Source of the DNA: Acidobacteriota bacterium
Lineage (GTDB): Bacteria > Acidobacteriota > Terriglobia > Terriglobales > Acidobacteriaceae
Direction of reading: 5' to 3'
Assembly: GCA_013289795.1 (NCBI GenBank)
Contig: JABCZH010000004.1
Span: 186,001 to 250,000, forward strand
DNA: 64,000 nt
Shown one piece after another: positions 1-64,000 of this stretch. The notes under the pieces were generated by a model that saw nothing but the letters and a program-made list of their open reading frames with translations, was not told the origin of the DNA and did not search any database. Position numbers and translations under genes: made by a program. Every line of letters begins with the position of its first letter. Within the stretch, counting starts at the first letter, position 1.

Positions 1-353
1 GCGTAGGTCGTACCATACAGGTTGCCTTGCGAATCCATCAGTAAGCTTGCTTCGGGAGTTGAACCGTCTGTTCCGCCAGTGAAGCTATATAGCAGGCTTT
101 CCTGGCCACTCTGTGTCACCTTGATTACGGCGCCGTTCCACGAGGCTCCCCCCTGACTGACAGTACCGTAAAGGTTTCCGGCTGAATCAATCACGAAGCC
201 AGCAAGGGGATACCCTCCATCTGTATTTTTGCCTGTGAAATTGTAAATTACGCTAAAGGTTTGAGCTTGAACTCGCAGTGGCGCGAACGCCCCCAGTCCA
301 AGAATGAAAGCCAATACCAAAATACCGGTGGGTAGCATCGATGGGGGTCTCAT
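1..353 (-). CDS. Secreted GloVer-repeat protein (5' part only)
   Basis: The minus strand is open from an ATG at 353 to the window edge (117 full codons), so the C-terminal part is missing. The N-terminus has a signal peptide: a short basic start (MRPP), a hydrophobic stretch of about 20 residues, then an AQA-type cleavage area near residue 31. After it come repeats of the type YNFTG..DGG.P, D.AGNLYGT and LYSFTGG.DGS, spaced about 40-50 residues apart, which are the hallmark of choice-of-anchor GloVer tandem-repeat proteins common in Acidobacteriota. These proteins are exported and probably beta-propeller-like; their function is not established. An upstream ATG at 360 is not in this frame. The family assignment is fairly secure, the role unknown. 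Confidence 0.75.
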   Translation of the reverse strand, partial: MRPPSMLPTGILVLAFILGLGAFAPLRVQAQTFSVIYNFTGKNTDGGYPLAGFVIDSAGNLYGTVSQGGASWNGAVIKVTQSGQESLLYSFTGGTDGSTPEASLLMDSQGNLYGTTY

Positions 354-776
354 ATGACATCCCTTCCTATTCACGAAACTGTGATCCCAAGCCCCGAAAA
401 TACCCGGACCACACAGACCAGCCAGAGATTCGCACCAACATAGCACGGAATACTAAGGGCTCCAAAAGATACTGCAACGCCGCCTCTACCCCGAATTCAC
501 CGATCTTGAGGCGACTTCGATAAGCATCCGGCATCCAAACAGCAATTGCCACTCTTCCATGGGAAGCCGGCACTGCTACTGGCACCGTCAAATTCAAAGG
601 GCCCAATTGTATACCATGTTGCCTTCCACCGTCGCTGAAACCGAGCCAGCCGCGGGCAGTACGTGGTTTCCAAGTCCATTAAGTACCGATCATCTGCCAG
701 CGATTGGGTAACCCATTTAGAACTAGGTAGATGCACTGGGTCGAATGTGGTTCGGCGGAAGCGTCCAGCAAGCCCG
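354..776. other. Non-coding stretch, nothing recognised
   Basis: These 423 bases lie between the GloVer-repeat gene and the stop of homoserine dehydrogenase, both on the minus strand. Two minus-strand reading frames (367-606 and 497-844) cover most of it, but neither translation shows a recognisable motif, the two overlap each other, and the second runs into the 3' end of hom. No clear hairpin with a T tract was found. The promoter of the GloVer-repeat gene would have to lie here; no convincing -35/-10 pair was identified. Confidence 0.5.
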
Positions 777-2063
777 TTACTCGATGCGCAACAGCAAGAC
801 AGGCCGAGTGAGGAACTGAAGCGCGTTGATTTCATCCACAGCACGACAAATCAGAGGCTCCGAAACCGCCTCGACGGTGATGCCAAGAGACAATTCATCC
901 TTAGACATGCGAGGCTCCTGCCCCAAGGACTCGAGATGAATATCGTAGCGAGCAATGACCTCTGCCACGCGTGCCACAACACCTCGCTGATCTTTGACGT
1001 TTAGACCTAGATACCAGCGAACCGGGCGGGGATTCTCACAGATCTTCATCTCCGGTGAATCCACGAATCCAACCGCACTCCTCGCCCTCAAATGCCCCTG
1101 TACGAGATCACGACCGATTTCAATCAGATCAGAAACCACGACGGCTCCGGTCGCATCGCCCCCAGCACCGCGACCGTAAAACATCTGGGTTCCAATCTTG
1201 CTTCCGGACACAAAGATCGCATTATTCACCCCCCGAACCCTGGCCAGCATGGAATGGCGGCTCACCATCCATGGCCGCACCGAGACCTCAACTCCGGATT
1301 CGGTGTTCTCCGCCGAACCAATGAGGCGGATGGTGCTGTCGAGACGGTTTACGGCGCGAACATCAGCAGCACGGATCTGGCGGATACCACAAGTGGGAAT
1401 CCGAGATATGTTCAATCTTCCGCCGAAGGCCATTCGTGCAAGGATGCAGAGCTTGTCTCGGCTGTCCACGCCGTCGATGTCTAAAGACGGATCGGCCTCC
1501 GCGTAGCCCTCCTCTTGCGCCTCCTTTAGCGCCTTGTCAAACTCGATGCCACGGTCCTCCATCTGGGTAAGGATGTAATTGGCAGTACCATTCATGATGC
1601 CGTACACCGCGCTCAAACGATCGCCGGTGGTGGACTCGTGAATGACTCGCACAATGGGAATGCTTGACGCTACGCTGGCTTCAAAACCGATCGGCAGATT
1701 CCGCGATGCTGCAAGCGCGAACAGTGCATCGCCATGTTCCGCCAGGAGATTCTTATTGGCTGTCACCACGGGCTTACCCCCTTCCAGGGCGGCGCGAACG
1801 AGTTGCAGAGATTGGTCCGTGCCGCCCATGACCTCGACGACTATGTCTACGTCGGGAGCGGCAACCAGTTCTCTCCAATCGGAAACAAAGCGCGCACCGT
1901 CGGGGATGTCTTGCGGTCTCACCCCTGAGCGCCGGCATATGACTGTGACCTCGAGCCTGATCCGGCTTCGCCGCTCGATAAGGTCGACGTGCTGGGAGAT
2001 AATGCTAGCGGTGGCGCGGCCAACCGCGCCGAATCCGACGATACCGATGCGTACTGGTTTCAT
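777..2063 (-). CDS. hom: Homoserine dehydrogenase
   Basis: Reduces aspartate 4-semialdehyde to homoserine with NAD(P)H, the branch point towards threonine and methionine. The 428-residue protein has a Rossmann nucleotide site at residues 10-15 (GFGAVG), the family motif GKPVVTANKNLLA, and the central segment with GIMNGTANYILTQM and EADPSLDIDGVDSRDK that carries the substrate-binding acidic residues. A C-terminal ACT domain (around WYLGLNVKDQRGVVARVAEV) marks the long, allosterically regulated class. The start was set at ATG 2063 because the nucleotide-binding strand begins right after it; a TTG two codons upstream is possible. A tiny open frame ends two bases upstream. Homoserine feeds metA and metY 12 kb away, but it may equally be the housekeeping copy. 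Confidence 0.93.
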   Translation of the reverse strand: MKPVRIGIVGFGAVGRATASIISQHVDLIERRSRIRLEVTVICRRSGVRPQDIPDGARFVSDWRELVAAPDVDIVVEVMGGTDQSLQLVRAALEGGKPVVTANKNLLAEHGDALFALAASRNLPIGFEASVASSIPIVRVIHESTTGDRLSAVYGIMNGTANYILTQMEDRGIEFDKALKEAQEEGYAEADPSLDIDGVDSRDKLCILARMAFGGRLNISRIPTCGIRQIRAADVRAVNRLDSTIRLIGSAENTESGVEVSVRPWMVSRHSMLARVRGVNNAIFVSGSKIGTQMFYGRGAGGDATGAVVVSDLIEIGRDLVQGHLRARSAVGFVDSPEMKICENPRPVRWYLGLNVKDQRGVVARVAEVIARYDIHLESLGQEPRMSKDELSLGITVEAVSEPLICRAVDEINALQFLTRPVLLLRIE

Positions 2064-2065
2064 CT

Positions 2066-2158
2066 TCAATTTAAAAACTCTTGCTCAGCGCCTTCTTCCA
2101 TCTGCGGCGCCACAATCGTGTCTTGAATTGTAATTGGCGCAGGGTTTTGTGCAACCAT
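2066..2158 (-). CDS. Possible 30-residue leader or small protein before hom
   Basis: An ATG at 2158 opens a 30-codon frame that ends in TGA two bases before the hom ATG, an arrangement typical of translational coupling. The peptide is acidic towards its C-terminus and contains a Thr/Ile/Val-rich middle (PITIQDTIV), faintly like amino-acid-biosynthesis leader peptides. There is no room between its stop and hom for a transcription terminator, so classical attenuation is unlikely. No strong Shine-Dalgarno precedes it, and hom also lacks an obvious one of its own. It could be chance; conservation in related genomes would decide. Confidence 0.3.
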   Translation of the reverse strand: MVAQNPAPITIQDTIVAPQMEEGAEQEFLN

Positions 2159-2283
2159 GACGATAGTTACCAACTTCGCGAGAGACCAAGTTTATTGCGG
2201 ACGAGTTTTGAACGTCATTCCCGAGTGTGCAATTCTATTTCCGGAGAGCTGGCGCTGGACAATCAGGCTTGGACCTTATCGTT

Positions 2284-3714
2284 ATGAAGAATTGTCGTCA
2301 GTTTTACATTGATGGTGAGTGGATTGATCCAGTTGAGACTCACGATTTCCAGGTGATCAATCCGACCACCGAGGGGCCGATTGCGACCATCACGCTTGGC
2401 AGTGCAGCCGACGTTGATCGCGCCGTGGCTGGCGCGAAAAGGGCCTTTGAGTCTTACTCAGGAGCAAGCGTGCGAGACCGTCAGGCGCTCCTGCGACGGG
2501 TCATCGATGCTTATCGATCCAAGGCGGGCGAGATGGCTGAAACCATCTCGCTGGAAATGGGATGCCCGATATCGTTGTCGCGTGCGGCTCAGGTACCTGC
2601 GGGCCTATCCCATCTTACTGAGATTGTCAGGGTGCTTGAACACTTCAGATTCGAAGAGCTGAAGGGTTCAACCCTCATGCGAAAAGAGCCAATCGGGGTG
2701 TGCGCACTCATCACACCGTGGAACTGGCCTATGAATCAGGTGGTGTGCAAAGTGGCACCCGCGCTGGCGGCGAGCTGCACCATGGTTCTCAAGCCCAGTG
2801 AGGTAGCACCGCTCTCCGCACGCTTATTCGCGGAGATTCTCCATGAAGCGGGCGTCCCCGCTGGGGTTTTCAATCTGGTAAATGGCGACGGACCGACGGT
2901 AGGAGCAGCGCTTGCAGCTCATCCGGACGTGGACATGGTTTCGTTTACCGGTTCCGTACGCGCGGGTGTCGCGGTAGCGACGAAAGCCGCTCCGACTGTG
3001 AAGCGGGTTACGCAGGAACTCGGCGGCAAATCGGCAAGTATCATTTTGGACGACGCTGATTTGTCGAACGCAGTTCACAAGTGTGTCCAGGCATCCTTTC
3101 GCAATGCCGGTCAATCTTGCAATGCGCCCACTCGCCTGCTGGTTCCACGATCCAAAATGTCCGAGGCGATCGCGGCGGCGAGGCAGTCGGTAGAAGCCAC
3201 AAAGGTTGGTGACCCATTCGCAGCCGATACAGCCGTGGGTCCGCTGGCCAGTAAGGCTCAATTCGAGAAAGTGCAGGGCTACATCCGTAAGGGCATCGAG
3301 GAAGGCGCAACTTTAGTTGGGGGCGGCCCTGGCGTGCCTGACGGTATGGTTAAGGGTTACTTTGTGAAGCCGACCGTGTTCGCTGATGTGCGCAATGACA
3401 TGACCATTGCGCGTGAGGAGATCTTTGGGCCAGTTCTGTGCATCATTGCGTACGTCGATGACGACGACGCTATCCGAATTGCCAACGATACACCCTATGG
3501 CCTGTCAGGTTTTGTAACTTCCGGAAACATCGAACGCGCGCGCGCTGTGGCGAAACGGATTCGCTCGGGGAACGTTCACATTAACGACGCAAAGGTGGAT
3601 TTCTCCGCGTGCTTCGGAGGCTTCAAGCAGTCGGGCAATGGCCGGGAATGGGGCGCGTCTGGATTGGAAGAGTTTCTCGAACTGAAGGCAATGCTTGGTT
3701 ACGGAGCCAAGTGA
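2284..3714 (+). CDS. NAD(P)-dependent aldehyde dehydrogenase
   Basis: Oxidises an aldehyde to the carboxylic acid. The 476-residue protein has all class hallmarks: oxyanion Asn in PWNWP (residues 145-149), the cofactor-site Lys in LKPSE (about 170), FTGS (221-224), general base Glu245 in ELGGKS and the nucleophile Cys279 in NAGQSCNAP, with the late EEIFGPVL motif. Start is ATG 2284; the frame stays open upstream to 2227 but those residues do not look like this family. It is the first plus-strand gene of a four-gene run with aminotransferase, carrier-thioesterase and ThDP enzyme. A plausible job is oxidising the aldehyde made by the ThDP enzyme; the substrate cannot be read from sequence. Confidence 0.9.
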   Translation: MKNCRQFYIDGEWIDPVETHDFQVINPTTEGPIATITLGSAADVDRAVAGAKRAFESYSGASVRDRQALLRRVIDAYRSKAGEMAETISLEMGCPISLSRAAQVPAGLSHLTEIVRVLEHFRFEELKGSTLMRKEPIGVCALITPWNWPMNQVVCKVAPALAASCTMVLKPSEVAPLSARLFAEILHEAGVPAGVFNLVNGDGPTVGAALAAHPDVDMVSFTGSVRAGVAVATKAAPTVKRVTQELGGKSASIILDDADLSNAVHKCVQASFRNAGQSCNAPTRLLVPRSKMSEAIAAARQSVEATKVGDPFAADTAVGPLASKAQFEKVQGYIRKGIEEGATLVGGGPGVPDGMVKGYFVKPTVFADVRNDMTIAREEIFGPVLCIIAYVDDDDAIRIANDTPYGLSGFVTSGNIERARAVAKRIRSGNVHINDAKVDFSACFGGFKQSGNGREWGASGLEEFLELKAMLGYGAK

Positions 3715-3879
3715 GAGAGCAGGAGGCGCAACCTAAGCAGGGCGCGACCCTGCCGCGAGCCGAAACTTTGGAGACATCCCATCGATGCGAGAGTAACCGA
3801 CTCCGCCGACTATTGGCTGGACATAGAGCGTTTTATTGCATATGCTTATCTTGACCGGAAAGAAAATCGCGAAGCCTCC

Positions 3880-3909
3880 CTTTGCGATGGGTCGTGAACA
3901 TCCGCAAAG
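3880..3909 (+). other. Hairpin in the leader of the aminotransferase gene
   Basis: Bases 3880-3886 pair with 3903-3909 (7 base pairs) and 3887-3889 with 3899-3901, with a single bulged C at 3902 and a 9-base loop. It stands about 48 bases before the Shine-Dalgarno of the aminotransferase and 165 bases after the aldehyde dehydrogenase stop. No T tract follows, so a simple terminator is unlikely; it may be an RNA-stability or leader structure, or chance. Confidence 0.3.
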
Positions 3910-3956
3910 CAGCATCCCCCACGCGAGATTGCTCGATAATGTAACGCCGGGAACCC

Positions 3957-3962
3957 AAGGAG
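3957..3962 (+). promoter_or_regulatory. Strong ribosome-binding site that fixes a TTG start
   Basis: AAGGAG sits 7 bases before TTG at 3970 and no ATG or GTG in the right frame is better placed. The first in-frame ATG (codon 26) lies inside the conserved N-terminal region of the aminotransferase, so TTG is the likely start. Confidence 0.7.
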
Positions 3963-3969
3963 AAATCGA

Positions 3970-4833
3970 TTGCCACTCGGAAGCGGCTGGTCAAAAACCT
4001 GGACATTTTTCGAAGGAGCTTGGCACGAGGGCAATATCGGAATCATGGGTCCGCGAACCCATGCTGCCTGGATGTGTTCAGTGGTCTTTGACGGAGCGCG
4101 TGCGTTCGAAGGCGTCACCCCCGACCTTGACCTTCATTGCGCTCGCGTGAATGACTCCGCCAAAAAACTTTTTCTGAAGCCCACAGTGTCGACTGAAGAG
4201 TGGGTAAGACTCGCCCGTGAGGGGATAAAACGCTTTGATAAGGAAGCGGCGCTTTACGTAAGACCGATGTACTGGGGGGAAAAAGAAGGGCCTTGGGTTC
4301 AAGCGCACGATCCCGAGTCGACGCAGTGGTGTCTTTCGATCTACGAGGCGCCCATGCGGACACCCAAAGGCTTCTCGATCACACTGTCTCCTTTTCGCCG
4401 GCCAACCCTGGACACGATGCCAGTCGATGCCAAGGCCGGCTGTCTCTACCCCAATAACGCGCGCTCGCTTTTTGAAGCGCAGTCCCGCGGCTTCGACAAT
4501 GCCATCGTTTGTGACGTGGCAGGAAACGTCGCTGAACTCTCCACTTCCAACGTGTTTATGGCAAAAGAGGGAGTCGTGTTTACTCCTATCCCGAACGGAA
4601 CATTCTTGGCAGGCATCACTCGCCAGAGAGTCATCGGACTCCTACGTGACAACGGCGTCACCGTGGTCGAGAAGACACTCCGCTACGAGGATTTCGAGAA
4701 GGCCGACGAGATTTTTGCCACGGGAAACTATTCCAAGGTGGTTCCGGCCACTCGAATCGGTGACCGCTCACTTCCCTTCGGCCCCTTTTACACGAGGGCC
4801 CGAGAACTCTATTGGGCATTTGCGCATTCATGA
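3970..4833 (+). CDS. Class IV (branched-chain type) aminotransferase
   Basis: A PLP enzyme that exchanges the amino group between an amino acid and a 2-oxo acid; the branched-chain/D-amino-acid family is indicated. In 287 residues there are the N-terminal FDGARAFEG motif (40-48), an Arg in YVRPM, the PLP Lys155 in DAKAGCLYPNNARS, and the Glu189-containing segment GNVAELSTSNVFM that contacts the PLP ring nitrogen. The usual S/G-N-Y after the lysine is replaced by GCLYPNN, so substrate preference may differ from IlvE. TTG start with a strong Shine-Dalgarno. It probably supplies or consumes a 2-oxo acid for the ThDP enzyme downstream; 4-amino-4-deoxychorismate lyase is a less likely alternative. 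Confidence 0.85.
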   Translation: MPLGSGWSKTWTFFEGAWHEGNIGIMGPRTHAAWMCSVVFDGARAFEGVTPDLDLHCARVNDSAKKLFLKPTVSTEEWVRLAREGIKRFDKEAALYVRPMYWGEKEGPWVQAHDPESTQWCLSIYEAPMRTPKGFSITLSPFRRPTLDTMPVDAKAGCLYPNNARSLFEAQSRGFDNAIVCDVAGNVAELSTSNVFMAKEGVVFTPIPNGTFLAGITRQRVIGLLRDNGVTVVEKTLRYEDFEKADEIFATGNYSKVVPATRIGDRSLPFGPFYTRARELYWAFAHS

Positions 4834-4897
4834 CCGGACCACACCAGCAACGTGCAACGCCTTGGAGTATGCTCCATTTCCACTGCGTGGGTGAATT

Positions 4898-5932
4898 ATG
4901 AACCCGATGCCGACTTCCACGATGGTCGAGATGCTCACCCCGATTTGGCGGCGCTTGCTGCAACGCCCCTCCGTCGAGGTAGAGGACAACTTTTTCGATC
5001 TTGGGGGAGATTCCTCGTTAGCGCTCCAGCTATTCAACGAAATCGCGGTCGCGTGCGGTAGAGAACTTCCGCCGGTAACGATCTACGTCGCGCCTACTAT
5101 TGCTGCTCTCGCCGCCGTGTTGGAAGAGCCCGAAGAAATACGGCTACCGCCGCTGGTGCTACTCAAGGATGGTGCAGAGCAGCCACCGCTCTTCGTCACC
5201 CACGGCCTGGGCGGAAGCGTCATCGACTTCTTCCAGGTGGTAAAACACATTCGGACGTCGCACCCGATCCAAGGGATGCAATCCAGGGGTATAGACGGTA
5301 CGGAAGAGCCATTCGACCGTATCGAAGATATGGCCGAGTTCCATCTGGATGCGATTCGGAAGGTGCAGCCGCACGGACCTTATGTGCTGGTGGGCTATTC
5401 GCTCGGTGGGTTGGTAACGTTTGAGATGGCGCAACGACTGGTTGCCTCTGGCGAGAAAGTGGCACTGCTGGCCATGCTGGATTCCTACCCAGACATACGC
5501 TACTTATCACTCGCGCAGAGGGCGCTCCTGGTGACACGCCTGACGACCCGCCGCGCCGCCACGGCGATGAAACTGCCTGCAGGCGAGGCTTTTTCTCTCA
5601 TCGTCCGCCCTTCTCGGCGCCGCTCCACTGCGCCCAAGGTTTCCTATCAGCTGCCGGTTGATGTGACTCTATCCCCGGCCATGCAGCGCGCACGGGAGCG
5701 CGCGTATCTGGCGTTGACCCGCTACAAGCCCAGGTTCTATCCCGGCAAGATCAGGTTCGTAAGAGCGGAAAACCCCACCGACTTCCCTGCTGATCCGGCT
5801 GCAGTTTGGGCTCACCTGGCGGAAAAGTTCGAGGTGGAAACTGTGCCGGGCGATCATCTGGAAATCATGTCTACCCATTACGAGAAGCTGGCATCTGTGC
5901 TTTCCCGCTATGTCGAGGAAGCGCTCCGTTAG
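4898..5932 (+). CDS. Free-standing carrier protein-thioesterase didomain
   Basis: Two domains of non-ribosomal peptide/polyketide machinery without any adenylation, condensation or ketosynthase domain. Residues about 8-77 are a peptidyl/acyl carrier domain with the phosphopantetheine Ser39 in FFDLGGDSSLALQL. Residues about 95-344 are a type I thioesterase: GYSLGG with nucleophile Ser168, Asp195 in MLDSYPD and His320 in PGDHLEIM form the catalytic triad. It would hold a thioester intermediate and release it by hydrolysis, cyclisation or transfer. The gene lies 64 bases after the aminotransferase and 58 before the ThDP enzyme, likely one transcript. Its substrate probably comes from the AMP ligase encoded at 10.1-11.7 kb; this partnership is inferred. 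Confidence 0.9.
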   Translation: MNPMPTSTMVEMLTPIWRRLLQRPSVEVEDNFFDLGGDSSLALQLFNEIAVACGRELPPVTIYVAPTIAALAAVLEEPEEIRLPPLVLLKDGAEQPPLFVTHGLGGSVIDFFQVVKHIRTSHPIQGMQSRGIDGTEEPFDRIEDMAEFHLDAIRKVQPHGPYVLVGYSLGGLVTFEMAQRLVASGEKVALLAMLDSYPDIRYLSLAQRALLVTRLTTRRAATAMKLPAGEAFSLIVRPSRRRSTAPKVSYQLPVDVTLSPAMQRARERAYLALTRYKPRFYPGKIRFVRAENPTDFPADPAAVWAHLAEKFEVETVPGDHLEIMSTHYEKLASVLSRYVEEALR

Positions 5933-5990
5933 CCCACCCGCTTGAGCGTTTGTTTTTGCCAACCTCCCGAGAGTCTGTAAGGATAACGAG

Positions 5991-7535
5991 ATGAACGGGG
6001 CAGAGAGTCTAATTCGCACGCTGCTCGCAGGCGGGGTTGACGTGTGCTTTACGAACCCCGGCACATCAGAAATTCATCTTGTCGCCGCGCTTGACCGGAT
6101 CGCAGAGGTGCGTTGTGTGTTGGGCCTATTCGAAGGTGTGGTTACCGGCGCGGCAGACGGTTACGCTCGCATGGCCGAGAAGCCAGCCAGCACCCTGCTG
6201 CATCTCGGCCCTGGACTCGCGAACGGCTTGGCGAATCTGCACAACGCGAGCCGTGCGCCAGTACCGATCGTCAATCTGGTTGGCCAACATCCGATCTCTC
6301 ATCTGCCTCACGACACGCCCCTCGTCTCAGACATCGAAGGCATTGCGAAGCCATATTCCAAATGGCTGCGGACTTCTCGAGCGTCGTCCGACATAGGTCA
6401 TGACGCCGCGGAAGCCCTGGTTGCTGCTCGTACGGCGCCTGGCCAGATAGCAACGCTAATCGTCCCGGCAGACGTCTCATGGAGCGAAGGCGGTTCCATT
6501 GCTTCCGTCCCTACTCCGCCTAAAACTCCGCTTCCGGATTCTCGGTCCATCGAACATGCAGCCGCGATGCTCCGGTCAGGTTCGCGGACCGCAATCCTGA
6601 TGGCCGGAAATGCGCTTTACGGCAACGGACTGGTTACGGCGGGTCGCATCGCGGCGGCCACGGGGGCAAAGCTGCTGGCTCCTTATCCCTTCACTCGTTT
6701 GCAACGCGGCACGGGGATAGCGAAGGTCGATCGGGTTCAATACGTCCTCGAATTAGGGATCGAGCAATTTAAGGAGTTTCGTCAGCTGATTCTGGTGGGC
6801 GCGCAGGCTCCGGTCGCATATTTCGCCTATCCCGGAAAGAGCAGCGTATTCACTTCGCCGGAGTGTGAGATCCATACGCTGGCGATTCCTGGCGAAGATT
6901 ACGTCGGTGCACTTGAGGCGCTGGCGGCAGCCTTGTCGGTACGCGGCACTGAATTATCAGCGGAAACAGGGGAAAGACCATCCTTGCCCAACGGAGAAAT
7001 CACGTTGCCGGGTTTGGCCGCTGTTGTCGGTGCGCTTCTACCCGAAAACGCCATCGTGGTTGATGAGTCCATGACATCGGGTCGCGGGATGATGGCTACA
7101 ACCAAGGGCGCTCCGCCGCACGACTGGCTTGGGAACACCGGCGGCTCGATCGGAATTGCCCTCCCGCTGGCTGTGGGCGCTGCAGTAGCCTGCCCAAACC
7201 GGAAAGTCTTGTGCCTGACTGCCGATGGCAGCGCCATGTATACACTCCAGGCGCTGTGGACAATGGCACGCGAAGTTCTGAACGTCACGACCGTGGTTTT
7301 CGCGAACCGAGAATACGGAGTCCTAAAGCGTGAGTTCTCTTATTTGGAAGCAGGCAGTCCTGGAACTCGCGCTGCGAGCCTGTTTGATATAGGACGTCCG
7401 GATCTTGATTGGACACTACTGGCGAAGGGAATGGGAGTGCCCGCCACGCGGGTCACTTCATTGGATGCATTCGGGAAAGCGTTACGGGCCGGGTTGGAGA
7501 GTGAGGGACCGACGCTGATTGAGGTGCCACTGTAG
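5991..7535 (+). CDS. ThDP-dependent 2-oxo acid decarboxylase / acetolactate-synthase-like enzyme
   Basis: A 514-residue thiamine-diphosphate enzyme with the three domains of the acetolactate synthase/benzoylformate decarboxylase superfamily. Glu48 in LGLFEG is the cofactor-activating glutamate; the ThDP/Mg motif is ADGSAMYT followed about 25 residues on by the Asn of FANREY, with ADG instead of the usual GDG. His72 in LLHLGPG matches the active-site His70 of benzoylformate decarboxylase, but no match for its His281 is evident. Annotation pipelines usually call this subfamily acetolactate synthase large subunit. With aminotransferase and aldehyde dehydrogenase beside it, decarboxylation of a 2-oxo acid to an aldehyde, or aldehyde carboligation, is the most sensible guess. 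Confidence 0.8.
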   Translation: MNGAESLIRTLLAGGVDVCFTNPGTSEIHLVAALDRIAEVRCVLGLFEGVVTGAADGYARMAEKPASTLLHLGPGLANGLANLHNASRAPVPIVNLVGQHPISHLPHDTPLVSDIEGIAKPYSKWLRTSRASSDIGHDAAEALVAARTAPGQIATLIVPADVSWSEGGSIASVPTPPKTPLPDSRSIEHAAAMLRSGSRTAILMAGNALYGNGLVTAGRIAAATGAKLLAPYPFTRLQRGTGIAKVDRVQYVLELGIEQFKEFRQLILVGAQAPVAYFAYPGKSSVFTSPECEIHTLAIPGEDYVGALEALAAALSVRGTELSAETGERPSLPNGEITLPGLAAVVGALLPENAIVVDESMTSGRGMMATTKGAPPHDWLGNTGGSIGIALPLAVGAAVACPNRKVLCLTADGSAMYTLQALWTMAREVLNVTTVVFANREYGVLKREFSYLEAGSPGTRAASLFDIGRPDLDWTLLAKGMGVPATRVTSLDAFGKALRAGLESEGPTLIEVPL

Positions 7536-7567
7536 AGCCTGGCGGCTCGAGGTCAAAGCGAGGTTTT

Positions 7568-8791
7568 TCACATAATTACGGCAAGACTTTTCAGGCCCCT
7601 GAATCCAAAGGTAGGCGCATACTCCGGCCGCGGGCCAGTGAGCTTCATCTTCGGAAAGCGCTGTACCAGGTTCAGGAGCGCAATCTGTCCCTCTAGCCGC
7701 GCGAGCTGGGCTCCGATGCAAAAGTGCAGACCTGCACTGAAAGCCAGGTGTTGGTTGTTCAGCCTCTTCAGATCTAAGTCATTCGGTTCCTGAAATTGTT
7801 TCGGATCCCGGTTGGCCGCACCGAGCATGCATAGAACCGTCCATCCCTTTCGGATCTGCTGCCCGCAAACGTCGATATCTTCTTTGAGCACTCGCGCAGT
7901 GAATTGTACGGGGCTCTCGTAACGCAGAAGCTCCTCCACAGCGGAGCGGATTATCTCCGGCCTTTCTCGCAGTTCAGCCGTCTGCTGCGGGTGCTGGAGA
8001 AGCGTGTACATGCCGTTGCCGATCAGGTTTCGAGTTGTCTCGTGCCCTGCGAAAAGCAGCGCGATGCACTGCGCGTATAGCTCTTCTTCGGTCAGCACTT
8101 CTCCTTCTTCTTCGATGTCGATCAGAAGGCTAATCAGGTCGCTTCCTTTGTTGCGTCGCCTCTCTGCCACGGTCTTTCTGAAGAATTCGGTTAACTCAAT
8201 GAGCGCATTTTGCGCCGCGTGCGCCTCTTCCACGGTACGATTTGGATTGCCTCGAAACACCGCGATGGCCCGCGACCATTCGACGAATGTGTCGCGCAGT
8301 TCCTGCGGTATTCCAAGCATTTCCAAAATGATGCGCACGGGCATTGGATTTGCGAAATCGCGCATGAGGTCGACTTCCGAGCCATGCTGTAGCGGCTTTA
8401 GCATCTGATCGACAATGGCCTCAACTTGCGGACGCAATCCCTCAACTGCTGCGGCCGAGAATCCTTTATTGAGAAGTTTGCGCAGCCGGGTGTGCTCCGG
8501 CGGGTCCATGAAAATCAGCCACAAGCCCAGCATGCGGGCGAGTTCGGCGAACTCGGATTGCCGGCTGAGCGGCAGAGACAGTAGCATCTGCTGTGCGCGT
8601 TTCGCAGACAACCTGGGGTCCTTGGCAATCGAGGAACACTCGGCGTGGCTGACAATCGACCATACCGGCCATTTGCTGCCGACATCCAAATAATGCACCG
8701 GGCCTTCCTCGTGCAGGCGAGCGTACATGGGATACGGGTCTTGCAGAACTTCGTCGCTGAAAACAATTGCTTTCTTCGGCGCGATGGACAA
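7568..8791 (-). CDS. Cytochrome P450 (bacterial class, first of two)
   Basis: Haem monooxygenase of 407 residues. Visible hallmarks are the I-helix oxygen-binding motif AGHETTRN, the K-helix ExxR (EELLRYESP), and the haem-ligand loop FSAGLHFCIGAQLA with axial Cys358. The N-terminal FMDPPEHTRLRKLLNKGF block is typical of soluble class I bacterial P450s that need separate ferredoxin partners; none is seen nearby. The start is assigned to TTG 8791 because AAGGGG at 8799-8804 sits seven bases upstream; the open frame begins 45 bases further up and would overlap the preceding gene. It converges on the ThDP enzyme gene, 32 bases apart. A role in hydroxylating a carrier-bound or free acyl/aminoacyl intermediate is inferred from context. 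Confidence 0.9.
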   Translation of the reverse strand: MSIAPKKAIVFSDEVLQDPYPMYARLHEEGPVHYLDVGSKWPVWSIVSHAECSSIAKDPRLSAKRAQQMLLSLPLSRQSEFAELARMLGLWLIFMDPPEHTRLRKLLNKGFSAAAVEGLRPQVEAIVDQMLKPLQHGSEVDLMRDFANPMPVRIILEMLGIPQELRDTFVEWSRAIAVFRGNPNRTVEEAHAAQNALIELTEFFRKTVAERRRNKGSDLISLLIDIEEEGEVLTEEELYAQCIALLFAGHETTRNLIGNGMYTLLQHPQQTAELRERPEIIRSAVEELLRYESPVQFTARVLKEDIDVCGQQIRKGWTVLCMLGAANRDPKQFQEPNDLDLKRLNNQHLAFSAGLHFCIGAQLARLEGQIALLNLVQRFPKMKLTGPRPEYAPTFGFRGLKSLAVIM

Positions 8792-8798
8792 CCTTACC

Positions 8799-8804
8799 CC
8801 CCTT
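8799..8804 (-). promoter_or_regulatory. Ribosome-binding site deciding the P450 TTG start
   Basis: The minus strand reads AAGGGG here, seven bases before TTG at 8791. Using this start avoids overlap with the stop of the lipocalin-like gene (8809) and puts the first residues just ahead of the conserved P450 N-terminal block. Confidence 0.5.
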
Positions 8805-8808
8805 GAAA

Positions 8809-9246
8809 TTACGAGCCGACCGGCACACGCTGCCAAATCAATTCAACTGTTTGGACTTCTCCATTGATCCGCGTCGGTGGCGTGATCAATACGATTTGAT
8901 CACCCTGGAATTTGACATTGCGGATCAGATCCCTACCCACGTAGTTCTGAATCGATGAGATGTCGACGTGATGGATTACCTTATCACCATCGAAAACGTA
9001 TCGCCCCGCATAGGCAAGGAACGTCTTAAATGCCTCAGCCTGCTCCTCCAGCCTCCCGCCTCCAGGAGAAAGCGACTTTCGGCCGTCATAGCTAATCAAG
9101 GCGGTCACCCTGCCGTCCGCATATGTGAGAAGGCCCACGGGACTGGCACCGTACGGAGCTTCATTTCGCTCCCCGCCCGATGTTGTGCTTGAGGCAGATA
9201 CCAACCTCCATGTACCCACAAGCTTATCGGTGCTGTGCCCGGTCAT
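8809..9246 (-). CDS. Lipocalin-like domain protein
   Basis: A 145-residue protein starting at ATG 9246, preceded by AGAGGA at good spacing; the open frame continues upstream to 9339 but without family-like sequence. The opening LVGTWRLVSA and the later SPVGLLTYADGRVTALI and AGRYVFDGDKVIHHVDIS are characteristic of the lipocalin-like family 5 (beta-barrel proteins near tailoring enzymes in many bacterial clusters). No signal peptide or membrane segment is seen, so it is probably cytoplasmic. It lies 17 bases upstream of the P450 in the same direction and is likely co-transcribed. Members may bind or isomerise small hydrophobic substrates; no catalytic residues can be named here. Confidence 0.75.
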   Translation of the reverse strand: MTGHSTDKLVGTWRLVSASSTTSGGERNEAPYGASPVGLLTYADGRVTALISYDGRKSLSPGGGRLEEQAEAFKTFLAYAGRYVFDGDKVIHHVDISSIQNYVGRDLIRNVKFQGDQIVLITPPTRINGEVQTVELIWQRVPVGS

Positions 9247-9282
9247 TCCGATTCCTCTTTGGGTTTTACGTTTAATTGGCGT

Positions 9283-9312
9283 TTGACGGGAGATTAACGC
9301 AAAGCCTACACT
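9283..9312 (+). promoter_or_regulatory. Candidate sigma-70 promoter of the SDR gene
   Basis: TTGACG at 9283-9288 and TACACT at 9307-9312 are separated by 18 bases, a fair match to the housekeeping consensus, about 55 bases before the SDR start codon. It lies in the 120-base gap between the divergent lipocalin-like and SDR genes. Predicted by eye only. Confidence 0.35.
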
Positions 9313-9366
9313 CTGCGGTTCCATTCTCAGACGTATCATTGAAACACATTGTTCGCGAAGGAACCT

Positions 9367-10143
9367 ATGGCGACGGAATTGGAAGGCAAAGTTGGGCTGG
9401 TGACTGGCGGGACCTCGGGCATTGGCCGCGAGACGGCAGTACTTTTCGCGAAGGCGGGAGCTAAGGTGGTGGTTGCGGGAAGGCGCGTACCGGAGGGCGA
9501 GGAGACCATCGAACTGGTGCGTGCGGCTGGCGGCGAGGCTTTATTTGTGAAGACCGACGTTTCGAAGGCCTCCGAAGTTGAAACGCTCATTCAGAAGGCA
9601 GCGGAGAGATTTGGCCGCCTAGACGTGGCCTTCAATAACGCCGGAATCGAAGGGGCCTGGTCGCCCATTGTCAGGCAATCGGAAGAAGACTGGGATCGGA
9701 CCATCGCGATCAATCTCAAAGGCGTCTGGCTCTGTCTGAAGTACGAAATCCGGCAGATGCTTAAGCAGGGTGACGGCGGAGCCATTGTGAACATGGCGTC
9801 GATTACGGGCCTAGTTGGTGCTGTAGGGGCAGCAGCGTACAGTGCAAGCAAGCATGGTGTGATAGGGCTGACGCAGACCGCTGCGTTGGAAAATGCCAAA
9901 AGCGGGATTCGGATCAACGCAGTGTGCCCCGGATTTACCGAAACTCCAATGACGGATCGGCTGTTTCGCATTCCGAAGATTCAAAAGAACCTTCTTAGTT
10001 GCCACCCTATCGGCCGTTTCGGAAGACCGACGGAAATCGCTGAGGCTGTGGTGTGGATGTGCTCGGAGCGCGCATCGTTCATGACGGGCCAATCCCTGGT
10101 TGTTGACGGCGGCTTCCTGGCGGGGCCCAATTCTCCGAGCTAG
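9367..10143 (+). CDS. Short-chain dehydrogenase/reductase (SDR)
   Basis: NAD(P)-dependent oxidoreductase of 258 residues in the classical SDR fold. Cofactor motif TGGTSGIG at residues 13-20, structural NNAG at 90-93, and the catalytic set Ser145, Tyr158, Lys162 (YSASK) are all present; the C-terminal CPGFTETPM and DGGF segments are also typical. ATG 9367 is preceded by GAAGGA. The gene stands alone on the plus strand inside an otherwise minus-strand group, and its stop codon abuts the stop of the AMP ligase gene with no spacer. It probably reduces a ketone or oxidises an alcohol formed by one of the neighbouring P450s; the arginine-rich GRR after strand 2 suggests NADP(H). Confidence 0.88.
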   Translation: MATELEGKVGLVTGGTSGIGRETAVLFAKAGAKVVVAGRRVPEGEETIELVRAAGGEALFVKTDVSKASEVETLIQKAAERFGRLDVAFNNAGIEGAWSPIVRQSEEDWDRTIAINLKGVWLCLKYEIRQMLKQGDGGAIVNMASITGLVGAVGAAAYSASKHGVIGLTQTAALENAKSGIRINAVCPGFTETPMTDRLFRIPKIQKNLLSCHPIGRFGRPTEIAEAVVWMCSERASFMTGQSLVVDGGFLAGPNSPS

Positions 10144-11682
10144 CTACACCTTTTGCCTCATGTCATCGGCAATCTTTGCCAAGTCGGCTTTCGCAACTTT
10201 TCCGCTCGGCGTCATGGGCATGGTTGAGACAAACAGGATGTGTGACGGTCGCTTGTACGGGGCGAGGTGTTTTGCAGCGTATTCTGCCAGATCAGTCTCC
10301 GTAAGATGCGAGCCTGTCGCCGGTTGTACAAAGGCCAGAATCTCCTCATCTTCTTGTGTCGCTCTGCCGACCACAGCTGACTGCACCACGGAGGGATGGG
10401 CATTTAGCACGGCCTCAACCTCAGCCGGGTAGACGTTGAAGCCAAGTCGGATGATGAGATCCTTCGTGCGTCCGACAATGAAGAGATTCTCTTCCTCGAA
10501 GCGGGCAAGATCACGGGTATTAAACCACCCTTCCGCATCGATCGCCGCGGCTGTTTCGTCGGGCGCGCGATAGTAGCCCTTCATGATGTTGGGCCCGCGC
10601 ACCCATAGCTCACCGACTTCCCCTACAGGCACTGGTTGACCCCCAGGCCCAACCAATTTGGCTTCGACTCCAGGAAACATCGGACCGACTGAGTTATCCG
10701 CACGCGGCGGCGCATCGACCCTCACTTGCGCTATGTTGGGAGAACACTCGGTGATGCCATAACCGTGATGGAGGGGCAGGCCGAACAGGCCTTCCACAGA
10801 CGACTTGATGGCAGGGGGCAGCGGGGCTCCTGAACAGGAAATGATCCGCAGCGCGGGAAACTCGAAGGATTGCACCTTTCTCATTTTCGCGTATTGCAGG
10901 AAGAGAGAAAACATGGAGGGCACACCCAACATGATCGTTATTCGCTCTCTCTCAAGCGCCACCCGTGCAGCCACGGGATCGAATCTCGGCTCAAGATAGA
11001 CGGTTGCTCCGCTGAGCAGGGTTCCCAGGAAAACTATCGAGAGCCCAACGATGTGCGACAACGGCAGAATTCCGTAGAGGCGGTCTTCGGAGTTCAAAGA
11101 CCGGATCTTCGCGGCGCCTCTAGCCGAAAAAAGCAGATTGTCGTGCGTCAACATGACGCCTTTGGGGAGGCCAGTGGTGCCCGACGTATAGATGAGCGCG
11201 GCAACGCGAGTCCCAATCTCAGCATCAATCGGCTCAGGTTGGACATTTTCGTTAAGAGGGCCGAGACCTATTCGACCTAGATCGCGCACCTCTTCCAGCG
11301 GTGCCCCGTGATGCTTCGCGTGTTCAGTCGCATGAATGGACACGCTTGTCGTGTAAATTACGCGCCGGGCTTGGCAGTGATCACGGACCGCATCGATCTC
11401 GCGTCCCGACAAACGCGGATTCACGGGCACTGGCCAGGCGTCCAAGCTGGCGACTGCCAGTAGAACCGCCGCAAATTCCCGACAGTTTTCACCGACGATC
11501 ATGACTCGATCGCCGGCTCGCACGCCTGAGCCGCGGAGCCACTCCGCCGTCTGCGAGATGACTGCCACGAGCTCGCGATACGACCAGCTGCCGTTCGGAT
11601 CAACAATAGCTTTGTGATCGGGCAAGCGGTCTGCCCACGGCTTCACGACATCGGAGATGCGCGTGGCTGCTGAGGCGTTCAT
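10144..11682 (-). CDS. AMP-forming acyl-CoA/acyl-ACP ligase
   Basis: ANL-superfamily enzyme of 512 residues that activates a carboxylic acid as acyl-AMP and passes it to a thiol. Residues 165-175 carry the P-loop YTSGTTGLPKG; further on are GYGITECSP (A5), the WFNTRDLARF and GRTKDLIIRLGFNVYP hinge motifs (A7-A8) and the C-terminal catalytic Lys in MTPSGKVAKADL (A10). The acyl carrier gene lies 35 bases upstream in the same direction, so the thiol acceptor is probably that protein rather than CoA. No condensation or reductase domain is fused. The acid substrate is unknown; an acid from the aldehyde dehydrogenase is a reasonable candidate. The 3' end meets the SDR gene tail to tail. Confidence 0.9.
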   Translation of the reverse strand: MNASAATRISDVVKPWADRLPDHKAIVDPNGSWSYRELVAVISQTAEWLRGSGVRAGDRVMIVGENCREFAAVLLAVASLDAWPVPVNPRLSGREIDAVRDHCQARRVIYTTSVSIHATEHAKHHGAPLEEVRDLGRIGLGPLNENVQPEPIDAEIGTRVAALIYTSGTTGLPKGVMLTHDNLLFSARGAAKIRSLNSEDRLYGILPLSHIVGLSIVFLGTLLSGATVYLEPRFDPVAARVALERERITIMLGVPSMFSLFLQYAKMRKVQSFEFPALRIISCSGAPLPPAIKSSVEGLFGLPLHHGYGITECSPNIAQVRVDAPPRADNSVGPMFPGVEAKLVGPGGQPVPVGEVGELWVRGPNIMKGYYRAPDETAAAIDAEGWFNTRDLARFEEENLFIVGRTKDLIIRLGFNVYPAEVEAVLNAHPSVVQSAVVGRATQEDEEILAFVQPATGSHLTETDLAEYAAKHLAPYKRPSHILFVSTMPMTPSGKVAKADLAKIADDMRQKV

Positions 11683-11717
11683 CGAAATCGGGGGCTGATG
11701 TTGGTTCGTGGTCGTGG

Positions 11718-11981
11718 CTAGGTCCTGCCGCGAAGCTTGCTTTCAATAAAGGCAACCGTGCTTTTCACAGTGGCAAAGTTGTCAGTCGTTACTTCTTCGT
11801 CATCAACTGTCAGGGTGAAGCGCTCTTGCACGAACACGACCAGTTCGATGACTCCCTGGGAGTCGATTACATTGCCCAGCAACGGCGTATCGTCGCTGAG
11901 CGCTTCGCTGCGGCCAAAAAGAAACTTCTCGGTTAGGAAGTTACGAATTTCTTGTTCGATCTCTGTCGCCTGCATTTGCAT
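11718..11981 (-). CDS. Free-standing acyl carrier protein
   Basis: An 87-residue acidic four-helix carrier protein. The phosphopantetheine attachment site is Ser41 in NVIDSQGVIELV, preceded by DDTPLLG, and a C-terminal helix-4 region with NFATVKSTVAFI; the DSQG form resembles carriers paired with stand-alone ligases rather than fatty-acid AcpP (DSLD). AGAGGA stands four bases before ATG 11981. It sits between the AMP ligase (35 bases downstream) and a P450 (71 bases upstream), all in one direction, an arrangement known for loading an acid onto a carrier and oxidising it there. Charging and hydroxylation on this carrier are inferred. Confidence 0.9.
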   Translation of the reverse strand: MQMQATEIEQEIRNFLTEKFLFGRSEALSDDTPLLGNVIDSQGVIELVVFVQERFTLTVDDEEVTTDNFATVKSTVAFIESKLRGRT

Positions 11982-12052
11982 ATATTCCTCTGGTATTCGC
12001 GGACAAACTCTGTCAGCAGAAGTCGAGGGGAGGGTGTATTACCTTTTGAAAA

Positions 12053-13405
12053 TCAAGCCGCCCCCGAGGTTCCCGTTATTTTGGCCTCGGGGTACATGTT
12101 GAAGTCATACTTACTACGCAGGTTCACGCCGGCCTCGAGCTCGAGTGGCCTGGATGGAATGTACCGCAATCGCAGTGATCTTCCAATTGTCATCAGGTGA
12201 ACCTGCATTTCCATGCGGGCAAAATGCTCTCCGATACAGTTTCTCGGGCCAGTGGAGAAAGGGATGGTCGCCAGTCGATGCCGACGTTTTGCATTGTCAG
12301 GTCGAAAGCGATCTGGGTTGAAGCGGTCTGGTTCCTCCCATAAATCGGGATGCCGCTGAATGAAGTAGGGAGGAACGTAGACTTCAGTTCCAGCCGGAAC
12401 GAAGTACTCTCCAAGCCGATCGTCACGCAGCGCTTTACGGGTTAGCAGCCAACCAGCTGGATACAAGCGCATCGTTTCTTCGATGATTTGACGCGTATAG
12501 AGAAATCGCGGCAAATCAACGAACTCGAAACCGCTCGTCAGAGTGTCGAGTTCATTCGATAACTTTCGTTCGACATCCGGGTGCTGAGAGATCAGATACC
12601 AGGCCCAATTCAGAGTACTCGCCGTGGTCTCGTGACCAGCAACGATCATCGTCAGAACCTCGTCGATCAATTGGCTGTCTGGCATCAATCGGCCGTTTTC
12701 GGGGTTGCGTGCCTGCAGGAGCATGCCCAAGGCGTCAGTGGATATCGCGGTATCCTTCCGCCTCCGCTCGATGACTTGGAGAATGGTCTTCCCTAGAGCG
12801 CGGAACGATACAGCAAAATCCATGTTGCGCGCCGGTTCTTGGGAGAGCAGATCGAAATGAAAGCCAACCAGTTCGTAATCGTCGCCCAGAATGAAGCGGA
12901 GCACAACCTCCAGGGCCATGCTGCTGACGTCCCGTGTGACATTGACACTTTCGTTTCTCTCGGCTGCCAACTGCCACTTCCTGAGCAGTTTCGCATTGAC
13001 GTAGGTAATCAGTTTAGTCGAACGCCCGATTGATTCATGATTGAACGCTGGCTGTATCATTCTCCTCTGCCGTTTCCAGAGCTCACCTTTGCTCACCATC
13101 AGGCCGTTTCCAAGGAGTAACGCCACGCGCCTGATGGCCTGGCCTTTTACGTAGTTCTGCCAGTTCTCGACCAGGACATGATGCGCAAACTCGATGTTCC
13201 TGATCGCATAGACGCTGGTCTCATAGACAGAGGCCTTGTAGATGTCACCGAAGGCTTCGAACTGACGACCCATCCATTCCAGGAGGTCTTCGTTCGGCCT
13301 ATATTTCTCTTGGGGCCCGGGCGGTATGCGTTCGTGTTCGACTGCCGTGTCGGCCAGCGTCTCCACACGCGCGTTCGACGGATTGACGGGCGATCGTCCA
13401 GTCAT
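12053..13405 (-). CDS. Cytochrome P450 (second, CYP4/CYP102/CYP110-like)
   Basis: A 450-residue haem monooxygenase clearly different from the one at 7.6-8.8 kb. It shows an I-helix AGHETTASTLNWAW, K-helix EETMRLYP, the meander EEPDRFNPDRFRPD and the haem loop FSTGPRNCIGEHFA with Cys390. These forms, and the N-terminal PPGP.EKY block, are typical of fatty-acid or isoprenoid-oxidising families related to eukaryotic microsomal P450s. No membrane anchor is evident. It heads the run P450, acyl carrier, AMP ligase, so oxidation of a carrier-bound acyl chain is likely; a free fatty acid or terpenoid substrate remains possible. Confidence 0.9.
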   Translation of the reverse strand: MTGRSPVNPSNARVETLADTAVEHERIPPGPQEKYRPNEDLLEWMGRQFEAFGDIYKASVYETSVYAIRNIEFAHHVLVENWQNYVKGQAIRRVALLLGNGLMVSKGELWKRQRRMIQPAFNHESIGRSTKLITYVNAKLLRKWQLAAERNESVNVTRDVSSMALEVVLRFILGDDYELVGFHFDLLSQEPARNMDFAVSFRALGKTILQVIERRRKDTAISTDALGMLLQARNPENGRLMPDSQLIDEVLTMIVAGHETTASTLNWAWYLISQHPDVERKLSNELDTLTSGFEFVDLPRFLYTRQIIEETMRLYPAGWLLTRKALRDDRLGEYFVPAGTEVYVPPYFIQRHPDLWEEPDRFNPDRFRPDNAKRRHRLATIPFSTGPRNCIGEHFARMEMQVHLMTIGRSLRLRYIPSRPLELEAGVNLRSKYDFNMYPEAKITGTSGAA

Positions 13406-13437
13406 GAACTGTCTATTTCAGGAAGGTTTTTCCAGAA

Positions 13438-14031
13438 TCACTTAGACGCGCGATCACGCCCCTCGGGTTGACGCTTTACGCGCAACTTCAGGCCTTCCAC
13501 AAACTCTTCGTATCGATGTTCTGGCGTTAATGGAACAGTCGCAATGCCCAAGGCTTCGGCAGCAGGAGGTCCCCAAAAGGTATGTGGCGGTACATTGCGG
13601 CTCACTACCGTGCCAGCTCTGATCACCGCCCCTTCCCCGATTACCACATTAGGCAGGATTACACAGTGCGGCCCGATAAAGACGTCCTTTTCAATGACAA
13701 CTTTTCCGTTGTTTATGGATCTTCTGGGTCCAGAGTAAAAGTGAGCAATTATCGAGGTTCTGAGGCCGATCGAGCAGTTATCCCCGATGGTTACGTCAGT
13801 CGGGTGTATTTCGTCAATGTACACAAGCTGGCCCACCCAGACATTGCGTCCGATCACAACTCCGCGCAGCCGTTGCAGCCACGGTCGCAAACTAAATCCC
13901 CCAGGTGCCACAAAAGCTACCTTAGCCGTAAGCCTACTGAGCAGACTTGGCAACCTCAACGGCCCCTCCCTCGCATTGCAGAAATGGCGGAGATTGGACG
14001 CATCATAGAGCATGGGGCATCCGGTGACCAT
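13438..14031 (-). CDS. Left-handed beta-helix (hexapeptide) acyltransferase
   Basis: About 197 residues with the imperfect hexapeptide repeats of trimeric beta-helix acetyltransferases: VVIGRNVWVGQ, VTIGDNCSIG, VVIEKDVFIGPHCVILPNV, VIGEGAVIRAGTVVSRNV, and a GPPAA cap. The IIAHFYSG His in the middle is a candidate catalytic residue as in the maltose/galactoside/serine acetyltransferases. It lies between the P450 (32 bases downstream) and metA (23 bases upstream), same strand. It could acylate the product of the cluster or act as a serine/homoserine-type acetyltransferase in sulfur-amino-acid synthesis; sequence alone does not decide. A second start at ATG 14013 is possible. Confidence 0.8.
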   Translation of the reverse strand: MVTGCPMLYDASNLRHFCNAREGPLRLPSLLSRLTAKVAFVAPGGFSLRPWLQRLRGVVIGRNVWVGQLVYIDEIHPTDVTIGDNCSIGLRTSIIAHFYSGPRRSINNGKVVIEKDVFIGPHCVILPNVVIGEGAVIRAGTVVSRNVPPHTFWGPPAAEALGIATVPLTPEHRYEEFVEGLKLRVKRQPEGRDRASK

Positions 14032-14054
14032 TTGCGCTTCATATTCGCCGGCGC

Positions 14055-15122
14055 TCAGTGGAGTGCAGATCGCTTTCGCTGAACATTATCACGAATGGAA
14101 GCCACCGCTGAGAGCTCTGGCATTCCCAATTTATTCATCACCACATAGCGCAACCAATTGCGATAAATGCCCGTGGCGGATGCGTGCCAGGTCTTCTGCA
14201 CTGTCCCGGCCAAGGCAGCGTCAGGAAAACCCCCCATAAGATCTTCTCGGCGATCGCCGATTACGGCATCTTGAAACTCGGCCAGAAGCTTCGTTGCCTC
14301 TGCATCGAAATAACCCTTCGGTATCGAGGGATACGTTTCCCGCTCTCCCTTGAGAAATCGTTTTACATCTCTCCGATATTCTCTCAGCAAGGTCTGGGCA
14401 CCATATTCTGGATGGCCCTGGAAATGTACGAACAGGCTCCGCTTTTTCTTTTTCACGAACGAGTCTACGCCGCCCTCGGTCGATTGCGTCAGCACCAGGT
14501 AGCCACTCGCAGTCAGTGCATCCGAGCGCACTTCGTTCCATCGAGAATGAGGGAAACGCACTCGCTCCGCCGCGCCATTGGTCAGCTCGTGGTAACCAAC
14601 TCTGGCAAAGTCAAAAACGCCGAACTGCTTGTCAACAAGCGGATGGCGCTCGATCCCGTCGCTATGAAGCACGCTTGCATGTGCCGCCAGGCACGACAGA
14701 ATTGTGGAAACAGTGTTGCTCTCCGCCCAGTCCAGAACGTTGGCCAACGCAGACCAGTAGGGTTCATTGCGCAAGTTGGGCTGCTGTGGCTCGGTGCCGG
14801 TCATGATCACGGCGTCAAACTGGTTGTTCAATAAGTCGTCCGTGCTGCAGTAGAAGCTGTTTACATGCTGGCGCCCCCGCTCTCCGCGAGGAACTCCGGT
14901 CAACGAGTGAAGCTTGAGAACTACCGGAAGGTCGCCAGAAGCAGCGTCTAGCAACTCGAAGAACTGCAGTTCAGTGTCTTCGAGCGCGGCGTCGGGCATA
15001 TTGTTGATGAACGCGATCCTCACGCACTCTGGTCGAGCGTCGTGGTCACCCAACCTTGCCGAAGGTAAGCTTCTTTCTGCCCAGCGGGGTGGAACTCGGC
15101 CGCCTTCAATGATCAAGGGCAC
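14055..15122 (-). CDS. metA: Homoserine O-acyltransferase (MetA family)
   Basis: Transfers a succinyl or acetyl group from CoA to homoserine, the first committed step to methionine. The 355-residue protein keeps family features: the opening RIAFINNMPDAALEDTE, nucleophile Cys144 in LSCLAAHA, and FQGHPEYGA with the catalytic His-Glu neighbours. In the region around the residue known to set acyl-CoA preference (Gly for succinyl, Glu for acetyl in characterised MetA proteins) this one reads MTGTEPQQPNL, so by eye neither rule applies and specificity is open. It overlaps metY by 10 bases, which favours an O-acetylhomoserine route. The C-terminal tail is longer than in enterobacterial MetA. Confidence 0.85.
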   Translation of the reverse strand: MPLIIEGGRVPPRWAERSLPSARLGDHDARPECVRIAFINNMPDAALEDTELQFFELLDAASGDLPVVLKLHSLTGVPRGERGRQHVNSFYCSTDDLLNNQFDAVIMTGTEPQQPNLRNEPYWSALANVLDWAESNTVSTILSCLAAHASVLHSDGIERHPLVDKQFGVFDFARVGYHELTNGAAERVRFPHSRWNEVRSDALTASGYLVLTQSTEGGVDSFVKKKKRSLFVHFQGHPEYGAQTLLREYRRDVKRFLKGERETYPSIPKGYFDAEATKLLAEFQDAVIGDRREDLMGGFPDAALAGTVQKTWHASATGIYRNWLRYVVMNKLGMPELSAVASIRDNVQRKRSALH

Positions 15123-16432
15123 GATGTGCCTCGCTTCGCTGCAATCTCTGCGACGTCCGGCTTTGCGCGATCCAGCGCCTGAGCCAGATCCTCGATAATG
15201 TCGTCGATGTGCTCAATGCCCACGCTGAGCCGAATCATTTCCGGAGTAACCCCGACCTTCAATTGCTCTTCTGGCGACAATTGCCGATGCGTGGTCGACG
15301 CCGGATGACACGCCAACGACTTGGCGTCGCCCATATTCACCATTCGCTTGAATAATTTCAGCGCATTGAAACATTTCGTACCGGCTTCGAAGCCGCCCTT
15401 CACACCAAAAGTCAGCAACGAGCAGCGTTTCGAACCAAGGTACCTCTGTGCCATGGGGTACAACGGATTGTCCGGAAACCCCGCATAATTGACCCATTCC
15501 ACCATGGGATGATTGCGCAGACACTCCGCTACCTTGCGGGCGTTCTCCACGTGGCGTTCGACGCGAAGAGCAAGAGTTTCAATTCCCTGCAGCAACAGAA
15601 AGCCATTAAAGGGAGACAGCGTTGCACCAGTGTTTCTTTGGCAAACCGTCCGGCAGCGCGCGACGTAAGCCGCGTCGCCATAGTGCTCGACGTACACCAC
15701 ACCGTGATAGGCAATTTCCGGCTGGTTCAACATGTAGAAGCGCTCAGGGTATTTGCGCCAGGGAAACTTTCCACTATCCACGATCATTCCGCCCAGCGTC
15801 GTACCATGGCCTCCCATGAACTTGGTCATGGAATGCACCACAACGTCGGCACCGTATTCGATGGGCCTCAGTAAGATCGGCGTCGCGATGGTGTTATCGA
15901 CGATCAAAGGCACGCCGTGTTTATGCGCCACACGCGCCAGCCCCTCAATGTCTGCCACATTGCCCGCAGGATTGCCCACGCTTTCGCAGAAAACCGCTCG
16001 GGTGTTTTCGTCAATGAGTTTTTCCACGTCATCGGGATGGTCGCTGGCTGCGAAGCGCGAGGAGATTCCGCGCTTGGGGAAGATATGCGCCAAAAGAGTA
16101 TAGGTGGCGCCATATAGCTGCGGCAGCGAAACGATGTTGTTGCCCGACTCGGCAATATTGATGAGCGAGTATTCGATGGCTGCCATTCCAGAGCTGACAC
16201 TTAAGGCCTCAACCCCGCCTTCTAATGCAGCAACTCGTTTTTCCAGAACTGTATTCGTCGGATTGCCGATTCGGGTGTAGATGTTTCCCTGGACTTCGAG
16301 ATTAAACAGCGCCGCCCCGTGCTCGGCGCTGTCGAATTCGAAGGCGACCGTCTGATAGATCGGCACGGCTACGGCCTTTGTTGTGGGATCGCCATCGTAC
16401 CCCGCATGAATCGCAATCGTCTCTTTTTTCAT
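15113..16432 (-). CDS. metY: O-acetylhomoserine sulfhydrylase
   Basis: PLP enzyme that replaces the acyl group of O-acylhomoserine with sulfide, giving homocysteine by direct sulfhydrylation. The 439-residue length and opening ETIAIHAGYDGDPTTKAVAVPIYQT are typical of MetY/Cys-Met metabolism enzymes. The phosphate and ring contacts (YTRIGNPT, SSGMAA, D179 in IVDNT) and PLP Lys204 in SMTKFMGGHG are intact. Start ATG 16432. It precedes metA in the same transcript with a 10-base overlap, forming a two-gene route from homoserine to homocysteine; no methionine synthase is in the window. No SAM-riboswitch-like structure fits in the 55 bases upstream. Confidence 0.92.
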   Translation of the reverse strand: MKKETIAIHAGYDGDPTTKAVAVPIYQTVAFEFDSAEHGAALFNLEVQGNIYTRIGNPTNTVLEKRVAALEGGVEALSVSSGMAAIEYSLINIAESGNNIVSLPQLYGATYTLLAHIFPKRGISSRFAASDHPDDVEKLIDENTRAVFCESVGNPAGNVADIEGLARVAHKHGVPLIVDNTIATPILLRPIEYGADVVVHSMTKFMGGHGTTLGGMIVDSGKFPWRKYPERFYMLNQPEIAYHGVVYVEHYGDAAYVARCRTVCQRNTGATLSPFNGFLLLQGIETLALRVERHVENARKVAECLRNHPMVEWVNYAGFPDNPLYPMAQRYLGSKRCSLLTFGVKGGFEAGTKCFNALKLFKRMVNMGDAKSLACHPASTTHRQLSPEEQLKVGVTPEMIRLSVGIEHIDDIIEDLAQALDRAKPDVAEIAAKRGTSCP

Positions 16433-16487
16433 TCGCCAATAACCCTCAGAAACGGTAAATCCCCAGCCGGGAATTCCCTGGATCCCT

Positions 16488-17726
16488 TCATTTCGCGCTC
16501 GTCGCCACGCTCCGAACCGGAACCGCCGCCGGTTCTCTCGAAAGGGACTTTGTCAGGGTGCGTGTGAGCGTGCGAGCGGCAAAACCCGCGCCAAAAGCAA
16601 AGCGCATCACCGGCCCAAAACTGTTTGCCGCGGCCACGCCCACGAAATAAAGACCGGGCACAGATGACTCAAAGTTGGACGAGAGAATCGGGGAGCCCTC
16701 GACAGCCTTGAGCCTCGATCGAATCTCTGAATCCAGAAACTTCAGTCGTTCCAGATTCACTTTGTATCCCGTCGCGGCAATAATGTGGTCGGTCACAATC
16801 TTCTGCTCGCGGCCATCCGTTGCGCGAACGCGCAGTTCGGCCCTGCCATTGCGGACCTCGGCGCCTTGAGGCGTGCATCCCATCACTAAAGGCACTTTCC
16901 CGATAACTTTGTCTCTGCTGAACCAGCCGCCTGAGGGACCGAGCGATCTTCGGACTGCCTCCACCCGCAGGCGCTCGGGCAAGTAGTAAAAAGCCATTGG
17001 CGCGTTGGCAAAGAAGCGCGACCGGAGGCCAGGACCAAGCCCCGACCCAGGATGCCTGATCTTCTGCCAACGAGTGCGAGGCTTCCCGGTAGGCTGACTA
17101 TGAAACCTCAATTCGCTTCTGCGACTGACAAGCTGTACGTTGGCGCCAGCTTCATGTAGTAATCCCGTCAAATCTATCGCCGAAGATCCGCCACCAATTA
17201 CAACTACATCGCGACCGCGAAACGGTTCGACTTCGTGATGGCGCGCACTGTGTGACAGAAATCCTGGCGGCAGATGCCCTAGGTTCTCGGGAACGTAGGC
17301 GAAGTGGGTAATGCCGACCGCCACCACAACCGTGCGAGCTTCAACTGTTTCACCGTCCTCGAGCCGCAACATAAAGCCGTTCGGCAATCGATCGACACTA
17401 CCTACGAGCTTGTCTTCGAGCTCCGGCACCATGCGATCCCTGAACGCAAGTCCGTAAGCGCTGAAAGTCTCAAGTCGCACGGGTATTCCGGAATCGGCAT
17501 ACTCGATGCCCTGTTCGGCGCAAAACCGTCCTAAGGTGAATGCGCTCTCCGGATCGTAGATGTCGGAAGCAAAGCCGTCCGATTTGAGCATCATGCCCTT
17601 GGGCATGTGCGCCAGCCAGCTGTCCATAGGACGACCGAAAATTCGGAACGGAATACCGCTACGCCGCAAATGGGCGGCGACGGAGAGCCCGTAGGGACCC
17701 GCGCCAACAATTGCCGTGTTCAGCAT
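16488..17726 (-). CDS. FAD-dependent NAD(P)H oxidoreductase, monooxygenase-like (copy 1)
   Basis: A 412-residue two-dinucleotide-binding flavoprotein: FAD site GAGPYG (residues 8-13), NAD(P) site VVVIGGGSSAIDL, and the ATGY motif before the C-terminal third, a layout shared with flavin monooxygenases and lysine/ornithine N-hydroxylases. The conserved VPGLYFVGVAAANSFGP ending is typical. It is plainly related to the protein at 23482-24714. AAAGGAG lies 13 bases before the ATG. It is 55 bases upstream of metY. N-, S- or C-oxygenation or a reductase role are all possible. Confidence 0.82.
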   Translation of the reverse strand: MLNTAIVGAGPYGLSVAAHLRRSGIPFRIFGRPMDSWLAHMPKGMMLKSDGFASDIYDPESAFTLGRFCAEQGIEYADSGIPVRLETFSAYGLAFRDRMVPELEDKLVGSVDRLPNGFMLRLEDGETVEARTVVVAVGITHFAYVPENLGHLPPGFLSHSARHHEVEPFRGRDVVVIGGGSSAIDLTGLLHEAGANVQLVSRRSELRFHSQPTGKPRTRWQKIRHPGSGLGPGLRSRFFANAPMAFYYLPERLRVEAVRRSLGPSGGWFSRDKVIGKVPLVMGCTPQGAEVRNGRAELRVRATDGREQKIVTDHIIAATGYKVNLERLKFLDSEIRSRLKAVEGSPILSSNFESSVPGLYFVGVAAANSFGPVMRFAFGAGFAARTLTRTLTKSLSREPAAVPVRSVATSAK

Positions 17727-17911
17727 GCTTGAAGAGATGCTCCTTTGACGTTTATCACATTTGTTACCGAAACTTGGAACTGTGCCGGGGGATCGGCTGA
17801 GAGGGAGCCAGAGGGGAAAGGTGAATTATAGCACGGACACCTGTACGGCATCGGGCGCCTTCGGCCTGTAGTATCAACTACATACGGCGGAATAACAGGT
17901 GGCACAACCTC

Positions 17912-18994
17912 CTACCTTGCCGCCAAACTCAAAAGTCCGCAGTCGGCATGGCCTGGGCGGACAGACTTTGCTTCAAAGAACCGTTTCAACTTGAGGATCG
18001 GTTTTTCAAGCAAGTTCCAGGATATTGCTGCCATCGCGTAGGTGGCAGCAGTCGTCACGGGGAGCGCCAGAAACTGGTGCTTATCCAGATGGAATGTTTT
18101 GGCAACATCAAGTGGAATCTTCTGCAGCAAGTAGATTCCATAGCTGATGGTTCCGGTATAAACGAGGAATCGGTTCGTCAGAAGCGCATGCAACCATCTC
18201 TGCGCCGAGAACAGAGCAAGATAAACGAAAGAAACCGAGGCCATGGCAATCAGGGAAAAACCAATCCATCTGGCATGCGCGGCTTCGACCACAAGAGCGA
18301 GAGGCGCCGAGACAAGAAATGCGACCCAGGCGTGCGTTAGAAACTTCGATGGGGAAAACTCAACCGAACGGATAACAACCGCCAGCAGTGCTCCCGCCAT
18401 CAGACCGTCCAAACGACAGAATGTGTTTGAGTAGATATTGACCTGATGCATCGAGAGATAAAAACGCAATATTGGAGAAAAACAAATCACTGCAATGGCG
18501 ATCTTGCGAAGCTGAGCCTCAGTGCAGAACCACACCACCCAGGCCCAAACGAGGTAGAACTGTTCCTCGACGGCGAGCGACCACGTAACGCCGAGGGCCC
18601 CGGTAGCAGAGGAGGGAATCGGAACCAGGAAATTCTGAAGGAAAATTGTATAAGCCCACCACGGCGACGACCGTGCTTCGAACACGGTGTGGGCCTCGGA
18701 TGGACGCAAGATCGGGACAATCACAAACATGAAGAGAAGCACCGAGTAATACAGAGGCCAGATCCGGAGACAGCGCCGGGCATAGAAATTCTTGAAATAC
18801 CCATCTGATCCCTTCGTGTCGAACAGAATCCCCGTTATCAAGAGTCCCGACAACACAAAGAAAAGATCCACCCCCATCCATCCGTTATCCGAGATCAAAT
18901 GCAAGTGCAGTGACGGATACCTATCGGTGTTGTGTAGCAGCACCATCAGCACGGCCAAGCCGCGAACGGCATCTAGCTGCGGGATTTTCTTCAT
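17912..18994 (-). CDS. Membrane acyltransferase (acyltransferase 3 family)
   Basis: A 360-residue multi-pass membrane protein of the OafA/NodX-like family that moves acetyl or other acyl groups onto sugars or lipids. The N-terminal LDAVRGLAVLMVLLHN contains the conserved Arg and His, GVDLFFVLSGLLIT is the signature loop, RRCLRIWPLYY and WSLAVEEQFYLVWA follow, and about ten hydrophobic segments can be counted. The C-terminal tail is short and cytoplasmic, with no SGNH domain. It most likely O-acylates the surface glycan made by the large locus to the right; antibiotic or lipid acylation is possible. Confidence 0.88.
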   Translation of the reverse strand: MKKIPQLDAVRGLAVLMVLLHNTDRYPSLHLHLISDNGWMGVDLFFVLSGLLITGILFDTKGSDGYFKNFYARRCLRIWPLYYSVLLFMFVIVPILRPSEAHTVFEARSSPWWAYTIFLQNFLVPIPSSATGALGVTWSLAVEEQFYLVWAWVVWFCTEAQLRKIAIAVICFSPILRFYLSMHQVNIYSNTFCRLDGLMAGALLAVVIRSVEFSPSKFLTHAWVAFLVSAPLALVVEAAHARWIGFSLIAMASVSFVYLALFSAQRWLHALLTNRFLVYTGTISYGIYLLQKIPLDVAKTFHLDKHQFLALPVTTAATYAMAAISWNLLEKPILKLKRFFEAKSVRPGHADCGLLSLAAR

Positions 18995-19168
18995 GTTTGG
19001 CTAGGGCCGGGTGCGGTGCGACAACTTGAGCCATTCCGAAGGTTCGAACTTGGATGCCAGCGCGAGCTTCGCTCGTCTGCTTGCCAGTCGGCGCTGCATT
19101 AACTTGAATTGGCCTGAAGATGCGAGGTCGATAATCCAATCATTGCCTGACCCGAACTTGTCGGGGCA

Positions 19169-20347
19169 TTATGCATCACGCTTGCACAATTCGGGCACCT
19201 GCTCCGCGAATGTGCCTTCATTCCCCTCTCCGACAGAGAAATCGATCGCTGGCGTCCGCCGAGCAAGCCAGGCATACCTTGCACTCCAGATCCATAACAC
19301 CGATCCCAGAGCCGTTCCGGATGTATTTGTGATGAGATCGGTCATTCCTGAGTCACGCGTTGGCAGAAAGGACTGCAACACTTCGATGGTCAGACTGACG
19401 ATAAACCCCAGAACGACCGTTACAATCACCGCCCGCTTGATTTTTCGCACCGAGGAAAAATATGCGCAGAAAAAGAATCCGAACGGAACGAAGCCCGCAA
19501 TATTGATACCGATGTTCTTCCAATAGCCCCACGTCGGGAAAAACTCATTCCATGGGGTTTCGAGAAACGGTTCATGCAACACGAAGAAGCGCTTCGGGAT
19601 AAGCAGACTCGTCAACGAATCCACCTGATTGTGGACAACACTTCCGTTCCTTTCGGTGAAGAGATAGAGCGCAATAACACCTTCGCTTTTTGCCAGGGTT
19701 GCAGCTGTGTTCTGCACCCAGGACGCGTAGTGCTGTGACGCTTCGCTGGCTGACAATTCACGATTGTAAATCGCTAGTCCTTCTAGCTGCCCAGACCAGG
19801 TGTTGGTCGACTCGGGCCGGTTCCCCACGATGAGTTGACCGCTCAAGTCCTGACTTGAAAACCTGAAGTTTGGAGCCCTCTTGACCAGTGCACCATCCGC
19901 GTAGACTGTCGTACCTGCCGGACCGGAGGTGATTGTGATAAAGACCAGCTCCCCAGGACGGAAGACATCGGTGGCATAGATTGTGCCTTTTTCAACATTT
20001 CGGAACTGATCTAGGTTCGCGTGCTGTATTCCGAGATTGTGGTGAGACTGCCACAAGACAAAAGGGGCTACACGACGGTCCGGCAAGTAAGACGCGAGAA
20101 TCGTGCCCGAGTAGTCCAGGCTGGGTTGCAGCCAGATCTCGATACCGCAGGGTGCTCCCTCTTTTGACACGCTTGCCTTCAGAGCTACCGAACTTAGAAT
20201 GCTGCCGTATTCTCCAAAATGAAGTCCATTCCCATTGCTCACCCAGCTGATTTCATTCTTGGGAGCATGGAACGGCCACAATCCTATGACTAAAATGCCG
20301 CAAAGAACCATTAGGCATATCGTTCCCAGAGCTCTTGTGGCCATCAT
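19169..20347 (-). CDS. VanZ-like membrane protein with inserted LamG/concanavalin-like domain
   Basis: A 392-residue protein with an N-terminal transmembrane helix, then an extracytoplasmic jelly-roll domain (residues about 45-215) with LamG-type signatures (GIEIWLQPS, GTTVYADGALVKR, FRFSSQDLSGQLIVGNRP, SGQLEGLAIYNRELS), and a C-terminal VanZ-type membrane part with NIAGFVPFGFFFCAYF, TIEVLQSFLPTRDSGMTDLITNTSG as the hallmark loop. VanZ family members are linked to cell-surface polymers and exosortase-type loci. The LamG part would bind sugar or protein outside the membrane. It is 173 bases from the acyltransferase gene and belongs with the surface-glycan genes. Biochemical role unknown. Confidence 0.85.
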   Translation of the reverse strand: MMATRALGTICLMVLCGILVIGLWPFHAPKNEISWVSNGNGLHFGEYGSILSSVALKASVSKEGAPCGIEIWLQPSLDYSGTILASYLPDRRVAPFVLWQSHHNLGIQHANLDQFRNVEKGTIYATDVFRPGELVFITITSGPAGTTVYADGALVKRAPNFRFSSQDLSGQLIVGNRPESTNTWSGQLEGLAIYNRELSASEASQHYASWVQNTAATLAKSEGVIALYLFTERNGSVVHNQVDSLTSLLIPKRFFVLHEPFLETPWNEFFPTWGYWKNIGINIAGFVPFGFFFCAYFSSVRKIKRAVIVTVVLGFIVSLTIEVLQSFLPTRDSGMTDLITNTSGTALGSVLWIWSARYAWLARRTPAIDFSVGEGNEGTFAEQVPELCKRDA

Positions 20348-20407
20348 CGGAAGGTATACAGCTCATGCAGTGAAATTGGTGGGTTCAACGGCAAACACTA
20401 CTGATCT

Positions 20408-21037
20408 CTACAACGGATAGCGGCCGCGCCCCCAGATGATAGCGCGGTTGGCTATCGACAAGGGAAAAATAGTCGGACGCACAAAGTCGACAAAAAGCAC
20501 CACACGATAGGAATCAGTATCGTTCCAGACCTCGTGCTCGTTGCTGTCGTCGAAAATAAGACTCTTCCCTTCCTTCCAACAGCGCACGTCGTTTCCGACT
20601 CGAATCCTGCAACCGCCTTCCGGCCCGGGGATGATCAATCCGAGGTGGTAGCGAAGCACGCCTTTATAGGGCCCGCGGTGAGGAGCAATGTACTTTCGAG
20701 GCGCTAGAATCGAAAACATCGCGGACTTCATCCCCGGAATACGATGCAAAAGTCGCACAGTCTCGGGACATCGCGCGCAGTTCTCTTTTTTCTTGTTGCC
20801 GAACGAATAGAACCAAAATGTCTTCCATTGGTCGCCCTCGGTCAGAGCTTTCTGTGCCTTCGAAACATCCTGGAAATTCGGGATCTCTTCGCGGCGTACC
20901 ATCAGCACGTCCAATTCTTTGCGTATTGCTTTCCATTCCGCCTCAATGCTGGTTACCCAGGGAAACGCCTCTTGCTCGAAAAATGTCTTGTCCCCGTCAC
21001 GGTAGAACAGCGTTTTTTCTATCAGTTCGCGTATCAT
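20408..21037 (-). CDS. Aspartyl/asparaginyl beta-hydroxylase-like dioxygenase
   Basis: A 209-residue non-haem Fe(II)/2-oxoglutarate dioxygenase of the AspH/LpxO type. The iron ligand His and 2-oxoglutarate Arg regions are visible: APRKYIAPHRGPYKGVLRYHLGL is the core block (positions about 112-134), followed by FDDSNEHEVWNDTD with the second His and YRVVLFVDFVRP. GGAGG immediately precedes ATG 21037, which is preferred to the ATG at 21052. Known relatives hydroxylate Asp/Asn residues, lipid A acyl chains or free amino-acid-derived moieties. It heads nothing itself but follows FemAB-like, ATP-grasp and FAD oxidoreductase genes in one tight run, suggesting hydroxylation of an aminoacyl or acyl group. 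Confidence 0.85.
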   Translation of the reverse strand: MIRELIEKTLFYRDGDKTFFEQEAFPWVTSIEAEWKAIRKELDVLMVRREEIPNFQDVSKAQKALTEGDQWKTFWFYSFGNKKKENCARCPETVRLLHRIPGMKSAMFSILAPRKYIAPHRGPYKGVLRYHLGLIIPGPEGGCRIRVGNDVRCWKEGKSLIFDDSNEHEVWNDTDSYRVVLFVDFVRPTIFPLSIANRAIIWGRGRYPL

Positions 21038-21073
21038 CTCTCTTCCCTCCATTTCTTCTTCAGCACGGGTGGC

Positions 21074-22192
21074 TTAGCCGACGTGCTTGTAGAGGAATGT
21101 ACCCATGGCTCTTAGAAAGACGTCTGGCGTAATCGGGACCAGGTTCCGAAGAGCACCTTTCTCCCAGCCATCTGTAGTCGTTCCCGACCTATGCGGATAT
21201 TTCCAGTAACAAAGTTCAGTCCCGACGGCGCCCCAGTGTTCCTTGAACGATATGAGCCCAAGATTGTTGCGGTCAGAACGACCCATTTCAAATTGATCAA
21301 ACCCTTTGTCTTTCGCATCCTGGATTGCTCTCCAGAACAACAGGGCCACGCCCCCCAACTTGTGAAAACGCTCATCGCTGCAACCGTACTTATAAACCAT
21401 CGTCTTTTTGTGGGCCAGCGTGAGGATGCTGGCGATTGGCACACGGTCCTTGGTCACAACTCGAATCTTCAGCTTGCCTCCAAAAGTGGCGATAAGAGCG
21501 CGAAACCAAGCGAGCGGTTGCGGCGGTAAATACTGCCTCCGACGGGTCATCACTTGTAGGTCATAAAACTGTTGAAGAAGGCCTTCCGAGCATCCTTCCG
21601 CGTAATGTAATTTCTCCCGTTCCGCTCGACGAATTTTTCGTTGGACACCATTCTTGTGGAAGTTGTGAAACAACTCCTGAATGCTTTTGCGCAGGTCCAG
21701 GCAGTGGAAACTGTATACATCGCTTCTGACGAGCCGCGTGTGATTTCTCGGCTGAACAGAGATTGGTCTGATCTCGACGTACTTCCACTTGCCCGCATCC
21801 GCCCGCCGCCTAATATGAAGTAGCAGAGCGTCCAGTTCACCCGAATCAGTCAGCAGCGGTTCGCAATGATCTGAGAAAGGCAAGGACACGAATCGTCGAC
21901 CGGTCAACCAGCTGTCGACCCGGCAAAACACAAGACCATTGGTGAGAGCGGCGTCGGGAGAGCAAGTCGTGACCACCAGCGGATCGTATCCGTATGCCGT
22001 CTCCAACGCACTGAGCCAGTTTGTACTGTGGAACACCGAGGCTCGAGAATGACTGTCGACGAAAGCTTCCCACCGCGGATCGCGCAAAGGGTTGATCTCG
22101 TAAACGCTCGTCACGCGAGACTCCTCGTTCACCGAGAGCGGGATCGTTGAAGCCGAATTGGTAGTGACCATAGTCACGATGCCAAAATTCAT
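21074..22192 (-). CDS. FemAB/GNAT-fold aminoacyl- or acyltransferase
   Basis: A 372-residue protein with the double-GNAT layout of FemABX-like proteins. The N-terminal half has WEAFVDSHSRASVFHSTNWL and a SLPFSDHCEPL block; the C-terminal half has NGVQRKIRRAEREKL, KDRVPIASILTLAHKKTMVYKYGCSDE and GFDQFEMGRSDRNNLGLISFKEHWGA, the classic C-terminal signature. FemAB proteins use aminoacyl-tRNA to add amino acids to peptidoglycan; this subgroup, found in exosortase/EPS loci, has no established substrate. It lies 36 bases upstream of the dioxygenase gene and 48 bases downstream of an ATP-grasp ligase gene. A start at ATG 22171 is also possible. Confidence 0.85.
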   Translation of the reverse strand: MNFGIVTMVTTNSASTIPLSVNEESRVTSVYEINPLRDPRWEAFVDSHSRASVFHSTNWLSALETAYGYDPLVVTTCSPDAALTNGLVFCRVDSWLTGRRFVSLPFSDHCEPLLTDSGELDALLLHIRRRADAGKWKYVEIRPISVQPRNHTRLVRSDVYSFHCLDLRKSIQELFHNFHKNGVQRKIRRAEREKLHYAEGCSEGLLQQFYDLQVMTRRRQYLPPQPLAWFRALIATFGGKLKIRVVTKDRVPIASILTLAHKKTMVYKYGCSDERFHKLGGVALLFWRAIQDAKDKGFDQFEMGRSDRNNLGLISFKEHWGAVGTELCYWKYPHRSGTTTDGWEKGALRNLVPITPDVFLRAMGTFLYKHVG

Positions 22193-22240
22193 GATGCTTA
22201 AATTCCCACTCGCAGTCAGGTCAGAGGTTCTTCTTTACGG

Positions 22241-23482
22241 TCATCCAACAACCTTCACATCAGGAGTCCCTGTGATTTTCGATTGATTCTCGGGTGTCCC
22301 AGCGGCCTTCGCGAAGTATTTTTGCTTCACGAGATATGGAAGCATCAACACCTCTGCTACGAACGGAATAGGGTCTTTTAGACAAAACACCGACTCCGTG
22401 CGCGTACGCACAAGGGACGTCCAATAAGAGCGGAGGTCTAGTTCGTCATCCCATAGGTATGACGCAGCCGTCGGCAAATCTGTGACCACTCGAAGCCACC
22501 CAACTCCGGCCTTCGCTCTGGCATGCTCGATCTGTTTACCTAGCTGGTCCGAGTACAACAGATAAGGAAAGTCCACGCCCGCCGGACCGCCGAGGCTGTG
22601 AAAGCCCCAAGTTCTCGCGTTCACGTCTAATAACTTGAATTGACCATCTCGAGGATCCTGCTTGAACTCCACTTCTACGAGCCCATAGTAGTCGATGGCT
22701 TTGAGAAAGCGCTCGGAGAGTTCCTCAATTTCAGGGAGGTCGATCGTCTCAACGTACGTAGCCGCGCGGCCAAATTCGCGAGGATGCTGGCGCATTCGTC
22801 TGGCGACCAGCGTGCTATGCGCTTTGCCATCACGAAAGAATGCACAGTACGAATATTGCCGTTGGCCATCCCCAGGAATAATCTCCTGGATCAGAATTTC
22901 CTCAGCCTTAACCTGCCGAATGGCTTTCCGATACAAACTGTTGAGTTGATCGGGGGTCTCAGCCCGCCATGCCTTCGCGCCAGTGGCATAGAAGAAATTT
23001 TCTTTTACAGCCGGCTTGATGGCCAGGGGTAGGTGATTGTACAACTCAGCAAGCTCCGCCTCGGTTCCGGGGTTATAGGTGTGTGGCACCGGAATCCCCA
23101 ACTCCCGGGCCCGGTCATAGGTGTTTTTCTTGTTCCATGCCCACCGCACCGTATCCCAGCCTGCTGTAGTAACCCGAAAGAATTTTGCCAAGCGATCACG
23201 GTGACGGGAAAATGCAGCAACCGTTTCATCTCGGGTGGGGTATAAAACCCATCCCTTCAGCCCATATCGCTGACCCACTTCCATCACACTATCGACTGTC
23301 TTCTGTTCATCTCGCAAATCCTTTACTCGAACTACCCGGTCCACGTATTTCGAGAACTGCGAAACCGAGTGCTGGTCATCGATGACGATGATTGGAATGC
23401 CCCTGCGTCCCAGGCTTCGAGCAATGCCCAATCCCGGGTGTTCGCCGCCGATGACAACTGCTCCCACTTGCTCTCTGCTCAT
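22241..23482 (-). CDS. ATP-grasp carboxylate-amine ligase (first)
   Basis: A 413-residue ATP-grasp enzyme, which joins a carboxylate to an amine through an acyl phosphate. An N-terminal pre-ATP-grasp Rossmann region (AVVIGGEHPGLGIARSLGRRG) is followed by KKNTYDRARELGIPVPHTY, the ATP Lys in LAIKPAV, EILIQEIIPGDG, and the Mg/ATP site LVEVEFKQD....FKLLDVNARTWG. This is the subgroup often annotated carboxylate-amine ligase in polysaccharide loci. Its ATG overlaps the TGA of the upstream FAD oxidoreductase by one base (TGATG), indicating coupled translation. Substrates unknown; an aminoacyl amide on a sugar is one possibility. Confidence 0.87.
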   Translation of the reverse strand: MSREQVGAVVIGGEHPGLGIARSLGRRGIPIIVIDDQHSVSQFSKYVDRVVRVKDLRDEQKTVDSVMEVGQRYGLKGWVLYPTRDETVAAFSRHRDRLAKFFRVTTAGWDTVRWAWNKKNTYDRARELGIPVPHTYNPGTEAELAELYNHLPLAIKPAVKENFFYATGAKAWRAETPDQLNSLYRKAIRQVKAEEILIQEIIPGDGQRQYSYCAFFRDGKAHSTLVARRMRQHPREFGRAATYVETIDLPEIEELSERFLKAIDYYGLVEVEFKQDPRDGQFKLLDVNARTWGFHSLGGPAGVDFPYLLYSDQLGKQIEHARAKAGVGWLRVVTDLPTAASYLWDDELDLRSYWTSLVRTRTESVFCLKDPIPFVAEVLMLPYLVKQKYFAKAAGTPENQSKITGTPDVKVVG

Positions 23483-24714
23483 CAGTATTTCCTGAGGTTT
23501 CTCGACACGTGAGCAACCAACTCCCGAGATGCGGACTCCGTACCGGCCACGAAGTACAGCAACGGCCCGAAGCTCCGGGCGGCTGTAGCACCAATGAAGT
23601 GCAGTCCCGGCACGGAACTGCGAAAACCGCTGGCAAGTCTTGGATAACCGTCAAACTGCTCAATATCGTCTGTAAGCTCCTGCGGAAGATAATCGTATCG
23701 GGATATGTCTACCTGATACCCCGTTCCGAGTAAAACGCGATCCACGCGACGCTCGCTGCCGTCATCGAGTTTGAGAACGACCTCGTCCCCAACCGCTTTT
23801 GCCTCAGTAACACTCCGTCCCGTCGTAATCTTGACCGTGGATAGTCGTTGAATGAGCCAGGGAGCTCCCGCGGAACGTACGGCTCGAGTTCGGATCTTGT
23901 CTCGCGCCCTTAACGGAACATGGGAAACGAATCTGGGATACGCAACTAGACGGCTGATCCCGATCGGGCCCACATCGTGAGAAGAATAGAGGAGCGATGA
24001 AATCGGACCCATGTGGTGCAACCAGGAATGACCGCCAATCCAGCGCAGATGGGGTGTGCGCGCAATTACTTCCACTTCAGCATTGGCTTCATGTAGGAGC
24101 GCTGCCGACTCCAACGCACTCTGTCCTGCGCCGATGACTACGACCCTTTTCCCCGTAAATTGTCGAACGTCCCGACCCTCGTAACAGTGAATTGCCTGTT
24201 GCGAAGAGAGTCTCTGGAATACGGCGGGCTTCCTCTTGAACGGGCCAATCCCAGTGGCAATCACTACACAAGCCGAGCGAATCTCGTCACCATCTCGCAG
24301 GATGAGCCTGAAGCTCGGCCGGTCGCGCTCGACACGCAGAACCATTCTCTCGTCCACACCCGAACCCAGAAGCTGCCGGAACCACTTGCCATACTTCACA
24401 AAGGTATCCAAAGGCAATGGCGTGCGGGGCTCTGTCTTAGAACTAGCTTCGTAGGCTTCTAGTGTGAAAGCTCTATCAGGATCAGACAGATTGGATGCGA
24501 CCCGAGGCGACCGTAAAAGCATTCCCTCCGGCATCTTGTTGGCCCAAAACTCCATGGGCTGACCAAACACACACGCAGAGATCCCTTTCGCTTTGAAGTG
24601 AGCTCCCGCGGAAAGTCCATAGGGACCAGCACCAATGACAGCAACATCACAGTCCACGGGAACGGGTCTACGGATCGTTCGCGTCGAACGCGCGCCTGCG
24701 CTATCCAGTTTCAC
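23482..24714 (-). CDS. FAD-dependent NAD(P)H oxidoreductase, monooxygenase-like (copy 2)
   Basis: A 410-residue paralogue of the flavoprotein at 16488-17726. It shares the same order of motifs: DVAVIGAGPYGLSAGAH for FAD (about residues 23-39), KRVVVIGAGQSALESA for NAD(P), GTGYQVD and the VPGLHFIGATAARSFGP ending, including the shared phrases FGQPMEFWANKMPEGM/FGRPMDSWLAHMPKGM. An extra 20-residue N-terminus is basic. It is the first gene of the run oxidoreductase, ATP-grasp, FemAB-like, dioxygenase. Its stop overlaps the next start. Oxidation of an amino acid (for example N-hydroxylation) before ligation is an attractive but unproven role. Confidence 0.82.
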   Translation of the reverse strand: MKLDSAGARSTRTIRRPVPVDCDVAVIGAGPYGLSAGAHFKAKGISACVFGQPMEFWANKMPEGMLLRSPRVASNLSDPDRAFTLEAYEASSKTEPRTPLPLDTFVKYGKWFRQLLGSGVDERMVLRVERDRPSFRLILRDGDEIRSACVVIATGIGPFKRKPAVFQRLSSQQAIHCYEGRDVRQFTGKRVVVIGAGQSALESAALLHEANAEVEVIARTPHLRWIGGHSWLHHMGPISSLLYSSHDVGPIGISRLVAYPRFVSHVPLRARDKIRTRAVRSAGAPWLIQRLSTVKITTGRSVTEAKAVGDEVVLKLDDGSERRVDRVLLGTGYQVDISRYDYLPQELTDDIEQFDGYPRLASGFRSSVPGLHFIGATAARSFGPLLYFVAGTESASRELVAHVSRNLRKY

Positions 24715-24927
24715 GGCTGACTGACCAATCTTACTGTTGAAGTAGTTGTGTCCCTTGTATCTTGATGGATAATTGAGAGTGCGTCAGAGATCATTTTGTC
24801 GTCTACTTCTTTCCCCGGGATGCCCGAGCATTCCCGGCTCAGCTCTGCGGTTCACGACGACCGGCTAGTCAGACGGAGCGCCCTAGATTGCGAGATTGGT
24901 CACTTTCAACTAAGCTCGGAAAGACGG

Positions 24928-25845
24928 ATGGCAACACGCGACTTGACCTCCCCTACCACTCCGCTGTGGAGCATCATCATAGGTGTTTACGATGACTGGG
25001 TGCCACTCAACGATTGTCTGCATTCTCTGGCGCAGCAAACGAATGGGCCAGGCTTTGAAGTCATCGTTGTGGACGACGGCAGCAAAGAAGTTGTTCCACA
25101 AGTGATTCGTCAGTGGAACCGTTCTTACACGCTGGCCGTCCTCAGGCAATCTCATGCGGGAATCTCCGTGGCCAGAAATCGGGGAATTCAGGTTTCTAAA
25201 GGGTCGATACTGCTGTTCGTCGACGCAGACTGTAGATTGGAAAAGAATTGTCTCGCGGCTCTGGAGTCAACTATCAGCAACGCACCGCGCCATGATTGTT
25301 TTCAACTTCACCTGGTAGGAGATTGCTCGCAGCGAGTCGGCAGAGCAGAACATTTGCGGCTCATAACGCTTCAGAATCATATGCTCCAGTCCGACGGTCG
25401 CATTCGATACCTTAACACCGCCGGATTTGCGATCCGACGAAGCAGGGTGGACGTGGACAAGGGTGTGTTTGATCCTATCGCGGTTCGGGCAGAAGATACT
25501 TCCTTGTTAGCCAGCCTAATGCAGTCCGGAGAACTTCCCCTATTTGTTGCCGATGCCATCGTCCAACACTCGATTCCACTGTCCCTGCTGGCCCGTCTTC
25601 GCAAAGATATTCGGTCAGCCTATCTAGAAGCACGGACATTCGACATTATCGCGTCAAAAGGTGTGAGAATTCGAGTGAGTCATCGGCAGCGTTTGAGCAT
25701 GCTATGGTCCATGTGGAAGACCTCCGGACAACCTGCGATCGGAAGGTCAGCGTGGTTTGCACTAGTAACCAGGCAAGGGCTGCGTCAAGCTATTTTTCTT
25801 TTGTACCGATTTTTCGGGGTTCAATCCACATTCCCAGAGCGCTAA
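24928..25845 (+). CDS. GT2 family glycosyltransferase
   Basis: A 305-residue GT-A fold transferase that uses a nucleotide sugar. It begins with WSIIIGVYDDW, then CLHSLAQQT, VIVVDDGS, HAGISVARNRGI and the metal-binding LFVDADC (DxD), followed by an acceptor region with VRAEDTSLLASLM. Start set at ATG 24928, 12 residues before the fold begins; the frame is open up to TTG 24796, giving 44 extra residues with no family-like sequence. It is the only plus-strand gene between 10 and 64 kb and diverges from the FAD oxidoreductase. No transmembrane segment is obvious. Confidence 0.85.
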   Translation: MATRDLTSPTTPLWSIIIGVYDDWVPLNDCLHSLAQQTNGPGFEVIVVDDGSKEVVPQVIRQWNRSYTLAVLRQSHAGISVARNRGIQVSKGSILLFVDADCRLEKNCLAALESTISNAPRHDCFQLHLVGDCSQRVGRAEHLRLITLQNHMLQSDGRIRYLNTAGFAIRRSRVDVDKGVFDPIAVRAEDTSLLASLMQSGELPLFVADAIVQHSIPLSLLARLRKDIRSAYLEARTFDIIASKGVRIRVSHRQRLSMLWSMWKTSGQPAIGRSAWFALVTRQGLRQAIFLLYRFFGVQSTFPER

Positions 25846-25915
25846 GCGTACCTCACGGAGGACAATTTTAGTGCCCTATGTTGCATCGGCCAAGAACCCG
25901 CATTCGCGAACTGAT

Positions 25916-27391
25916 TCAAGCGTTATCCGCGTTAGGTGTGTCAGAATCGCACGACACCGTTACGTTTGCACCGGTGTACTCGGTGCACCCCAGTTGAAAT
26001 TCACGGTGGGTGGTGACCAGCGCATCCTTCATGTCCTCTCTCGACACCACAAAAGAGAGATTGCATTCCGAAGAACCAAGTGCGATCGCGATAACGTTCA
26101 CCCCCGACCGACCTAGTGCGCCGAACGTACGCCCAACAATCCCTGATCCCCGCATATTCCGGCCGACTACGGTGACAATCGCGACCGTGGGATCAAGAGT
26201 GACATGTTCTACTTTTTCGTGTGCCAAGTCATGGGCGAACTCCCGGCGTAGCGCCTCAACCGTTGACTTGGCAACCGACGACGAAACCACGAGGCAAATG
26301 TCGTTTTGAGACGATGACTGCGAAATCAGCAGCACATTGGCCCGCACCGCAGCGGTGGTGGCGAACGTGCGGCCCAAAACATCTGGCACACCTACAATGC
26401 CCGGACCGCCAACGGTAATCATCGCGACGTCGCTGATACAGGTGAGCCCCCGGATGCCCCGGCCGTTCGGAGGACCTGCTGGGGTAATTTTCGTTCCTGA
26501 CTGTTCGGGTGCGAAGGTGTTGCGAATCCAAAGCGGGATTCCGCAATGAATGAGGGCGCGAAGAGTTTTCGGATGCAGAACCTTGGCCCCAAAGTGTGCC
26601 AACTCGGCAGCTTCGCGATATGAGATCTCGGCGATTGTGCACGCGCCGGGTACCAAACGCGGGTCAGCTGTCAACATCCCGTCAACGTCCGTCCAAATCA
26701 GTATCTCGTCAGCGTCGAGGGCCGCGCCCAGGATTGTTGCGGAATAGTCCGAGCCGCCGCGTCCCAGGGTCGTGAGCACGCCCCCCGCTGTAGCGCCGAT
26801 GAATCCGGTCACCACCGGAACGAGACCCTTCCGCAACAGTGGGCGCAAGTGCGCGTCACAGCGCTCCCGAGTCACGTCCATACATGGGTCCGCGGCGCCA
26901 TGGCAGGAATCGGTTTGTATGAGTTCGGTAGCCTCAATCGCCTGGCTCGCCACTCCACATTCCGTCAGCGCGGCCGCGACGAGCGGAGCAGAAAGACGCT
27001 CGCCAAGGCTCGATATCGAATCGCGTGCCCGCGGCGTCAGTTCGCGCAGCAGCGTCGTGCCCTGGCACAGCCGCTCCCCTTCTTGAAGTAGTACGGCCAT
27101 TTTCCGGCTGAGACGACTGCGCTGGGCAGCTGAATGAATCAGCGTGTTAACTACGACGTCATGCCGCTCGCGCAGGCCTTTGAAAAACAATTCGACCGAC
27201 GCGCCATCTCCTGCTTCCGATTTTGTGCCAGCGTCGATCAATTTGTTCGTCACTCCGCTCATCGCAGAGACAACAACCACGACATCACTTTCGCGCGAGG
27301 CTGTTCGAATGATCTCGACAACTTTCGCGACGCACGCCGCGTCGCCCACCGATGTCCCGCCGAACTTCATTACGCGAAGTGGCCTTCTCAT
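25916..27391 (-). CDS. lysC: Aspartate kinase
   Basis: Phosphorylates aspartate, the entry to the lysine/threonine/methionine family. The 491-residue enzyme has the N-terminal KFGGTSVG, VVVVSAMSGVTNKL, SLGERLSAPL and TTLGRGGSDYSA motifs of the kinase domain, then two C-terminal ACT-type regulatory domains (ITVGGPGIVGVPDVLGR; TVVGRNMRGSGIVGRTFGALG). The long kinase part resembles the AKI/ThrA-type enzymes, but no homoserine dehydrogenase is fused. ATG 27391 overlaps the stop of the ATP-grasp gene upstream by four bases (ATGA), so the two are translated together. Aspartate semialdehyde dehydrogenase is not in the window. It may be housekeeping or dedicated to a local pathway. Confidence 0.93.
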   Translation of the reverse strand: MRRPLRVMKFGGTSVGDAACVAKVVEIIRTASRESDVVVVVSAMSGVTNKLIDAGTKSEAGDGASVELFFKGLRERHDVVVNTLIHSAAQRSRLSRKMAVLLQEGERLCQGTTLLRELTPRARDSISSLGERLSAPLVAAALTECGVASQAIEATELIQTDSCHGAADPCMDVTRERCDAHLRPLLRKGLVPVVTGFIGATAGGVLTTLGRGGSDYSATILGAALDADEILIWTDVDGMLTADPRLVPGACTIAEISYREAAELAHFGAKVLHPKTLRALIHCGIPLWIRNTFAPEQSGTKITPAGPPNGRGIRGLTCISDVAMITVGGPGIVGVPDVLGRTFATTAAVRANVLLISQSSSQNDICLVVSSSVAKSTVEALRREFAHDLAHEKVEHVTLDPTVAIVTVVGRNMRGSGIVGRTFGALGRSGVNVIAIALGSSECNLSFVVSREDMKDALVTTHREFQLGCTEYTGANVTVSCDSDTPNADNA

Positions 27392-28644
27392 TTATGCTCC
27401 TGAATCGGGGATGTCGCAGCAAGCACCTGGTTCATGTGTCGTTCGGAATACCAGCTGCGCTGCTTTTGTCCTGCAGCAATGCAAGCTCGAACCAGTTCCG
27501 GTTCTTCCCAGGGGATATCGTGATAGCCCGACCGCAGAAAGTCGCTGGCCGGATCTCTTATCCACTCTTGCGGGAAGAGGGCGATCGTGTCGCTCTGTGT
27601 GACCGGTGTCGCTGCACGAAGGGTTTCCCCGGTCACGGCTGCAAGCAAGGCTGCGGCAAGATCGCGTCCGGGACCAAGCGTTAGGTGGCCGACTTGAGTT
27701 GCTCGCGGATTTATCTCAATGAGGTATACCTGCCCGGTGTGTGCCTCGAGCATGTAATCGAACCCGAGCAATCCAGAAAGATTCAGGCCACGAACGATCT
27801 TTTCGGAAACGTTCGCCATTTCGTTGTTCTCGATCAAGCGCACGACAGTGGCGTGGCCCATTGAATCTGCCTTCTTGAGCACCTCAAAATGGAGGCTCGC
27901 CAGGGCTGTACCTTTCCAGCAAGCGATTGTGCTGGTTGCTTCGACCCCTGATACAAACACCTGCCCGTTCACGACGGGTCGGCGGCGGACTAATGCTGGC
28001 CACACCAACCTCTCATCTTGATCTACCAATGCCCGCTTAGCCGCCCTCGTCAAGAGCGGCGGAGCCTGAAGATCCCGCAGGCCTTGCTCCGCCTCTTCAA
28101 GCGTATGGACGATCTTCACGCCGTCACCACCTGACGTTCCATCGGCCTTCAGCACCGTTGGCAAGCCTACCTTCGCGATCCATTGCCGGAGATCATCGAT
28201 GTTCGTGACGACCCCTGTGTCCGCAACGCGGACACCCATGTCCTTGGCCACTCGCATAAAGCCGGATCTCGCACTCACGATTGGGTAGCTCTCAGGGATA
28301 CCAAGCGACCGCTGAATCAGCGCGCACAGAGATCCACCCTGCCCGTGGCGGAGACGCTCCCGATAGTAGAGGTAGTGCAAGTGGTGTGCTGCGTAATCAT
28401 CAGCCGGAACAATTAGGTCGGGTTTCATGGCCGCGATCGCATTCGCGAACGACATCAATGGCGCCAATCCGCGGTAAGCGTAGATTTGGCGCACAGAGGT
28501 TATGTTGCGTAAGGGATGGCGAGACGGGCAAACAGCTCCGACTGTGAACCCGGCATTCGCCAGAGCCATCGCCAGCCGAGCAGTCGGAAACCAGCGACAC
28601 GTCGTGGCAACCAAGACGGTTGGTTTCAATTTTTCTCCTGCCAT
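27388..28644 (-). CDS. ATP-grasp ligase (second), coupled to aspartokinase
   Basis: A 418-residue ATP-grasp protein resembling carbamoyl-phosphate-synthase large-subunit-like and D-Ala-D-Ala-ligase-like ligases. N-terminal TVLVATTCRWFPTARLAMALANAGF and DLIVPADDYAA are the pre-ATP-grasp part; KADGTSGGDGVKIV is the flexible ATP loop; GLLGFDYMLE....VYLIEINPRATQ is the Mg-binding site. Homologues often sit in polysaccharide or peptide clusters, with unknown substrates. Four-base overlap with lysC suggests an aspartate-derived amine or acid. ATG 28644 has no ribosome-binding site; a TTG at 28629, five bases after AGGAG, may be the true start. Confidence 0.85.
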   Translation of the reverse strand: MAGEKLKPTVLVATTCRWFPTARLAMALANAGFTVGAVCPSRHPLRNITSVRQIYAYRGLAPLMSFANAIAAMKPDLIVPADDYAAHHLHYLYYRERLRHGQGGSLCALIQRSLGIPESYPIVSARSGFMRVAKDMGVRVADTGVVTNIDDLRQWIAKVGLPTVLKADGTSGGDGVKIVHTLEEAEQGLRDLQAPPLLTRAAKRALVDQDERLVWPALVRRRPVVNGQVFVSGVEATSTIACWKGTALASLHFEVLKKADSMGHATVVRLIENNEMANVSEKIVRGLNLSGLLGFDYMLEAHTGQVYLIEINPRATQVGHLTLGPGRDLAAALLAAVTGETLRAATPVTQSDTIALFPQEWIRDPASDFLRSGYHDIPWEEPELVRACIAAGQKQRSWYSERHMNQVLAATSPIQEHK

Positions 28645-28696
28645 ACCATGTGTTGGTTGCCCAACATCCGGGTTAACTTCTTATCGTGCGGTCGAT

Positions 28697-30055
28697 TCAC
28701 TTCGGGACGTTAGATGAAGCCACTTCACTCCCCGCTTCCTGGAGGGACAAAACCAGACGACCATCCTCTTCGCTCGCATAGGCAATGCGCGCTCGCTCGC
28801 TGCCGGAACCCTCGATGCGCCAATGGTCCCCATCTGGCACCAACTGCATCTGCGCACGCTGTCTCCACCAGCGGTCTACTTCTCCCGGGGTGGGTATCCA
28901 GACATTTCGCTCGCTTCGCAGTTGCGCCAAATAAGCGAGCAGGGTTTCGTAGGTCCGTCTCGGGCGGGGATCCATAATGTAGTCGGGGTGGACAATGAAG
29001 CTGATCAAACCGTGCTTCGCCATGATCAGATCGACCTGACGCGTCCATAGATCAATGGAATAATCATTGAGAATATGAAACAGGGAGTAGTCCTGCGTGG
29101 CGGTCACGGGCAACTCTAGAATGTCCCCTACAAAATATGGCATGACCGTGCAGCAACCACCACGCTGCGGATCCAAGTGGGCGACATTAGGCACGGACAT
29201 GTCATAAGAGAATTCGAGCTCCTTAAACCACTCCTGCCGTCTGTATAAAACCGCTGCGCGGAATCCGTGCGCGCCCCACTTGCGGCCATACGCATTGATT
29301 TTCGGGATTCGCTCCAGGAAGGTGTTTCTGTCTCGAAACAGGCGCCCATCGTGATTCAAGTCCTGAACTGTGACTTCGAAGCTGCGACTTCGAACCTCGT
29401 CGAGATATGAATCAGGGACATCATATCTCCATTCTGGCACGACCTGGAACGACGCCTTGATTCCGAAGCGGTCGTCAATGTCCATGAGGTCGGAGCAGGA
29501 ATTCCTCCCCGCTAGAGTCTCCACGTCGTGCGTCATGATGGCACAACTGCTTGCGCCTTCTGGCCAAAACCAGATGAACGGAATTCGATCGTGCCCCTGC
29601 GACTTGAGGGCCATCAGCATCGCCCGCTCGAAGAGATTGTCGACGGTAGTGTCCACTGGCCAATGCGGAAACGGCAGCTTGTCCCAATTCATCAAAAGGA
29701 TTTTCTGGAGGTACTTGCGGACCGCAACAGGGAGCAACGGTCTCACGACGTAGTACGCCGAAGCGGTTGTTGAGTTTAAAATGGAGCTTTTCAGATATCG
29801 TTCCGTGCGGAGATTATCGGCGACCTCTGCCAGATCGAATGGCAAATAAACAGTTCCCTCTCGACTGGTCGTGCCAGGTAGAGAGTCTGCCGTCGATTCC
29901 TTTGGACTACCAACCGGGTTCAAGCCGGCACACTGTCCAAAGCAAGTCTCCGCCCCGAAGCGGAAATACCCATTTCCGTTCCGTGAGTCCCCATGCTGAG
30001 CAATCCTCACTAAGCTATTGGGGCAGCGGTAATATTCGACCAAGCCGTCGGTCAT
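28697..30055 (-). CDS. NodB-like polysaccharide deacetylase family protein (first of three)
   Basis: A 452-residue protein with a NodB-homology core: MTHDVE supplies the Asp-Asp-type metal motif, FQVVPEWRYD, an EVTVQDLNHDGRLF block in place of the usual H-x-x-x-H, FRAAVLYRR and FIVHPDYIM towards the end. A WFWPEGASS strand precedes it. No signal peptide; probably cytoplasmic, or membrane-associated through partners. True deacetylase activity is uncertain because the metal ligands are partly changed. GGAGG lies 10 bases before ATG 30055 and is embedded in the RNA element described next. The gene follows asnB and precedes an ATP-grasp gene, all minus strand. Confidence 0.75.
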   Translation of the reverse strand: MTDGLVEYYRCPNSLVRIAQHGDSRNGNGYFRFGAETCFGQCAGLNPVGSPKESTADSLPGTTSREGTVYLPFDLAEVADNLRTERYLKSSILNSTTASAYYVVRPLLPVAVRKYLQKILLMNWDKLPFPHWPVDTTVDNLFERAMLMALKSQGHDRIPFIWFWPEGASSCAIMTHDVETLAGRNSCSDLMDIDDRFGIKASFQVVPEWRYDVPDSYLDEVRSRSFEVTVQDLNHDGRLFRDRNTFLERIPKINAYGRKWGAHGFRAAVLYRRQEWFKELEFSYDMSVPNVAHLDPQRGGCCTVMPYFVGDILELPVTATQDYSLFHILNDYSIDLWTRQVDLIMAKHGLISFIVHPDYIMDPRPRRTYETLLAYLAQLRSERNVWIPTPGEVDRWWRQRAQMQLVPDGDHWRIEGSGSERARIAYASEEDGRLVLSLQEAGSEVASSNVPK

Positions 30056-30065
30056 GTGGTTTTAG

Positions 30066-30141
30066 CCTCCAACCGAGTAGCCGCAACGTGCGGCCCGTTA
30101 GGCGCTGCATCTAGCGCAGCGCTAGATTGTCTACTCGGAGG
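30066..30141 (-). promoter_or_regulatory. Structured leader RNA able to hide the deacetylase ribosome-binding site
   Basis: On the minus-strand transcript, bases 30131-30138 pair with 30073-30080 (8 pairs), enclosing two hairpins: 30120-30127 with 30109-30116 (8 pairs, 3-base loop) and 30089-30093 with 30081-30085 (5 pairs, 3-base loop). The Shine-Dalgarno of the gene starting at 30055 is at 30066-30070 and is perfectly complementary to 30137-30141; if these pair, the stem becomes 5 + 6 pairs with a 4-base bulge and the site is blocked. The two states are mutually exclusive. No known riboswitch class was recognised. Confidence 0.45.
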
Positions 30142-30173
30142 GGTCGAGAGAATCAAGAAAGACCTACGCATCT

Positions 30174-32084
30174 TCAATACGAGGAAGAAACTTCGAGTCC
30201 CATGTGGATTTCCGGCGAACGCTGAACTTTGAGCCACTCTTCAAAAACTACCAAGCTGAACAAGACCTTGTGGTAATCATTCTGTCCCGACTGATGTCGC
30301 TTGAAGATTTGTTGCACGGCGGATGGCCGCAAATACTGATATATATGAGAATCTCTATCCATCAGAATCTCTTCCATTTTGCTGCCCACGGCACCCCGGA
30401 ACCAATCGTCGACGACATTCACGGCGAATCCTCTTTTTTTTCTTCTCAGGATGGTCTGTGGAAGAAGGTCCTGGCACACCCGGCGGTGTAGCCATTTTTG
30501 TGAGCCGCGCCGAACTTTGAAATTTGCCGGTAGCCTCTCAACGTATTCGACGATCTCCTTGTCCAAATAAGGCACTCGGGCTTCGAGACCGTGTGCCATC
30601 GAGAGTTTATCGCCAAACATAAGGAGTTCGTCAGGCAGTGTAGACCTCATTTCCAGGAACTGGAAGCCTCCAAGTTCGTCAGTCTCACTCATGAGAGGCT
30701 CCAGGTCCTTCCAGGAATCAAGGATTTTATCGCCCGCATCCGGGTCGAGCATTCCGTCCTCAAAGAGGCTGTCGATCTCACTTCCCGGCAAGAGAGACAA
30801 AACGTGTTGATACCTCCGCATCCGCTGTTCGACGTCGAGCGAGTAGATACCCCGTTTCAGAGTCTCGTTTCTCGGCAGCGCCGAGATCGCGGAGGTAATT
30901 GGAGTACGCATCCATCTCGGTAACGCTCCCCAATAAGCTCCATAGCGCACACCAAGATGTCGACGGTAACCGCCAAATAACTCATCCGGACCCTGGCCGA
31001 TCAACGCAACCTTCACATCTTCCCGTGCCCGCTTACACACAAAATACATGGGAACAATCGAGGAAGAGGCGATCGGCTCTTCCAGGCATGCAACAATCTT
31101 AGGCAGCGCCTCCTCAAAGGTCTTACGGTCAAGCGTCACCTCGTGATGTTGCGAAGAGAACAGAGCAGCGGTCTCTCGCGCATCCGTCAACTCATCGTCC
31201 GAGAAGCTTGAACCGTATCCCACGGTATATGTCTGCCAGGATTTCCCATACAAATTCATCAACGCTAGCAGAAGCCCAGAGTCGACGCCACCACTCAACA
31301 ACAGTCCCACGGGCACATCGCTCAGGAGATGCCTTTTCATCGACTGCTTGTACAATTCGAGCAACTCTTCATGGGCTTCGCCAGCAGACTTCCTCGGTGA
31401 AAATGGTACCGGCCGATACTTGTACCATTGACGCACGCTAGAAGCTCCCTTTTCGCATATGAGCATCGTTCCGGGGGCAAGCTTCTGAACCCCCTTGAAC
31501 ATCGTGTGCGGCGAAGGTGTGTAGCGGTATCGCAGAAATAAATTTAGTGAATTTGGATCTACGTCGGTGCGTTCATTGGACGCAGCCATGACGGCGCGAA
31601 TTTCCGACCCAAAGTACAGGCGACCGTTATCAATCTTGTAGTAAATCAGCTTGATTCCAAACGGATCACGAGCGAGAACCAGTCGCTCTTTCCGAGGATC
31701 CCAAATTGCCAAACCAAACATCCCGTTCAAGTGATTAAGTACATCATGGCCCCACTGTTTGTAACCGTGAACAATGACTTCCGTGTCAGACTTCGTTCGA
31801 AATACGTGTCCAAACCCTTCCAGTTCGCGCTTGAGTTCCGGGAAATTGTAGATTTCGCCATTGAAAACCACCCACACCGATTCCTCTTGGTCCGACATGG
31901 GCTGGTGGCCGCCCTTGAGATCGATGATCGAGAGCCGGCGAAAACCGAACCCGAGCGGTCCGGCGATGTAGTAACCTTCGTCATCGGGTCCTCGGTGCGA
32001 AATACTATTCGCCATCCGCTCGACATCCCGGCGAAGCACGGGAACCCGATTCCCAAAATTGTATTGTCCGCAAATTCCACACAT
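30174..32084 (-). CDS. asnB: Glutamine-hydrolysing asparagine synthetase
   Basis: Two-domain amidotransferase of 636 residues. Start ATG 32084 gives MCGICG with the glutamine-hydrolysing Cys2; an upstream extension to 32207 would block it. The N-terminal Ntn domain has HRGPDDEGYY and FNGEIYNFPELK; the C-terminal PP-loop SGGVDSGLL begins the synthetase domain, with GQGPDELFGGYRRH and LEARVPYLDKEIVEYV after it. It makes asparagine or amidates another carboxylate, as AsnB-type enzymes in surface-glycan loci often do (amides on uronic acids). It is eight bases before the toroid-protein stop and 118 bases from the deacetylase gene. Confidence 0.92.
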   Translation of the reverse strand: MCGICGQYNFGNRVPVLRRDVERMANSISHRGPDDEGYYIAGPLGFGFRRLSIIDLKGGHQPMSDQEESVWVVFNGEIYNFPELKRELEGFGHVFRTKSDTEVIVHGYKQWGHDVLNHLNGMFGLAIWDPRKERLVLARDPFGIKLIYYKIDNGRLYFGSEIRAVMAASNERTDVDPNSLNLFLRYRYTPSPHTMFKGVQKLAPGTMLICEKGASSVRQWYKYRPVPFSPRKSAGEAHEELLELYKQSMKRHLLSDVPVGLLLSGGVDSGLLLALMNLYGKSWQTYTVGYGSSFSDDELTDARETAALFSSQHHEVTLDRKTFEEALPKIVACLEEPIASSSIVPMYFVCKRAREDVKVALIGQGPDELFGGYRRHLGVRYGAYWGALPRWMRTPITSAISALPRNETLKRGIYSLDVEQRMRRYQHVLSLLPGSEIDSLFEDGMLDPDAGDKILDSWKDLEPLMSETDELGGFQFLEMRSTLPDELLMFGDKLSMAHGLEARVPYLDKEIVEYVERLPANFKVRRGSQKWLHRRVCQDLLPQTILRRKKRGFAVNVVDDWFRGAVGSKMEEILMDRDSHIYQYLRPSAVQQIFKRHQSGQNDYHKVLFSLVVFEEWLKVQRSPEIHMGLEVSSSY

Positions 32085-32092
32085 AGAATTGG

Positions 32093-33364
32093 CTAGTCTT
32101 GTCTCAGGGATGCAGAGTGACCACGATGAGTGCTTTTGAAAAGCAGAAAGCAAAGACTCCTGAACAGCTGAGCTTGAGCCCAACGGTGCATCGGAGTATT
32201 GTCCCAACCGAGAAGGAGCTGACGACTGCGAAAAGAACCGTCAGATTTTTGCCATTCCTTCAGGTTGATGGCACGCAACAAAACCTCATCCAGTGCAGGA
32301 AACCGGCCTTCCAGCAAGACGGCCACATTTATACACTCTGCGTAGTCATAGAGCTCTCGTCGATATACCGTCGTCCGGGGTCTGCGGGAGAACGGCTTGG
32401 GCAAACCTCGCTCATCAAACAAGTTGCGGACGTAGTATTCGACCCCGCGCCCAATGGCCTTGGTGCACTCTGGATTTCCGGTGAGCGCCTCAATCTTGGC
32501 CAGCGCTTTGAGGACGAAGCAGGTGTGAAAATGATCGACAAACTCTCCTTTGCCATCCACGGAGTAGTACCAGGAGCCATCTGCATTCTGAGATTGGAGA
32601 ACGAAATTCAGATTTCTGTCGGCCACCTTTCGGTAGTCTTCGTCCGAAAAATCAACCGATGCCCGAGTCAGCAGAAACGCGCGGTAAGCACTGGCATTCA
32701 CGACTCCGCCCAATCCGCCCGGTCCGGGATTGTATGAACAACTGGAAGCGTTCGCCGAGGTCTCGAAATCGTGATAATCAAGAAAGCCATGCTGGGCAAT
32801 CGACCGCATGATCTCTCGCCACTCTTGCTTGCCGTCAATCAGGTAGACTTCCCGAAAGGCCTCGTACACATACGGTACCGTTGTTATAAAGGGAAGTCCC
32901 TCCTGCAGCATGCCACGTTTGGTCTCCCAATTGAAGGGGTATCCCCAGCAGTAGTGCTCATATCCTTGTGACCGGGTTTCTTTCAGAACCTCAATAAAAT
33001 GGACTGCCCGACGATAGTACTGCTCTTCTCCAATCGCCTGCGAGAGAAACGCAAAACCCATGGCATAATGCGCGTCGGCGATAGGGAACCTCTGCGGCTT
33101 CCAGAAGAGCTTCCGGGCAGATGGCACAAACGCCTCGCAGAAGATCATTGGGGCAACCGCCAGCTTTCCCAGCAACGGCCTTGTGTAGTACATGGCTTTC
33201 GCGCGACGACCCAGATCACTGGCAAAAAAGCTCTGGTGGTCGTACGAAGTCTCCCCGAAGCCATCGAGCCACTCCACGAACTGGAGGACTGCCGTTTTTG
33301 CCTTCTCGACCTCGACTGCTTCGACCATAGTCGAAATCCTGGTTGTGATTTGCTCTGTTGTCAT
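32093..33364 (-). CDS. Alpha/alpha-toroid protein of the EPS locus
   Basis: A 423-residue protein rich in repeated aromatic helical pairs: DAHYAMGFAFLSQAIGEEQYYRRAV, ASAYRAFLLTRAS, NLNFVLQSQNADGSWYYSVDG, HTCFVLKALAKIEALTG and YDYAECINVAVLL. The pattern and the QNADGSW motif resemble six-hairpin toroids (glycoside hydrolase, lyase, prenyltransferase-like and glucuronyl-epimerase C-terminal folds). No signal peptide. It overlaps the GT2 gene stop by four bases at its own start and lies eight bases upstream of asnB, so it works with them. A glycan epimerase/lyase or scaffolding role is possible; activity is unknown. Confidence 0.6.
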   Translation of the reverse strand: MTTEQITTRISTMVEAVEVEKAKTAVLQFVEWLDGFGETSYDHQSFFASDLGRRAKAMYYTRPLLGKLAVAPMIFCEAFVPSARKLFWKPQRFPIADAHYAMGFAFLSQAIGEEQYYRRAVHFIEVLKETRSQGYEHYCWGYPFNWETKRGMLQEGLPFITTVPYVYEAFREVYLIDGKQEWREIMRSIAQHGFLDYHDFETSANASSCSYNPGPGGLGGVVNASAYRAFLLTRASVDFSDEDYRKVADRNLNFVLQSQNADGSWYYSVDGKGEFVDHFHTCFVLKALAKIEALTGNPECTKAIGRGVEYYVRNLFDERGLPKPFSRRPRTTVYRRELYDYAECINVAVLLEGRFPALDEVLLRAINLKEWQKSDGSFRSRQLLLGWDNTPMHRWAQAQLFRSLCFLLFKSTHRGHSASLRQD

Positions 33365-34290
33365 CGCGAACTTGTCTTAACATCAAATCTGTCAATACGT
33401 CTGAAGGTAATCAAAGATCCAAGGATTGCTTTCAGTTTTTGCATCTGCTCTTTGCGGTGGAACCGCATCAGTTCGGTAGAGACAGGGCGCTTTACTCGCG
33501 TCAGTAATGCCCACATGTATCCAGAACCCAGCGCAATTCCGTCCAACAGAAAAGGTCGGTTTTTCAGTCTGTAGGCAACGCGGAAGATCTGCCACACCGG
33601 GTGATTGCCAAGGTAATAGTCCTTTTCGCCGTAGGAAAAGGATGAGGCAAGTTGCCCGCGTTCAGCCGTTCCCAGGCTCCGATAGTGGAAAAACGACTTC
33701 TCTCGAAATGATCGTGTCGTCCAGCCCATCATACGAGCACTTGTGACCGCCATCCAATCGATGCCACCTGCCTTATGCGCATAATACCCACCAATTTCTT
33801 GAAAGCACCGGCGTCGAAACATCTGACACTGGCCGGAGACGTGGTTCTGACCTTCGAAGCTATTGGTTTCCGAACTGTAGCCACTTGCCTCCTTGAAAAT
33901 GGTTCCCGCAACTCCAAGACGAGGATCTTTTCGAAACTGATTCATCAGAAATTCGAAGTGGTCTGCATCAAATGACGTATCGGCATCCACATTGCCGATG
34001 ACTTCATACGCTAGATCTCTTACTCTCTCCTGACCAGCGTTGAACGCATACACCTTCGCGGCAAAATGCCGCTCTTTGCGCACTGGAAGATCCACCAATT
34101 CCATCCATGGATGGTCGGCGAGGTATGGACGCACGATACTAGACGTGTTGTCGGTCGACCCGTCATTCACGATCACCCATTTCGCCGGCAAAACGGTCTG
34201 CTTAATCAACGATTGAATTGTTTTCTCGATGTAGGCCGCCTCATTCCGAGCGGGAGTAATGAGGACATAGGGTATAGAGTGATTGCTCAT
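33361..34290 (-). CDS. GT2 family glycosyltransferase
   Basis: A 309-residue GT-A transferase: YVLITPARNEAAYIEKTIQSL, WVIVNDGSTDNT, GNVDADTSFD (DxD) and a QMFRRRCFQEIGGY acceptor region. Start ATG 34290 is preceded by GAGGTGG; a TTG at 34308 is also open. The C-terminal part contains one or two hydrophobic stretches but no clear multi-pass domain. Its stop overlaps the toroid-protein start by four bases (ATGA), implying coupled expression. It likely adds one sugar of the repeat unit. Confidence 0.88.
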   Translation of the reverse strand: MSNHSIPYVLITPARNEAAYIEKTIQSLIKQTVLPAKWVIVNDGSTDNTSSIVRPYLADHPWMELVDLPVRKERHFAAKVYAFNAGQERVRDLAYEVIGNVDADTSFDADHFEFLMNQFRKDPRLGVAGTIFKEASGYSSETNSFEGQNHVSGQCQMFRRRCFQEIGGYYAHKAGGIDWMAVTSARMMGWTTRSFREKSFFHYRSLGTAERGQLASSFSYGEKDYYLGNHPVWQIFRVAYRLKNRPFLLDGIALGSGYMWALLTRVKRPVSTELMRFHRKEQMQKLKAILGSLITFRRIDRFDVKTSSR

Positions 34291-34378
34291 CGGGCCACCT
34301 CGGGACAAGTGCGTTGTTTCTGTGTGACAAGGACAGGAGGCGTATCAAATCGTAATCGTTGTCTTAAGTTACGGGACT

Positions 34379-35446
34379 TCATTTGGGCGCTTGTGCTACA
34401 CCGGCAGCATGCGCGTATATCGTGCTCCGCTCACTAGCGAGCGAGTTGTCGTACTGCTGCTCTGGCTCATAGACAACCACGTGGCTACCCCTGTTGGAAA
34501 AGCTAAACGGAACACAGAGCAGTTTCTTAAGGCGGGCTCTTAGGGCTTCTCGTCGTTCCGGAGCCACAAAGAACAGCATGAAACCTCCGCCACCGGCTCC
34601 CAGAAGCTTGCCGCCGAGCGCGCCAGCGCTGAGACCCGCTTCGTAGATCTCATCGATGCTTGCGTTTGAGATTTTTTGTGTGAGCGTTCTCTTTATTTTC
34701 CAGCTTTCGTGCAACAATCGGCCGAATTCATGTAGGGATCGATTGGAATTCGCAACGATAGCTTCGGCCTCTGCAACGAACTGAAGCATGGTGTCTAACT
34801 CCTGCTTCTTGTGAGGAGTCATTTTTAACTGTTCCTGTGCGATTTCAGAGGCAAACCGAGAGAAACCAGTAAAATAAAGTGCCAGATGTTGCTCCAGTTC
34901 CGCTAACCGGTCTTGTGAAGTTAACATTCGCCTCACGTCGATCGAGCCATCCGTACCGAAGTTGATGCGGTTGAACCCCCCATGTGCAGCGCTGACTTGA
35001 TCTTGTGCGCCGACCGCCTCTCGCAGCAGGTCTTGTTCAACGTGTATGGCGTCTGACGCTAGTGCATGTTTATCGCGCATCTGATTCTTGAGGGCATAAA
35101 GGCCGAGGAGAAGCCCCACCGTAAACGCAGAACTCGTACCCAAACCGCTACGAGCAGGCAAATCCGCTACGTGGTGAATCTCAACCCCTTCGTCCATTCC
35201 GGCGAATTGCAAGCACGCACGTACCGAGGGGTGCTGAATAACGTCATTCCTGTCGACATTCTCAATCTTAGAATAGGAAATGCGGCTGTGGTATTCGAAG
35301 AAGGGTGGCAACCGCCGACAGGTTATATAGCAGCACTTGTCGATCGTGGTCGACAACACAGAGCCACCGTACTGACGGTACCAAACCGGGTAATCGGTGC
35401 CTCCTCCGAAGAAGGAAATGCGAAGCGGAGTGCTGGTGATGATCAT
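34379..35446 (-). CDS. hddA: D-glycero-D-manno-heptose 7-phosphate kinase
   Basis: A 355-residue GHMP kinase that phosphorylates C1 of D-glycero-D-manno-heptose 7-phosphate. The opening TPLRISFFGGGTDYPVWY is the HddA signature, RSGLGTSSAFTVGLLLGLYA is the ATP-binding GHMP motif 2, and GGKLLGAGGGGFMLFF is motif 3. It lies four bases downstream of the gmhB gene. Together with gmhA, gmhB and hddC it completes the GDP-linked heptose route rather than the ADP-linked LPS-core route, because the nucleotidyltransferase next door is of the mannose-1-phosphate guanylyltransferase type. Confidence 0.9.
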   Translation of the reverse strand: MIITSTPLRISFFGGGTDYPVWYRQYGGSVLSTTIDKCCYITCRRLPPFFEYHSRISYSKIENVDRNDVIQHPSVRACLQFAGMDEGVEIHHVADLPARSGLGTSSAFTVGLLLGLYALKNQMRDKHALASDAIHVEQDLLREAVGAQDQVSAAHGGFNRINFGTDGSIDVRRMLTSQDRLAELEQHLALYFTGFSRFASEIAQEQLKMTPHKKQELDTMLQFVAEAEAIVANSNRSLHEFGRLLHESWKIKRTLTQKISNASIDEIYEAGLSAGALGGKLLGAGGGGFMLFFVAPERREALRARLKKLLCVPFSFSNRGSHVVVYEPEQQYDNSLASERSTIYAHAAGVAQAPK

Positions 35447-35450
35447 GTGT

Positions 35451-36071
35451 TCAGCCTTTTGTGACGACTCTGTTTACCGCATGGTTTGACCGACGATTGC
35501 TCCGCACCGCACCGATTTCTTGACGATCATTAACAGATTCCTCCACCCGAAGGATCTGCTGGACTGCTTCAAGCAAGGATCGTGCGAGCACATCGGGGTT
35601 ACCATCTGCGTTGGCGCGGGGTCTCAGAATTCTAGCCGTTCTACATCCAACTCTTCTGCCAGTTTCCACATCCTTATCGGAATCGCCGATCATCCACGAA
35701 GAACTCAAATCCACTTGATGCTCGCGTGCTGCTGCGAACAGCATGCCCGGCTCGGGCTTCCGGCAACTGCAAGGAGGCTGCTCCTCGTGCGGGCAGTAAT
35801 AAACACCATCGATGTTCGCGCCCAGTGCCGCGAGCTCGTTGCACATTCGCTGATGGATGGAATCCAACTCATTCGCTGTCAACAACCCCTTGGCGATACA
35901 ACGCTGATTGCTGACCACGATCACACGGAAACCAGCTTGGTTAAGGAGAGCGATTGCCTCGAAGACCCCAGGAAGGATATGCATCTCCTCCCAACGAGTT
36001 ATGTACTCGTCTTCGGTCGGAGCTTTTCGATTGATAACACCGTCACGATCTAGAAATGCGGCTTTGTTCAT
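35451..36071 (-). CDS. gmhB: D,D-heptose 1,7-bisphosphate phosphatase
   Basis: HAD-family phosphatase of 206 residues that removes the C7 phosphate from heptose 1,7-bisphosphate. The nucleophile motif FLDRDGVIN begins at residue 6, VSNQRC is motif 2, the zinc loop C-P-H...CSCRKPEPGM is characteristic of GmhB, and MIGDSDKDVETG is motif 4. ATG 36071 lies inside the last codons of gmhA (29-base overlap). The C-terminus carries about 30 extra basic residues. Confidence 0.92.
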   Translation of the reverse strand: MNKAAFLDRDGVINRKAPTEDEYITRWEEMHILPGVFEAIALLNQAGFRVIVVSNQRCIAKGLLTANELDSIHQRMCNELAALGANIDGVYYCPHEEQPPCSCRKPEPGMLFAAAREHQVDLSSSWMIGDSDKDVETGRRVGCRTARILRPRANADGNPDVLARSLLEAVQQILRVEESVNDRQEIGAVRSNRRSNHAVNRVVTKG

Positions 36072-36660
36072 GAAATATTGTCTCTTCCACTAACTCTGAG
36101 ATGATGTGGCCGATCAAGATGTGGCATTCCTGAATACGGGGAGTCTCATTCGATGGCGCACAAATGCAGTGGTCCACAACGCCCTTGAGTTTTCCGCCGG
36201 TGCAACCGGTCAATGCAACCGTGCACAACCCCATTTTACTGGCTACGGAAAGTCCACGAAGTACATTTGACGAATTGCCGCTGGTTGAAATACCAATCGC
36301 CAAGTCTCCCGGACGCGCCAAGGCTTCAATTTGTCGGGAAAACACCAGGTCATATCCGTAGTCGTTGCCGATCGCCGTGACGCACGAGGTATTCACGGAT
36401 AAAGCCAATGCTGGCAGTGCGGGCCGATCAAATGCAAAGCGTCCTACAAATTCAGCGGCAATGTGTTGCGCATCCGCCGCGCTTCCCCCGTTGCCAAACA
36501 GAAGCACCTTGTTTCCTTGTGAGATTGTGTCGACCAAGCGTGCACTGACCTTAGCGATAAGAGACACGACATCAGCATTTCCGAGCAAAAGTTGCTTTAC
36601 GGCAATTGATGCCTGAATCGAGCGGCTCACGCGCTGTTCGAAATCGCCGGTGTCTTTCAT
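36043..36660 (-). CDS. gmhA: Sedoheptulose 7-phosphate isomerase
   Basis: SIS-domain protein of 205 residues converting sedoheptulose 7-phosphate to D-glycero-D-manno-heptose 7-phosphate, the first step to nucleotide heptoses. Motifs LLFGNGGSAADAQHIAAEFVGRF, NDYGYDLVFSRQIEALARPGD, GISTSGNSSNV and a late HILIGHIISELVEE match GmhA, including the metal-binding His/Glu pair. It overlaps gmhB by 29 bases and is followed upstream by the nucleotidyltransferase gene with a 39-base gap. Confidence 0.93.
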   Translation of the reverse strand: MKDTGDFEQRVSRSIQASIAVKQLLLGNADVVSLIAKVSARLVDTISQGNKVLLFGNGGSAADAQHIAAEFVGRFAFDRPALPALALSVNTSCVTAIGNDYGYDLVFSRQIEALARPGDLAIGISTSGNSSNVLRGLSVASKMGLCTVALTGCTGGKLKGVVDHCICAPSNETPRIQECHILIGHIISELVEETIFHEQSRISRS

Positions 36661-36699
36661 CTTATTTCGCTAATTCAACCGCTGATAAAGGTGCACTGC

Positions 36700-37455
36700 C
36701 TATTTCCCCGCGACGGCTCCAGGACGTCGACTCTTCGAGGCCGCCTCATTGAGGGAATCGCAAAGCTGTTGAGCGCGCGCATAGTCTGCCGGGGTACCTA
36801 TGTCGATAAACATTCCGCGTTGCTCTTGCGCATACAACCCGCGGCCCAGCAACCGCGGAAATACGTCTCTCTCCAGACTGGCCGGCTGTTCCGGAATATG
36901 TTGAAAAACAGAGTGATTGAAGATGTAAACTCCACCATTCACCAATCCAGGCAGATCGGTGCCAGTCTTCTCCGCAAACCCTGTGACTCGGCGGTTCCCG
37001 CCCACTTGCACCGTTCCGTATCTGCTCGTGTCCTCTACCCGCAGTACAGCCAGCGTTGCTAATGCTTTATGACCTCGATGAAACTCCATCAGCCTGCCGA
37101 AATCGATGTCCAGAAATGAGTCGCCGTTCATAACCAAGAAGTCGGGAACGTCTTGCAGATACTGCTGCGCCCGCTTTACGGCGCCTGCAGTGCCGAGCGG
37201 TTGTTCTTCTTTCGAATACTCAATCGCCATATCGCAGGCGCACCCGTTACCGAATTCATTTTCGATCTGGTCTGCCAGGTAGCCCGTGCACATCACAAGA
37301 CGACGAATTCCTTGTGAACGAAGCTGTCCGACCAGCAACTCAAGAAAAGATCTCTTCCCGACCGATGCAAGCACTTTGGGTGCAGAGGGCACGACTGAGC
37401 GCAAGCGTGTTCCCAATCCACCAACCAGGAGAACAGCTTTGATGTCAGCCATCAT
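36700..37455 (-). CDS. hddC: Heptose 1-phosphate guanylyltransferase (nucleotidyltransferase)
   Basis: A 251-residue sugar-phosphate nucleotidyltransferase. The start region VLLVGGLGTRLRSVVPSAPKVLASVG is the nucleotide- and Mg-binding motif, LGTAGAV binds the nucleobase, MNGDSFLDIDF holds the metal-binding Asp, and the fold ends without a beta-helix. Proteins like this beside hddA and gmhA/B make GDP-D-glycero-D-manno-heptose. Nucleobase preference (GTP) is inferred from context, not read from a residue. ATG 37455 is chosen over GTG 37476. Confidence 0.85.
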   Translation of the reverse strand: MMADIKAVLLVGGLGTRLRSVVPSAPKVLASVGKRSFLELLVGQLRSQGIRRLVMCTGYLADQIENEFGNGCACDMAIEYSKEEQPLGTAGAVKRAQQYLQDVPDFLVMNGDSFLDIDFGRLMEFHRGHKALATLAVLRVEDTSRYGTVQVGGNRRVTGFAEKTGTDLPGLVNGGVYIFNHSVFQHIPEQPASLERDVFPRLLGRGLYAQEQRGMFIDIGTPADYARAQQLCDSLNEAASKSRRPGAVAGK

Positions 37456-37503
37456 ACTTCTTGTGTCTGCATGCACTCGCTAATAGCTTTCACATCGCGA
37501 ACG

Positions 37504-38451
37504 CTATATTACGCGGTCCCAGAAATCGAGCATCGACGTCAGAGTCTGCTCGATCGAAAACATAGGCTTCCATCCGGTCTGTTTGTGAATTTTCTTCGTG
37601 CTGCCGAAGATGATCTTCTCATCGGAGGGCCGCATCAAGCGCGAGGTGGGCCGTACCTCTGCCTTTACGCCCGAAAGGCGGATCGCCGTTCGCAATAGCT
37701 CACCGATTTCGTGGGTGCTAGATGCACAAAGGTTATATGCCTCACCGCGCTTTCCTTTCAGGGCGGCGAGGTAAAAGCCACGCACCGTGTCATTGACATC
37801 GAGGAATGCGCGGTGCGGCTTCAGGTTTCCGACCTCGATCACAGGTGGCTGCAAGCCCTTCTTGATCCGAATCAACTGGCGCACAAAGTCTGACGGCGCA
37901 TCATTCGTCTTCCCCGGGCCGGTGGTATTGAAAAGCCGCAGGTTGACCGCTGGGATTTTGTAATCCAGGAAATACTCTCGTGCTAGCAGGTCCAAACACA
38001 CCTTGCTGATTCCGTATGGATGCAGAGGCCGAAGCGGTTGCTCCTCAGTCACGGGTATAGCCGAGGCTGGAACGTGTCCATACTCAGCGCTCGAGCAAGC
38101 CGAAACCACCACGGGAGGACGCTTCATATGACGTACTGCTTCAAACAAGTGCAGTGAGCCCATGGCATTAGACTCGAATGTTCCGACCGGGTCCGCCCAG
38201 GATACTGTGGGCAAACTCTGCGCCCCCAAGTGAAAAACATGTGTCGGCTCGTACTGTTTTAAAATCTGCTCGACCTTTTGACCATTAGCAAGATCGCACT
38301 GCACGAACCGCAAGTTCCGAAGTTTCGGAAACGAATTGGAACCGTGCAAAAGGTAGCTACCGATTACGTCCCACTCTTTCGTCTGAAGAAACTTGACGAG
38401 GTGCGAACCGATGAAACCTTCTGCGCCGGTGACTAGTGCGATCTTGCTCAT
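37504..38451 (-). CDS. GDP-sugar 4,6-dehydratase-like extended SDR
   Basis: A 315-residue NAD(P)-dependent epimerase/dehydratase. VTGAEGFIGSHLVKFL is the cofactor motif, SACSSAEYGHV supplies the Ser and Glu-Tyr region of GDP-mannose 4,6-dehydratases, YGISK is the catalytic Tyr-x-x-x-Lys, and NTTGPGKTNDAPSDFVRQL with GNLKPHRAFLDVNDTVRGF are Gmd/Rmd-like. Next to a full GDP-heptose set it could dehydrate GDP-heptose towards a 6-deoxy-heptose, as in bacteria that make 6-deoxy-manno-heptose capsules; Rmd-like 4-reductase action is the alternative. Its ATG overlaps the flippase stop by four bases. Confidence 0.83.
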   Translation of the reverse strand: MSKIALVTGAEGFIGSHLVKFLQTKEWDVIGSYLLHGSNSFPKLRNLRFVQCDLANGQKVEQILKQYEPTHVFHLGAQSLPTVSWADPVGTFESNAMGSLHLFEAVRHMKRPPVVVSACSSAEYGHVPASAIPVTEEQPLRPLHPYGISKVCLDLLAREYFLDYKIPAVNLRLFNTTGPGKTNDAPSDFVRQLIRIKKGLQPPVIEVGNLKPHRAFLDVNDTVRGFYLAALKGKRGEAYNLCASSTHEIGELLRTAIRLSGVKAEVRPTSRLMRPSDEKIIFGSTKKIHKQTGWKPMFSIEQTLTSMLDFWDRVI

Positions 38452-39971
38452 TGGAGCTCCGGCGACACGGCAAAACCCGACTCACCGAATAGTTTCTTAA
38501 GAGACATAACTTCTTCCCGAACCGGAGGTATGAGCAAGGACAATGAATAAACGATCGCAAAGGCCAAGATCGTAAGCAGGAGTTGCGTAACTATGCGCTG
38601 CGGAGCGACTATATATAGCCCAAGTTCCGCCAAACAAACTCCGCCCAAGCATAGCGAAATCGGACTCAAGATAGCCTGTCCAAGCCGCCGCAACGTCAAA
38701 TCGGTGCCGCGAAAGCTGAACTTGAGTATCCACGGCAACATGGCCAGCAGAGTTAAGGAACCTGATAGAGCCACGCCCTTGATGCCAAACGGCAGACCGA
38801 TCGCGTAGCTGACCACCATCACCGGCGAGATGATTAGTAAGAGTTTGAAAAGCCCATTCGAATGCCCCCGGCTCACGAACAGCCAGATGGTCGACTCGAG
38901 AAACATCTGTCCCAACGCACAGATAGCGAGGATCTGGAAAACAGGCGCCGCTGCTCGCCACTGATTCCCAAGGGCCAGAACGATCACCGGCTTTGCTGCG
39001 ACAAAGAGAAAACCAAAAATTGGGGCGCTGATCCACATCATCAAATTGACTGTACGAAGGTAGTATCGAGCGAAGCGTTCTGGATCGCCTTGGGTTCTGC
39101 TGAAAGCGGGAATCGCAACGCCACCCATCGGCGCACTGAGCTGGCGGACGGGGAGCATGAGCAGATTATAAGCTCTCGAATATAGGCCCAGAGGGCCGGC
39201 TCCCGAATATCGGCCGATCAGGACGTTGTCCGCGCTCCGGCTCACAGTGATTATGAAGTACGAAGCGGCGACATTGCCGCCAAAAGCAATCATGGACCCA
39301 ACCTCGGCGTCACGTCGCGGCAGGCTCGGCCTCCAATTGACCATCATCCAGGAGAGCCACATTCCAGTGAAGTTCAATATCAAGGGAAGAGCGACTAATG
39401 CCCAGTAGCCAAACCCTCGCCAAGCCATTGTGATGGCAACCGGAACAGCTATCAAACAAGAGGCTACATCCCTAATAGCGAGGGATGAAAAGCGCATCTG
39501 ACGCTTCAGAATTGCATCGGGTTGCACTCTCAGACCGCCGAAGAGGAACGTGAGAGATATGAGCAGCGTGATATTTACGATCCGAGAGTCTCGATAGAAC
39601 CTTGCCAGTACCGGGGCCAAAGTCACGGTTATTAGCATGAGGCCGAGCCCAATAGCGACGTTTATCCAAAACAGAGCGCTGACTTGATCATGGCTGATCT
39701 CTTTCCGCTGGATGGTGGCCTCAGAAAGACCCATATCCGCGAACGCCTGGCCGAGTCCAGTGACGGTCGAAACCATGGCCACCAGTCCGAAGTCTGCCGG
39801 GGTCAGCAATCGCGCAAGCGCGACTGTCGCGATCGACTGAATCAGAAATTGGGTGCCCTGTGACGTGACATTGAGCATTCCGCCACGAACAGACCGACGT
39901 CGCAAGTCTGCGTGCAGATGTTCGGTGCTAAGCGCGTCTAAGGCTGGTTGTTGGGCGGCTATGCTAGGCAT
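38448..39971 (-). CDS. Polysaccharide flippase (MOP superfamily, Wzx-like)
   Basis: A 507-residue membrane protein with about 12-14 hydrophobic helices, moving lipid-linked repeat units across the inner membrane. GGMLNVTSQGTQFLIQ, LLTPADFGLVAMV, LSEATIQRKEISHDQVSALFWINVAIG and the RSADNVLIGRYSGAGPLGLYSRAYNLLMLP block are typical of the polysaccharide transporter family (Wzx/AmsL/ExoT-like). Start set at ATG 39971; the frame is open to 40127 but that would overlap the glycosyltransferase gene by 125 bases. The four-base overlap with the dehydratase gene indicates coupled translation. Confidence 0.9.
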   Translation of the reverse strand: MPSIAAQQPALDALSTEHLHADLRRRSVRGGMLNVTSQGTQFLIQSIATVALARLLTPADFGLVAMVSTVTGLGQAFADMGLSEATIQRKEISHDQVSALFWINVAIGLGLMLITVTLAPVLARFYRDSRIVNITLLISLTFLFGGLRVQPDAILKRQMRFSSLAIRDVASCLIAVPVAITMAWRGFGYWALVALPLILNFTGMWLSWMMVNWRPSLPRRDAEVGSMIAFGGNVAASYFIITVSRSADNVLIGRYSGAGPLGLYSRAYNLLMLPVRQLSAPMGGVAIPAFSRTQGDPERFARYYLRTVNLMMWISAPIFGFLFVAAKPVIVLALGNQWRAAAPVFQILAICALGQMFLESTIWLFVSRGHSNGLFKLLLIISPVMVVSYAIGLPFGIKGVALSGSLTLLAMLPWILKFSFRGTDLTLRRLGQAILSPISLCLGGVCLAELGLYIVAPQRIVTQLLLTILAFAIVYSLSLLIPPVREEVMSLKKLFGESGFAVSPELQ

Positions 39972-40002
39972 CAGGATGTAGCTCGAATCGAAGACCGATA
40001 AA

Positions 40003-41340
40003 CTAGTGTCCGGAACGAGAATTGGCACTGGCCTCTTTGTGAAGAGCCTGTAAGTCGAGTGAATCGCTCGGCACATCATTCGATGACTTTCCGGAGGCGC
40101 GTAATCGAAGCAATTTGGCATACACACGCATGGTCATCTCGCCGACAACGTCCCAAGAATGCCGTTCAGCCGCGTAATCGCGGATCTGCCTCCGCTGGCT
40201 GTCCAGGTCTGCATACAGGTCGCTGGCGAAGTACCCTACGATGGTCTTCTCCAGGTCCACTGGATCTTCGGACTGGAATACAAACCCCGTTTTGCCTTCT
40301 ACAATGTCATCCCTCAAGGACCCCACGTCGGCGGCAAGAACGGGCAGGCCGAAGCTGTGTCCGAGGAACAAGACCCCGCTCTGGTAAATATCTCTGTAAG
40401 GCAATACAAGAACGTCAGCCGCCTTGAAATAGACCTCGGTCTCATCGTCTGGAATGAACTCGTCCCTGAGCCGTATCTGCCCATTCTGCACTTCGTCGCG
40501 GATGTCTTCTCGGATGGCTGCCCAGTATTGCTCGCACCGATCCACTCTGCCAGCGATGATCAAGCGATAATCTTCACGACGCGCCGATATCTTTCGCAAC
40601 GCCCCAATCAAGTATTCAAGGCCTTTATAAGGCGTAATTCTACCGAAAAAGAGAATCGTCTTTTCACTTTGGCGAATACCCAGGCGCTGCTTTGCCTCCC
40701 GCGGTGTGAGACGAGTATTCGGAACCGCATTGTTGATCCCGAACGGGATGACCGTGACCCGCGCGCCAGCCACGCCAAATTCCTCGACTAGTTCAAGCTT
40801 CATCTTTTCCGTGTGCACGAAAATGTGGTCGGCGAGCCGGTATTGAATTCGCAGCGTAAGACGATTGAGTTTCGTGTCATCGCCATCGCGCTTTGCTGCA
40901 TTCACATTGTGTACTGTAAAGACGATTGTTTTTGCTAACATCCGGTAGTACAGCATCAGCAGAGTGCGGTCGAAGAACTCGAATTTGTTATTCCACAGAA
41001 TGTGAAAGACTTTCGGCTTGGCAGTCGCGGCATAACCGATGAGCCTGGCGTAGTACTTCAATATCCGGAAGACCTTACTGATCAAGCCGGCACCCGGTCG
41101 GTTACCACCACGGAGATTAAAAAAGTTCACTCCGGGCTGGCTGCGGAATTCTGCGAAGTCAAGCTCGTCGCTGCCAATCAGATCCAAAGCTGTTCCCTTG
41201 GAAAGAAGCGCCTTGGTAAGGCCGTATACGTAAGGGCGATCGCTGCCCCCGGTTAGCAAAGCTACCGTGACCTGAGCGGATGGGCGGACCACCGCCTCAC
41301 TGCGCAATTCATCCGGTTCCTGCTTGGTCGAAAATTTCAT
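40003..41340 (-). CDS. GT4 family glycosyltransferase
   Basis: A 445-residue GT-B glycosyltransferase. The N-terminal half has VTVALLTGGSDRPYVYGLTKAL and HILWNNKFEFFDRTLLML, FTVHNVNA; the C-terminal half has ILFFGRITPYKGLEYLIGAL, ADVLVLPYRDIYQSGVLFLGHSFGLPVLAADVGS with the retaining GT4 E/D-x7-E-type nucleotide-binding segment partly altered. No signal peptide; cytoplasmic face. It lies between the flippase and a GT2 gene, probably adding a sugar to the repeat unit. Donor not deducible. Confidence 0.9.
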   Translation of the reverse strand: MKFSTKQEPDELRSEAVVRPSAQVTVALLTGGSDRPYVYGLTKALLSKGTALDLIGSDELDFAEFRSQPGVNFFNLRGGNRPGAGLISKVFRILKYYARLIGYAATAKPKVFHILWNNKFEFFDRTLLMLYYRMLAKTIVFTVHNVNAAKRDGDDTKLNRLTLRIQYRLADHIFVHTEKMKLELVEEFGVAGARVTVIPFGINNAVPNTRLTPREAKQRLGIRQSEKTILFFGRITPYKGLEYLIGALRKISARREDYRLIIAGRVDRCEQYWAAIREDIRDEVQNGQIRLRDEFIPDDETEVYFKAADVLVLPYRDIYQSGVLFLGHSFGLPVLAADVGSLRDDIVEGKTGFVFQSEDPVDLEKTIVGYFASDLYADLDSQRRQIRDYAAERHSWDVVGEMTMRVYAKLLRLRASGKSSNDVPSDSLDLQALHKEASANSRSGH

Positions 41341-41355
41341 CGCAGAAATGTGCGC

Positions 41356-42408
41356 CTAGCTCTTTTGGACAGCATTCACTGTCGGTGACACGGCAAACCC
41401 CTTGCTGCGAGTTTCCACGGCGTACATTGCCTTGTCGCACTGGCGAATGCATGAAGCCTTAATCTGCGGGAGCACGCTCTGCGCCCATTTTGCGGCTCTC
41501 CATCCAAACAACGGCTTCATCCAGGCATATTTCCAGCGCAAGTGGGGCTCTTCCAGACGCCCTTGAAGCTGCGCGGCAACGCTCTGCAGTTCCGCGACCA
41601 GGTCCGGCCGCTCCGGATAGAAAACCGGATACCAATTTTGCAAGTACGTCAGGCAAGCCTCCCGCGAGCGCTCGCTATCTTCAAGCGACTGTAGGTACTG
41701 AACGTGCAATTTCATCGAAAGCAGCAGCGCGTTTCTCTTTCTGTCCGAGTTGCCAACGTAGCTTACACGGCTTGAGGTCGTGATCCTGTAGAAGACCCCA
41801 GCCCCGGGCACAAAACGTGTCCCTTCGGAGGCCAAGAGCACACGGCAGAAATATTCGCCGTCATCATCGCTTACCATGCGCGTGTCCCACGATCCTGCAG
41901 CTTCGGTCAGTTCCCGGCTCGTCAGCCAAGTCCCAGTTTGCATGTGCAGGTTCTCGCCCATTTTCCTCAACAGCCAGTCTACCGGCGAAAGATCCTGCCA
42001 CAGTGACGTCGGCACGAAGCGGGCGCGGTTTACGCGATAGTTGAAGAAGGCCCACGGTGAGGAAAGAAGCACTCGCCGGCTGTCAGAATCTCGCAGTGCC
42101 GCAAGCTGCCGCGCAATCTTGTCTGGCGCCAGCAGGTCATCCGCATCCAGCCACTGGATGTAGTCCCCCTGGCTCAGACTCAGAGCACGGTTGCGCGCTG
42201 CCGCAGCGCCCTGGTTCTCGGTGGACACGACTACAACCTCTTTTGAAGCAAACCTCCGCGCCACTTCCGCCGTTCGATCTTTAGATCCATCGTCCACGAC
42301 GATGATCTCTTTGCGGGGCCAGGTTTGCGCCATCGCCGATTGGATGGTATCGGCGATCCACTCCACGGAGTTATAGGCCGGAATTAAAATCGAAACCAGC
42401 GGTTTCAT
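41356..42408 (-). CDS. GT2 family glycosyltransferase
   Basis: A 350-residue GT-A transferase with VSILIPAYNSVEWIADTIQSAMAQT broken by the usual pattern, EIIVVDDGSKDRT, QGAAAARNRAL, YIQWLDADDLLAPDKI (DxDD) and MVSDDDGEYFCRVL. The C-terminal region ends with a charged tail. It lies 15 bases downstream from... the GT4 gene start at 41340 follows its stop on the transcript, so both belong to one message. Typical EPS repeat-unit transferase. Confidence 0.88.
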   Translation of the reverse strand: MKPLVSILIPAYNSVEWIADTIQSAMAQTWPRKEIIVVDDGSKDRTAEVARRFASKEVVVVSTENQGAAAARNRALSLSQGDYIQWLDADDLLAPDKIARQLAALRDSDSRRVLLSSPWAFFNYRVNRARFVPTSLWQDLSPVDWLLRKMGENLHMQTGTWLTSRELTEAAGSWDTRMVSDDDGEYFCRVLLASEGTRFVPGAGVFYRITTSSRVSYVGNSDRKRNALLLSMKLHVQYLQSLEDSERSREACLTYLQNWYPVFYPERPDLVAELQSVAAQLQGRLEEPHLRWKYAWMKPLFGWRAAKWAQSVLPQIKASCIRQCDKAMYAVETRSKGFAVSPTVNAVQKS

Positions 42409-42499
42409 GATAGGAAACGACTAATGGCAAACGGAATCTTACAAAATTCTGGAGTGTATGGCACCTGATGTAGTGTTGTACGCGACGGTCCCTTCTAGG

Positions 42500-44098
42500 T
42501 CAATCAACGTTCGCTTGAAGGTTCGTCGGAGGAGCAGGAGGTTGTCCCTGGCCCTGTGTGAGCGGATGAGGATATGTGTAGGGTGTGTAGTAGCTGGTCC
42601 ACGTATTTGTCGGGTTGCACACGTAAAGGGTGTTTTGATCGCTCGCCCAGTAAGCCACTCCCGGCGTATTCCCGCCCGGCCCCGCCGTGCAAGTCGCAGG
42701 ACGGGCCGAAAGCAGGCCGCTGCCAGTACCCGAAGTTCCCGTGAACGATCCGCATGAGCTATTAAGACTCCCGCATTGGTAGTAGAAATCGGCGTTGTTG
42801 AACTCCGCGTCCGCCTGCGCTACAGATACGAGATAGCTCGGATTGTTAGGGACCGGGGAGTAGCTATCCATCCACTCATAGACAGGCTCCAAAGCTTCGT
42901 TCGGCCAGGCGATCGTCCCAGTGGAACTGTTTATTGTATTCGGAAAATTATTGGCCAAAAGCTGTCCGACGCCCTGCCCAGGCTGATCCATGCAGCGATA
43001 GCCAGTAGAGACATTGCTGTTCTGGTCCCAGTTCGACCCAGTACCATCGAAAGACGCACCGCAGTACCCCCAGCCGTTGGGAACAGCGGTCTGATTGTAG
43101 GTGGAGTTGTTTCGCCGCATGGAGTGGATGGATACGAGACTGGCGTACCCAGTGCCGCCCCCGGCGGGTGACGAAGGAGCCGTGTTATTCCAAACTACAC
43201 CCGTACCGCTGCTGAGCCAGAATGCGCTGCTGATATAGTTGCCGCTCACCGCATTGAACTGATTGTTGTAGATCTCCCACGCTCTGCATCCCCGTTCCCT
43301 CTGGCCGCCTCCCGTAGGGTGAGTTTGAACACTGGGTGCTGGAGAGGTCATGTTCATCGTGTTGTAGCGCCAGACGTAACGACCGCCTTGGGTGCAGTCA
43401 TTCCCGGCTCCGCTGTTAAGAGTGTTGTTCTCGACAAATAGAAAATTGGCTGATCCCAATCCTGTGGGGGTAGCCCAAGACTGATCACCATCGCCGAGTG
43501 GGTCACCGTTACACGATCCCGCGTTGTACGCCCTGACTGAATTGTTAACGCTCCCTGCAGGGTTATCAAAGATCGAATGATCTACGACCCCATAAATGCA
43601 TCCGTTAAATTGCAGCAATGAACTGGCGACGGCTGGACTATAGGTTGTTGAATCAAAGTGGGAATGATCAAGGCGGACGTTCTGCGAGAGCCCCGCAAAC
43701 TGGACCATGCCATTCCATTTTGCGCTGCCGGATCCGCCCTGAAACGTGAGCCCAGCTAGCCGAAAAAGTGTGGACGACGAAGCAGGCGTTACGGTCATAA
43801 CTGGATTGTTGCTGGCGTAGCTATCGACGATGATGGTTGCATCTCCTCCGCCCTGGGTATTCAGATCGCCTGCGCCGAGGATCGACAGGTTGCTGCTGCC
43901 GGAAGGCACGGTAAGTGTTACCTGTGTGGTCCAGTTGCAGGTTCCCGCCGGAATGTTGACAGTCGTGGTGGACGCAGTCACTTGACTGAACGCCGCCTGC
44001 ACATCGCTCGCGTTGCAGCTCGCAGCATTGATGGTCTGGGCTTCTGCGCTCACAAAAGCGCACAGTAGAAGCAGGAATGAGAGCCATTTTATCGTCAT
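42500..44098 (-). CDS. Secreted parallel beta-helix protein, pectate-lyase-like
   Basis: About 532 residues. ATG 44098 starts a clear signal peptide (MTIKWLSFLLLLCAFVSAEAQ is cut after SAEA or EAQ), though ATG 44146, with GAAGG five bases before it, is an alternative with a 16-residue acidic lead. The mature part is rich in Asn, Ser, Gly and Thr with right-handed beta-helix-like rungs (LDHSHFDSTTYSP, GVVDHSIFDNPAG, FLFVENNTLNSGAG, YVWRYNTMN, WEIYNNQFN) and ends with a Pro-rich QPPAPPTNLQANVD, suggesting truncation at the start of a fibronectin-like linker. It may bind or cleave the polysaccharide outside the cell. No catalytic residues can be assigned. Confidence 0.7.
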   Translation of the reverse strand: MTIKWLSFLLLLCAFVSAEAQTINAASCNASDVQAAFSQVTASTTTVNIPAGTCNWTTQVTLTVPSGSSNLSILGAGDLNTQGGGDATIIVDSYASNNPVMTVTPASSSTLFRLAGLTFQGGSGSAKWNGMVQFAGLSQNVRLDHSHFDSTTYSPAVASSLLQFNGCIYGVVDHSIFDNPAGSVNNSVRAYNAGSCNGDPLGDGDQSWATPTGLGSANFLFVENNTLNSGAGNDCTQGGRYVWRYNTMNMTSPAPSVQTHPTGGGQRERGCRAWEIYNNQFNAVSGNYISSAFWLSSGTGVVWNNTAPSSPAGGGTGYASLVSIHSMRRNNSTYNQTAVPNGWGYCGASFDGTGSNWDQNSNVSTGYRCMDQPGQGVGQLLANNFPNTINSSTGTIAWPNEALEPVYEWMDSYSPVPNNPSYLVSVAQADAEFNNADFYYQCGSLNSSCGSFTGTSGTGSGLLSARPATCTAGPGGNTPGVAYWASDQNTLYVCNPTNTWTSYYTPYTYPHPLTQGQGQPPAPPTNLQANVD

Positions 44099-44253
44099 GG
44101 TCGGGGCAGATGCCTCGTCGGTGTTCTCGAAGTCTGACAAGTCCATACTGCCTTCACGATTCGTCAAAGTCCATGCACGAAGGTTCATCACGTAGTTGGC
44201 CCAAAAAACCCGCGGAGCAGTGTCCAATCAAGGCTCAAGTCGCTGAAAACAAA

Positions 44254-46131
44254 TCAGGATTCTACGAGGTCCAGCTCTTCGAGTCGTCGACTCCCTGAAA
44301 CCCCGGCCGCTGGATTGTCGAGGAAAAGGCGGTGAATCAGTTCCAGGGTCAGTACCTTATGGAGTTCGGTGGTGTAGTTTCGATCTCCCTTGATATGACT
44401 TCGCACCACCGCCTCGAGCCCTTTTCGCTCGATATAGGGCCGGGCAAGCGCGCGCGGTTCGAGCAACATTTCCTGAACGTACCCGGCGAGGGCATCCCGG
44501 TACCATAGGCGAAAATGGAAGGGCTTGTGCCGCCCCAGGAACGCCTTTTCAAGGTGGAGCGGCGAGAGAGCATGGTCAAGCCGCGCCAGCCATTGCGGCA
44601 TGCCCATGTCGTACGCGTATTCTGCTTTGAACGAAAACTCGAGGGCTGCTTTGGAGATTGACGTTGAAATGCGTCCCCGATTACCCGCGAGGCCACGATC
44701 AGTCGGGATTCCAAGTAAGGCACGGTTTCCATCCGAAATCAGGCGCAACGAAACCTCATTGCTGGTGAGCGCAGACGCCGGCGACCGAAAAACAGTACGG
44801 ACGAAGTCATTGTCGAGAAACGGGGACCGCATGGAGAGCTGCGTCTGCTCCAGCGCCAGCACTCCATACAGATTCCACGGACATAGCTTGAACGCAGCAA
44901 AGGAAACTGGATGGCCATGAAGGATTCCGGCGTAGGTGTTTGCAGCCCGATCAACGTAAGACCGGAACTCCGGGCAAAATAAACCCGCGACCGGTTCCTC
45001 CGGCTTGAATGCACGGACCCCACGCATTACTTCACTGCCATAGTTTCCCGTCATTCTAACGGCCGCAATTTTGCGCGCCTTTTCATTCAAATAGAGATCC
45101 GGAGCGCGGCCGACGTCGACGCATCCATCGCTGAGATACACTGCGCGCTCAGCATAGTGGGAGAATTGCGACAGAAATTCTTTACCAGCGGTGAGAACTT
45201 GGTGAGGCTGCCTGCAGACCTCGGCCACACGCCGCGCCACGCGGACATCCTGGTTTTCGCGGAAGATGCTACCGAACGTGTAGCAAGGCAGCGATCCGGG
45301 ATCGGGTTTGCGGCAGGCCAGGATCATGCGCGTGTCCAGACCGCCGGTCAAGGACATCCCAATGGCCTGATGGCCATTGAAATACCTAGGGAGATTGCGG
45401 GTAAACGTTTCCCGAAGTTCCCGATAATAAGTTTCCGGATCGAGTTTTCCCTGCTGTTCCCACTCCTTCGCATGGAAATAGCTGCGCTTCTCATCGAGTG
45501 CGCCGTTACGAAAGGCCCACACCGAAGCCGGCGGCAAAACCTGAATCCCCTCAAAGAGTGTCCGGTTCTCAAGGACGGCGCCGCAAGAGACGAATTCTCC
45601 AACTCCCCGAGGATCCACCCTCCTCAGCTCGGGACACACCGCAAGAATCGCTTTGGCTTCGGCACCAAAGTAGAACGCGTCTCTTGACTGGTGGTAGTAG
45701 AGGCGGTGCATCCCGTAGCGGTCATTGAAAAGCAGCGCAGTGCCGCGGGTCCGGGCCGTCAGGAGCCCATGAAACCTTCCGTTCAATCCTGCGGGAAAAG
45801 ATGGGTCCTCTTCGGAGAGGTGAACCAGGTAGGAAGCTCCATCGAGATCGAGTTCATGCCCATGCCGCTTGAGACGCTGTGCCGTTCCCGGCTCAGGAAA
45901 CTCTTCTCCCGAAAATGCGAGAACTACATCGCCGCGTTCGTTTCGCAACGGCATCCCGTCAGAGAAAGAACCCTCTCGTGCCACCCATCCGACGTAAACG
46001 CCCAGCGACTCATCGATCCAGATGCCCGCCGTATAGAAGGACTCGTGGCGAAGCGCTTCGACCATCCGCAGCAACTGCGGCATGGCCTGCTCGCGCGACA
46101 TCCGGGTTATGCAACCTACGATTCCTGGCAT
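44254..46131 (-). CDS. Divergent asparagine-synthetase-like protein without Cys2
   Basis: A 625-residue relative of AsnB. The start MPGIVGC has Pro where active glutaminase has Cys2, so glutamine cannot be hydrolysed in the usual way. The Ntn-like part keeps LNGRFHGLLTARTRG and NDRYGMHRLYYH, and the PP-loop reads SLTGGLDTRMIL instead of SGGVDS. A GNYGSEVMRGVRAF and SMRSPFLDNDFVRTVF part follow. Such proteins occur in EPS loci and are also the build of beta-lactam synthetase, which lacks the Cys. It may adenylate a carboxylate using ammonia or another amine. It is six bases downstream of a methyltransferase gene. Confidence 0.82.
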   Translation of the reverse strand: MPGIVGCITRMSREQAMPQLLRMVEALRHESFYTAGIWIDESLGVYVGWVAREGSFSDGMPLRNERGDVVLAFSGEEFPEPGTAQRLKRHGHELDLDGASYLVHLSEEDPSFPAGLNGRFHGLLTARTRGTALLFNDRYGMHRLYYHQSRDAFYFGAEAKAILAVCPELRRVDPRGVGEFVSCGAVLENRTLFEGIQVLPPASVWAFRNGALDEKRSYFHAKEWEQQGKLDPETYYRELRETFTRNLPRYFNGHQAIGMSLTGGLDTRMILACRKPDPGSLPCYTFGSIFRENQDVRVARRVAEVCRQPHQVLTAGKEFLSQFSHYAERAVYLSDGCVDVGRAPDLYLNEKARKIAAVRMTGNYGSEVMRGVRAFKPEEPVAGLFCPEFRSYVDRAANTYAGILHGHPVSFAAFKLCPWNLYGVLALEQTQLSMRSPFLDNDFVRTVFRSPASALTSNEVSLRLISDGNRALLGIPTDRGLAGNRGRISTSISKAALEFSFKAEYAYDMGMPQWLARLDHALSPLHLEKAFLGRHKPFHFRLWYRDALAGYVQEMLLEPRALARPYIERKGLEAVVRSHIKGDRNYTTELHKVLTLELIHRLFLDNPAAGVSGSRRLEELDLVES

Positions 46132-46137
46132 ATGGTT

Positions 46138-47079
46138 CTATTGGGGCTTCGCCAAGGCCTTTGCTTCTTGTTTCTTTAATAGAAGGCGCACGAAGGTGTG
46201 CTGTAGGTCCTCGCGGTCCATTTGTCGATATCGCGCGGCTAACTTGAGACCGTTAAGATCGACCTTGGCGCCACGTTCGTCTGCTAGCTCAAGCCCCGAC
46301 AACAAGAAGATGTTCACCCACTCGGCCCGCTGCAGCCTATTGATGTACTGAACCTCATTTTGTCCGATGATTTTCCAAAGCCATTCGGGAAACTCCAAGT
46401 AGAATTTCCGGTGGACTGTCGAATCATAGTTGGCGAGGTGATCCTCAATGTTAATGCTGTGTAACGCCCAACCACCTGGCCTCAGGATCCTGACGCTGTT
46501 CTCGACCAGAGAAGAAGCGATGTCGCGGCCGACATGTTCAAGCACGCCTCTGCTAACGACAAGATCGAAGGACTCGGCTGGAAATTGATCCAAGCTGCCT
46601 GAGCCGTCAATCACGTACTGGAACCCGAACCGTCGATATAGCTCTTCAAAACCCGCGACGCCCAAGGCCACATCGATCTGGTCATAAGCTCTGGCCAGCT
46701 GACTTGGAGAAACGACATCCTTGACCTCGGGCAACCGGGCACGTAGCTGTTGAAGGTAGTTCTTCATGCCAAGTAACTGCCGATTGTCCCAGACGTCAAA
46801 CAGGACTGCTTCCACGTCGAAGAACAACCGCATGGTCACGGCTTCCCAGTGGAGCCAGCCTGTACCCAGTTCGAGCACGCGTCCTCCGTCCTTCGCCATT
46901 CCGTACGTGCGAGCTAGTTGCAGCATTTCCTTGACCCGCTCCAGGTAGTAGTCCGGCATTCGGCCGCACGCACGCTCCCGGCCACCCCTCTGGTTCCCTA
47001 GGGCGCGGTACGCACGTCGCATGGGCCCACAGCTCGAGAAGGCCTTGAGCCCCACCGCAACCGCAAGATATCTCCGCAT
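46138..47079 (-). CDS. SAM-dependent methyltransferase (class I)
   Basis: A 313-residue protein with a class I SAM-binding motif VLELGTGWLHWEAV, then DLVVSRGVLEHVGRDIASS (motif II/III) and RILRPGGWALHSINIED. AAGGAGG lies eight bases before ATG 47079. The hydrophobic N-terminus is not a convincing signal peptide. Adjacent genes are the AsnB-like protein (six bases) and a GNAT-like protein (21 bases), so methylation of a sugar or an aminoacyl substituent is likely. Acceptor unknown. Confidence 0.83.
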   Translation of the reverse strand: MRRYLAVAVGLKAFSSCGPMRRAYRALGNQRGGRERACGRMPDYYLERVKEMLQLARTYGMAKDGGRVLELGTGWLHWEAVTMRLFFDVEAVLFDVWDNRQLLGMKNYLQQLRARLPEVKDVVSPSQLARAYDQIDVALGVAGFEELYRRFGFQYVIDGSGSLDQFPAESFDLVVSRGVLEHVGRDIASSLVENSVRILRPGGWALHSINIEDHLANYDSTVHRKFYLEFPEWLWKIIGQNEVQYINRLQRAEWVNIFLLSGLELADERGAKVDLNGLKLAARYRQMDREDLQHTFVRLLLKKQEAKALAKPQ

Positions 47080-47100
47080 AGTCGTGGCCTCCTTATTAGG

Positions 47101-47994
47101 CTAGGCCTTCTCCAATCGGGGAAATTTCTTTTCGTACCAGAAACTACGGATTCTTCGGTACGAAGCAGCCATCGGCTCAGGAACCCATTCGTTAGTTTTC
47201 CGGTGCAGGCCCAAGCGGAGGGCGATCCGGCCAGTAACGGTCAATGGTATGTAATATCGGGGCAGCTCAACCTTTTGGAATCCGTTGTGCCTCTTGAAAT
47301 CAGCCAAGGTATCGCTCTGCTTCTTGCCATAAGAGAAGTTGGCGTACCAGAGGTACGGAATGCTCCGATCGGCGCAGGATCGAACTGCTTGCGCAATCAA
47401 TGCATTGGTCGGAGCCTTGTCCCGGTGCTGGATCATCGAGACAATTTGCATCAAGCCCGCCTGACTTCTGTCTTCGTTATGGACCAACTTCACGAAGCCA
47501 ATCAGGATGTTCTCGAAAAACGCCCCAATGAAGATGCTTCGCTCCAGGAAGGTACCATTGATTCTGCGTACGGCTTCAAGTTCCTTTCGATAATGCCAGA
47601 ACGCCATCCCCTGCCGGACTGGTGACTCGTCGTAAATAGCGGATATTCCGCGAACCAAGTCATCATCGAACGGAACCTCGCGCACGACGACGCCGTTTTT
47701 TGCCGCCTTGCGGGCCTTGTTTCTGGCCTTGAAGTCGATCTGTTTTGTCATCCAGTGATCAAACGTGGAAACCGGAAGTGCGGCCATATTGTCCAGTTCC
47801 ATCGGATAGCTATATTTTGGCGAGGTCTCGGACAGTCTCTGGATGAAGGTGAAAAGGTCAACCCTGGTCCCAGATTCTCGGAGCGCGGCCAGTGCCACCT
47901 CCGGGTCGTCCAGAGAATCATACCCCTCGGCGTCGAGGCGAGCGATCCGGATGAACTTCCCCTCAATCACCCCTTCTTTACTGCAAATCTGCAT
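47101..47994 (-). CDS. GNAT/FemAB-like acyltransferase
   Basis: A 297-residue protein. The segment TKQIDFKARNKARKAAKNGVVVREV matches the basic helix that starts the second FemAB-type GNAT domain, followed by IFIGAFFENILIGFVKLVHNEDRSQAGLMQIVSM, DKAPTNALIAQAVRSC and LWYANFSYGKKQSDTLADFKRHNGFQ. The first domain is short. It is likely to transfer an acyl or aminoacyl group to the glycan or its lipid carrier; this subgroup has no known substrate. It follows the O-antigen-ligase-like gene with a 16-base gap. Confidence 0.7.
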   Translation of the reverse strand: MQICSKEGVIEGKFIRIARLDAEGYDSLDDPEVALAALRESGTRVDLFTFIQRLSETSPKYSYPMELDNMAALPVSTFDHWMTKQIDFKARNKARKAAKNGVVVREVPFDDDLVRGISAIYDESPVRQGMAFWHYRKELEAVRRINGTFLERSIFIGAFFENILIGFVKLVHNEDRSQAGLMQIVSMIQHRDKAPTNALIAQAVRSCADRSIPYLWYANFSYGKKQSDTLADFKRHNGFQKVELPRYYIPLTVTGRIALRLGLHRKTNEWVPEPMAASYRRIRSFWYEKKFPRLEKA

Positions 47995-48010
47995 AGATCA
48001 AATGCCTCCC

Positions 48011-49501
48011 TTATCGGAAACGGTTGGGAAGACTACTTAACATCGGCTGTACTGCGCGACCGGTGTGCACACCTGCTGTTTCCAGAGGAAATGTGGCAAC
48101 CGTGTCGGGGTTGTCGAATGCAGCAATTCTCTGGACTCGATTTGTCACACGTTCTGCCAGGGAAACGGTGCTCATCAGGACCATAAGCCACAGCAAACCA
48201 CCCATGAAAGCTGCCTCGGTCATGTTGTAAAAGACCAGGACGGCCCACGTTGCTAGGGCGAGCGAGGCAAGACTGGACGATGAGTTAAGTGTTTTGCAGA
48301 TGTTGCGGTAACTGGCGATCAGAAACCCGACAAGGAGCAAAACCCCGATCAGACCCAGGTTCAGGTATACCTGAAGATAGCCATTGTGTGCTTCATTGAG
48401 ATGGCCATAACCAGAATTCTGCCAAAACCACTGGAGCCGAGAACCGAGCCAGAAGCTCTCATAGCCGGTACCAACGAGGGGATTGGTGTGCATGCTGAGG
48501 AGGATCTTCCAGATATCAGCTCTGCCGGTGAGGGTTGGGTCGCGACCAACCGCTCCGGCCAGTTCCCCATTGATATTGAACCCGAAGGCCAGAATTAGAT
48601 ACGCGCAAAAGCACGCCGGAATTAGGGCTTTGAGGAAGCCGGGATGACGCTGGAACACTTTGCTGTTAACCGCTGCGATCACCAGGCAGCCGAGCACCAG
48701 GCAAACACTCGAGGTTGCACTGTGAGCGAGGTTCAGCACCCAAAGCGTGAGTGCAATAAAGGCGAAGTTAACCAGGATGATGCGCTTGGTTCGCCGCTGC
48801 TTGCGTTCAGGCCAGCGCGTTACGGTATCCCAGCAAAAGAATAAGCCGCTGACCAGGCACACGAGACCGAGCATATTCTTGCTGGTCGTCGCTCCTACAT
48901 ACGAGTCCGCGCCCGTCCAGGTCTCCCACTGCTTGCCGAGTTGGGGATAGTACTTGATGAGCAAGATGGAGAGCGGGATCAGCAGATAGCTCAGGCGGCG
49001 AAGCACAGAACGTACTGCTTCCAGCGGGCGAGGATCGGATAGAACCACGAGAACTACCAAGTAGTTGCCAAGATCTCGAAACCAACGCTTCAGGGCGACG
49101 AATGGGAAGTCTGACCAACAAAGGCTGACCAAGGCAAAGGAAAGCAATGCGGTGAGAGCCAAGTTGCGAGAAATAAAACCGCCCCATTTGAAAGACCGCG
49201 ACACAAGAATGGCTAGTGCCAGCAGGATCAGCACGAGGTCGACCGTGCGATCCAGAGGATTGCCTTCTTCAAGTACCTGGGCCACCTGAGCTACCTGGCC
49301 ACCGAGCCATTGCGAAGGCAGCCGCGATCCGACGATGAACATCCACATTACCGGCACCCACACGGCGAACGAAACCTTGGAGTCTCTGGCGGGGTCAAAA
49401 CGCAACAACGCCACCAGCAGGATGAACCAAAGACACAGCGCTAAAGAGGGAGGCATATCAATACTCGGCTGACTGGGTGTTGTGGGTCTGTCATGCCACA
49501 T
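48011..49501 (-). CDS. O-antigen ligase/polymerase family membrane protein
   Basis: About 496 residues with some ten to twelve hydrophobic helices and the long periplasmic loop typical of Wzy/WaaL proteins. The SSVCLVLGCLV segment and the loop motif with RADIWKILLSMHTNPLVGTGYESF and NEAHNGYLQVYLNLGLIGV, where the conserved His lies, are diagnostic of the O-antigen ligase domain. The N-terminus SLALCLWFILLVALLRFDP begins at or just after ATG 49456; ATG 49501 is chosen here. It would polymerise or ligate the repeat units after flipping. Confidence 0.88.
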   Translation of the reverse strand: MWHDRPTTPSQPSIDMPPSLALCLWFILLVALLRFDPARDSKVSFAVWVPVMWMFIVGSRLPSQWLGGQVAQVAQVLEEGNPLDRTVDLVLILLALAILVSRSFKWGGFISRNLALTALLSFALVSLCWSDFPFVALKRWFRDLGNYLVVLVVLSDPRPLEAVRSVLRRLSYLLIPLSILLIKYYPQLGKQWETWTGADSYVGATTSKNMLGLVCLVSGLFFCWDTVTRWPERKQRRTKRIILVNFAFIALTLWVLNLAHSATSSVCLVLGCLVIAAVNSKVFQRHPGFLKALIPACFCAYLILAFGFNINGELAGAVGRDPTLTGRADIWKILLSMHTNPLVGTGYESFWLGSRLQWFWQNSGYGHLNEAHNGYLQVYLNLGLIGVLLLVGFLIASYRNICKTLNSSSSLASLALATWAVLVFYNMTEAAFMGGLLWLMVLMSTVSLAERVTNRVQRIAAFDNPDTVATFPLETAGVHTGRAVQPMLSSLPNRFR

Positions 49502-49548
49502 TCTGAGACAATGCAACCTCTTTGCACTATCATTTGGCCAAGCACGTT

Positions 49549-51321
49549 CTAACTGGCCTTCCTGAGTGCATTGTTAAGGCTGGCCGCCGTAGAACTGAGA
49601 AAACGACTTTTCGAAAGATGGTCGTCTCTAAACTCGCAGAGAATCCGCCTGATGGCCACCGAAAGTTCGAAGTGCAACGACCGGCCCAACTTCTCGGTGT
49701 CTTCCTGCTCTCGATAGAACACCTGGAAATGTCTTTCGCCGTGTGGGCAAATAGCTTCATCAAAGACAAGGTGATCGGCCTCGGTGGTCCATCTAACGGG
49801 TTTCTGGTCACACCGTACTTCAGTAACAAGATCGACTTTATTTTCCCTCTTCCGAACATGTACGTTAAGCACATGATCCGATGGATTGGTGATCCGCAAT
49901 TCATTGCCGTACATTTCGACCTCTTCCAGGTCCACCCCTTTGACGCGGCGGCGGAAAGCCCTGCGGATGACTTCGCCCAGCGGGCGCCAGTGTAGATCGC
50001 AGTTTAGGGACTGGAGTTTCTCGATCAATTCGATCAGTTCGGCGCAGTCATCCTTGAAGAACTCATGATGACACACGATCAGGCATGGCTTGCCGAGCAG
50101 GAGATCGAAGGCGAAATTTTCCAAACCGTGAGAGGCATATCTGCGCGTAAAAATCGGGAAGCTACCGTATGCCATGATGGCAACGTCCCAGACATCCCTG
50201 ATTCGTGTCCCGACATTAACGGAGTCCGCAGGAACGGTCTCAGTATTGGCTGCGGCAAGGAAGCCGTTACGTTTGAGGACTTCCGGACACATCGACGAAA
50301 ACACCCCCTGCGGGAAGATCATGACAGAATCGTGATGAATGCCTGTCCGAGCCTCATGATTTCGCATTCTGGATTGAGCCAGCCTAGCTCGGTTGTTTAG
50401 AACGTTTGGTGAGGTGTCGCCGAACTCGGCTGCGATGTGGTCACAACCATGAATTGATACAGAGAAATCCCCTAACTCGTCTCTGAAGAATTTGGCCCCA
50501 CTGGTAGAAGTACGACGCCAATTCCACGGAATGAAGGCGATGTTTGTTTTGAATCCGTATCGCCGCATGAGATTGCGCACCATCCCAAAATCACAGGCCC
50601 CGTACTGCTGTCTCAAAAGAGGATCATCAACGATCAAACAAGCGCCCAGCTCTTGCGACCGCCAAGCAACATCTCGGAACATGAGCTTGACGAACATCAC
50701 GAGCGGCACGACAGAACAGAAATCCTCCTTTACATCGTAGAAAGCTCCTTCTACCGCTTCATCAATATCGATCATGTGCGAGCTTGTGCAGAAGAAAACG
50801 GGCGTATCGCTGTGCTGGAACTTGACGAACACCGGAGACCCTCCAGCAGAGACGACAGTCGCAAATTTCGATTCTTGGCCAGCGGCACCGACCAGAACGG
50901 CGTCTTCTTTCCTCAATTGCGACGAGGTTTCGAGACCAGCCATTGGTCCGGTCAAGTCAGGTAGCGCGCGGGATACGTGAAGCAAATGACCACCCGCAGG
51001 TGCTGGCCGCAACAAGAGATCGGCATTCTCGAACAGAGACTGGAATCCCTGCTCGCTAGCATTTCGGTCGTCGCCTGCATAGGCGTAAAAGGCAGTCGGC
51101 GGTGGAACTGAGTGGTTCGTTCCTTGGATCTGCTTTAGCGCTACCGCAACTGTCTGGACCAATCCGAATACGACACAGTTCTGGGCACGTCTCTCCAAGT
51201 CCGACAGCTTGGATACTTCCACGGTTTCCCAAGGCACACCAAAGAAATCGAGGATACCGGCCAGCCGAAGATGCTGCGTTGTCGGCTTGCCTTCGCTTAG
51301 GAGAATTGCCTGTTTAGCCAA
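49549..51321 (-). CDS. Large NodB-like polysaccharide deacetylase family protein (second)
   Basis: A 590-residue protein. A start at TTG 51321 is preferred: AAGAGG stands nine bases upstream, and the longer open frame up to 51489 would overlap the methyltransferase gene. Residues 1-200 resemble a response-regulator-like or glutamine-amidotransferase-like sheet region (LRLAGILDFFGVPWETVEV). The second half has LIVDDPLLRQQYGACDF, FKTNIAFIPWNW, SVSIHGCDHIAAEFGD with a metal-type His motif, then IFPQGVFS, the layout of NodB-like deacetylases. No signal peptide. Substrate unknown. Confidence 0.72.
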   Translation of the reverse strand: MAKQAILLSEGKPTTQHLRLAGILDFFGVPWETVEVSKLSDLERRAQNCVVFGLVQTVAVALKQIQGTNHSVPPPTAFYAYAGDDRNASEQGFQSLFENADLLLRPAPAGGHLLHVSRALPDLTGPMAGLETSSQLRKEDAVLVGAAGQESKFATVVSAGGSPVFVKFQHSDTPVFFCTSSHMIDIDEAVEGAFYDVKEDFCSVVPLVMFVKLMFRDVAWRSQELGACLIVDDPLLRQQYGACDFGMVRNLMRRYGFKTNIAFIPWNWRRTSTSGAKFFRDELGDFSVSIHGCDHIAAEFGDTSPNVLNNRARLAQSRMRNHEARTGIHHDSVMIFPQGVFSSMCPEVLKRNGFLAAANTETVPADSVNVGTRIRDVWDVAIMAYGSFPIFTRRYASHGLENFAFDLLLGKPCLIVCHHEFFKDDCAELIELIEKLQSLNCDLHWRPLGEVIRRAFRRRVKGVDLEEVEMYGNELRITNPSDHVLNVHVRKRENKVDLVTEVRCDQKPVRWTTEADHLVFDEAICPHGERHFQVFYREQEDTEKLGRSLHFELSVAIRRILCEFRDDHLSKSRFLSSTAASLNNALRKAS

Positions 51322-51330
51322 GAAGTGATT

Positions 51331-51336
51331 CCTCTT
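51331..51336 (-). promoter_or_regulatory. Ribosome-binding site supporting the TTG start of the large deacetylase
   Basis: AAGAGG on the minus strand, nine bases before TTG 51321. Starting here leaves a 41-base gap to the methyltransferase stop rather than an overlap of more than 120 bases. Confidence 0.5.
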
Positions 51337-51362
51337 AAGGTTGGTCCCAGATTGCAGGCGAC

Positions 51363-52271
51363 TTAAGCGGGTTTCCGAGCGACCACAAGCGAGCGCATGG
51401 CTCGGTCGCGAGCCACCAGATTCAAGAAGGGACTCAGGAGTCGGCAGGCGAAAGTGAGAGCGTGCCCGGCCGAGTGCGGGATCCAACAAAAGTTTCCCTT
51501 CTTGATGATCTCGAACCCTGCAGTTTCAAAAGGCGAGGCATACTCCTCCAGCGAAGGCAGATAGCACTCACCCCAATTCTGATCTACACCCCGCAAGCGA
51601 CTGCGAAAGGCAGGGAAACCGTTATTCATATCGATGTTGATGCATACGCCTCCCGGTCGCAGCAAGCGATAGATGTCGGCGGCACAATCCACTTGTTTTC
51701 CAAGGCGGTGGCAATAGCGGAAGGTATTGACACCCACAATCAGGTCGTAGGATCCAATTTGGTGTTCATCCCCACCCAGCCCCGCGATTAGGTCTTGCGC
51801 CAGATGTTCGTTGCGGGCAACATAAAATCTCAGTTTTCCCGCAAGATGGGGTGGGAGAAAGGCCTCTGCTTCGTTCCCCGCGGCCTCCACTAGGCGAGGA
51901 GAAAAATCCGTGCCATATGCGCATTCCACGGGGACTTGCTCCTTCTCTAGCAGGCCGACTAGGCGGGTGATGTTCATACCTCCGCCACAGCCAAACTCTA
52001 GAAGACGAAGAGGTCGTGTTGTGGAATTGCGCAAATAGGAATCCACGACGTCCATATATATACGAGCGTAATCGTTTTCTAGGAGATACGTGATCCCGTA
52101 GCCCGCTGTCTCCGTCGTGTACTTGCGTACCGCGTCCTCGGAAACGTATTCATCGAGAAACTTTTCATATAACTGTTCGGTCTTTTCCATGGCCTTCTCT
52201 GATTCATCCTCCGTAACGATGTCCAGCGATTGTTTCCTCGTCTTGATAACACCTGATTCTTGAATATTCAT
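51363..52271 (-). CDS. SAM-dependent methyltransferase (class I)
   Basis: A 302-residue protein with the SAM motif LLEFGCGGGMNITRLV, GTDFSPRLVEAA, SYDLIVGVNTFRYCHRLG and RLLRPGGVCINIDMNNG. An 80-residue helical N-terminal extension precedes the fold. ATG 52271 overlaps the stop of the upstream deacetylase-like gene by four bases (ATGA). It probably methylates a sugar or a lipid-linked intermediate of the EPS pathway; no acceptor motif is visible. Confidence 0.87.
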   Translation of the reverse strand: MNIQESGVIKTRKQSLDIVTEDESEKAMEKTEQLYEKFLDEYVSEDAVRKYTTETAGYGITYLLENDYARIYMDVVDSYLRNSTTRPLRLLEFGCGGGMNITRLVGLLEKEQVPVECAYGTDFSPRLVEAAGNEAEAFLPPHLAGKLRFYVARNEHLAQDLIAGLGGDEHQIGSYDLIVGVNTFRYCHRLGKQVDCAADIYRLLRPGGVCINIDMNNGFPAFRSRLRGVDQNWGECYLPSLEEYASPFETAGFEIIKKGNFCWIPHSAGHALTFACRLLSPFLNLVARDRAMRSLVVARKPA

Positions 52272-53932
52272 CGACTTGCTCCGCAGGGAACCCGGGTGTC
52301 CGTGGTCTCATTGAAGGCCCTGTCGACGTAGGCTTCTGCGCGGTGAACACTGTCGTGCGACTCTCGCACATTGTGGATCCGTAGTTGCAAACCGGGCAGA
52401 TTATCAGTGTGATCAGACAAGACCCTGGCACGCACTGCGTCCGGTTCGACGCTGTCTATCCCGAACACAACCGAGCGGCGCTTCCGAAACCACGATGTCG
52501 CTTGCCCGGCCGTCGCAAACCATGCGTCTCGATTCTTCAAATGTCCGAGCAGGTCGCGATAGGAGGCACCCCATAACCTCTCCGGTGCCAAGCTTCGATC
52601 GTGCCAGTTGGTCGTCAGGCAGCCTCCAAACCGGGCTGCATTCTCCAGCAATCGACCGAGAAGTGTCGTTGCCTCTCGCGGAGACAAACCCAAGTAATTC
52701 GGATAAAACAAAGCAGTGTCCATCGCATGCAATGGCAATTCAAGCAGCCTCGCTGCTTGAAGCGGCTTATATGCCTGCGTGGTCCCGGCTCGATATCCCA
52801 CGGTCTGGTTGTAGCCAACCGTGGAGTCGTAATCGGCTCCCGCCCTCTCCAGGACTATCGACGATTGTTCATTAAAATAGAGCCAGTGCATCCGCACGCC
52901 GATCTCTGAGGCCTGCGTTAGGCTCCGAATCTCTTCAAGTTCTTCGTATCCCTTAGAACTGTCGAGCCAGGCGTCGATTCCGTGTAATCCGACTTCGCAG
53001 CCCGCAGCTCGGATCTTCCGGATCGCATCTGCAACAGTTCTAGCATCATAGCGAGCCGCACGAAACTCAGGCGCCACACTGTTAAACGTCCTCCCAGGAT
53101 TGTCCTTAAAAGGAATCACAAAGAACGTAGAGCACAGCCCTTTCTCCAACTCCAGATAGCGATCATCGAAATCGTGCCAGAAGTCTTTCGCAAGGCCCAT
53201 GTAGACAAACGGTAATTTAAGAACTGCAGCCCAATTCGTGAAAAGGCTTCGAAGGGTCATCCTCCCGCGCAGCACGTTGATCAACGAGCCGAAGACCGCG
53301 CGGTAAAGGAATCCAAACATTGTCCGGTCAAATTTGTGTTGGCGGATCGAAGGATGATCGACATCGTGGGTTAAGCACGCAATGAATTTATAACCATCGG
53401 GAACCGGTGGAATCTCAACCAGCCGAACCCCACTGGCGACGATTAAATCCCTTAACAGTGCGATATGCAGATCCAAAGTCGGTATGCTGGCGTGAGCCAC
53501 AGGCTGCCCTGCTGTCAGCAGGGTACGGGCCTCCCCGAAGACGTCATATCCTATCCGTGCGATCGCCCTCCCCTGGGATTGGCATTGATGCATCACTTCT
53601 TGCTTGGATTCCTCGTCAACCAGAACACCTCTTCCCTTTTCTCGAAAGGTTATGCTGTCCCCATAGATCGGGATTTGGGCTCCGTTGTACGACAGCATTC
53701 TGTTGGTCCTTCGGGAACCAATATCGATTCCTCCTTCAGCGTCAAATGGAAGTTTCTCGCCGGAATACAGTAGAACTAGCTTGGCGGTGCCTTGGTCGAA
53801 TAGGCTGTCCGTGGAGCAAAGCAATACGTCATACCGCCGATCACTCCGGTAAAACTCCCAAGGAGTTTTGAACAGCTCGAAGAACTCGGAGACTACCGCG
53901 TGGTCCGACGGATTCGCTATGACACCGATCAT
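52268..53932 (-). CDS. NodB-like polysaccharide deacetylase family protein (third)
   Basis: A 554-residue protein. Its core has CLTHDVDHPSIRQHK (the Asp-Asp metal motif of NodB proteins), FFVIPFKDNPGR, CEVGLHGIDAWLDSSKGYEE (His of the metal site), and NWHDRSLAPERLWG near the end. The 180-residue N-terminal region, with a RSDRRYDVLLCSTD opening, has no recognised domain. It overlaps the next gene by four bases. With the two other proteins of this family in the locus it may act on different sites or sugars. Confidence 0.78.
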   Translation of the reverse strand: MIGVIANPSDHAVVSEFFELFKTPWEFYRSDRRYDVLLCSTDSLFDQGTAKLVLLYSGEKLPFDAEGGIDIGSRRTNRMLSYNGAQIPIYGDSITFREKGRGVLVDEESKQEVMHQCQSQGRAIARIGYDVFGEARTLLTAGQPVAHASIPTLDLHIALLRDLIVASGVRLVEIPPVPDGYKFIACLTHDVDHPSIRQHKFDRTMFGFLYRAVFGSLINVLRGRMTLRSLFTNWAAVLKLPFVYMGLAKDFWHDFDDRYLELEKGLCSTFFVIPFKDNPGRTFNSVAPEFRAARYDARTVADAIRKIRAAGCEVGLHGIDAWLDSSKGYEELEEIRSLTQASEIGVRMHWLYFNEQSSIVLERAGADYDSTVGYNQTVGYRAGTTQAYKPLQAARLLELPLHAMDTALFYPNYLGLSPREATTLLGRLLENAARFGGCLTTNWHDRSLAPERLWGASYRDLLGHLKNRDAWFATAGQATSWFRKRRSVVFGIDSVEPDAVRARVLSDHTDNLPGLQLRIHNVRESHDSVHRAEAYVDRAFNETTDTRVPCGASR

Positions 53933-53934
53933 TG

Positions 53935-55347
53935 TCAGGATTGTGCGGGATGAGGGTTAAGAAGTTCACTCACCAAGTCCACCAGCGTCTCCCGCTCCTT
54001 GGCCCAGGTGTGGGCCAGATAAACCTGCTGTCCGCGCTTCGCGATCTCCACGCCTTCGTTGGCATGGCTAGCCACATATTCGATTTTCTTTGCAAGGTCG
54101 TCCACGTTGCCGGGGTCGAAGTACATCAGAGAATCTTCGCTGAAGTAGTCTTGTATTCCTGAAGTTCGCGGACAAACCACCGGCCTGCCAAGGGCCAGAT
54201 ACTCGAAAATCCGGGTTGGCGTATTAATCTCAGTAAATGCATTTCGAGGGTTTGGAATAATTCCCACATCACAGGCCTCAATTTCTTGGACCAATTCCTC
54301 CTGCATTTTTCCACCGAGATAACGCACATTTTCATCTAGACCCTGGGTTCGAGCATCCTCCATGATGCGGTCAAGAAATGGAGTTCTGCGACCAAAAATG
54401 CGAAGTTCCACTCCAGGAACAGTCTTCCTCACTCGTGCGAGCGCGGCGATCGCCAGGTCCAGACCATTCCGTTCGACGATCGAACCGTGGCACATGATCA
54501 CAAAACGCTTGTTTGGAGTTGCGTTTCGGGGCTGGGACTCGCTTGTGACTTGAAATGGAAAGATGTTCTCATTGGGAGAATTCATCACCACCCCAATTTT
54601 CTCTGGAGGGCAGCTTCGCGCGGCAAAAATCCGCTTGCACGTGACATTTACCGTGATCACCAGATTCGCGCATGCCAGACTCCATTTCTCGAGTCGCTTC
54701 ACGAGTCGGACGCTCAAACTGTCTGGGTCAAGGTTGAAAATCGTGGTCATGAGTTCGGGCATAGGATCGTGCTGATCAAGAATCACCTTCGCCCCCAGCA
54801 TTTTCGGTATCAACCCACTCAGGACCAGAACGTCGGGCATGTTGTGCACGTAAACCAGGTCATATCGGCGTCTCAGCGAGCGCAGCGCCAGAACAGCGGA
54901 CGCCATCAGAATGAAGGCAGAATACTCGTAGGCATATCTAAGCTTTCCACCGCGGCCATGTTCGATGGGGAGACGCCGGACGTTGATTCCACGCAAGACC
55001 TCCTGGGTTGGAGCGCCCTTCTCACCTTCGCACAGAAGATCTACAAGCATTCCTTCCTCATAAAGCGCGTCGGCAGCGCGGCGCGGTCGCGGATCGAATG
55101 GAAATAGCGAAAACGTAACCATCGCGACCCGCTTGCCCTGGAGACTTGGTCGGGTCGTAAGGCCCGCACCTCTCAGGGATGACGGGTGCGAATTCCCGTC
55201 GCCAGGGCGCTTTGTAACGCTGCGATTTGCGCTGGGATGAACCTCGTTTGTGATAAATCGGGCCGGGTTCGGCTTAAAAACAGACGTATGATCGCTTCCG
55301 TGGCCCTTCGTCATGCCGTACAACGAAGTATCCTTATAGTCGTTCAT
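53935..55347 (-). CDS. GT4 family glycosyltransferase
   Basis: A 470-residue GT-B enzyme. After a 72-residue Ser/Arg-rich lead, RVAMVTFSLFPFDPRPRRAADALY begins the N-terminal domain, LDQHDPMPELM and KIGVVMNSPNENIF follow, and the C-terminal domain has FVIMCHGSIVERNGLDLAIAAL and CDVGIIPNPRNAFTEINTPTRIFEYLALGRPVV, the GT4 nucleotide-binding segment with E-x7-E. ATG 55347 is the only start in that frame near the fold besides internal ones. The gene is two bases downstream of the deacetylase-like gene. Confidence 0.88.
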   Translation of the reverse strand: MNDYKDTSLYGMTKGHGSDHTSVFKPNPARFITNEVHPSANRSVTKRPGDGNSHPSSLRGAGLTTRPSLQGKRVAMVTFSLFPFDPRPRRAADALYEEGMLVDLLCEGEKGAPTQEVLRGINVRRLPIEHGRGGKLRYAYEYSAFILMASAVLALRSLRRRYDLVYVHNMPDVLVLSGLIPKMLGAKVILDQHDPMPELMTTIFNLDPDSLSVRLVKRLEKWSLACANLVITVNVTCKRIFAARSCPPEKIGVVMNSPNENIFPFQVTSESQPRNATPNKRFVIMCHGSIVERNGLDLAIAALARVRKTVPGVELRIFGRRTPFLDRIMEDARTQGLDENVRYLGGKMQEELVQEIEACDVGIIPNPRNAFTEINTPTRIFEYLALGRPVVCPRTSGIQDYFSEDSLMYFDPGNVDDLAKKIEYVASHANEGVEIAKRGQQVYLAHTWAKERETLVDLVSELLNPHPAQS

Positions 55348-55465
55348 GTTCTGAGGGGTTGGACATGATTCTATGTTCTAGGGATTGCTAGTGGCAATTT
55401 GTTGCCGGGGTGTAGGAGAGCGAACAGATACCTTCGCAAGCGCGGAAAAAGCCCTGAAAACGAGC

Positions 55466-56251
55466 TTATCGAACTTGAGTCGCGCACTTTCCGGCGGCGG
55501 TAGCGACGCTGTCCACTTCTCTCTTAACCGCGTCTCGCTCAATCTTCTCTCGGTTCGAGGTTCGGATCGCCTTAAGCATCGCTGAATGGTCGAACTTGCA
55601 CAGGATTTCGATGTTCGGCATGACACAATGGCCACCGATAACCCCGGGAAAGTACTTCACTGGGGGAAAGAACTTGATCTCTTCATAAAACGAAATGATC
55701 TCTTCGTAGTCGGCTCCCGATTGATCGCAATATCTCTCAAGTTCCTGGGCCCAGGCGATCATCAGGCCGAAGTATGTGGTCTCCGTTAGCTTGGCCAGTT
55801 CAGTCGCTTCCGGGGACGTAAGCACTTTCGTCTTCATGCCTAAGGATTGGAAGTGCCGGGCCGCTTGTTCACCCGCGTCGGGGTCCATGGCCCCCACGAA
55901 CTTCTGATAGCTGCGCAATTCTTCAAGCATTCGAACGTGTTTGCCGCGAACCGGGCTGTGCACGACAGCGGTGCGCGTTCGTTCGGCCACGGCTCTTGTC
56001 GTCCCGACGCCAACGGTGCTGTTGATGATGGTCAACGCAGGCTGAAACAGATCAATGTAGCGAGCGGTTTCACCAATAAAATCCTTGATCTCGAAGGGGT
56101 AACAGATGTGGAGAATTTCTGGCCCTTTGACTCGCTCGGCAGGAGGGGACACGTCCACACCGACAACGTCGTGATGCTCAGAAAGAAGCTGGAAAAGTGG
56201 CTTCCCCACCTCGCCGAGTCCGACGACAACTACCTTTTTGTTTTCTCTCAC
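55466..56251 (-). CDS. Short UDP-sugar dehydrogenase-like protein lacking the C-terminal domain
   Basis: A 261-residue protein with GTG 56251 start (GGAG six bases upstream). VVVVGLGEVGKPLF is the NAD site, TIINSTVGVGTT and VVHSPVRGKHV match the second strand block, ELAKLTETTYFGLMIAWAQELE (Lys154) the central helix, and VIGGHCVMPN with Cys209 the catalytic loop of UDP-N-acetyl-D-mannosaminuronate/UDP-GlcNAc dehydrogenases. The usual C-terminal UDP-binding domain of about 150 residues is absent, and the downstream frames do not restore it. It may be an enzyme acting on a different acceptor or a regulatory remnant. Confidence 0.7.
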   Translation of the reverse strand: MRENKKVVVVGLGEVGKPLFQLLSEHHDVVGVDVSPPAERVKGPEILHICYPFEIKDFIGETARYIDLFQPALTIINSTVGVGTTRAVAERTRTAVVHSPVRGKHVRMLEELRSYQKFVGAMDPDAGEQAARHFQSLGMKTKVLTSPEATELAKLTETTYFGLMIAWAQELERYCDQSGADYEEIISFYEEIKFFPPVKYFPGVIGGHCVMPNIEILCKFDHSAMLKAIRTSNREKIERDAVKREVDSVATAAGKCATQVR

Positions 56252-56362
56252 CTGTCTCTCCTCTTCAAGAAACTCAATTTGATAGCGGTTGGAGCTTTGC
56301 GATATTACTCTGACGTGGGTACCTTGCCCAACGCTTCAAGAACCTGGAAGATTCGATGGAAG

Positions 56363-57781
56363 TTAGAAACTCTTCTGCCGGCTTCCACCCACAGGCGAGG
56401 AAGCGGCAAACGCGACAGAACTCGCTTGCGCGGGCAGCACCGGAGGTCGACCTACACTGAAGTAGTGGAATCCGTGATCGGCCGCTTCGGACGGATTCAG
56501 CATGTTTCTGCAATCCACGATGAGGGGCCGCTCGACGACCGTGCTGAGCCGATCCCAATCTATCTGGCGAAACTCATCCCATTCGGTGACGATCAACACA
56601 ACGTCGGCACCCTTGGCAGCTTCGTAGGGGTCGGAGCAGTAATTAATGTCGGGAAACGCCGCTTTTGCCTTTTCCATTGCCTCGGGGTCATAGGCGCTGA
56701 CGATCGCACCCTCATCAACCAGGGTTTTGATCAGCGCAAGCGACGGTGCAAAGCGAACATCATCCGTATTCGGCTTGAAGGCAAGACCCCACACCGCGAG
56801 TTTCTTGCCGCGCATCACCCATAGTTCGTTACGAAGTTTCTCGACGATGTGTTCAACCCGGTGCTGGTTGATTTTCTCCACTTCCTTAAGCAGGGAAAAA
56901 TCACACCCAGACTTCTCGGCGATCCTGATGAAGGCTTGCACATCCTTGGGAAAGCAAAACCCACCAAAACCGATCCCAGGATTCAAGAAGGCGGGGCCAA
57001 TTCGAGGGTCCAGCCCCATCCCTTGCGAGACTTTAGTCACATCCGCTCCAACCACTTCGCAGAGATTCGCCACCATATTGATGAAGGAAATCTTCATCGC
57101 CAGAAAGGAATTGGAGGCATGTTTGATCAATTCTGCCGAACTAGTATCGGTCGCCAGGAAGATGGGTTGCTCGCGTTTCGGGCAACTCAAGTGGATGGGG
57201 CAAGTAAACTTCTGCTGGACGATCGGTTCATAGATTTCTCGCAAGAGGTCTGCCGCACGTGGCGAGTCGGCACCGATGACAATGCGATCCGGATGCAAAA
57301 AGTCCTCGACTGAAGTTCCTTCCCGCAGGAATTCCGGATTCGACGCCACATCATATTCCAGTCCATGTGTGCTATGCACCGACAGATGTTTTCGCAACTG
57401 TGCGCCGGTCTGAACCGGCACGGTGCTCTTTTCGATGATCAGCCGATACCCTGAAACCTGCTTCGCAATCGCCCGTGCGACTTTTTCGATGGCAGAAAGG
57501 TCTGCATCCCCGTTTGGCAACGGCGGCGTCCCCACGCAAATGAAGATCGCGTCTCCCCAGGCAATAGCCTCTTCCGTCGAGCCGAAACGCAAGCGGTCAC
57601 CCTTTCGAACGCTCTTGATGACGTCCTCGAGATGAGGTTCAAACAATGGCATGACGCCATTTTGCAGGTTCGCGAGTTTTGGGACGTCACTTTCGCCGCA
57701 GAAGACATCATGACCGATTTGTGCCAGGCAAGCGGCGGTTGTGAGACCCACATAGCCTGCACCAATCACTGAGATTTTCAT
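56363..57781 (-). CDS. ugd: UDP-glucose 6-dehydrogenase
   Basis: A full-length 472-residue UDP-glucose/GDP-mannose dehydrogenase oxidising UDP-glucose to UDP-glucuronate. Motifs: MKISVIGAGYVGLTTAACLA for NAD, FICVGTPP, STVPVQTG, SNPEFLREGTSVEDF, Lys230 in NSFLAMK, the catalytic Cys276 in GFGGFCFPKD, and LAVWGLAFKPNTDDVRFAPS of the C-terminal domain. Loop form GFGGFCFPKD favours UDP-glucose over UDP-GlcNAc. It lies 111 bases upstream of the short homologue. UDP-glucuronate could feed the WbpB/WbpE/WbpD-like steps or the glycan itself. Confidence 0.93.
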   Translation of the reverse strand: MKISVIGAGYVGLTTAACLAQIGHDVFCGESDVPKLANLQNGVMPLFEPHLEDVIKSVRKGDRLRFGSTEEAIAWGDAIFICVGTPPLPNGDADLSAIEKVARAIAKQVSGYRLIIEKSTVPVQTGAQLRKHLSVHSTHGLEYDVASNPEFLREGTSVEDFLHPDRIVIGADSPRAADLLREIYEPIVQQKFTCPIHLSCPKREQPIFLATDTSSAELIKHASNSFLAMKISFINMVANLCEVVGADVTKVSQGMGLDPRIGPAFLNPGIGFGGFCFPKDVQAFIRIAEKSGCDFSLLKEVEKINQHRVEHIVEKLRNELWVMRGKKLAVWGLAFKPNTDDVRFAPSLALIKTLVDEGAIVSAYDPEAMEKAKAAFPDINYCSDPYEAAKGADVVLIVTEWDEFRQIDWDRLSTVVERPLIVDCRNMLNPSEAADHGFHYFSVGRPPVLPAQASSVAFAASSPVGGSRQKSF

Positions 57782-57834
57782 TCTTTGGTTGTTCCTTGTC
57801 TCTAATTATTCTAGGGGTCGACAGGGCATGTCGT

Positions 57835-59094
57835 CTACGCCGTACGGTCAGCTGTGACTGGAGAAGCAACTTCCGCGTCGGCATGTTTACGAATGAACTT
57901 AGAGCTAAAGCGAAGAACCTCCTCCACTACCCTCGCCTGCTGCTCCGCGGTCAACTGCGGGAACATCGGCAGGGAGACGATTTCTGCAGCCGCTTTTTCG
58001 GCCACTGGCAGGTCCCCCAAACGGTACTTCAGCCGAGCGTAAGCCTTCTGCAGGTGCAACGGAATCGGATAGTGAATGCCGGAACCAATGCCAACCTTCT
58101 TCAGGTGGTTCATCAATCCGTCCCGGTCATCGACGCGGATCACATAAAGGTGATAGACGGATCGCGACCAAGAGGGCTCGAAAGGCAGAACGACAGCCTC
58201 ATCCGCCGCGGCGAACAGGCGCTGGTATTCGGCTGCACGTTCTCGCCGCTGAGCATTCCACTTTGCCAGGTGAACCAGCTTGGCGTGGAGAAGGCCGGCC
58301 TGAATTGCATCCAGGCGTCCGTTATAGCCCTCTACGTCGTGATAGTACTTCTTGGCTTGCCCGTGGTCTCGCAACATTTTTATCTTGTCGGCGAGAACTG
58401 GATCGCTTGTCGTGACCGCGCCAGCTTCGCCGCAGGCACCCAGATTTTTCCCCGGGTAGAAGCTGAAAGCGGCTGCGCGTCCCATCGAACCTGCTTTCAT
58501 CCAGCGATTTTGTTTGCGAGAGAAATACTCCGCTCCGTGCGCCTGGCACGCATCCTCAATCACGGTGAGTCCGTATTTCTGAGCAAGTGCAAGGATGGCG
58601 TCCATGTCAACCATTTGCCCGTAGAGGTGTACCGGAACGACCGCCGTCACCGGTCGGCCACTGCGACGACTGATCAGTTTGCCGGACTGGTCTCTCTTGC
58701 ACTGCTCGAGGTACTCTTGCAGCCTTTCCGCACACATGTTGTAGGTGCGCTCGTCAATGTCGACGAATTCTGGAAAAGCCCCCGCCTGTGAAATGGCTTC
58801 GGTGGTGGCGATAAAGGTGTGAGGTACGGTGACGACCACATCGCCGGGCTGTACACCGCTCACCATGATGGCGAAGCGCAGGGCATCGGTACCGCTGCTA
58901 ATGGCGATCGAATGGCTGGTATTGCAGAACGAGGCAAACGCATTCTCGAATTCTTCTACCATAGGACCACCGATAAATCCGCCAGTGTGCAGTGCTTTGC
59001 GGAAAACGCCGGTGAGTTCCTGCTCGAGTTCGACGTGAGGAGTAATCAGATCAAGAAAAGGAATTCTGTTCGGCATATTATTTGAAACACTCAT
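57835..59094 (-). CDS. DegT/DnrJ/EryC1/StrS-type aminotransferase, WbpE-like
   Basis: A 419-residue PLP aminotransferase acting on a nucleotide-linked keto-sugar. IPFLDLI, IAISSGTDALRFA, PHTFIATTEAI, VVPVHLYGQMVDMDAI, IEDACQAHGAEY and PLP Lys216 in FSFYPGKNLGACGEAGA are family motifs. An insertion of about 15 charged residues precedes the VVPVHLYG strand. The next gene (beta-helix acyltransferase) overlaps by four bases, and a Gfo/Idh-type oxidoreductase follows: the same trio that makes UDP-2,3-diacetamido-2,3-dideoxy-glucuronate in the Wbp pathway. Confidence 0.92.
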   Translation of the reverse strand: MSVSNNMPNRIPFLDLITPHVELEQELTGVFRKALHTGGFIGGPMVEEFENAFASFCNTSHSIAISSGTDALRFAIMVSGVQPGDVVVTVPHTFIATTEAISQAGAFPEFVDIDERTYNMCAERLQEYLEQCKRDQSGKLISRRSGRPVTAVVPVHLYGQMVDMDAILALAQKYGLTVIEDACQAHGAEYFSRKQNRWMKAGSMGRAAAFSFYPGKNLGACGEAGAVTTSDPVLADKIKMLRDHGQAKKYYHDVEGYNGRLDAIQAGLLHAKLVHLAKWNAQRRERAAEYQRLFAAADEAVVLPFEPSWSRSVYHLYVIRVDDRDGLMNHLKKVGIGSGIHYPIPLHLQKAYARLKYRLGDLPVAEKAAAEIVSLPMFPQLTAEQQARVVEEVLRFSSKFIRKHADAEVASPVTADRTA

Positions 59095-59585
59095 TGTGAA
59101 GCCTCCATAGACCGTTCGATATGACGTAAGAATTTTGCTGGGTTTCCGGCGACGATGGCATTGGCAGGAACATCTTTGGTTACGACACTACCTGCACCCA
59201 CAATCGCGTTTTCTCCGATGCTGATCTTGGAAAGGATGGTGGCGCCCGAACCGATCGAGGCGCCCTTCTTGACCACCGTCCGCTCCACTTTCCAGTCAGC
59301 CTCGGTCTGTAGCTTGCCTTCGGCCGTGGCGCGCGGATAACTGTCGTTGATGAACATTACCCCGTGCCCGATGAAGACATTGTCTTCAATGGTCACGCCC
59401 TCACACACGAAAGTGTGGCTCGAGATCTTGCAGCGCTTGCCGATGGTGGCATTCTTCTGCACTTCGACAAACGCGCCGATTTTGGTGTCGTCGCCAATCT
59501 CACATCCGTAAAGATTGATGAACTGGGAAAGCTTGACATTGCGGCCAAGCTTAACGTCAGGGGCGATGCAGACGTAGGAATTCAT
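59091..59585 (-). CDS. Nucleotide-sugar N-acetyltransferase, WbpD-like beta-helix
   Basis: A 164-residue left-handed beta-helix acyltransferase. Start ATG 59585 (MNSYVCIAP) is preferred; the open frame to 59849 has no family-like sequence. The hexapeptide runs VKLGRNVKLSQFINLYGCEIGDDTKIG, AFVEVQKNATIGKRCKI, TFVCEGVTIEDNVFIGHGV with the catalytic-type His, then ADWKVERTVVKKGASIGSGATIL and a final VAGNPAKFLRHI follow WbpD/WlbB closely. It acetylates the 3-amino group made by the DegT-type enzyme. It overlaps that gene by four bases. Confidence 0.9.
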   Translation of the reverse strand: MNSYVCIAPDVKLGRNVKLSQFINLYGCEIGDDTKIGAFVEVQKNATIGKRCKISSHTFVCEGVTIEDNVFIGHGVMFINDSYPRATAEGKLQTEADWKVERTVVKKGASIGSGATILSKISIGENAIVGAGSVVTKDVPANAIVAGNPAKFLRHIERSMEASQ

Positions 59586-59671
59586 AGGTAAAGATGCGTT
59601 CCGCTGAATCAATCTCGGAAATATTTCATTAAGACCTTCAGAGGGAAACGGGGTGGAACGAGAACTCAGGG

Positions 59672-60673
59672 TCAGAGATAGACCAGAGCGCCCCGCTTGC
59701 GAAGGGACTGGTCGGCAGCTTCGAGCATTTTGACCACTCGAAGCCCTGCGGGTCCATCGTTGAATGGAACCTTGTCGTGAGTAATGCAATCCACAAAGTA
59801 AGCCAACTCGTGGCTGAGCGCTTCGAACCTGTCCACCTGGGGGGACCACATGTCACCGGAGCGGTAATTCACCAGCAGATTGTAGAGACCCTCTTGGTTC
59901 TTGACGTCGATGCCCTTGTCGTAAATCTTGATTTTCTCGTCGGCTTCCAGATCATTCCAGACCAGCATCTTTTTCTCGCCCCCGATCAGGGTGGTGCGTA
60001 CCTTGACTGGCGACAGCCAGTTGACATTGATGTGCGCGATGATCTTGTTAGGAAAATACAAAGTGATGAAGGCTACATCTTCGAAACCATTGAGGTGGGT
60101 CTGCCCGGTGGCGACGACTGCTTCGGGCGTCTCCGCGATGAGGTGATCGATGATAGAGAGATCGTGAGGCGCCAAGTCCCAGATCACATTCACATCGTGC
60201 TGGAACAACCCGAGATTGACTCGCGTCGAGTCGTAGTAATACAGGTTGCCCAACGTGCCTTCCTTGAGCAGTTGCTTGATTTTCTTCACCGCCCCGGTGA
60301 ACAAGAAGGTGTGGTCCACCATAATTTTTAGGTTTTTCTTGGCCGCCAGATTGATCAGTTCCTCGGCTTGGGCGGTGCTACTGGTGAACGGTTTCTCGAC
60401 GAAGACATGCTTCCCGTGCTCCAGCGCAGCCTTGGTCAACTCGTAGTGCGTCCAGACCGGTGTGATCACAGCAATGGCATCCAGGTCCTTGGATGACATC
60501 ATCTCAGCCGCATCGCTGGTCACGCGCACGCCAGGATAGGATTTCTGGACACGCTTTCGCGACGTGGGACTCTTGTCGCACACCGCTAGGACCTGGGCTC
60601 CGTCCAGGAGGTCCAGGTTTCGGACCACATTTGGGCCCCAGTACCCGTATCCGATCACACCAAACTTAATCAT
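59672..60673 (-). CDS. Gfo/Idh/MocA oxidoreductase, WbpB/WlbA-like
   Basis: A 333-residue NAD(P)-dependent dehydrogenase that would oxidise the 3-position of a UDP-sugar uronate to the keto form used by the aminotransferase. FGVIGYGYWGPNVVRNL is the Rossmann motif, HGKHVFVEKPFTSS the catalytic Lys region, and FNDGPAGLRVVKMLEAADQSLR the C-terminal family motif. ATG 60673 follows GGAAG; a GTG at 60688 is also open. It lies 86 bases upstream of the acyltransferase start. The order oxidoreductase, acyltransferase, aminotransferase matches Wbp-type pathways. Confidence 0.9.
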   Translation of the reverse strand: MIKFGVIGYGYWGPNVVRNLDLLDGAQVLAVCDKSPTSRKRVQKSYPGVRVTSDAAEMMSSKDLDAIAVITPVWTHYELTKAALEHGKHVFVEKPFTSSTAQAEELINLAAKKNLKIMVDHTFLFTGAVKKIKQLLKEGTLGNLYYYDSTRVNLGLFQHDVNVIWDLAPHDLSIIDHLIAETPEAVVATGQTHLNGFEDVAFITLYFPNKIIAHINVNWLSPVKVRTTLIGGEKKMLVWNDLEADEKIKIYDKGIDVKNQEGLYNLLVNYRSGDMWSPQVDRFEALSHELAYFVDCITHDKVPFNDGPAGLRVVKMLEAADQSLRKRGALVYL

Positions 60674-60756
60674 TTGTCTTCCAGCCACCTACTCATTCTT
60701 CAGATTTGCGACACGGGGGAACACCTTGTATGGGGACCAAACAGGGAGAGACCGGA

Positions 60757-61908
60757 CTAGTATGCACCTTCACCTAACATTGCACCGGGGGTCCGGAGGA
60801 TAATCTTCAGATCCAGCCAGGGCGACCAATTCTGCGCATATTGCAGATCCATGCGCACCATATCGTCGAACTTCACCCGACTGCGGCCGCTGACCTGCCA
60901 AAGGCCAGTGATGCCTGGTTTGGCTTCGAGCACCCGGCGGCGATGCCAGAAGTCGTATGCTTCCACTTCATAGGGAACCGGAGGACGGGGTCCTACCAGC
61001 GACATTTCGCCTCGCAACACATTGATGAATTGCGGCATCTCGTCCAGACTGGTCCGGCGTAAGAACGCTCCCACTCCCGTGATCCGGGAATCCTTGGTGA
61101 TTTTGTACACGCCGTCGCCATTCCCGTTCGTGGGATGCCGCTCAGCCGTCCCGGCTATGAGTTGCTGGACGTACTCCTTGTGAGTACTGGCGTCGTTCCC
61201 GACATGCATGGAGCGGAACTTGAGGAAGGTAAACGAGGCACCATGCTGGCCGATTCTTCGTTGCCGAAAGAACACCGGCCCTTTGGAAGTCAGCTTGATG
61301 GCCAGGGCAATCACCAACCACAACGGGGCAAAGGCGATCAATGCGAACAGGCTGCCACCGATGTCCATGGCTCGCTTCAGAGTGTTAGAGAACTTACGGG
61401 ATTCGTCTCGCTTTTCGAGGTCGGGGTACAACCTGGGATCGCTAGGCCGCCGTTCATCTTCGTGGTTCCAGTCCTCAGGGAACAGGTGGAAGGAAAGGCT
61501 CACCTGACTGAACTGTTCAAAGCTTAAAGCGCTCTTCAGTGTTTCGCTTACGCGGGTGATCATTGTCCCCAACACCGAGGCGCGATCTTCCAGACCAATC
61601 TCGGTGAACATCACGCCGACAACTCGGTTGTGCTTGTACCAGCCGGTGACATCGGTTTCCCGAGTGGACACGGAGAGCGCAGAAAGGATGCTGCTTAGGA
61701 CCTTGGTGGTCCTTTCCGATGGCACGTAACCGCCCATATCGACCAGCATGAGCAAGAACGGTTTGCGAGAACGCTCGCTCCGCTTCCGTTCCAGACAGAT
61801 CATCCTCTGGAAGGACTCCTCGCTCAGAACCGCGTGTTGCCCGTTGCTGGGCGCTTGCACGGGGAGCGGGCTTAAAGCCGAACCGTTGTTCGAACGTCGT
61901 ACGTTCAC
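60757..61908 (-). CDS. Undecaprenyl-phosphate sugar phosphotransferase with a GGDEF-like N-terminal domain
   Basis: Initiating transferase of 383 residues. The C-terminal half (about 175-383) is a monotopic bacterial sugar transferase: RAMDIGGSLFALIAFAPLWLVIALAIKL membrane part, KGPVFFRQRRIGQHG, TFLKFRSMHVGND, RRTSLDEMPQFINVLRGEMSLVGPRPP and KPGITGLWQVSGRS. The N-terminal 40-165 region has a degenerate nucleotide-cyclase-like fold (FLLMLVDMGGYVPSERTTKV, TDVTGWYKHNRVVGVMFTEIGLEDRASVLG) without a GGDEF signature. The usual multi-helix CoA-binding N-terminus of WcaJ is absent. Confidence 0.87.
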   Translation of the reverse strand: MNVRRSNNGSALSPLPVQAPSNGQHAVLSEESFQRMICLERKRSERSRKPFLLMLVDMGGYVPSERTTKVLSSILSALSVSTRETDVTGWYKHNRVVGVMFTEIGLEDRASVLGTMITRVSETLKSALSFEQFSQVSLSFHLFPEDWNHEDERRPSDPRLYPDLEKRDESRKFSNTLKRAMDIGGSLFALIAFAPLWLVIALAIKLTSKGPVFFRQRRIGQHGASFTFLKFRSMHVGNDASTHKEYVQQLIAGTAERHPTNGNGDGVYKITKDSRITGVGAFLRRTSLDEMPQFINVLRGEMSLVGPRPPVPYEVEAYDFWHRRRVLEAKPGITGLWQVSGRSRVKFDDMVRMDLQYAQNWSPWLDLKIILRTPGAMLGEGAY

Positions 61909-62023
61909 AATCCCTCCATCTGTCCAGCGTCTTAGCTTGCGCGCGCCGGATGCTTAACAGCGATTGATTTCAAAGGGGGATATTGCTGAGTTACAGAAAT
62001 ACCGATTGCCAGGCTAGAACCGC

Positions 62024-62977
62024 TTATTCTTCCGGGAGGCTACTCTGCACTGCGACCGCCGACGGAGCATAACGCGAGTAGTAATCGCTCGATGCCGCTT
62101 CTCGCGAACTGTTTAACAACGCACCGATCAATTTCGATTGTTCAATCGCTTCTAAACCACGTTGCAACTGCTGCTTCTGCGTAGCTCCCTGCCGAGTCAC
62201 AAGCAGCACACCATCCGCAAGTCGCGTCCAGATGCTGGTATCGCCCAGTGGGAGTACCGGCGGGGAATCGATCACGATCCAGTCAAACCATGCGGTCAAC
62301 TGATCCATTAGGGCGGAGAGGCGGCCCGACTGCATCAGTTCCAAAGGGTTCTTAGGCGAACTGCCCGCCGGCAGGAACCAGCATCCTGGACCTTCTAGAC
62401 GATAGATGTTCCGCATGGGGCCGGGTTCGCCCTGCAACCATTCACACAATCCGGGAAGCTTGCCCAGACCAAACATCTGAGACAGTGCCGGCCGCCGCAA
62501 ATCTCCATCCAAGAGCAAAACCTTCTGCTGCTGTCTGCGGGCCAAGGTGCAGGCCAAGTTTGCTGCCACCATGCTCTTCCCCTCTTGGGGAATGCTGCTG
62601 GTAATTAAGACTTTCTTCAGCAAGCGGTTTTGTCGAAGCTGACGCAAGCGAACACCGAGGAAACGGAATTTTTCTGCGGCTATGCTCTCCCGGTCGACCA
62701 AGCTGACAAGGCGGCTCTGCGGAGAAACCACCACCTGCAGCAACGGAAACTGCTCGACGACAGTTGGGCTGGTATCGCTGGTCTCACCTTGCAGGGCGAC
62801 GGCGGGCTCGACCACGGACTCATGTTCGACGGCAAGATCATCAACCGGGAACTCACGGACAGCGGACGCTTTCCGCTCCACCGCCTGTATCAGTTCGGTT
62901 GCGATGGACAAAGCCGGGCTTTCCTCTCCGGACTGTTCTGCCTCGGACCTTTGTAAAGCGTCAAATATATGGCTCAT
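62024..62977 (-). CDS. BY-type tyrosine kinase (CpsD/Wzc cytoplasmic domain)
   Basis: A 317-residue P-loop kinase that controls polymer length by phosphorylating itself on tyrosine. Walker A SSIPQEGKS (127-135), Walker A' LLLDGDLRRP, and Walker B WIVIDSPPVLPLGD are present, with a C-terminal DYYSRY giving three tyrosines as phosphorylation sites. An N-terminal 80-residue linker is acidic. There is no membrane chain-length domain; the polysaccharide co-polymerase is probably encoded beyond the right edge. It overlaps the ATPase gene by 17 bases. The family partner is the initiating transferase gene 115 bases downstream. Confidence 0.9.
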   Translation of the reverse strand: MSHIFDALQRSEAEQSGEESPALSIATELIQAVERKASAVREFPVDDLAVEHESVVEPAVALQGETSDTSPTVVEQFPLLQVVVSPQSRLVSLVDRESIAAEKFRFLGVRLRQLRQNRLLKKVLITSSIPQEGKSMVAANLACTLARRQQQKVLLLDGDLRRPALSQMFGLGKLPGLCEWLQGEPGPMRNIYRLEGPGCWFLPAGSSPKNPLELMQSGRLSALMDQLTAWFDWIVIDSPPVLPLGDTSIWTRLADGVLLVTRQGATQKQQLQRGLEAIEQSKLIGALLNSSREAASSDYYSRYAPSAVAVQSSLPEE

Positions 62978-63950
62978 GTTTACTCGCGCGAGTTGTCACC
63001 GCCTGGCGCCTTTCAAGTTCGTCCAGCGGCTTTTGCAGATGTGAAACCAAATCGAGCAGGGTCTTGGCGGCGAGGCGGAAGTCCGTTTCCTCGCCCATCA
63101 CCTTGGGCTCTTCGGCATGAAGTTGATGCACTACGCCCAGCCGAAAATCCACGGCAATATCATCAATGATGTCGGGAGTGATGCGGCGTGCCTGACGCGC
63201 ATATCCGGCAATCAGAGCGTTTTCACAGATGGTGTTGATGAGCCGTGGAATCCCCCGGGAATGTTGATAGATGTCCGCAATGGTCTCGATCGGAAATAAC
63301 TCGTGGCCCAGAGAACTCGATCCTGCCAGTTGCAAGCGGCGCTCGATGTATCCCCGGGTTTCATTGGCATCGAGCGGCTCCAGACGCGAGCGCAACGCGA
63401 TCCGTTGTTTGAGCTGTCGGAGTCCAACCGAGTCTAATTTGTCGTCAAGCTCGGGCTGCCCTACCAACAGAATCTGTAGCAGTTTATCGTGGGCTGTCTC
63501 CAGGTTCGTCAGCAGGCGGATCTCCTCAAGAATGTCGGCCGAGAGATGATGCGCCTCGTCCACCACCAAAACGGTGGTTAGCTTCCGTTGGGCACGAGAA
63601 ATGACATACCCACCAAGCTCGAGCAGTAACTCACCTTTGTTCTTGCCCGATGCAGGCAACCCAAAATCGCTGGCGACATATTGCAAGAACTCGACCGGGG
63701 ACAGCCTGCCGTTGAAAATATAGGCATAGGCTACGTCATTGTTCTGCTTGAATAGTTGCAGCAGGCAACGCAAGACCAGGGTTTTCCCCGTGCCCACTTC
63801 TCCGGTTAACACCACGAACCCCTTGTGCCTTCGCACTCCGTAGTAGAGTGACGCCAGAGCTTCGTTGTGTCTCCGGGTGGGAAAAAGAAAAGACGGATCC
63901 GGAGTGATCTCGAATGGATTCCGCTTCAGGCTGTAGAAAGACTTGTACAT
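62961..63950 (-). CDS. ExeA/GspA-type AAA+ ATPase of EPS locus
   Basis: A 329-residue ATPase with MYKSFYSLKRNPFEITPDPSFLF start, Walker A GEVGTGKT (50-57), Walker B TTVLVVDEAHH, and the IPRLINTICENALI sensor 2. It belongs to the group with the PEP-CTERM/EPS-locus secretion ATPases, which act at the inner membrane with the export apparatus. It has no peptidoglycan-binding tail. Its 3' end overlaps the kinase gene start by 17 bases, so the pair is co-expressed. Confidence 0.9.
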   Translation of the reverse strand: MYKSFYSLKRNPFEITPDPSFLFPTRRHNEALASLYYGVRRHKGFVVLTGEVGTGKTLVLRCLLQLFKQNNDVAYAYIFNGRLSPVEFLQYVASDFGLPASGKNKGELLLELGGYVISRAQRKLTTVLVVDEAHHLSADILEEIRLLTNLETAHDKLLQILLVGQPELDDKLDSVGLRQLKQRIALRSRLEPLDANETRGYIERRLQLAGSSSLGHELFPIETIADIYQHSRGIPRLINTICENALIAGYARQARRITPDIIDDIAVDFRLGVVHQLHAEEPKVMGEETDFRLAAKTLLDLVSHLQKPLDELERRQAVTTRASKHEPYI

Positions 63951-63951
63951 T

Positions 63952-64000
63952 TTAGATGACGCCTAGCCGTGCAAATAGCTGAAGGCGGACCCGATCAGGA
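63952..64000 (-). CDS. 3' end of an upstream gene, frame unresolved
   Basis: On the minus strand the last 49 bases of the window contain two possible C-termini: one ending ...RLQLFARLGVI with TAA at 63952-63954, the other ending ...SAFSYLHG with TAG at 63963-63965. In EPS loci of this build the preceding gene is often the chain-length or export protein, so one of the two is probably its end. Too little is present to choose. Confidence 0.25.
   Translation of the reverse strand, partial: PDRVRLQLFARLGVI

Follow-up and report, generated by a model that had tools for sequence, protein, structure and literature searches.

The genes for an acyl carrier protein, an AMP-forming acid ligase and a carrier-thioesterase didomain lie close together in the genome of an Acidobacteriaceae bacterium, raising the question of whether they form a pathway of their own and, if so, from which precursor the acyl group would be made. 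The window analysed here is a stretch of 64,000 nucleotides of this genome. The first-pass annotation had listed nine genes at 2284-13405, and all of them were found by Pfam, NCBIfam and PDB matches (Table 1). It had also proposed that the carrier proteins work without assembly-line partners, and indeed not a single condensation or ketosynthase model, either of which would mark an NRPS or PKS, was matched in 54 selected ORFs of the window, a selection that excludes shorter ORFs and the ORF truncated by the window's left edge. Ligase-like matches inside long NRPS-sized frames are found on other contigs of the genome. We give about even chances to the reading that the locus encodes a dedicated biosynthetic pathway, in which a homoserine-derived amino acid would be converted to a 2-oxo acid, an aldehyde and an acid that is finally loaded onto a carrier.

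Table 1. Genes of the set and their domain matches.
Feature	Position	Strand	Supporting match
Homoserine dehydrogenase, second copy	777..2069	-	PF00742 2e-58
Aldehyde dehydrogenase (ALDH)	2284..3714, alternative start 2227	+	PF00171 (Aldedh) 1e-158
Class IV aminotransferase (AT4), PRK13356 group	3970..4833	+	PF01063 (Aminotran_4) 2e-43; NF009896 470 bits, cut-off 262
Carrier-thioesterase didomain (T-TE)	4898..5932	+	PF00550 (PP-binding), PF00975 (Thioesterase)
ThDP enzyme, PRK07586 group	5991..7535	+	TPP_enzyme_N/C; NF005760 733 bits, cut-off 363
Cytochrome P450 a	7568..8836	-	PF00067
Lipocalin_5 protein	8809..9339	-	PF13924 2e-26
Short-chain dehydrogenase (SDR)	9349..10143	+	PF13561 (adh_short_C2) 2e-68
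AMP-forming acid ligase	10144..11682	-	PF00501 (AMP-binding) 3e-90
Free acyl carrier protein (ACP)	11718..11981	-	NCBIfam and PDB matches
Cytochrome P450 b	12053..13405	-	PF00067 7e-75
Hexapeptide-repeat acyltransferase-like protein	13438..14031	-	PF00132 2e-15
MetA-type homoserine O-acyltransferase (MetA-like)	14055..15122	-	PF04204 5e-69; NF003776 390 bits, cut-off 358
O-acylhomoserine sulfhydrylase-type PLP enzyme (OAHS)	15113..16432	-	PF01053 1e-129; TIGR01326 621 bits, cut-off 495
Flavin monooxygenase (FMO)	16488..17726	-	PF13738
Aspartate kinase, second copy	25916..27391	-	PF00696 8e-53

Borders and operon layout

The borders first drawn are too narrow, as the operon of the ligase and the ACP runs on to the FMO gene. 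The genes for FMO, OAHS, the MetA-like protein, the hexapeptide protein, P450 b, ACP and ligase form a head-to-tail run with intergenic gaps of -10 to 71 bases, probably a single operon, and the earlier right border falls mid-way through it. The MetA-like acyltransferase, OAHS and FMO belong to the gene set, and so, probably, do the flanking genes for a second homoserine dehydrogenase and a second aspartate kinase; a polysaccharide locus comes after them. Elsewhere, the hexapeptide protein has only a weak relative (35-40%; L046/G295), placed outside the ligase operon. A promoter and terminator scan stayed at chance level. The Lipocalin_5 gene had been overlooked in the first pass.

Distribution of the core genes

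The notion that these genes act as a functional set is supported by their distribution. Of 300 family genomes sampled, 15 carry the ligase. In a panel of 43 genomes, orthologues of the ThDP enzyme, AT4 and ALDH occur in 14, 12 and 9 of the 15 ligase-bearing family genomes, respectively, versus none of the 22 family comparators. With kinship ignored, Fisher's test returns p values of 2.5e-7 for AT4, 4e-5 for ALDH and, if a cut copy in G119 is counted as present, 1e-10 for the ThDP enzyme; this copy, truncated at a contig end (79 residues), is not among the 14 given above. Fourteen of the comparators are recorded as ligase-negative, and the other eight may not have been in the ligase-search sample; against those 14, the p values, again ignoring kinship, are 2e-7 for the ThDP enzyme (14/15), 9e-6 for AT4 and 5e-4 for ALDH. 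Scattered and unlinked homologues in relatives, a pattern initially regarded as contrary to a common pathway, were not seen for close orthologues. Linkage is common, and although core orthologues sit on other contigs in some genomes, the unlinked genes still co-occur, as AT4 and ALDH do in G130, G295 and G301. Ligase relatives that stand alone all fall outside the clade of the cluster itself, at 54% identity or below, and the 62 distant ligase loci (L050-L112 without L074) offered no helpful common neighbourhood.

The set is not invariant. ALDH orthologues are absent from six of the 15 ligase genomes, four of which are 95-97% complete (G022, G047, G160 and G224). Moreover, in a second family of the order, four genomes retain the MetA-like and OAHS genes and lack orthologues of AT4, ThDP enzyme and ALDH, which implies that the latter three are not always needed; three of these four genomes carry a ligase relative of 48-49% identity. 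Beyond the phylum, the alphaproteobacterium Methylocapsa acidiphila holds AT4, ligase, ThDP enzyme, ALDH, thioesterase, FMO, MetA-like protein and OAHS within about 18 kb. From the list originally drawn up, it has AT4, ThDP enzyme, ALDH, ligase and a thioesterase without carrier domain, and no ACP orthologue was found in it at E 1e-6. A Wzz-domain protein is encoded between its ALDH and thioesterase, and a flippase between its thioesterase and FMO.

The ligase and the carrier proteins

The free ACP has no Pfam match, and its best NCBIfam match, NF052616 (1e-12, 48 bits), is below the cut-off of 130; it does match PigG-type carrier structures (4e-9). At the position expected for the carrier serine the ACP reads VIDS and the T-TE reads GGDSS, which we take to be the carrier-serine sites from the familiar motif. 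In the motif alignment, both the carrier serine and the GYSLGG nucleophile motif of the T-TE are intact.

The ACP gene is located 35 bases upstream of the ligase, and an ACP of at least 49% identity is found in nine of the 15 ligase-bearing family genomes versus none of the 22 comparators. Mapped onto the ligase tree, the presence of the ACP requires a single change over 25 labelled rows, against a mean of 8.1 in shuffles, none of 500 being as low, and one change likewise when only the 18 genome-level rows are used. In this mapping, the no-ACP labels of L038, L039, L040 and L048 apply at locus level only, G322a is labelled no-ACP despite an ACP on another contig of its genome, and L044, L049, L050, L074 and three outgroups carry no label. 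The ligase and the ACP are co-inherited as linked genes, a pattern of descent and no proof of loading. In the scheme proposed below, the ligase would load the ACP; a use of CoA would be compatible with its nearest solved relatives, namely CoA ligases and the A domain of an NRPS.

The second carrier is that of the T-TE. Where the T-TE of an Acidobacteriota locus could be read, four of seven members of the ACP clade have lost the carrier serine or domain (lost in G224, G144, G301 and L074; kept in the window, G160 and G130) versus one of nine other rows (lost in G024; kept in G047, G251, G295, G148, L038, L039, L040 and L048; p = 0.08). In this count, G130 and G047 are scored as carrier kept, though they also hold copies without it, L074 is placed in the ACP clade with its own ACP status hidden by the contig start, and G119, G202, G322, Methylocapsa and the second family are excluded, as is G022, whose T-TE is truncated by the contig end. 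We considered and set aside a rule by which a free ACP always goes with loss of the T-TE carrier: it is only suggestive at this p value, and the window retains both carriers.

A putative homoserine branch

At E 1e-10 the MetA-like gene is absent from 44 of 51 genomes; the seven that have it, its own among them, are also those with OAHS orthologues (69% or more), and the two lie on the same contigs. In 13 of the 15 ligase genomes, both genes are found on the contig of the ligase. The identity of OAHS is 84-93% in window-type loci (79% in L040) and 69-73% in the second family. These are the enzyme families of methionine biosynthesis via MetA/OAHS; unlike a housekeeping methionine locus, however, the branch is patchy, and further homoserine dehydrogenase, aspartate kinase and cystathionine-synthase-like genes lie at other sites of the genome. 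On this distribution, in which OAHS tracks the MetA-like gene exactly, such a locus is rejected. The other homoserine-dehydrogenase-like matches in the genome are 34% and 30% identical, and another aspartate kinase, on contig C6, is 40% identical. Among relatives, G202 has a homoserine dehydrogenase homologue (41%) adjoining the ligase and an aspartate kinase homologue (36%) on the same contig; G251, too, has an aspartate kinase homologue (65%) on its ligase contig. The second copies of both enzymes would presumably serve precursor supply. The MetA-like protein has no plasmid match at 1e-30, and its alignment with B. cereus MetA did not decide its acyl specificity.

Optional and accessory genes

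Among solved sequences, P450 a is nearest to that of entry 3ejb, a biotin-biosynthesis P450. In the sequence stretches read around related loci, P450 a and Lipocalin_5 are present in some, Lipocalin_5 often together with P450 a and SDR; these three genes are an optional group, and P450/SDR tailoring is accordingly optional. Of the ligase operons seen, only that of the present genome includes P450 b, which was never the best label among related loci. FMO is encoded near OAHS and the MetA-like gene in relatives and in Methylocapsa. Its model (pLDDT 77.6) is closest to the N-hydroxylases KtzI/PvdA (Z 31.6, 3.0 A over 367 residues, 18% identity), with the disulfide reductase YpdA also at Z 28; a sulfur reading of the homoserine branch leaves the likeness to N-hydroxylases unexplained. 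In some relatives, the gene U444 lies between the MetA-like and ACP genes; it has no Pfam or PDB match and, by eye, seems to resemble a GNAT.

A proposed pathway

The route first suggested, from AT4 through ThDP enzyme and ALDH to the ligase, is chemically coherent in its order, but it is incomplete, as it did not include the homoserine branch. In the extended scheme that we infer, aspartate kinase, homoserine dehydrogenase, the MetA-type acyltransferase and the sulfhydrylase-type PLP enzyme would produce an amino acid by replacement of the activated hydroxyl of homoserine, the simplest guess being methionine or another gamma-substituted homologue. AT4 would convert this amino acid to its 2-oxo acid, and the ThDP enzyme, whose nearest solved structures are those of benzoylformate decarboxylase and which is probably a 2-oxo acid decarboxylase to judge from its relatives, would yield an aldehyde one carbon shorter. 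ALDH would oxidise the aldehyde to an acid, and the ligase would transfer the acid to a carrier, namely the free ACP here and the T-TE carrier in the sister branch. The acyl group, which would be 3-(methylthio)propionyl if the amino acid is methionine, might be oxidised by P450 a and SDR in some species, released or transferred by the thioesterase, and may end up on the exported polysaccharide whose genes lie alongside.

Each step by itself is ordinary chemistry. That they add up to an unreported assembly route, with a duplicated homoserine branch, shortening to an acid, a stand-alone or thioesterase-fused carrier, P450BioI-like oxidation in some species and polysaccharide attachment, common to Acidobacteriota and a methanotroph, is rather unlikely. 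Genome-mining rules keyed to ketosynthase or condensation domains would probably overlook a compact pathway of this kind, in which there is no assembly-line condensation. If the chemistry holds, methionine-type precursor synthesis would be tied to carrier-bound acyl chemistry and possibly to polysaccharide decoration; as a named alphaproteobacterial strain carries the gene set, the pathway is open to testing.

Alternative explanations

The fate of the acyl group is the subject of one alternative that is compatible with the pathway proposed above, namely that an acyl or amino acyl substituent decorates a polysaccharide, placed there by acyltransferases of the FemAB/GNAT or AT3 type. This is somewhat unlikely, yet a real possibility: the window continues into a locus of the Wzx/Wzy type with a flippase (38448), an O-antigen-ligase-domain protein (48011), a UDP-sugar dehydrogenase (56363), an initiating sugar transferase (60757), glycosyltransferases and heptose-type genes, the Methylocapsa core is interspersed with polysaccharide genes as described above, and exosortase or glycosyltransferase genes lie beside several relatives' loci. 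However, no such neighbour is as constant as the core, neighbourhood alone does not demonstrate attachment, and in G028 a block of FMO, ATP-grasp and u28697 is accompanied by no closer ligase than a 31% paralogue, and neither MetA-like nor OAHS genes are present there. It is quite unlikely that FMO instead N-hydroxylates an amine from the homoserine branch, to which the carrier-bound acyl group would be joined in a hydroxamate-like product. The fold comparison (KtzI, PvdA, DesB-type and putrescine N-hydroxylases at Z 30-32) and the FemAB-like or U444 genes near several ligase loci fit this idea, but these closest rows are 11-18% identical, the model confidence and the YpdA match given above weaken the comparison, fold alone shows no function, and no NIS-type siderophore synthetase was matched in the 54 window ORFs.

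A CoA-based degradation, in which AT4, the decarboxylase, ALDH and an acyl-CoA ligase break down an amino acid while ACP and T-TE serve another product, seems similarly improbable. The CoA ligases among the nearest solved structures would agree with it, as would the wider ligase relatives that stand alone in proteobacteria and the plasmid relatives of the ThDP enzyme and AT4, which occur in unrelated contexts (four neighbourhoods, one without annotation). Against this stand the co-inheritance of the ACP with the adjacent ligase, a dedicated homoserine-synthesis branch that would be odd for catabolism, and the lack of any acyl-CoA dehydrogenase or hydratase model match in the 54 window ORFs. 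Finally, housekeeping methionine genes and unrelated oxidases could be chance neighbours, and the high conservation of OAHS in window-type loci does resemble that of a core gene; with a MetA-like gene missing from most genomes, OAHS orthologues tracking it and a core common to another phylum, this is extremely improbable.

Comparison with known systems

As first noted, the set could not be matched to any characterised pathway, and a literature search over titles and abstract openings found no description of it. Single-module A-T-TE enzymes of the ralfuranone and polyporic acid/allantofuranone type use an aminotransferase-fed 2-oxo acid and have no condensation or ketosynthase domains. The locus shares with them an adenylating enzyme, a carrier and a thioesterase, and its co-occurring aminotransferase might supply a 2-oxo acid. 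Here, ligase, ACP and T-TE are three separate proteins rather than a fusion, and the 2-oxo acid would be shortened by the ThDP enzyme and ALDH ahead of its activation. Fusaric-acid-type clusters comprise the Fub aspartate kinase, a homoserine acyltransferase and Fub7. They have their counterparts here in the dedicated homoserine acyltransferase, the sulfhydrylase-type PLP enzyme and an aspartate kinase, and OAHS matches FUB7 structures at 456 bits, its nearest solved relative being the sulfhydrylase 8sf5 (513 bits); unlike in those clusters, no polyketide synthase or ketosynthase was matched in the 54 selected window ORFs. One exosortase query found no relative in the window and the 10 kb to its right, and the FemAB gene of the window reaches 113 bits with TIGR03019, for which the cut-off is 260. 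A likeness to the exosortase-linked N-acyl amino acid clusters of Craig et al. 2011, as far as the account in the paper citing them (PMC8776678) allows, lies in acyl-type chemistry near exosortase and polysaccharide genes in some relatives.

Gene Content and Layout of the Window

The genome totals 4.67 Mb, and the contig that carries the window is 375 kb long. Each of the nine genes that the first-pass annotation had listed at 2284-13405, as a carrier-protein pathway without condensation or ketosynthase domains, was found by domain, family-model and structure-sequence matches, and ketosynthase or condensation models matched none of 54 selected open reading frames spread over the window, in agreement with the claim. 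This interpretation was partly right, but its borders had been drawn too narrow, as the homoserine-branch genes lie outside. The nearest named relatives of the AMP-forming acid ligase are Acidobacteriota, labelled mostly Acidobacteriaceae, Acidobacteria or Terriglobia.

Features of the window (gaps in the order of the genes named)
Feature	Position	Strand	Intergenic gaps (bases)
Homoserine dehydrogenase	777-2069		
Aldehyde dehydrogenase (ALDH), aminotransferase, carrier-thioesterase didomain protein (T-TE), ThDP enzyme		plus	255, 64, 58
P450a-lipocalin and SDR	between the plus- and minus-strand groups		
Flavin monooxygenase (FMO), O-acylhomoserine sulfhydrylase-type PLP enzyme (OAHS), homoserine O-acyltransferase (MetA-like), hexapeptide protein, P450b, free acyl carrier protein (ACP), ligase		minus	55, -10, 23, 32, 71, 35
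Relative of OlsC-like lipid hydroxylase	20408-21052		
FMO and ATP-grasp pair	22241-24714		
Mostly polysaccharide locus (flippase, Wzy-type protein, sugar transferase, glycosyltransferases, UDP-sugar dehydrogenase)	~24.8 kb to window end		
Aspartate kinase	25916-27391		
GHMP kinase, HAD phosphatase, SIS isomerase, nucleotidyltransferase (consecutive)	34379-37476		

Predicted Chemistry and the Homoserine Branch

The aminotransferase belongs to the PRK13356 group and the ThDP enzyme to the PRK07586 group. The nearest solved relatives of the latter are benzoylformate decarboxylase, whose Glu47 and His70 are both matched in the alignment. The ligase is nearest to CoA ligases. These enzyme-group and nearest-relative assignments make a chain of aminotransferase, decarboxylase, ALDH and ligase plausible; if the amino acid were methionine, which is a guess, the acyl group would be 3-(methylthio)propionyl. 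P450a is closest to the P450 of entry 3ejb, which also contains an acyl carrier protein chain, a feature that fits a carrier-bound substrate. OAHS is nearest to true sulfhydrylases (8sf5, 7kb0), with FUB7 next, and the predicted structure of the FMO (pLDDT 77.6) is closest to N-hydroxylases. The steps are ordinary enzyme chemistry and the novelty lies in their combination; the gene set, said earlier to match no nameable cluster, likewise could not be assigned to a characterised family.

MetA-like and OAHS genes (at least 69% identity) were found in the identical 7 of 51 genomes, where the two share a contig. The ligase contig also carries both in 13 of the 15 genomes with a ligase orthologue, the two exceptions having short ligase contigs (14.1 kb in G160; 13.2 and 5.9 kb in G322). 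Since the window's genome holds an additional aspartate kinase (40% identity), further homoserine-dehydrogenase-like matches (34% and 30%) and cystathionine-synthase-like genes at 141-145 kb of its contig C1 and elsewhere, the simplest reading is that the branch from aspartate through homoserine to O-acylhomoserine is dedicated to the pathway.

Distribution Across Genomes

The gene set is conserved, patchy and common to more than one phylum. Of 300 sampled family genomes, 15 carry a ligase orthologue (the window's own included); they represent 11 of 79 genera. Co-occurrence was scored in a panel of 43 genomes, made up of the 15 ligase genomes, 22 further family members, four of a second family of the same order with a MetA-like/OAHS locus, Methylocapsa and one Acetobacteraceae metagenome-assembled genome (MAG). 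Orthologues of the ThDP enzyme, aminotransferase and ALDH were present in 14, 12 and nine ligase genomes, respectively, and in Methylocapsa, in none of the 22 family comparators and, at the limits used, in none of the four second-family genomes; the MAG has the ThDP enzyme, at 50% identity, and neither of the others. The ACP (at least 49% identity) was found in nine ligase genomes, in none of the 22 or the four, and neither in Methylocapsa nor in the MAG; weaker carrier matches (at most 38%) are present in several genomes. The aminotransferase misses include the fragmented genomes G119, G022 and G322, and ALDH is absent also from genomes that are 95-97% complete (G022, G047, G160, G224). Co-occurrence does not reflect linkage alone, because in G130, G295 and G301 both aminotransferase and ALDH are on different contigs from the ligase, as is the ThDP gene in G130. 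The Fisher tests of co-occurrence make no correction for shared ancestry, and one genus (g7) accounts for five of the 15 ligase genomes.

Candidate Carrier Proteins

The ligase tree has 32 rows: 10 ACP-bearing, 15 without ACP and seven unlabelled. A single change parts ACP presence from absence (support 88/87; 88% of bootstrap trees), against a mean of 8.1 changes under shuffled labels, none of 500 shuffles being as low as observed; ligase and free ACP are thus inherited together. The window retains an intact T-TE carrier, as do G047, G148, G251, G295, G160, one of three G130 copies, the loci L038, L039, L040 and L048, and G036. The carrier serine or whole domain is lost in G301, G224, G144, locus L074, the other G130 copies, G028, a second G047 copy, G024 and Methylocapsa, and the association of this loss with ligase clade is suggestive only (p = 0.08). 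Tree and carrier pattern favour, without proving, that the ligase would load a carrier protein. T-TE relatives (46%) with a substituted carrier serine occur at L024:9879-10892 and L022:9562-10569, two loci where a close ligase orthologue was not seen.

Related Loci and Other Observations

In Methylocapsa acidiphila B2, about 18 kb hold, in order, aminotransferase, ligase, ThDP enzyme, ALDH, ATP-grasp, Wzz-domain protein, thioesterase, flippase, methyltransferase, FMO, MetA-like and OAHS. The second family has MetA-like and OAHS in four genomes, three of which (G062, G068, G070) show a ligase relative of 48-49% identity between the MetA-like and OAHS genes; in this family the ligase may use a different acid. 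A second type of T-TE was seen in three of the four (G062, G063, G070). Locus L050:1-6767, from an Acetobacteraceae MAG, is a sister arrangement: MetA-like and OAHS run divergently to the genes for a carrier-domain protein, a DUF3050 (haem-oxygenase-like) protein and the ligase.

A second type of T-TE protein, not in the window, occurs at L038:15299-16408, in L039, L048, G148, G251, G322 and G024, and in second-family loci L121-L123. Most copies read GYC rather than GYS at the thioesterase nucleophile position (GYR in G251), and from this motif it is probably a cysteine thioesterase, a class associated with strained-ring formation.

The OlsC-like relative scores 237 bits, under the cut-off of 450, and lies close to the core in G024 and G148. 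The FMO and ATP-grasp pair recurs in the window's and related polysaccharide loci. The four consecutive genes from GHMP kinase to nucleotidyltransferase resemble a set for nucleotide-heptose, and G295 holds a block 61-80% identical to them.
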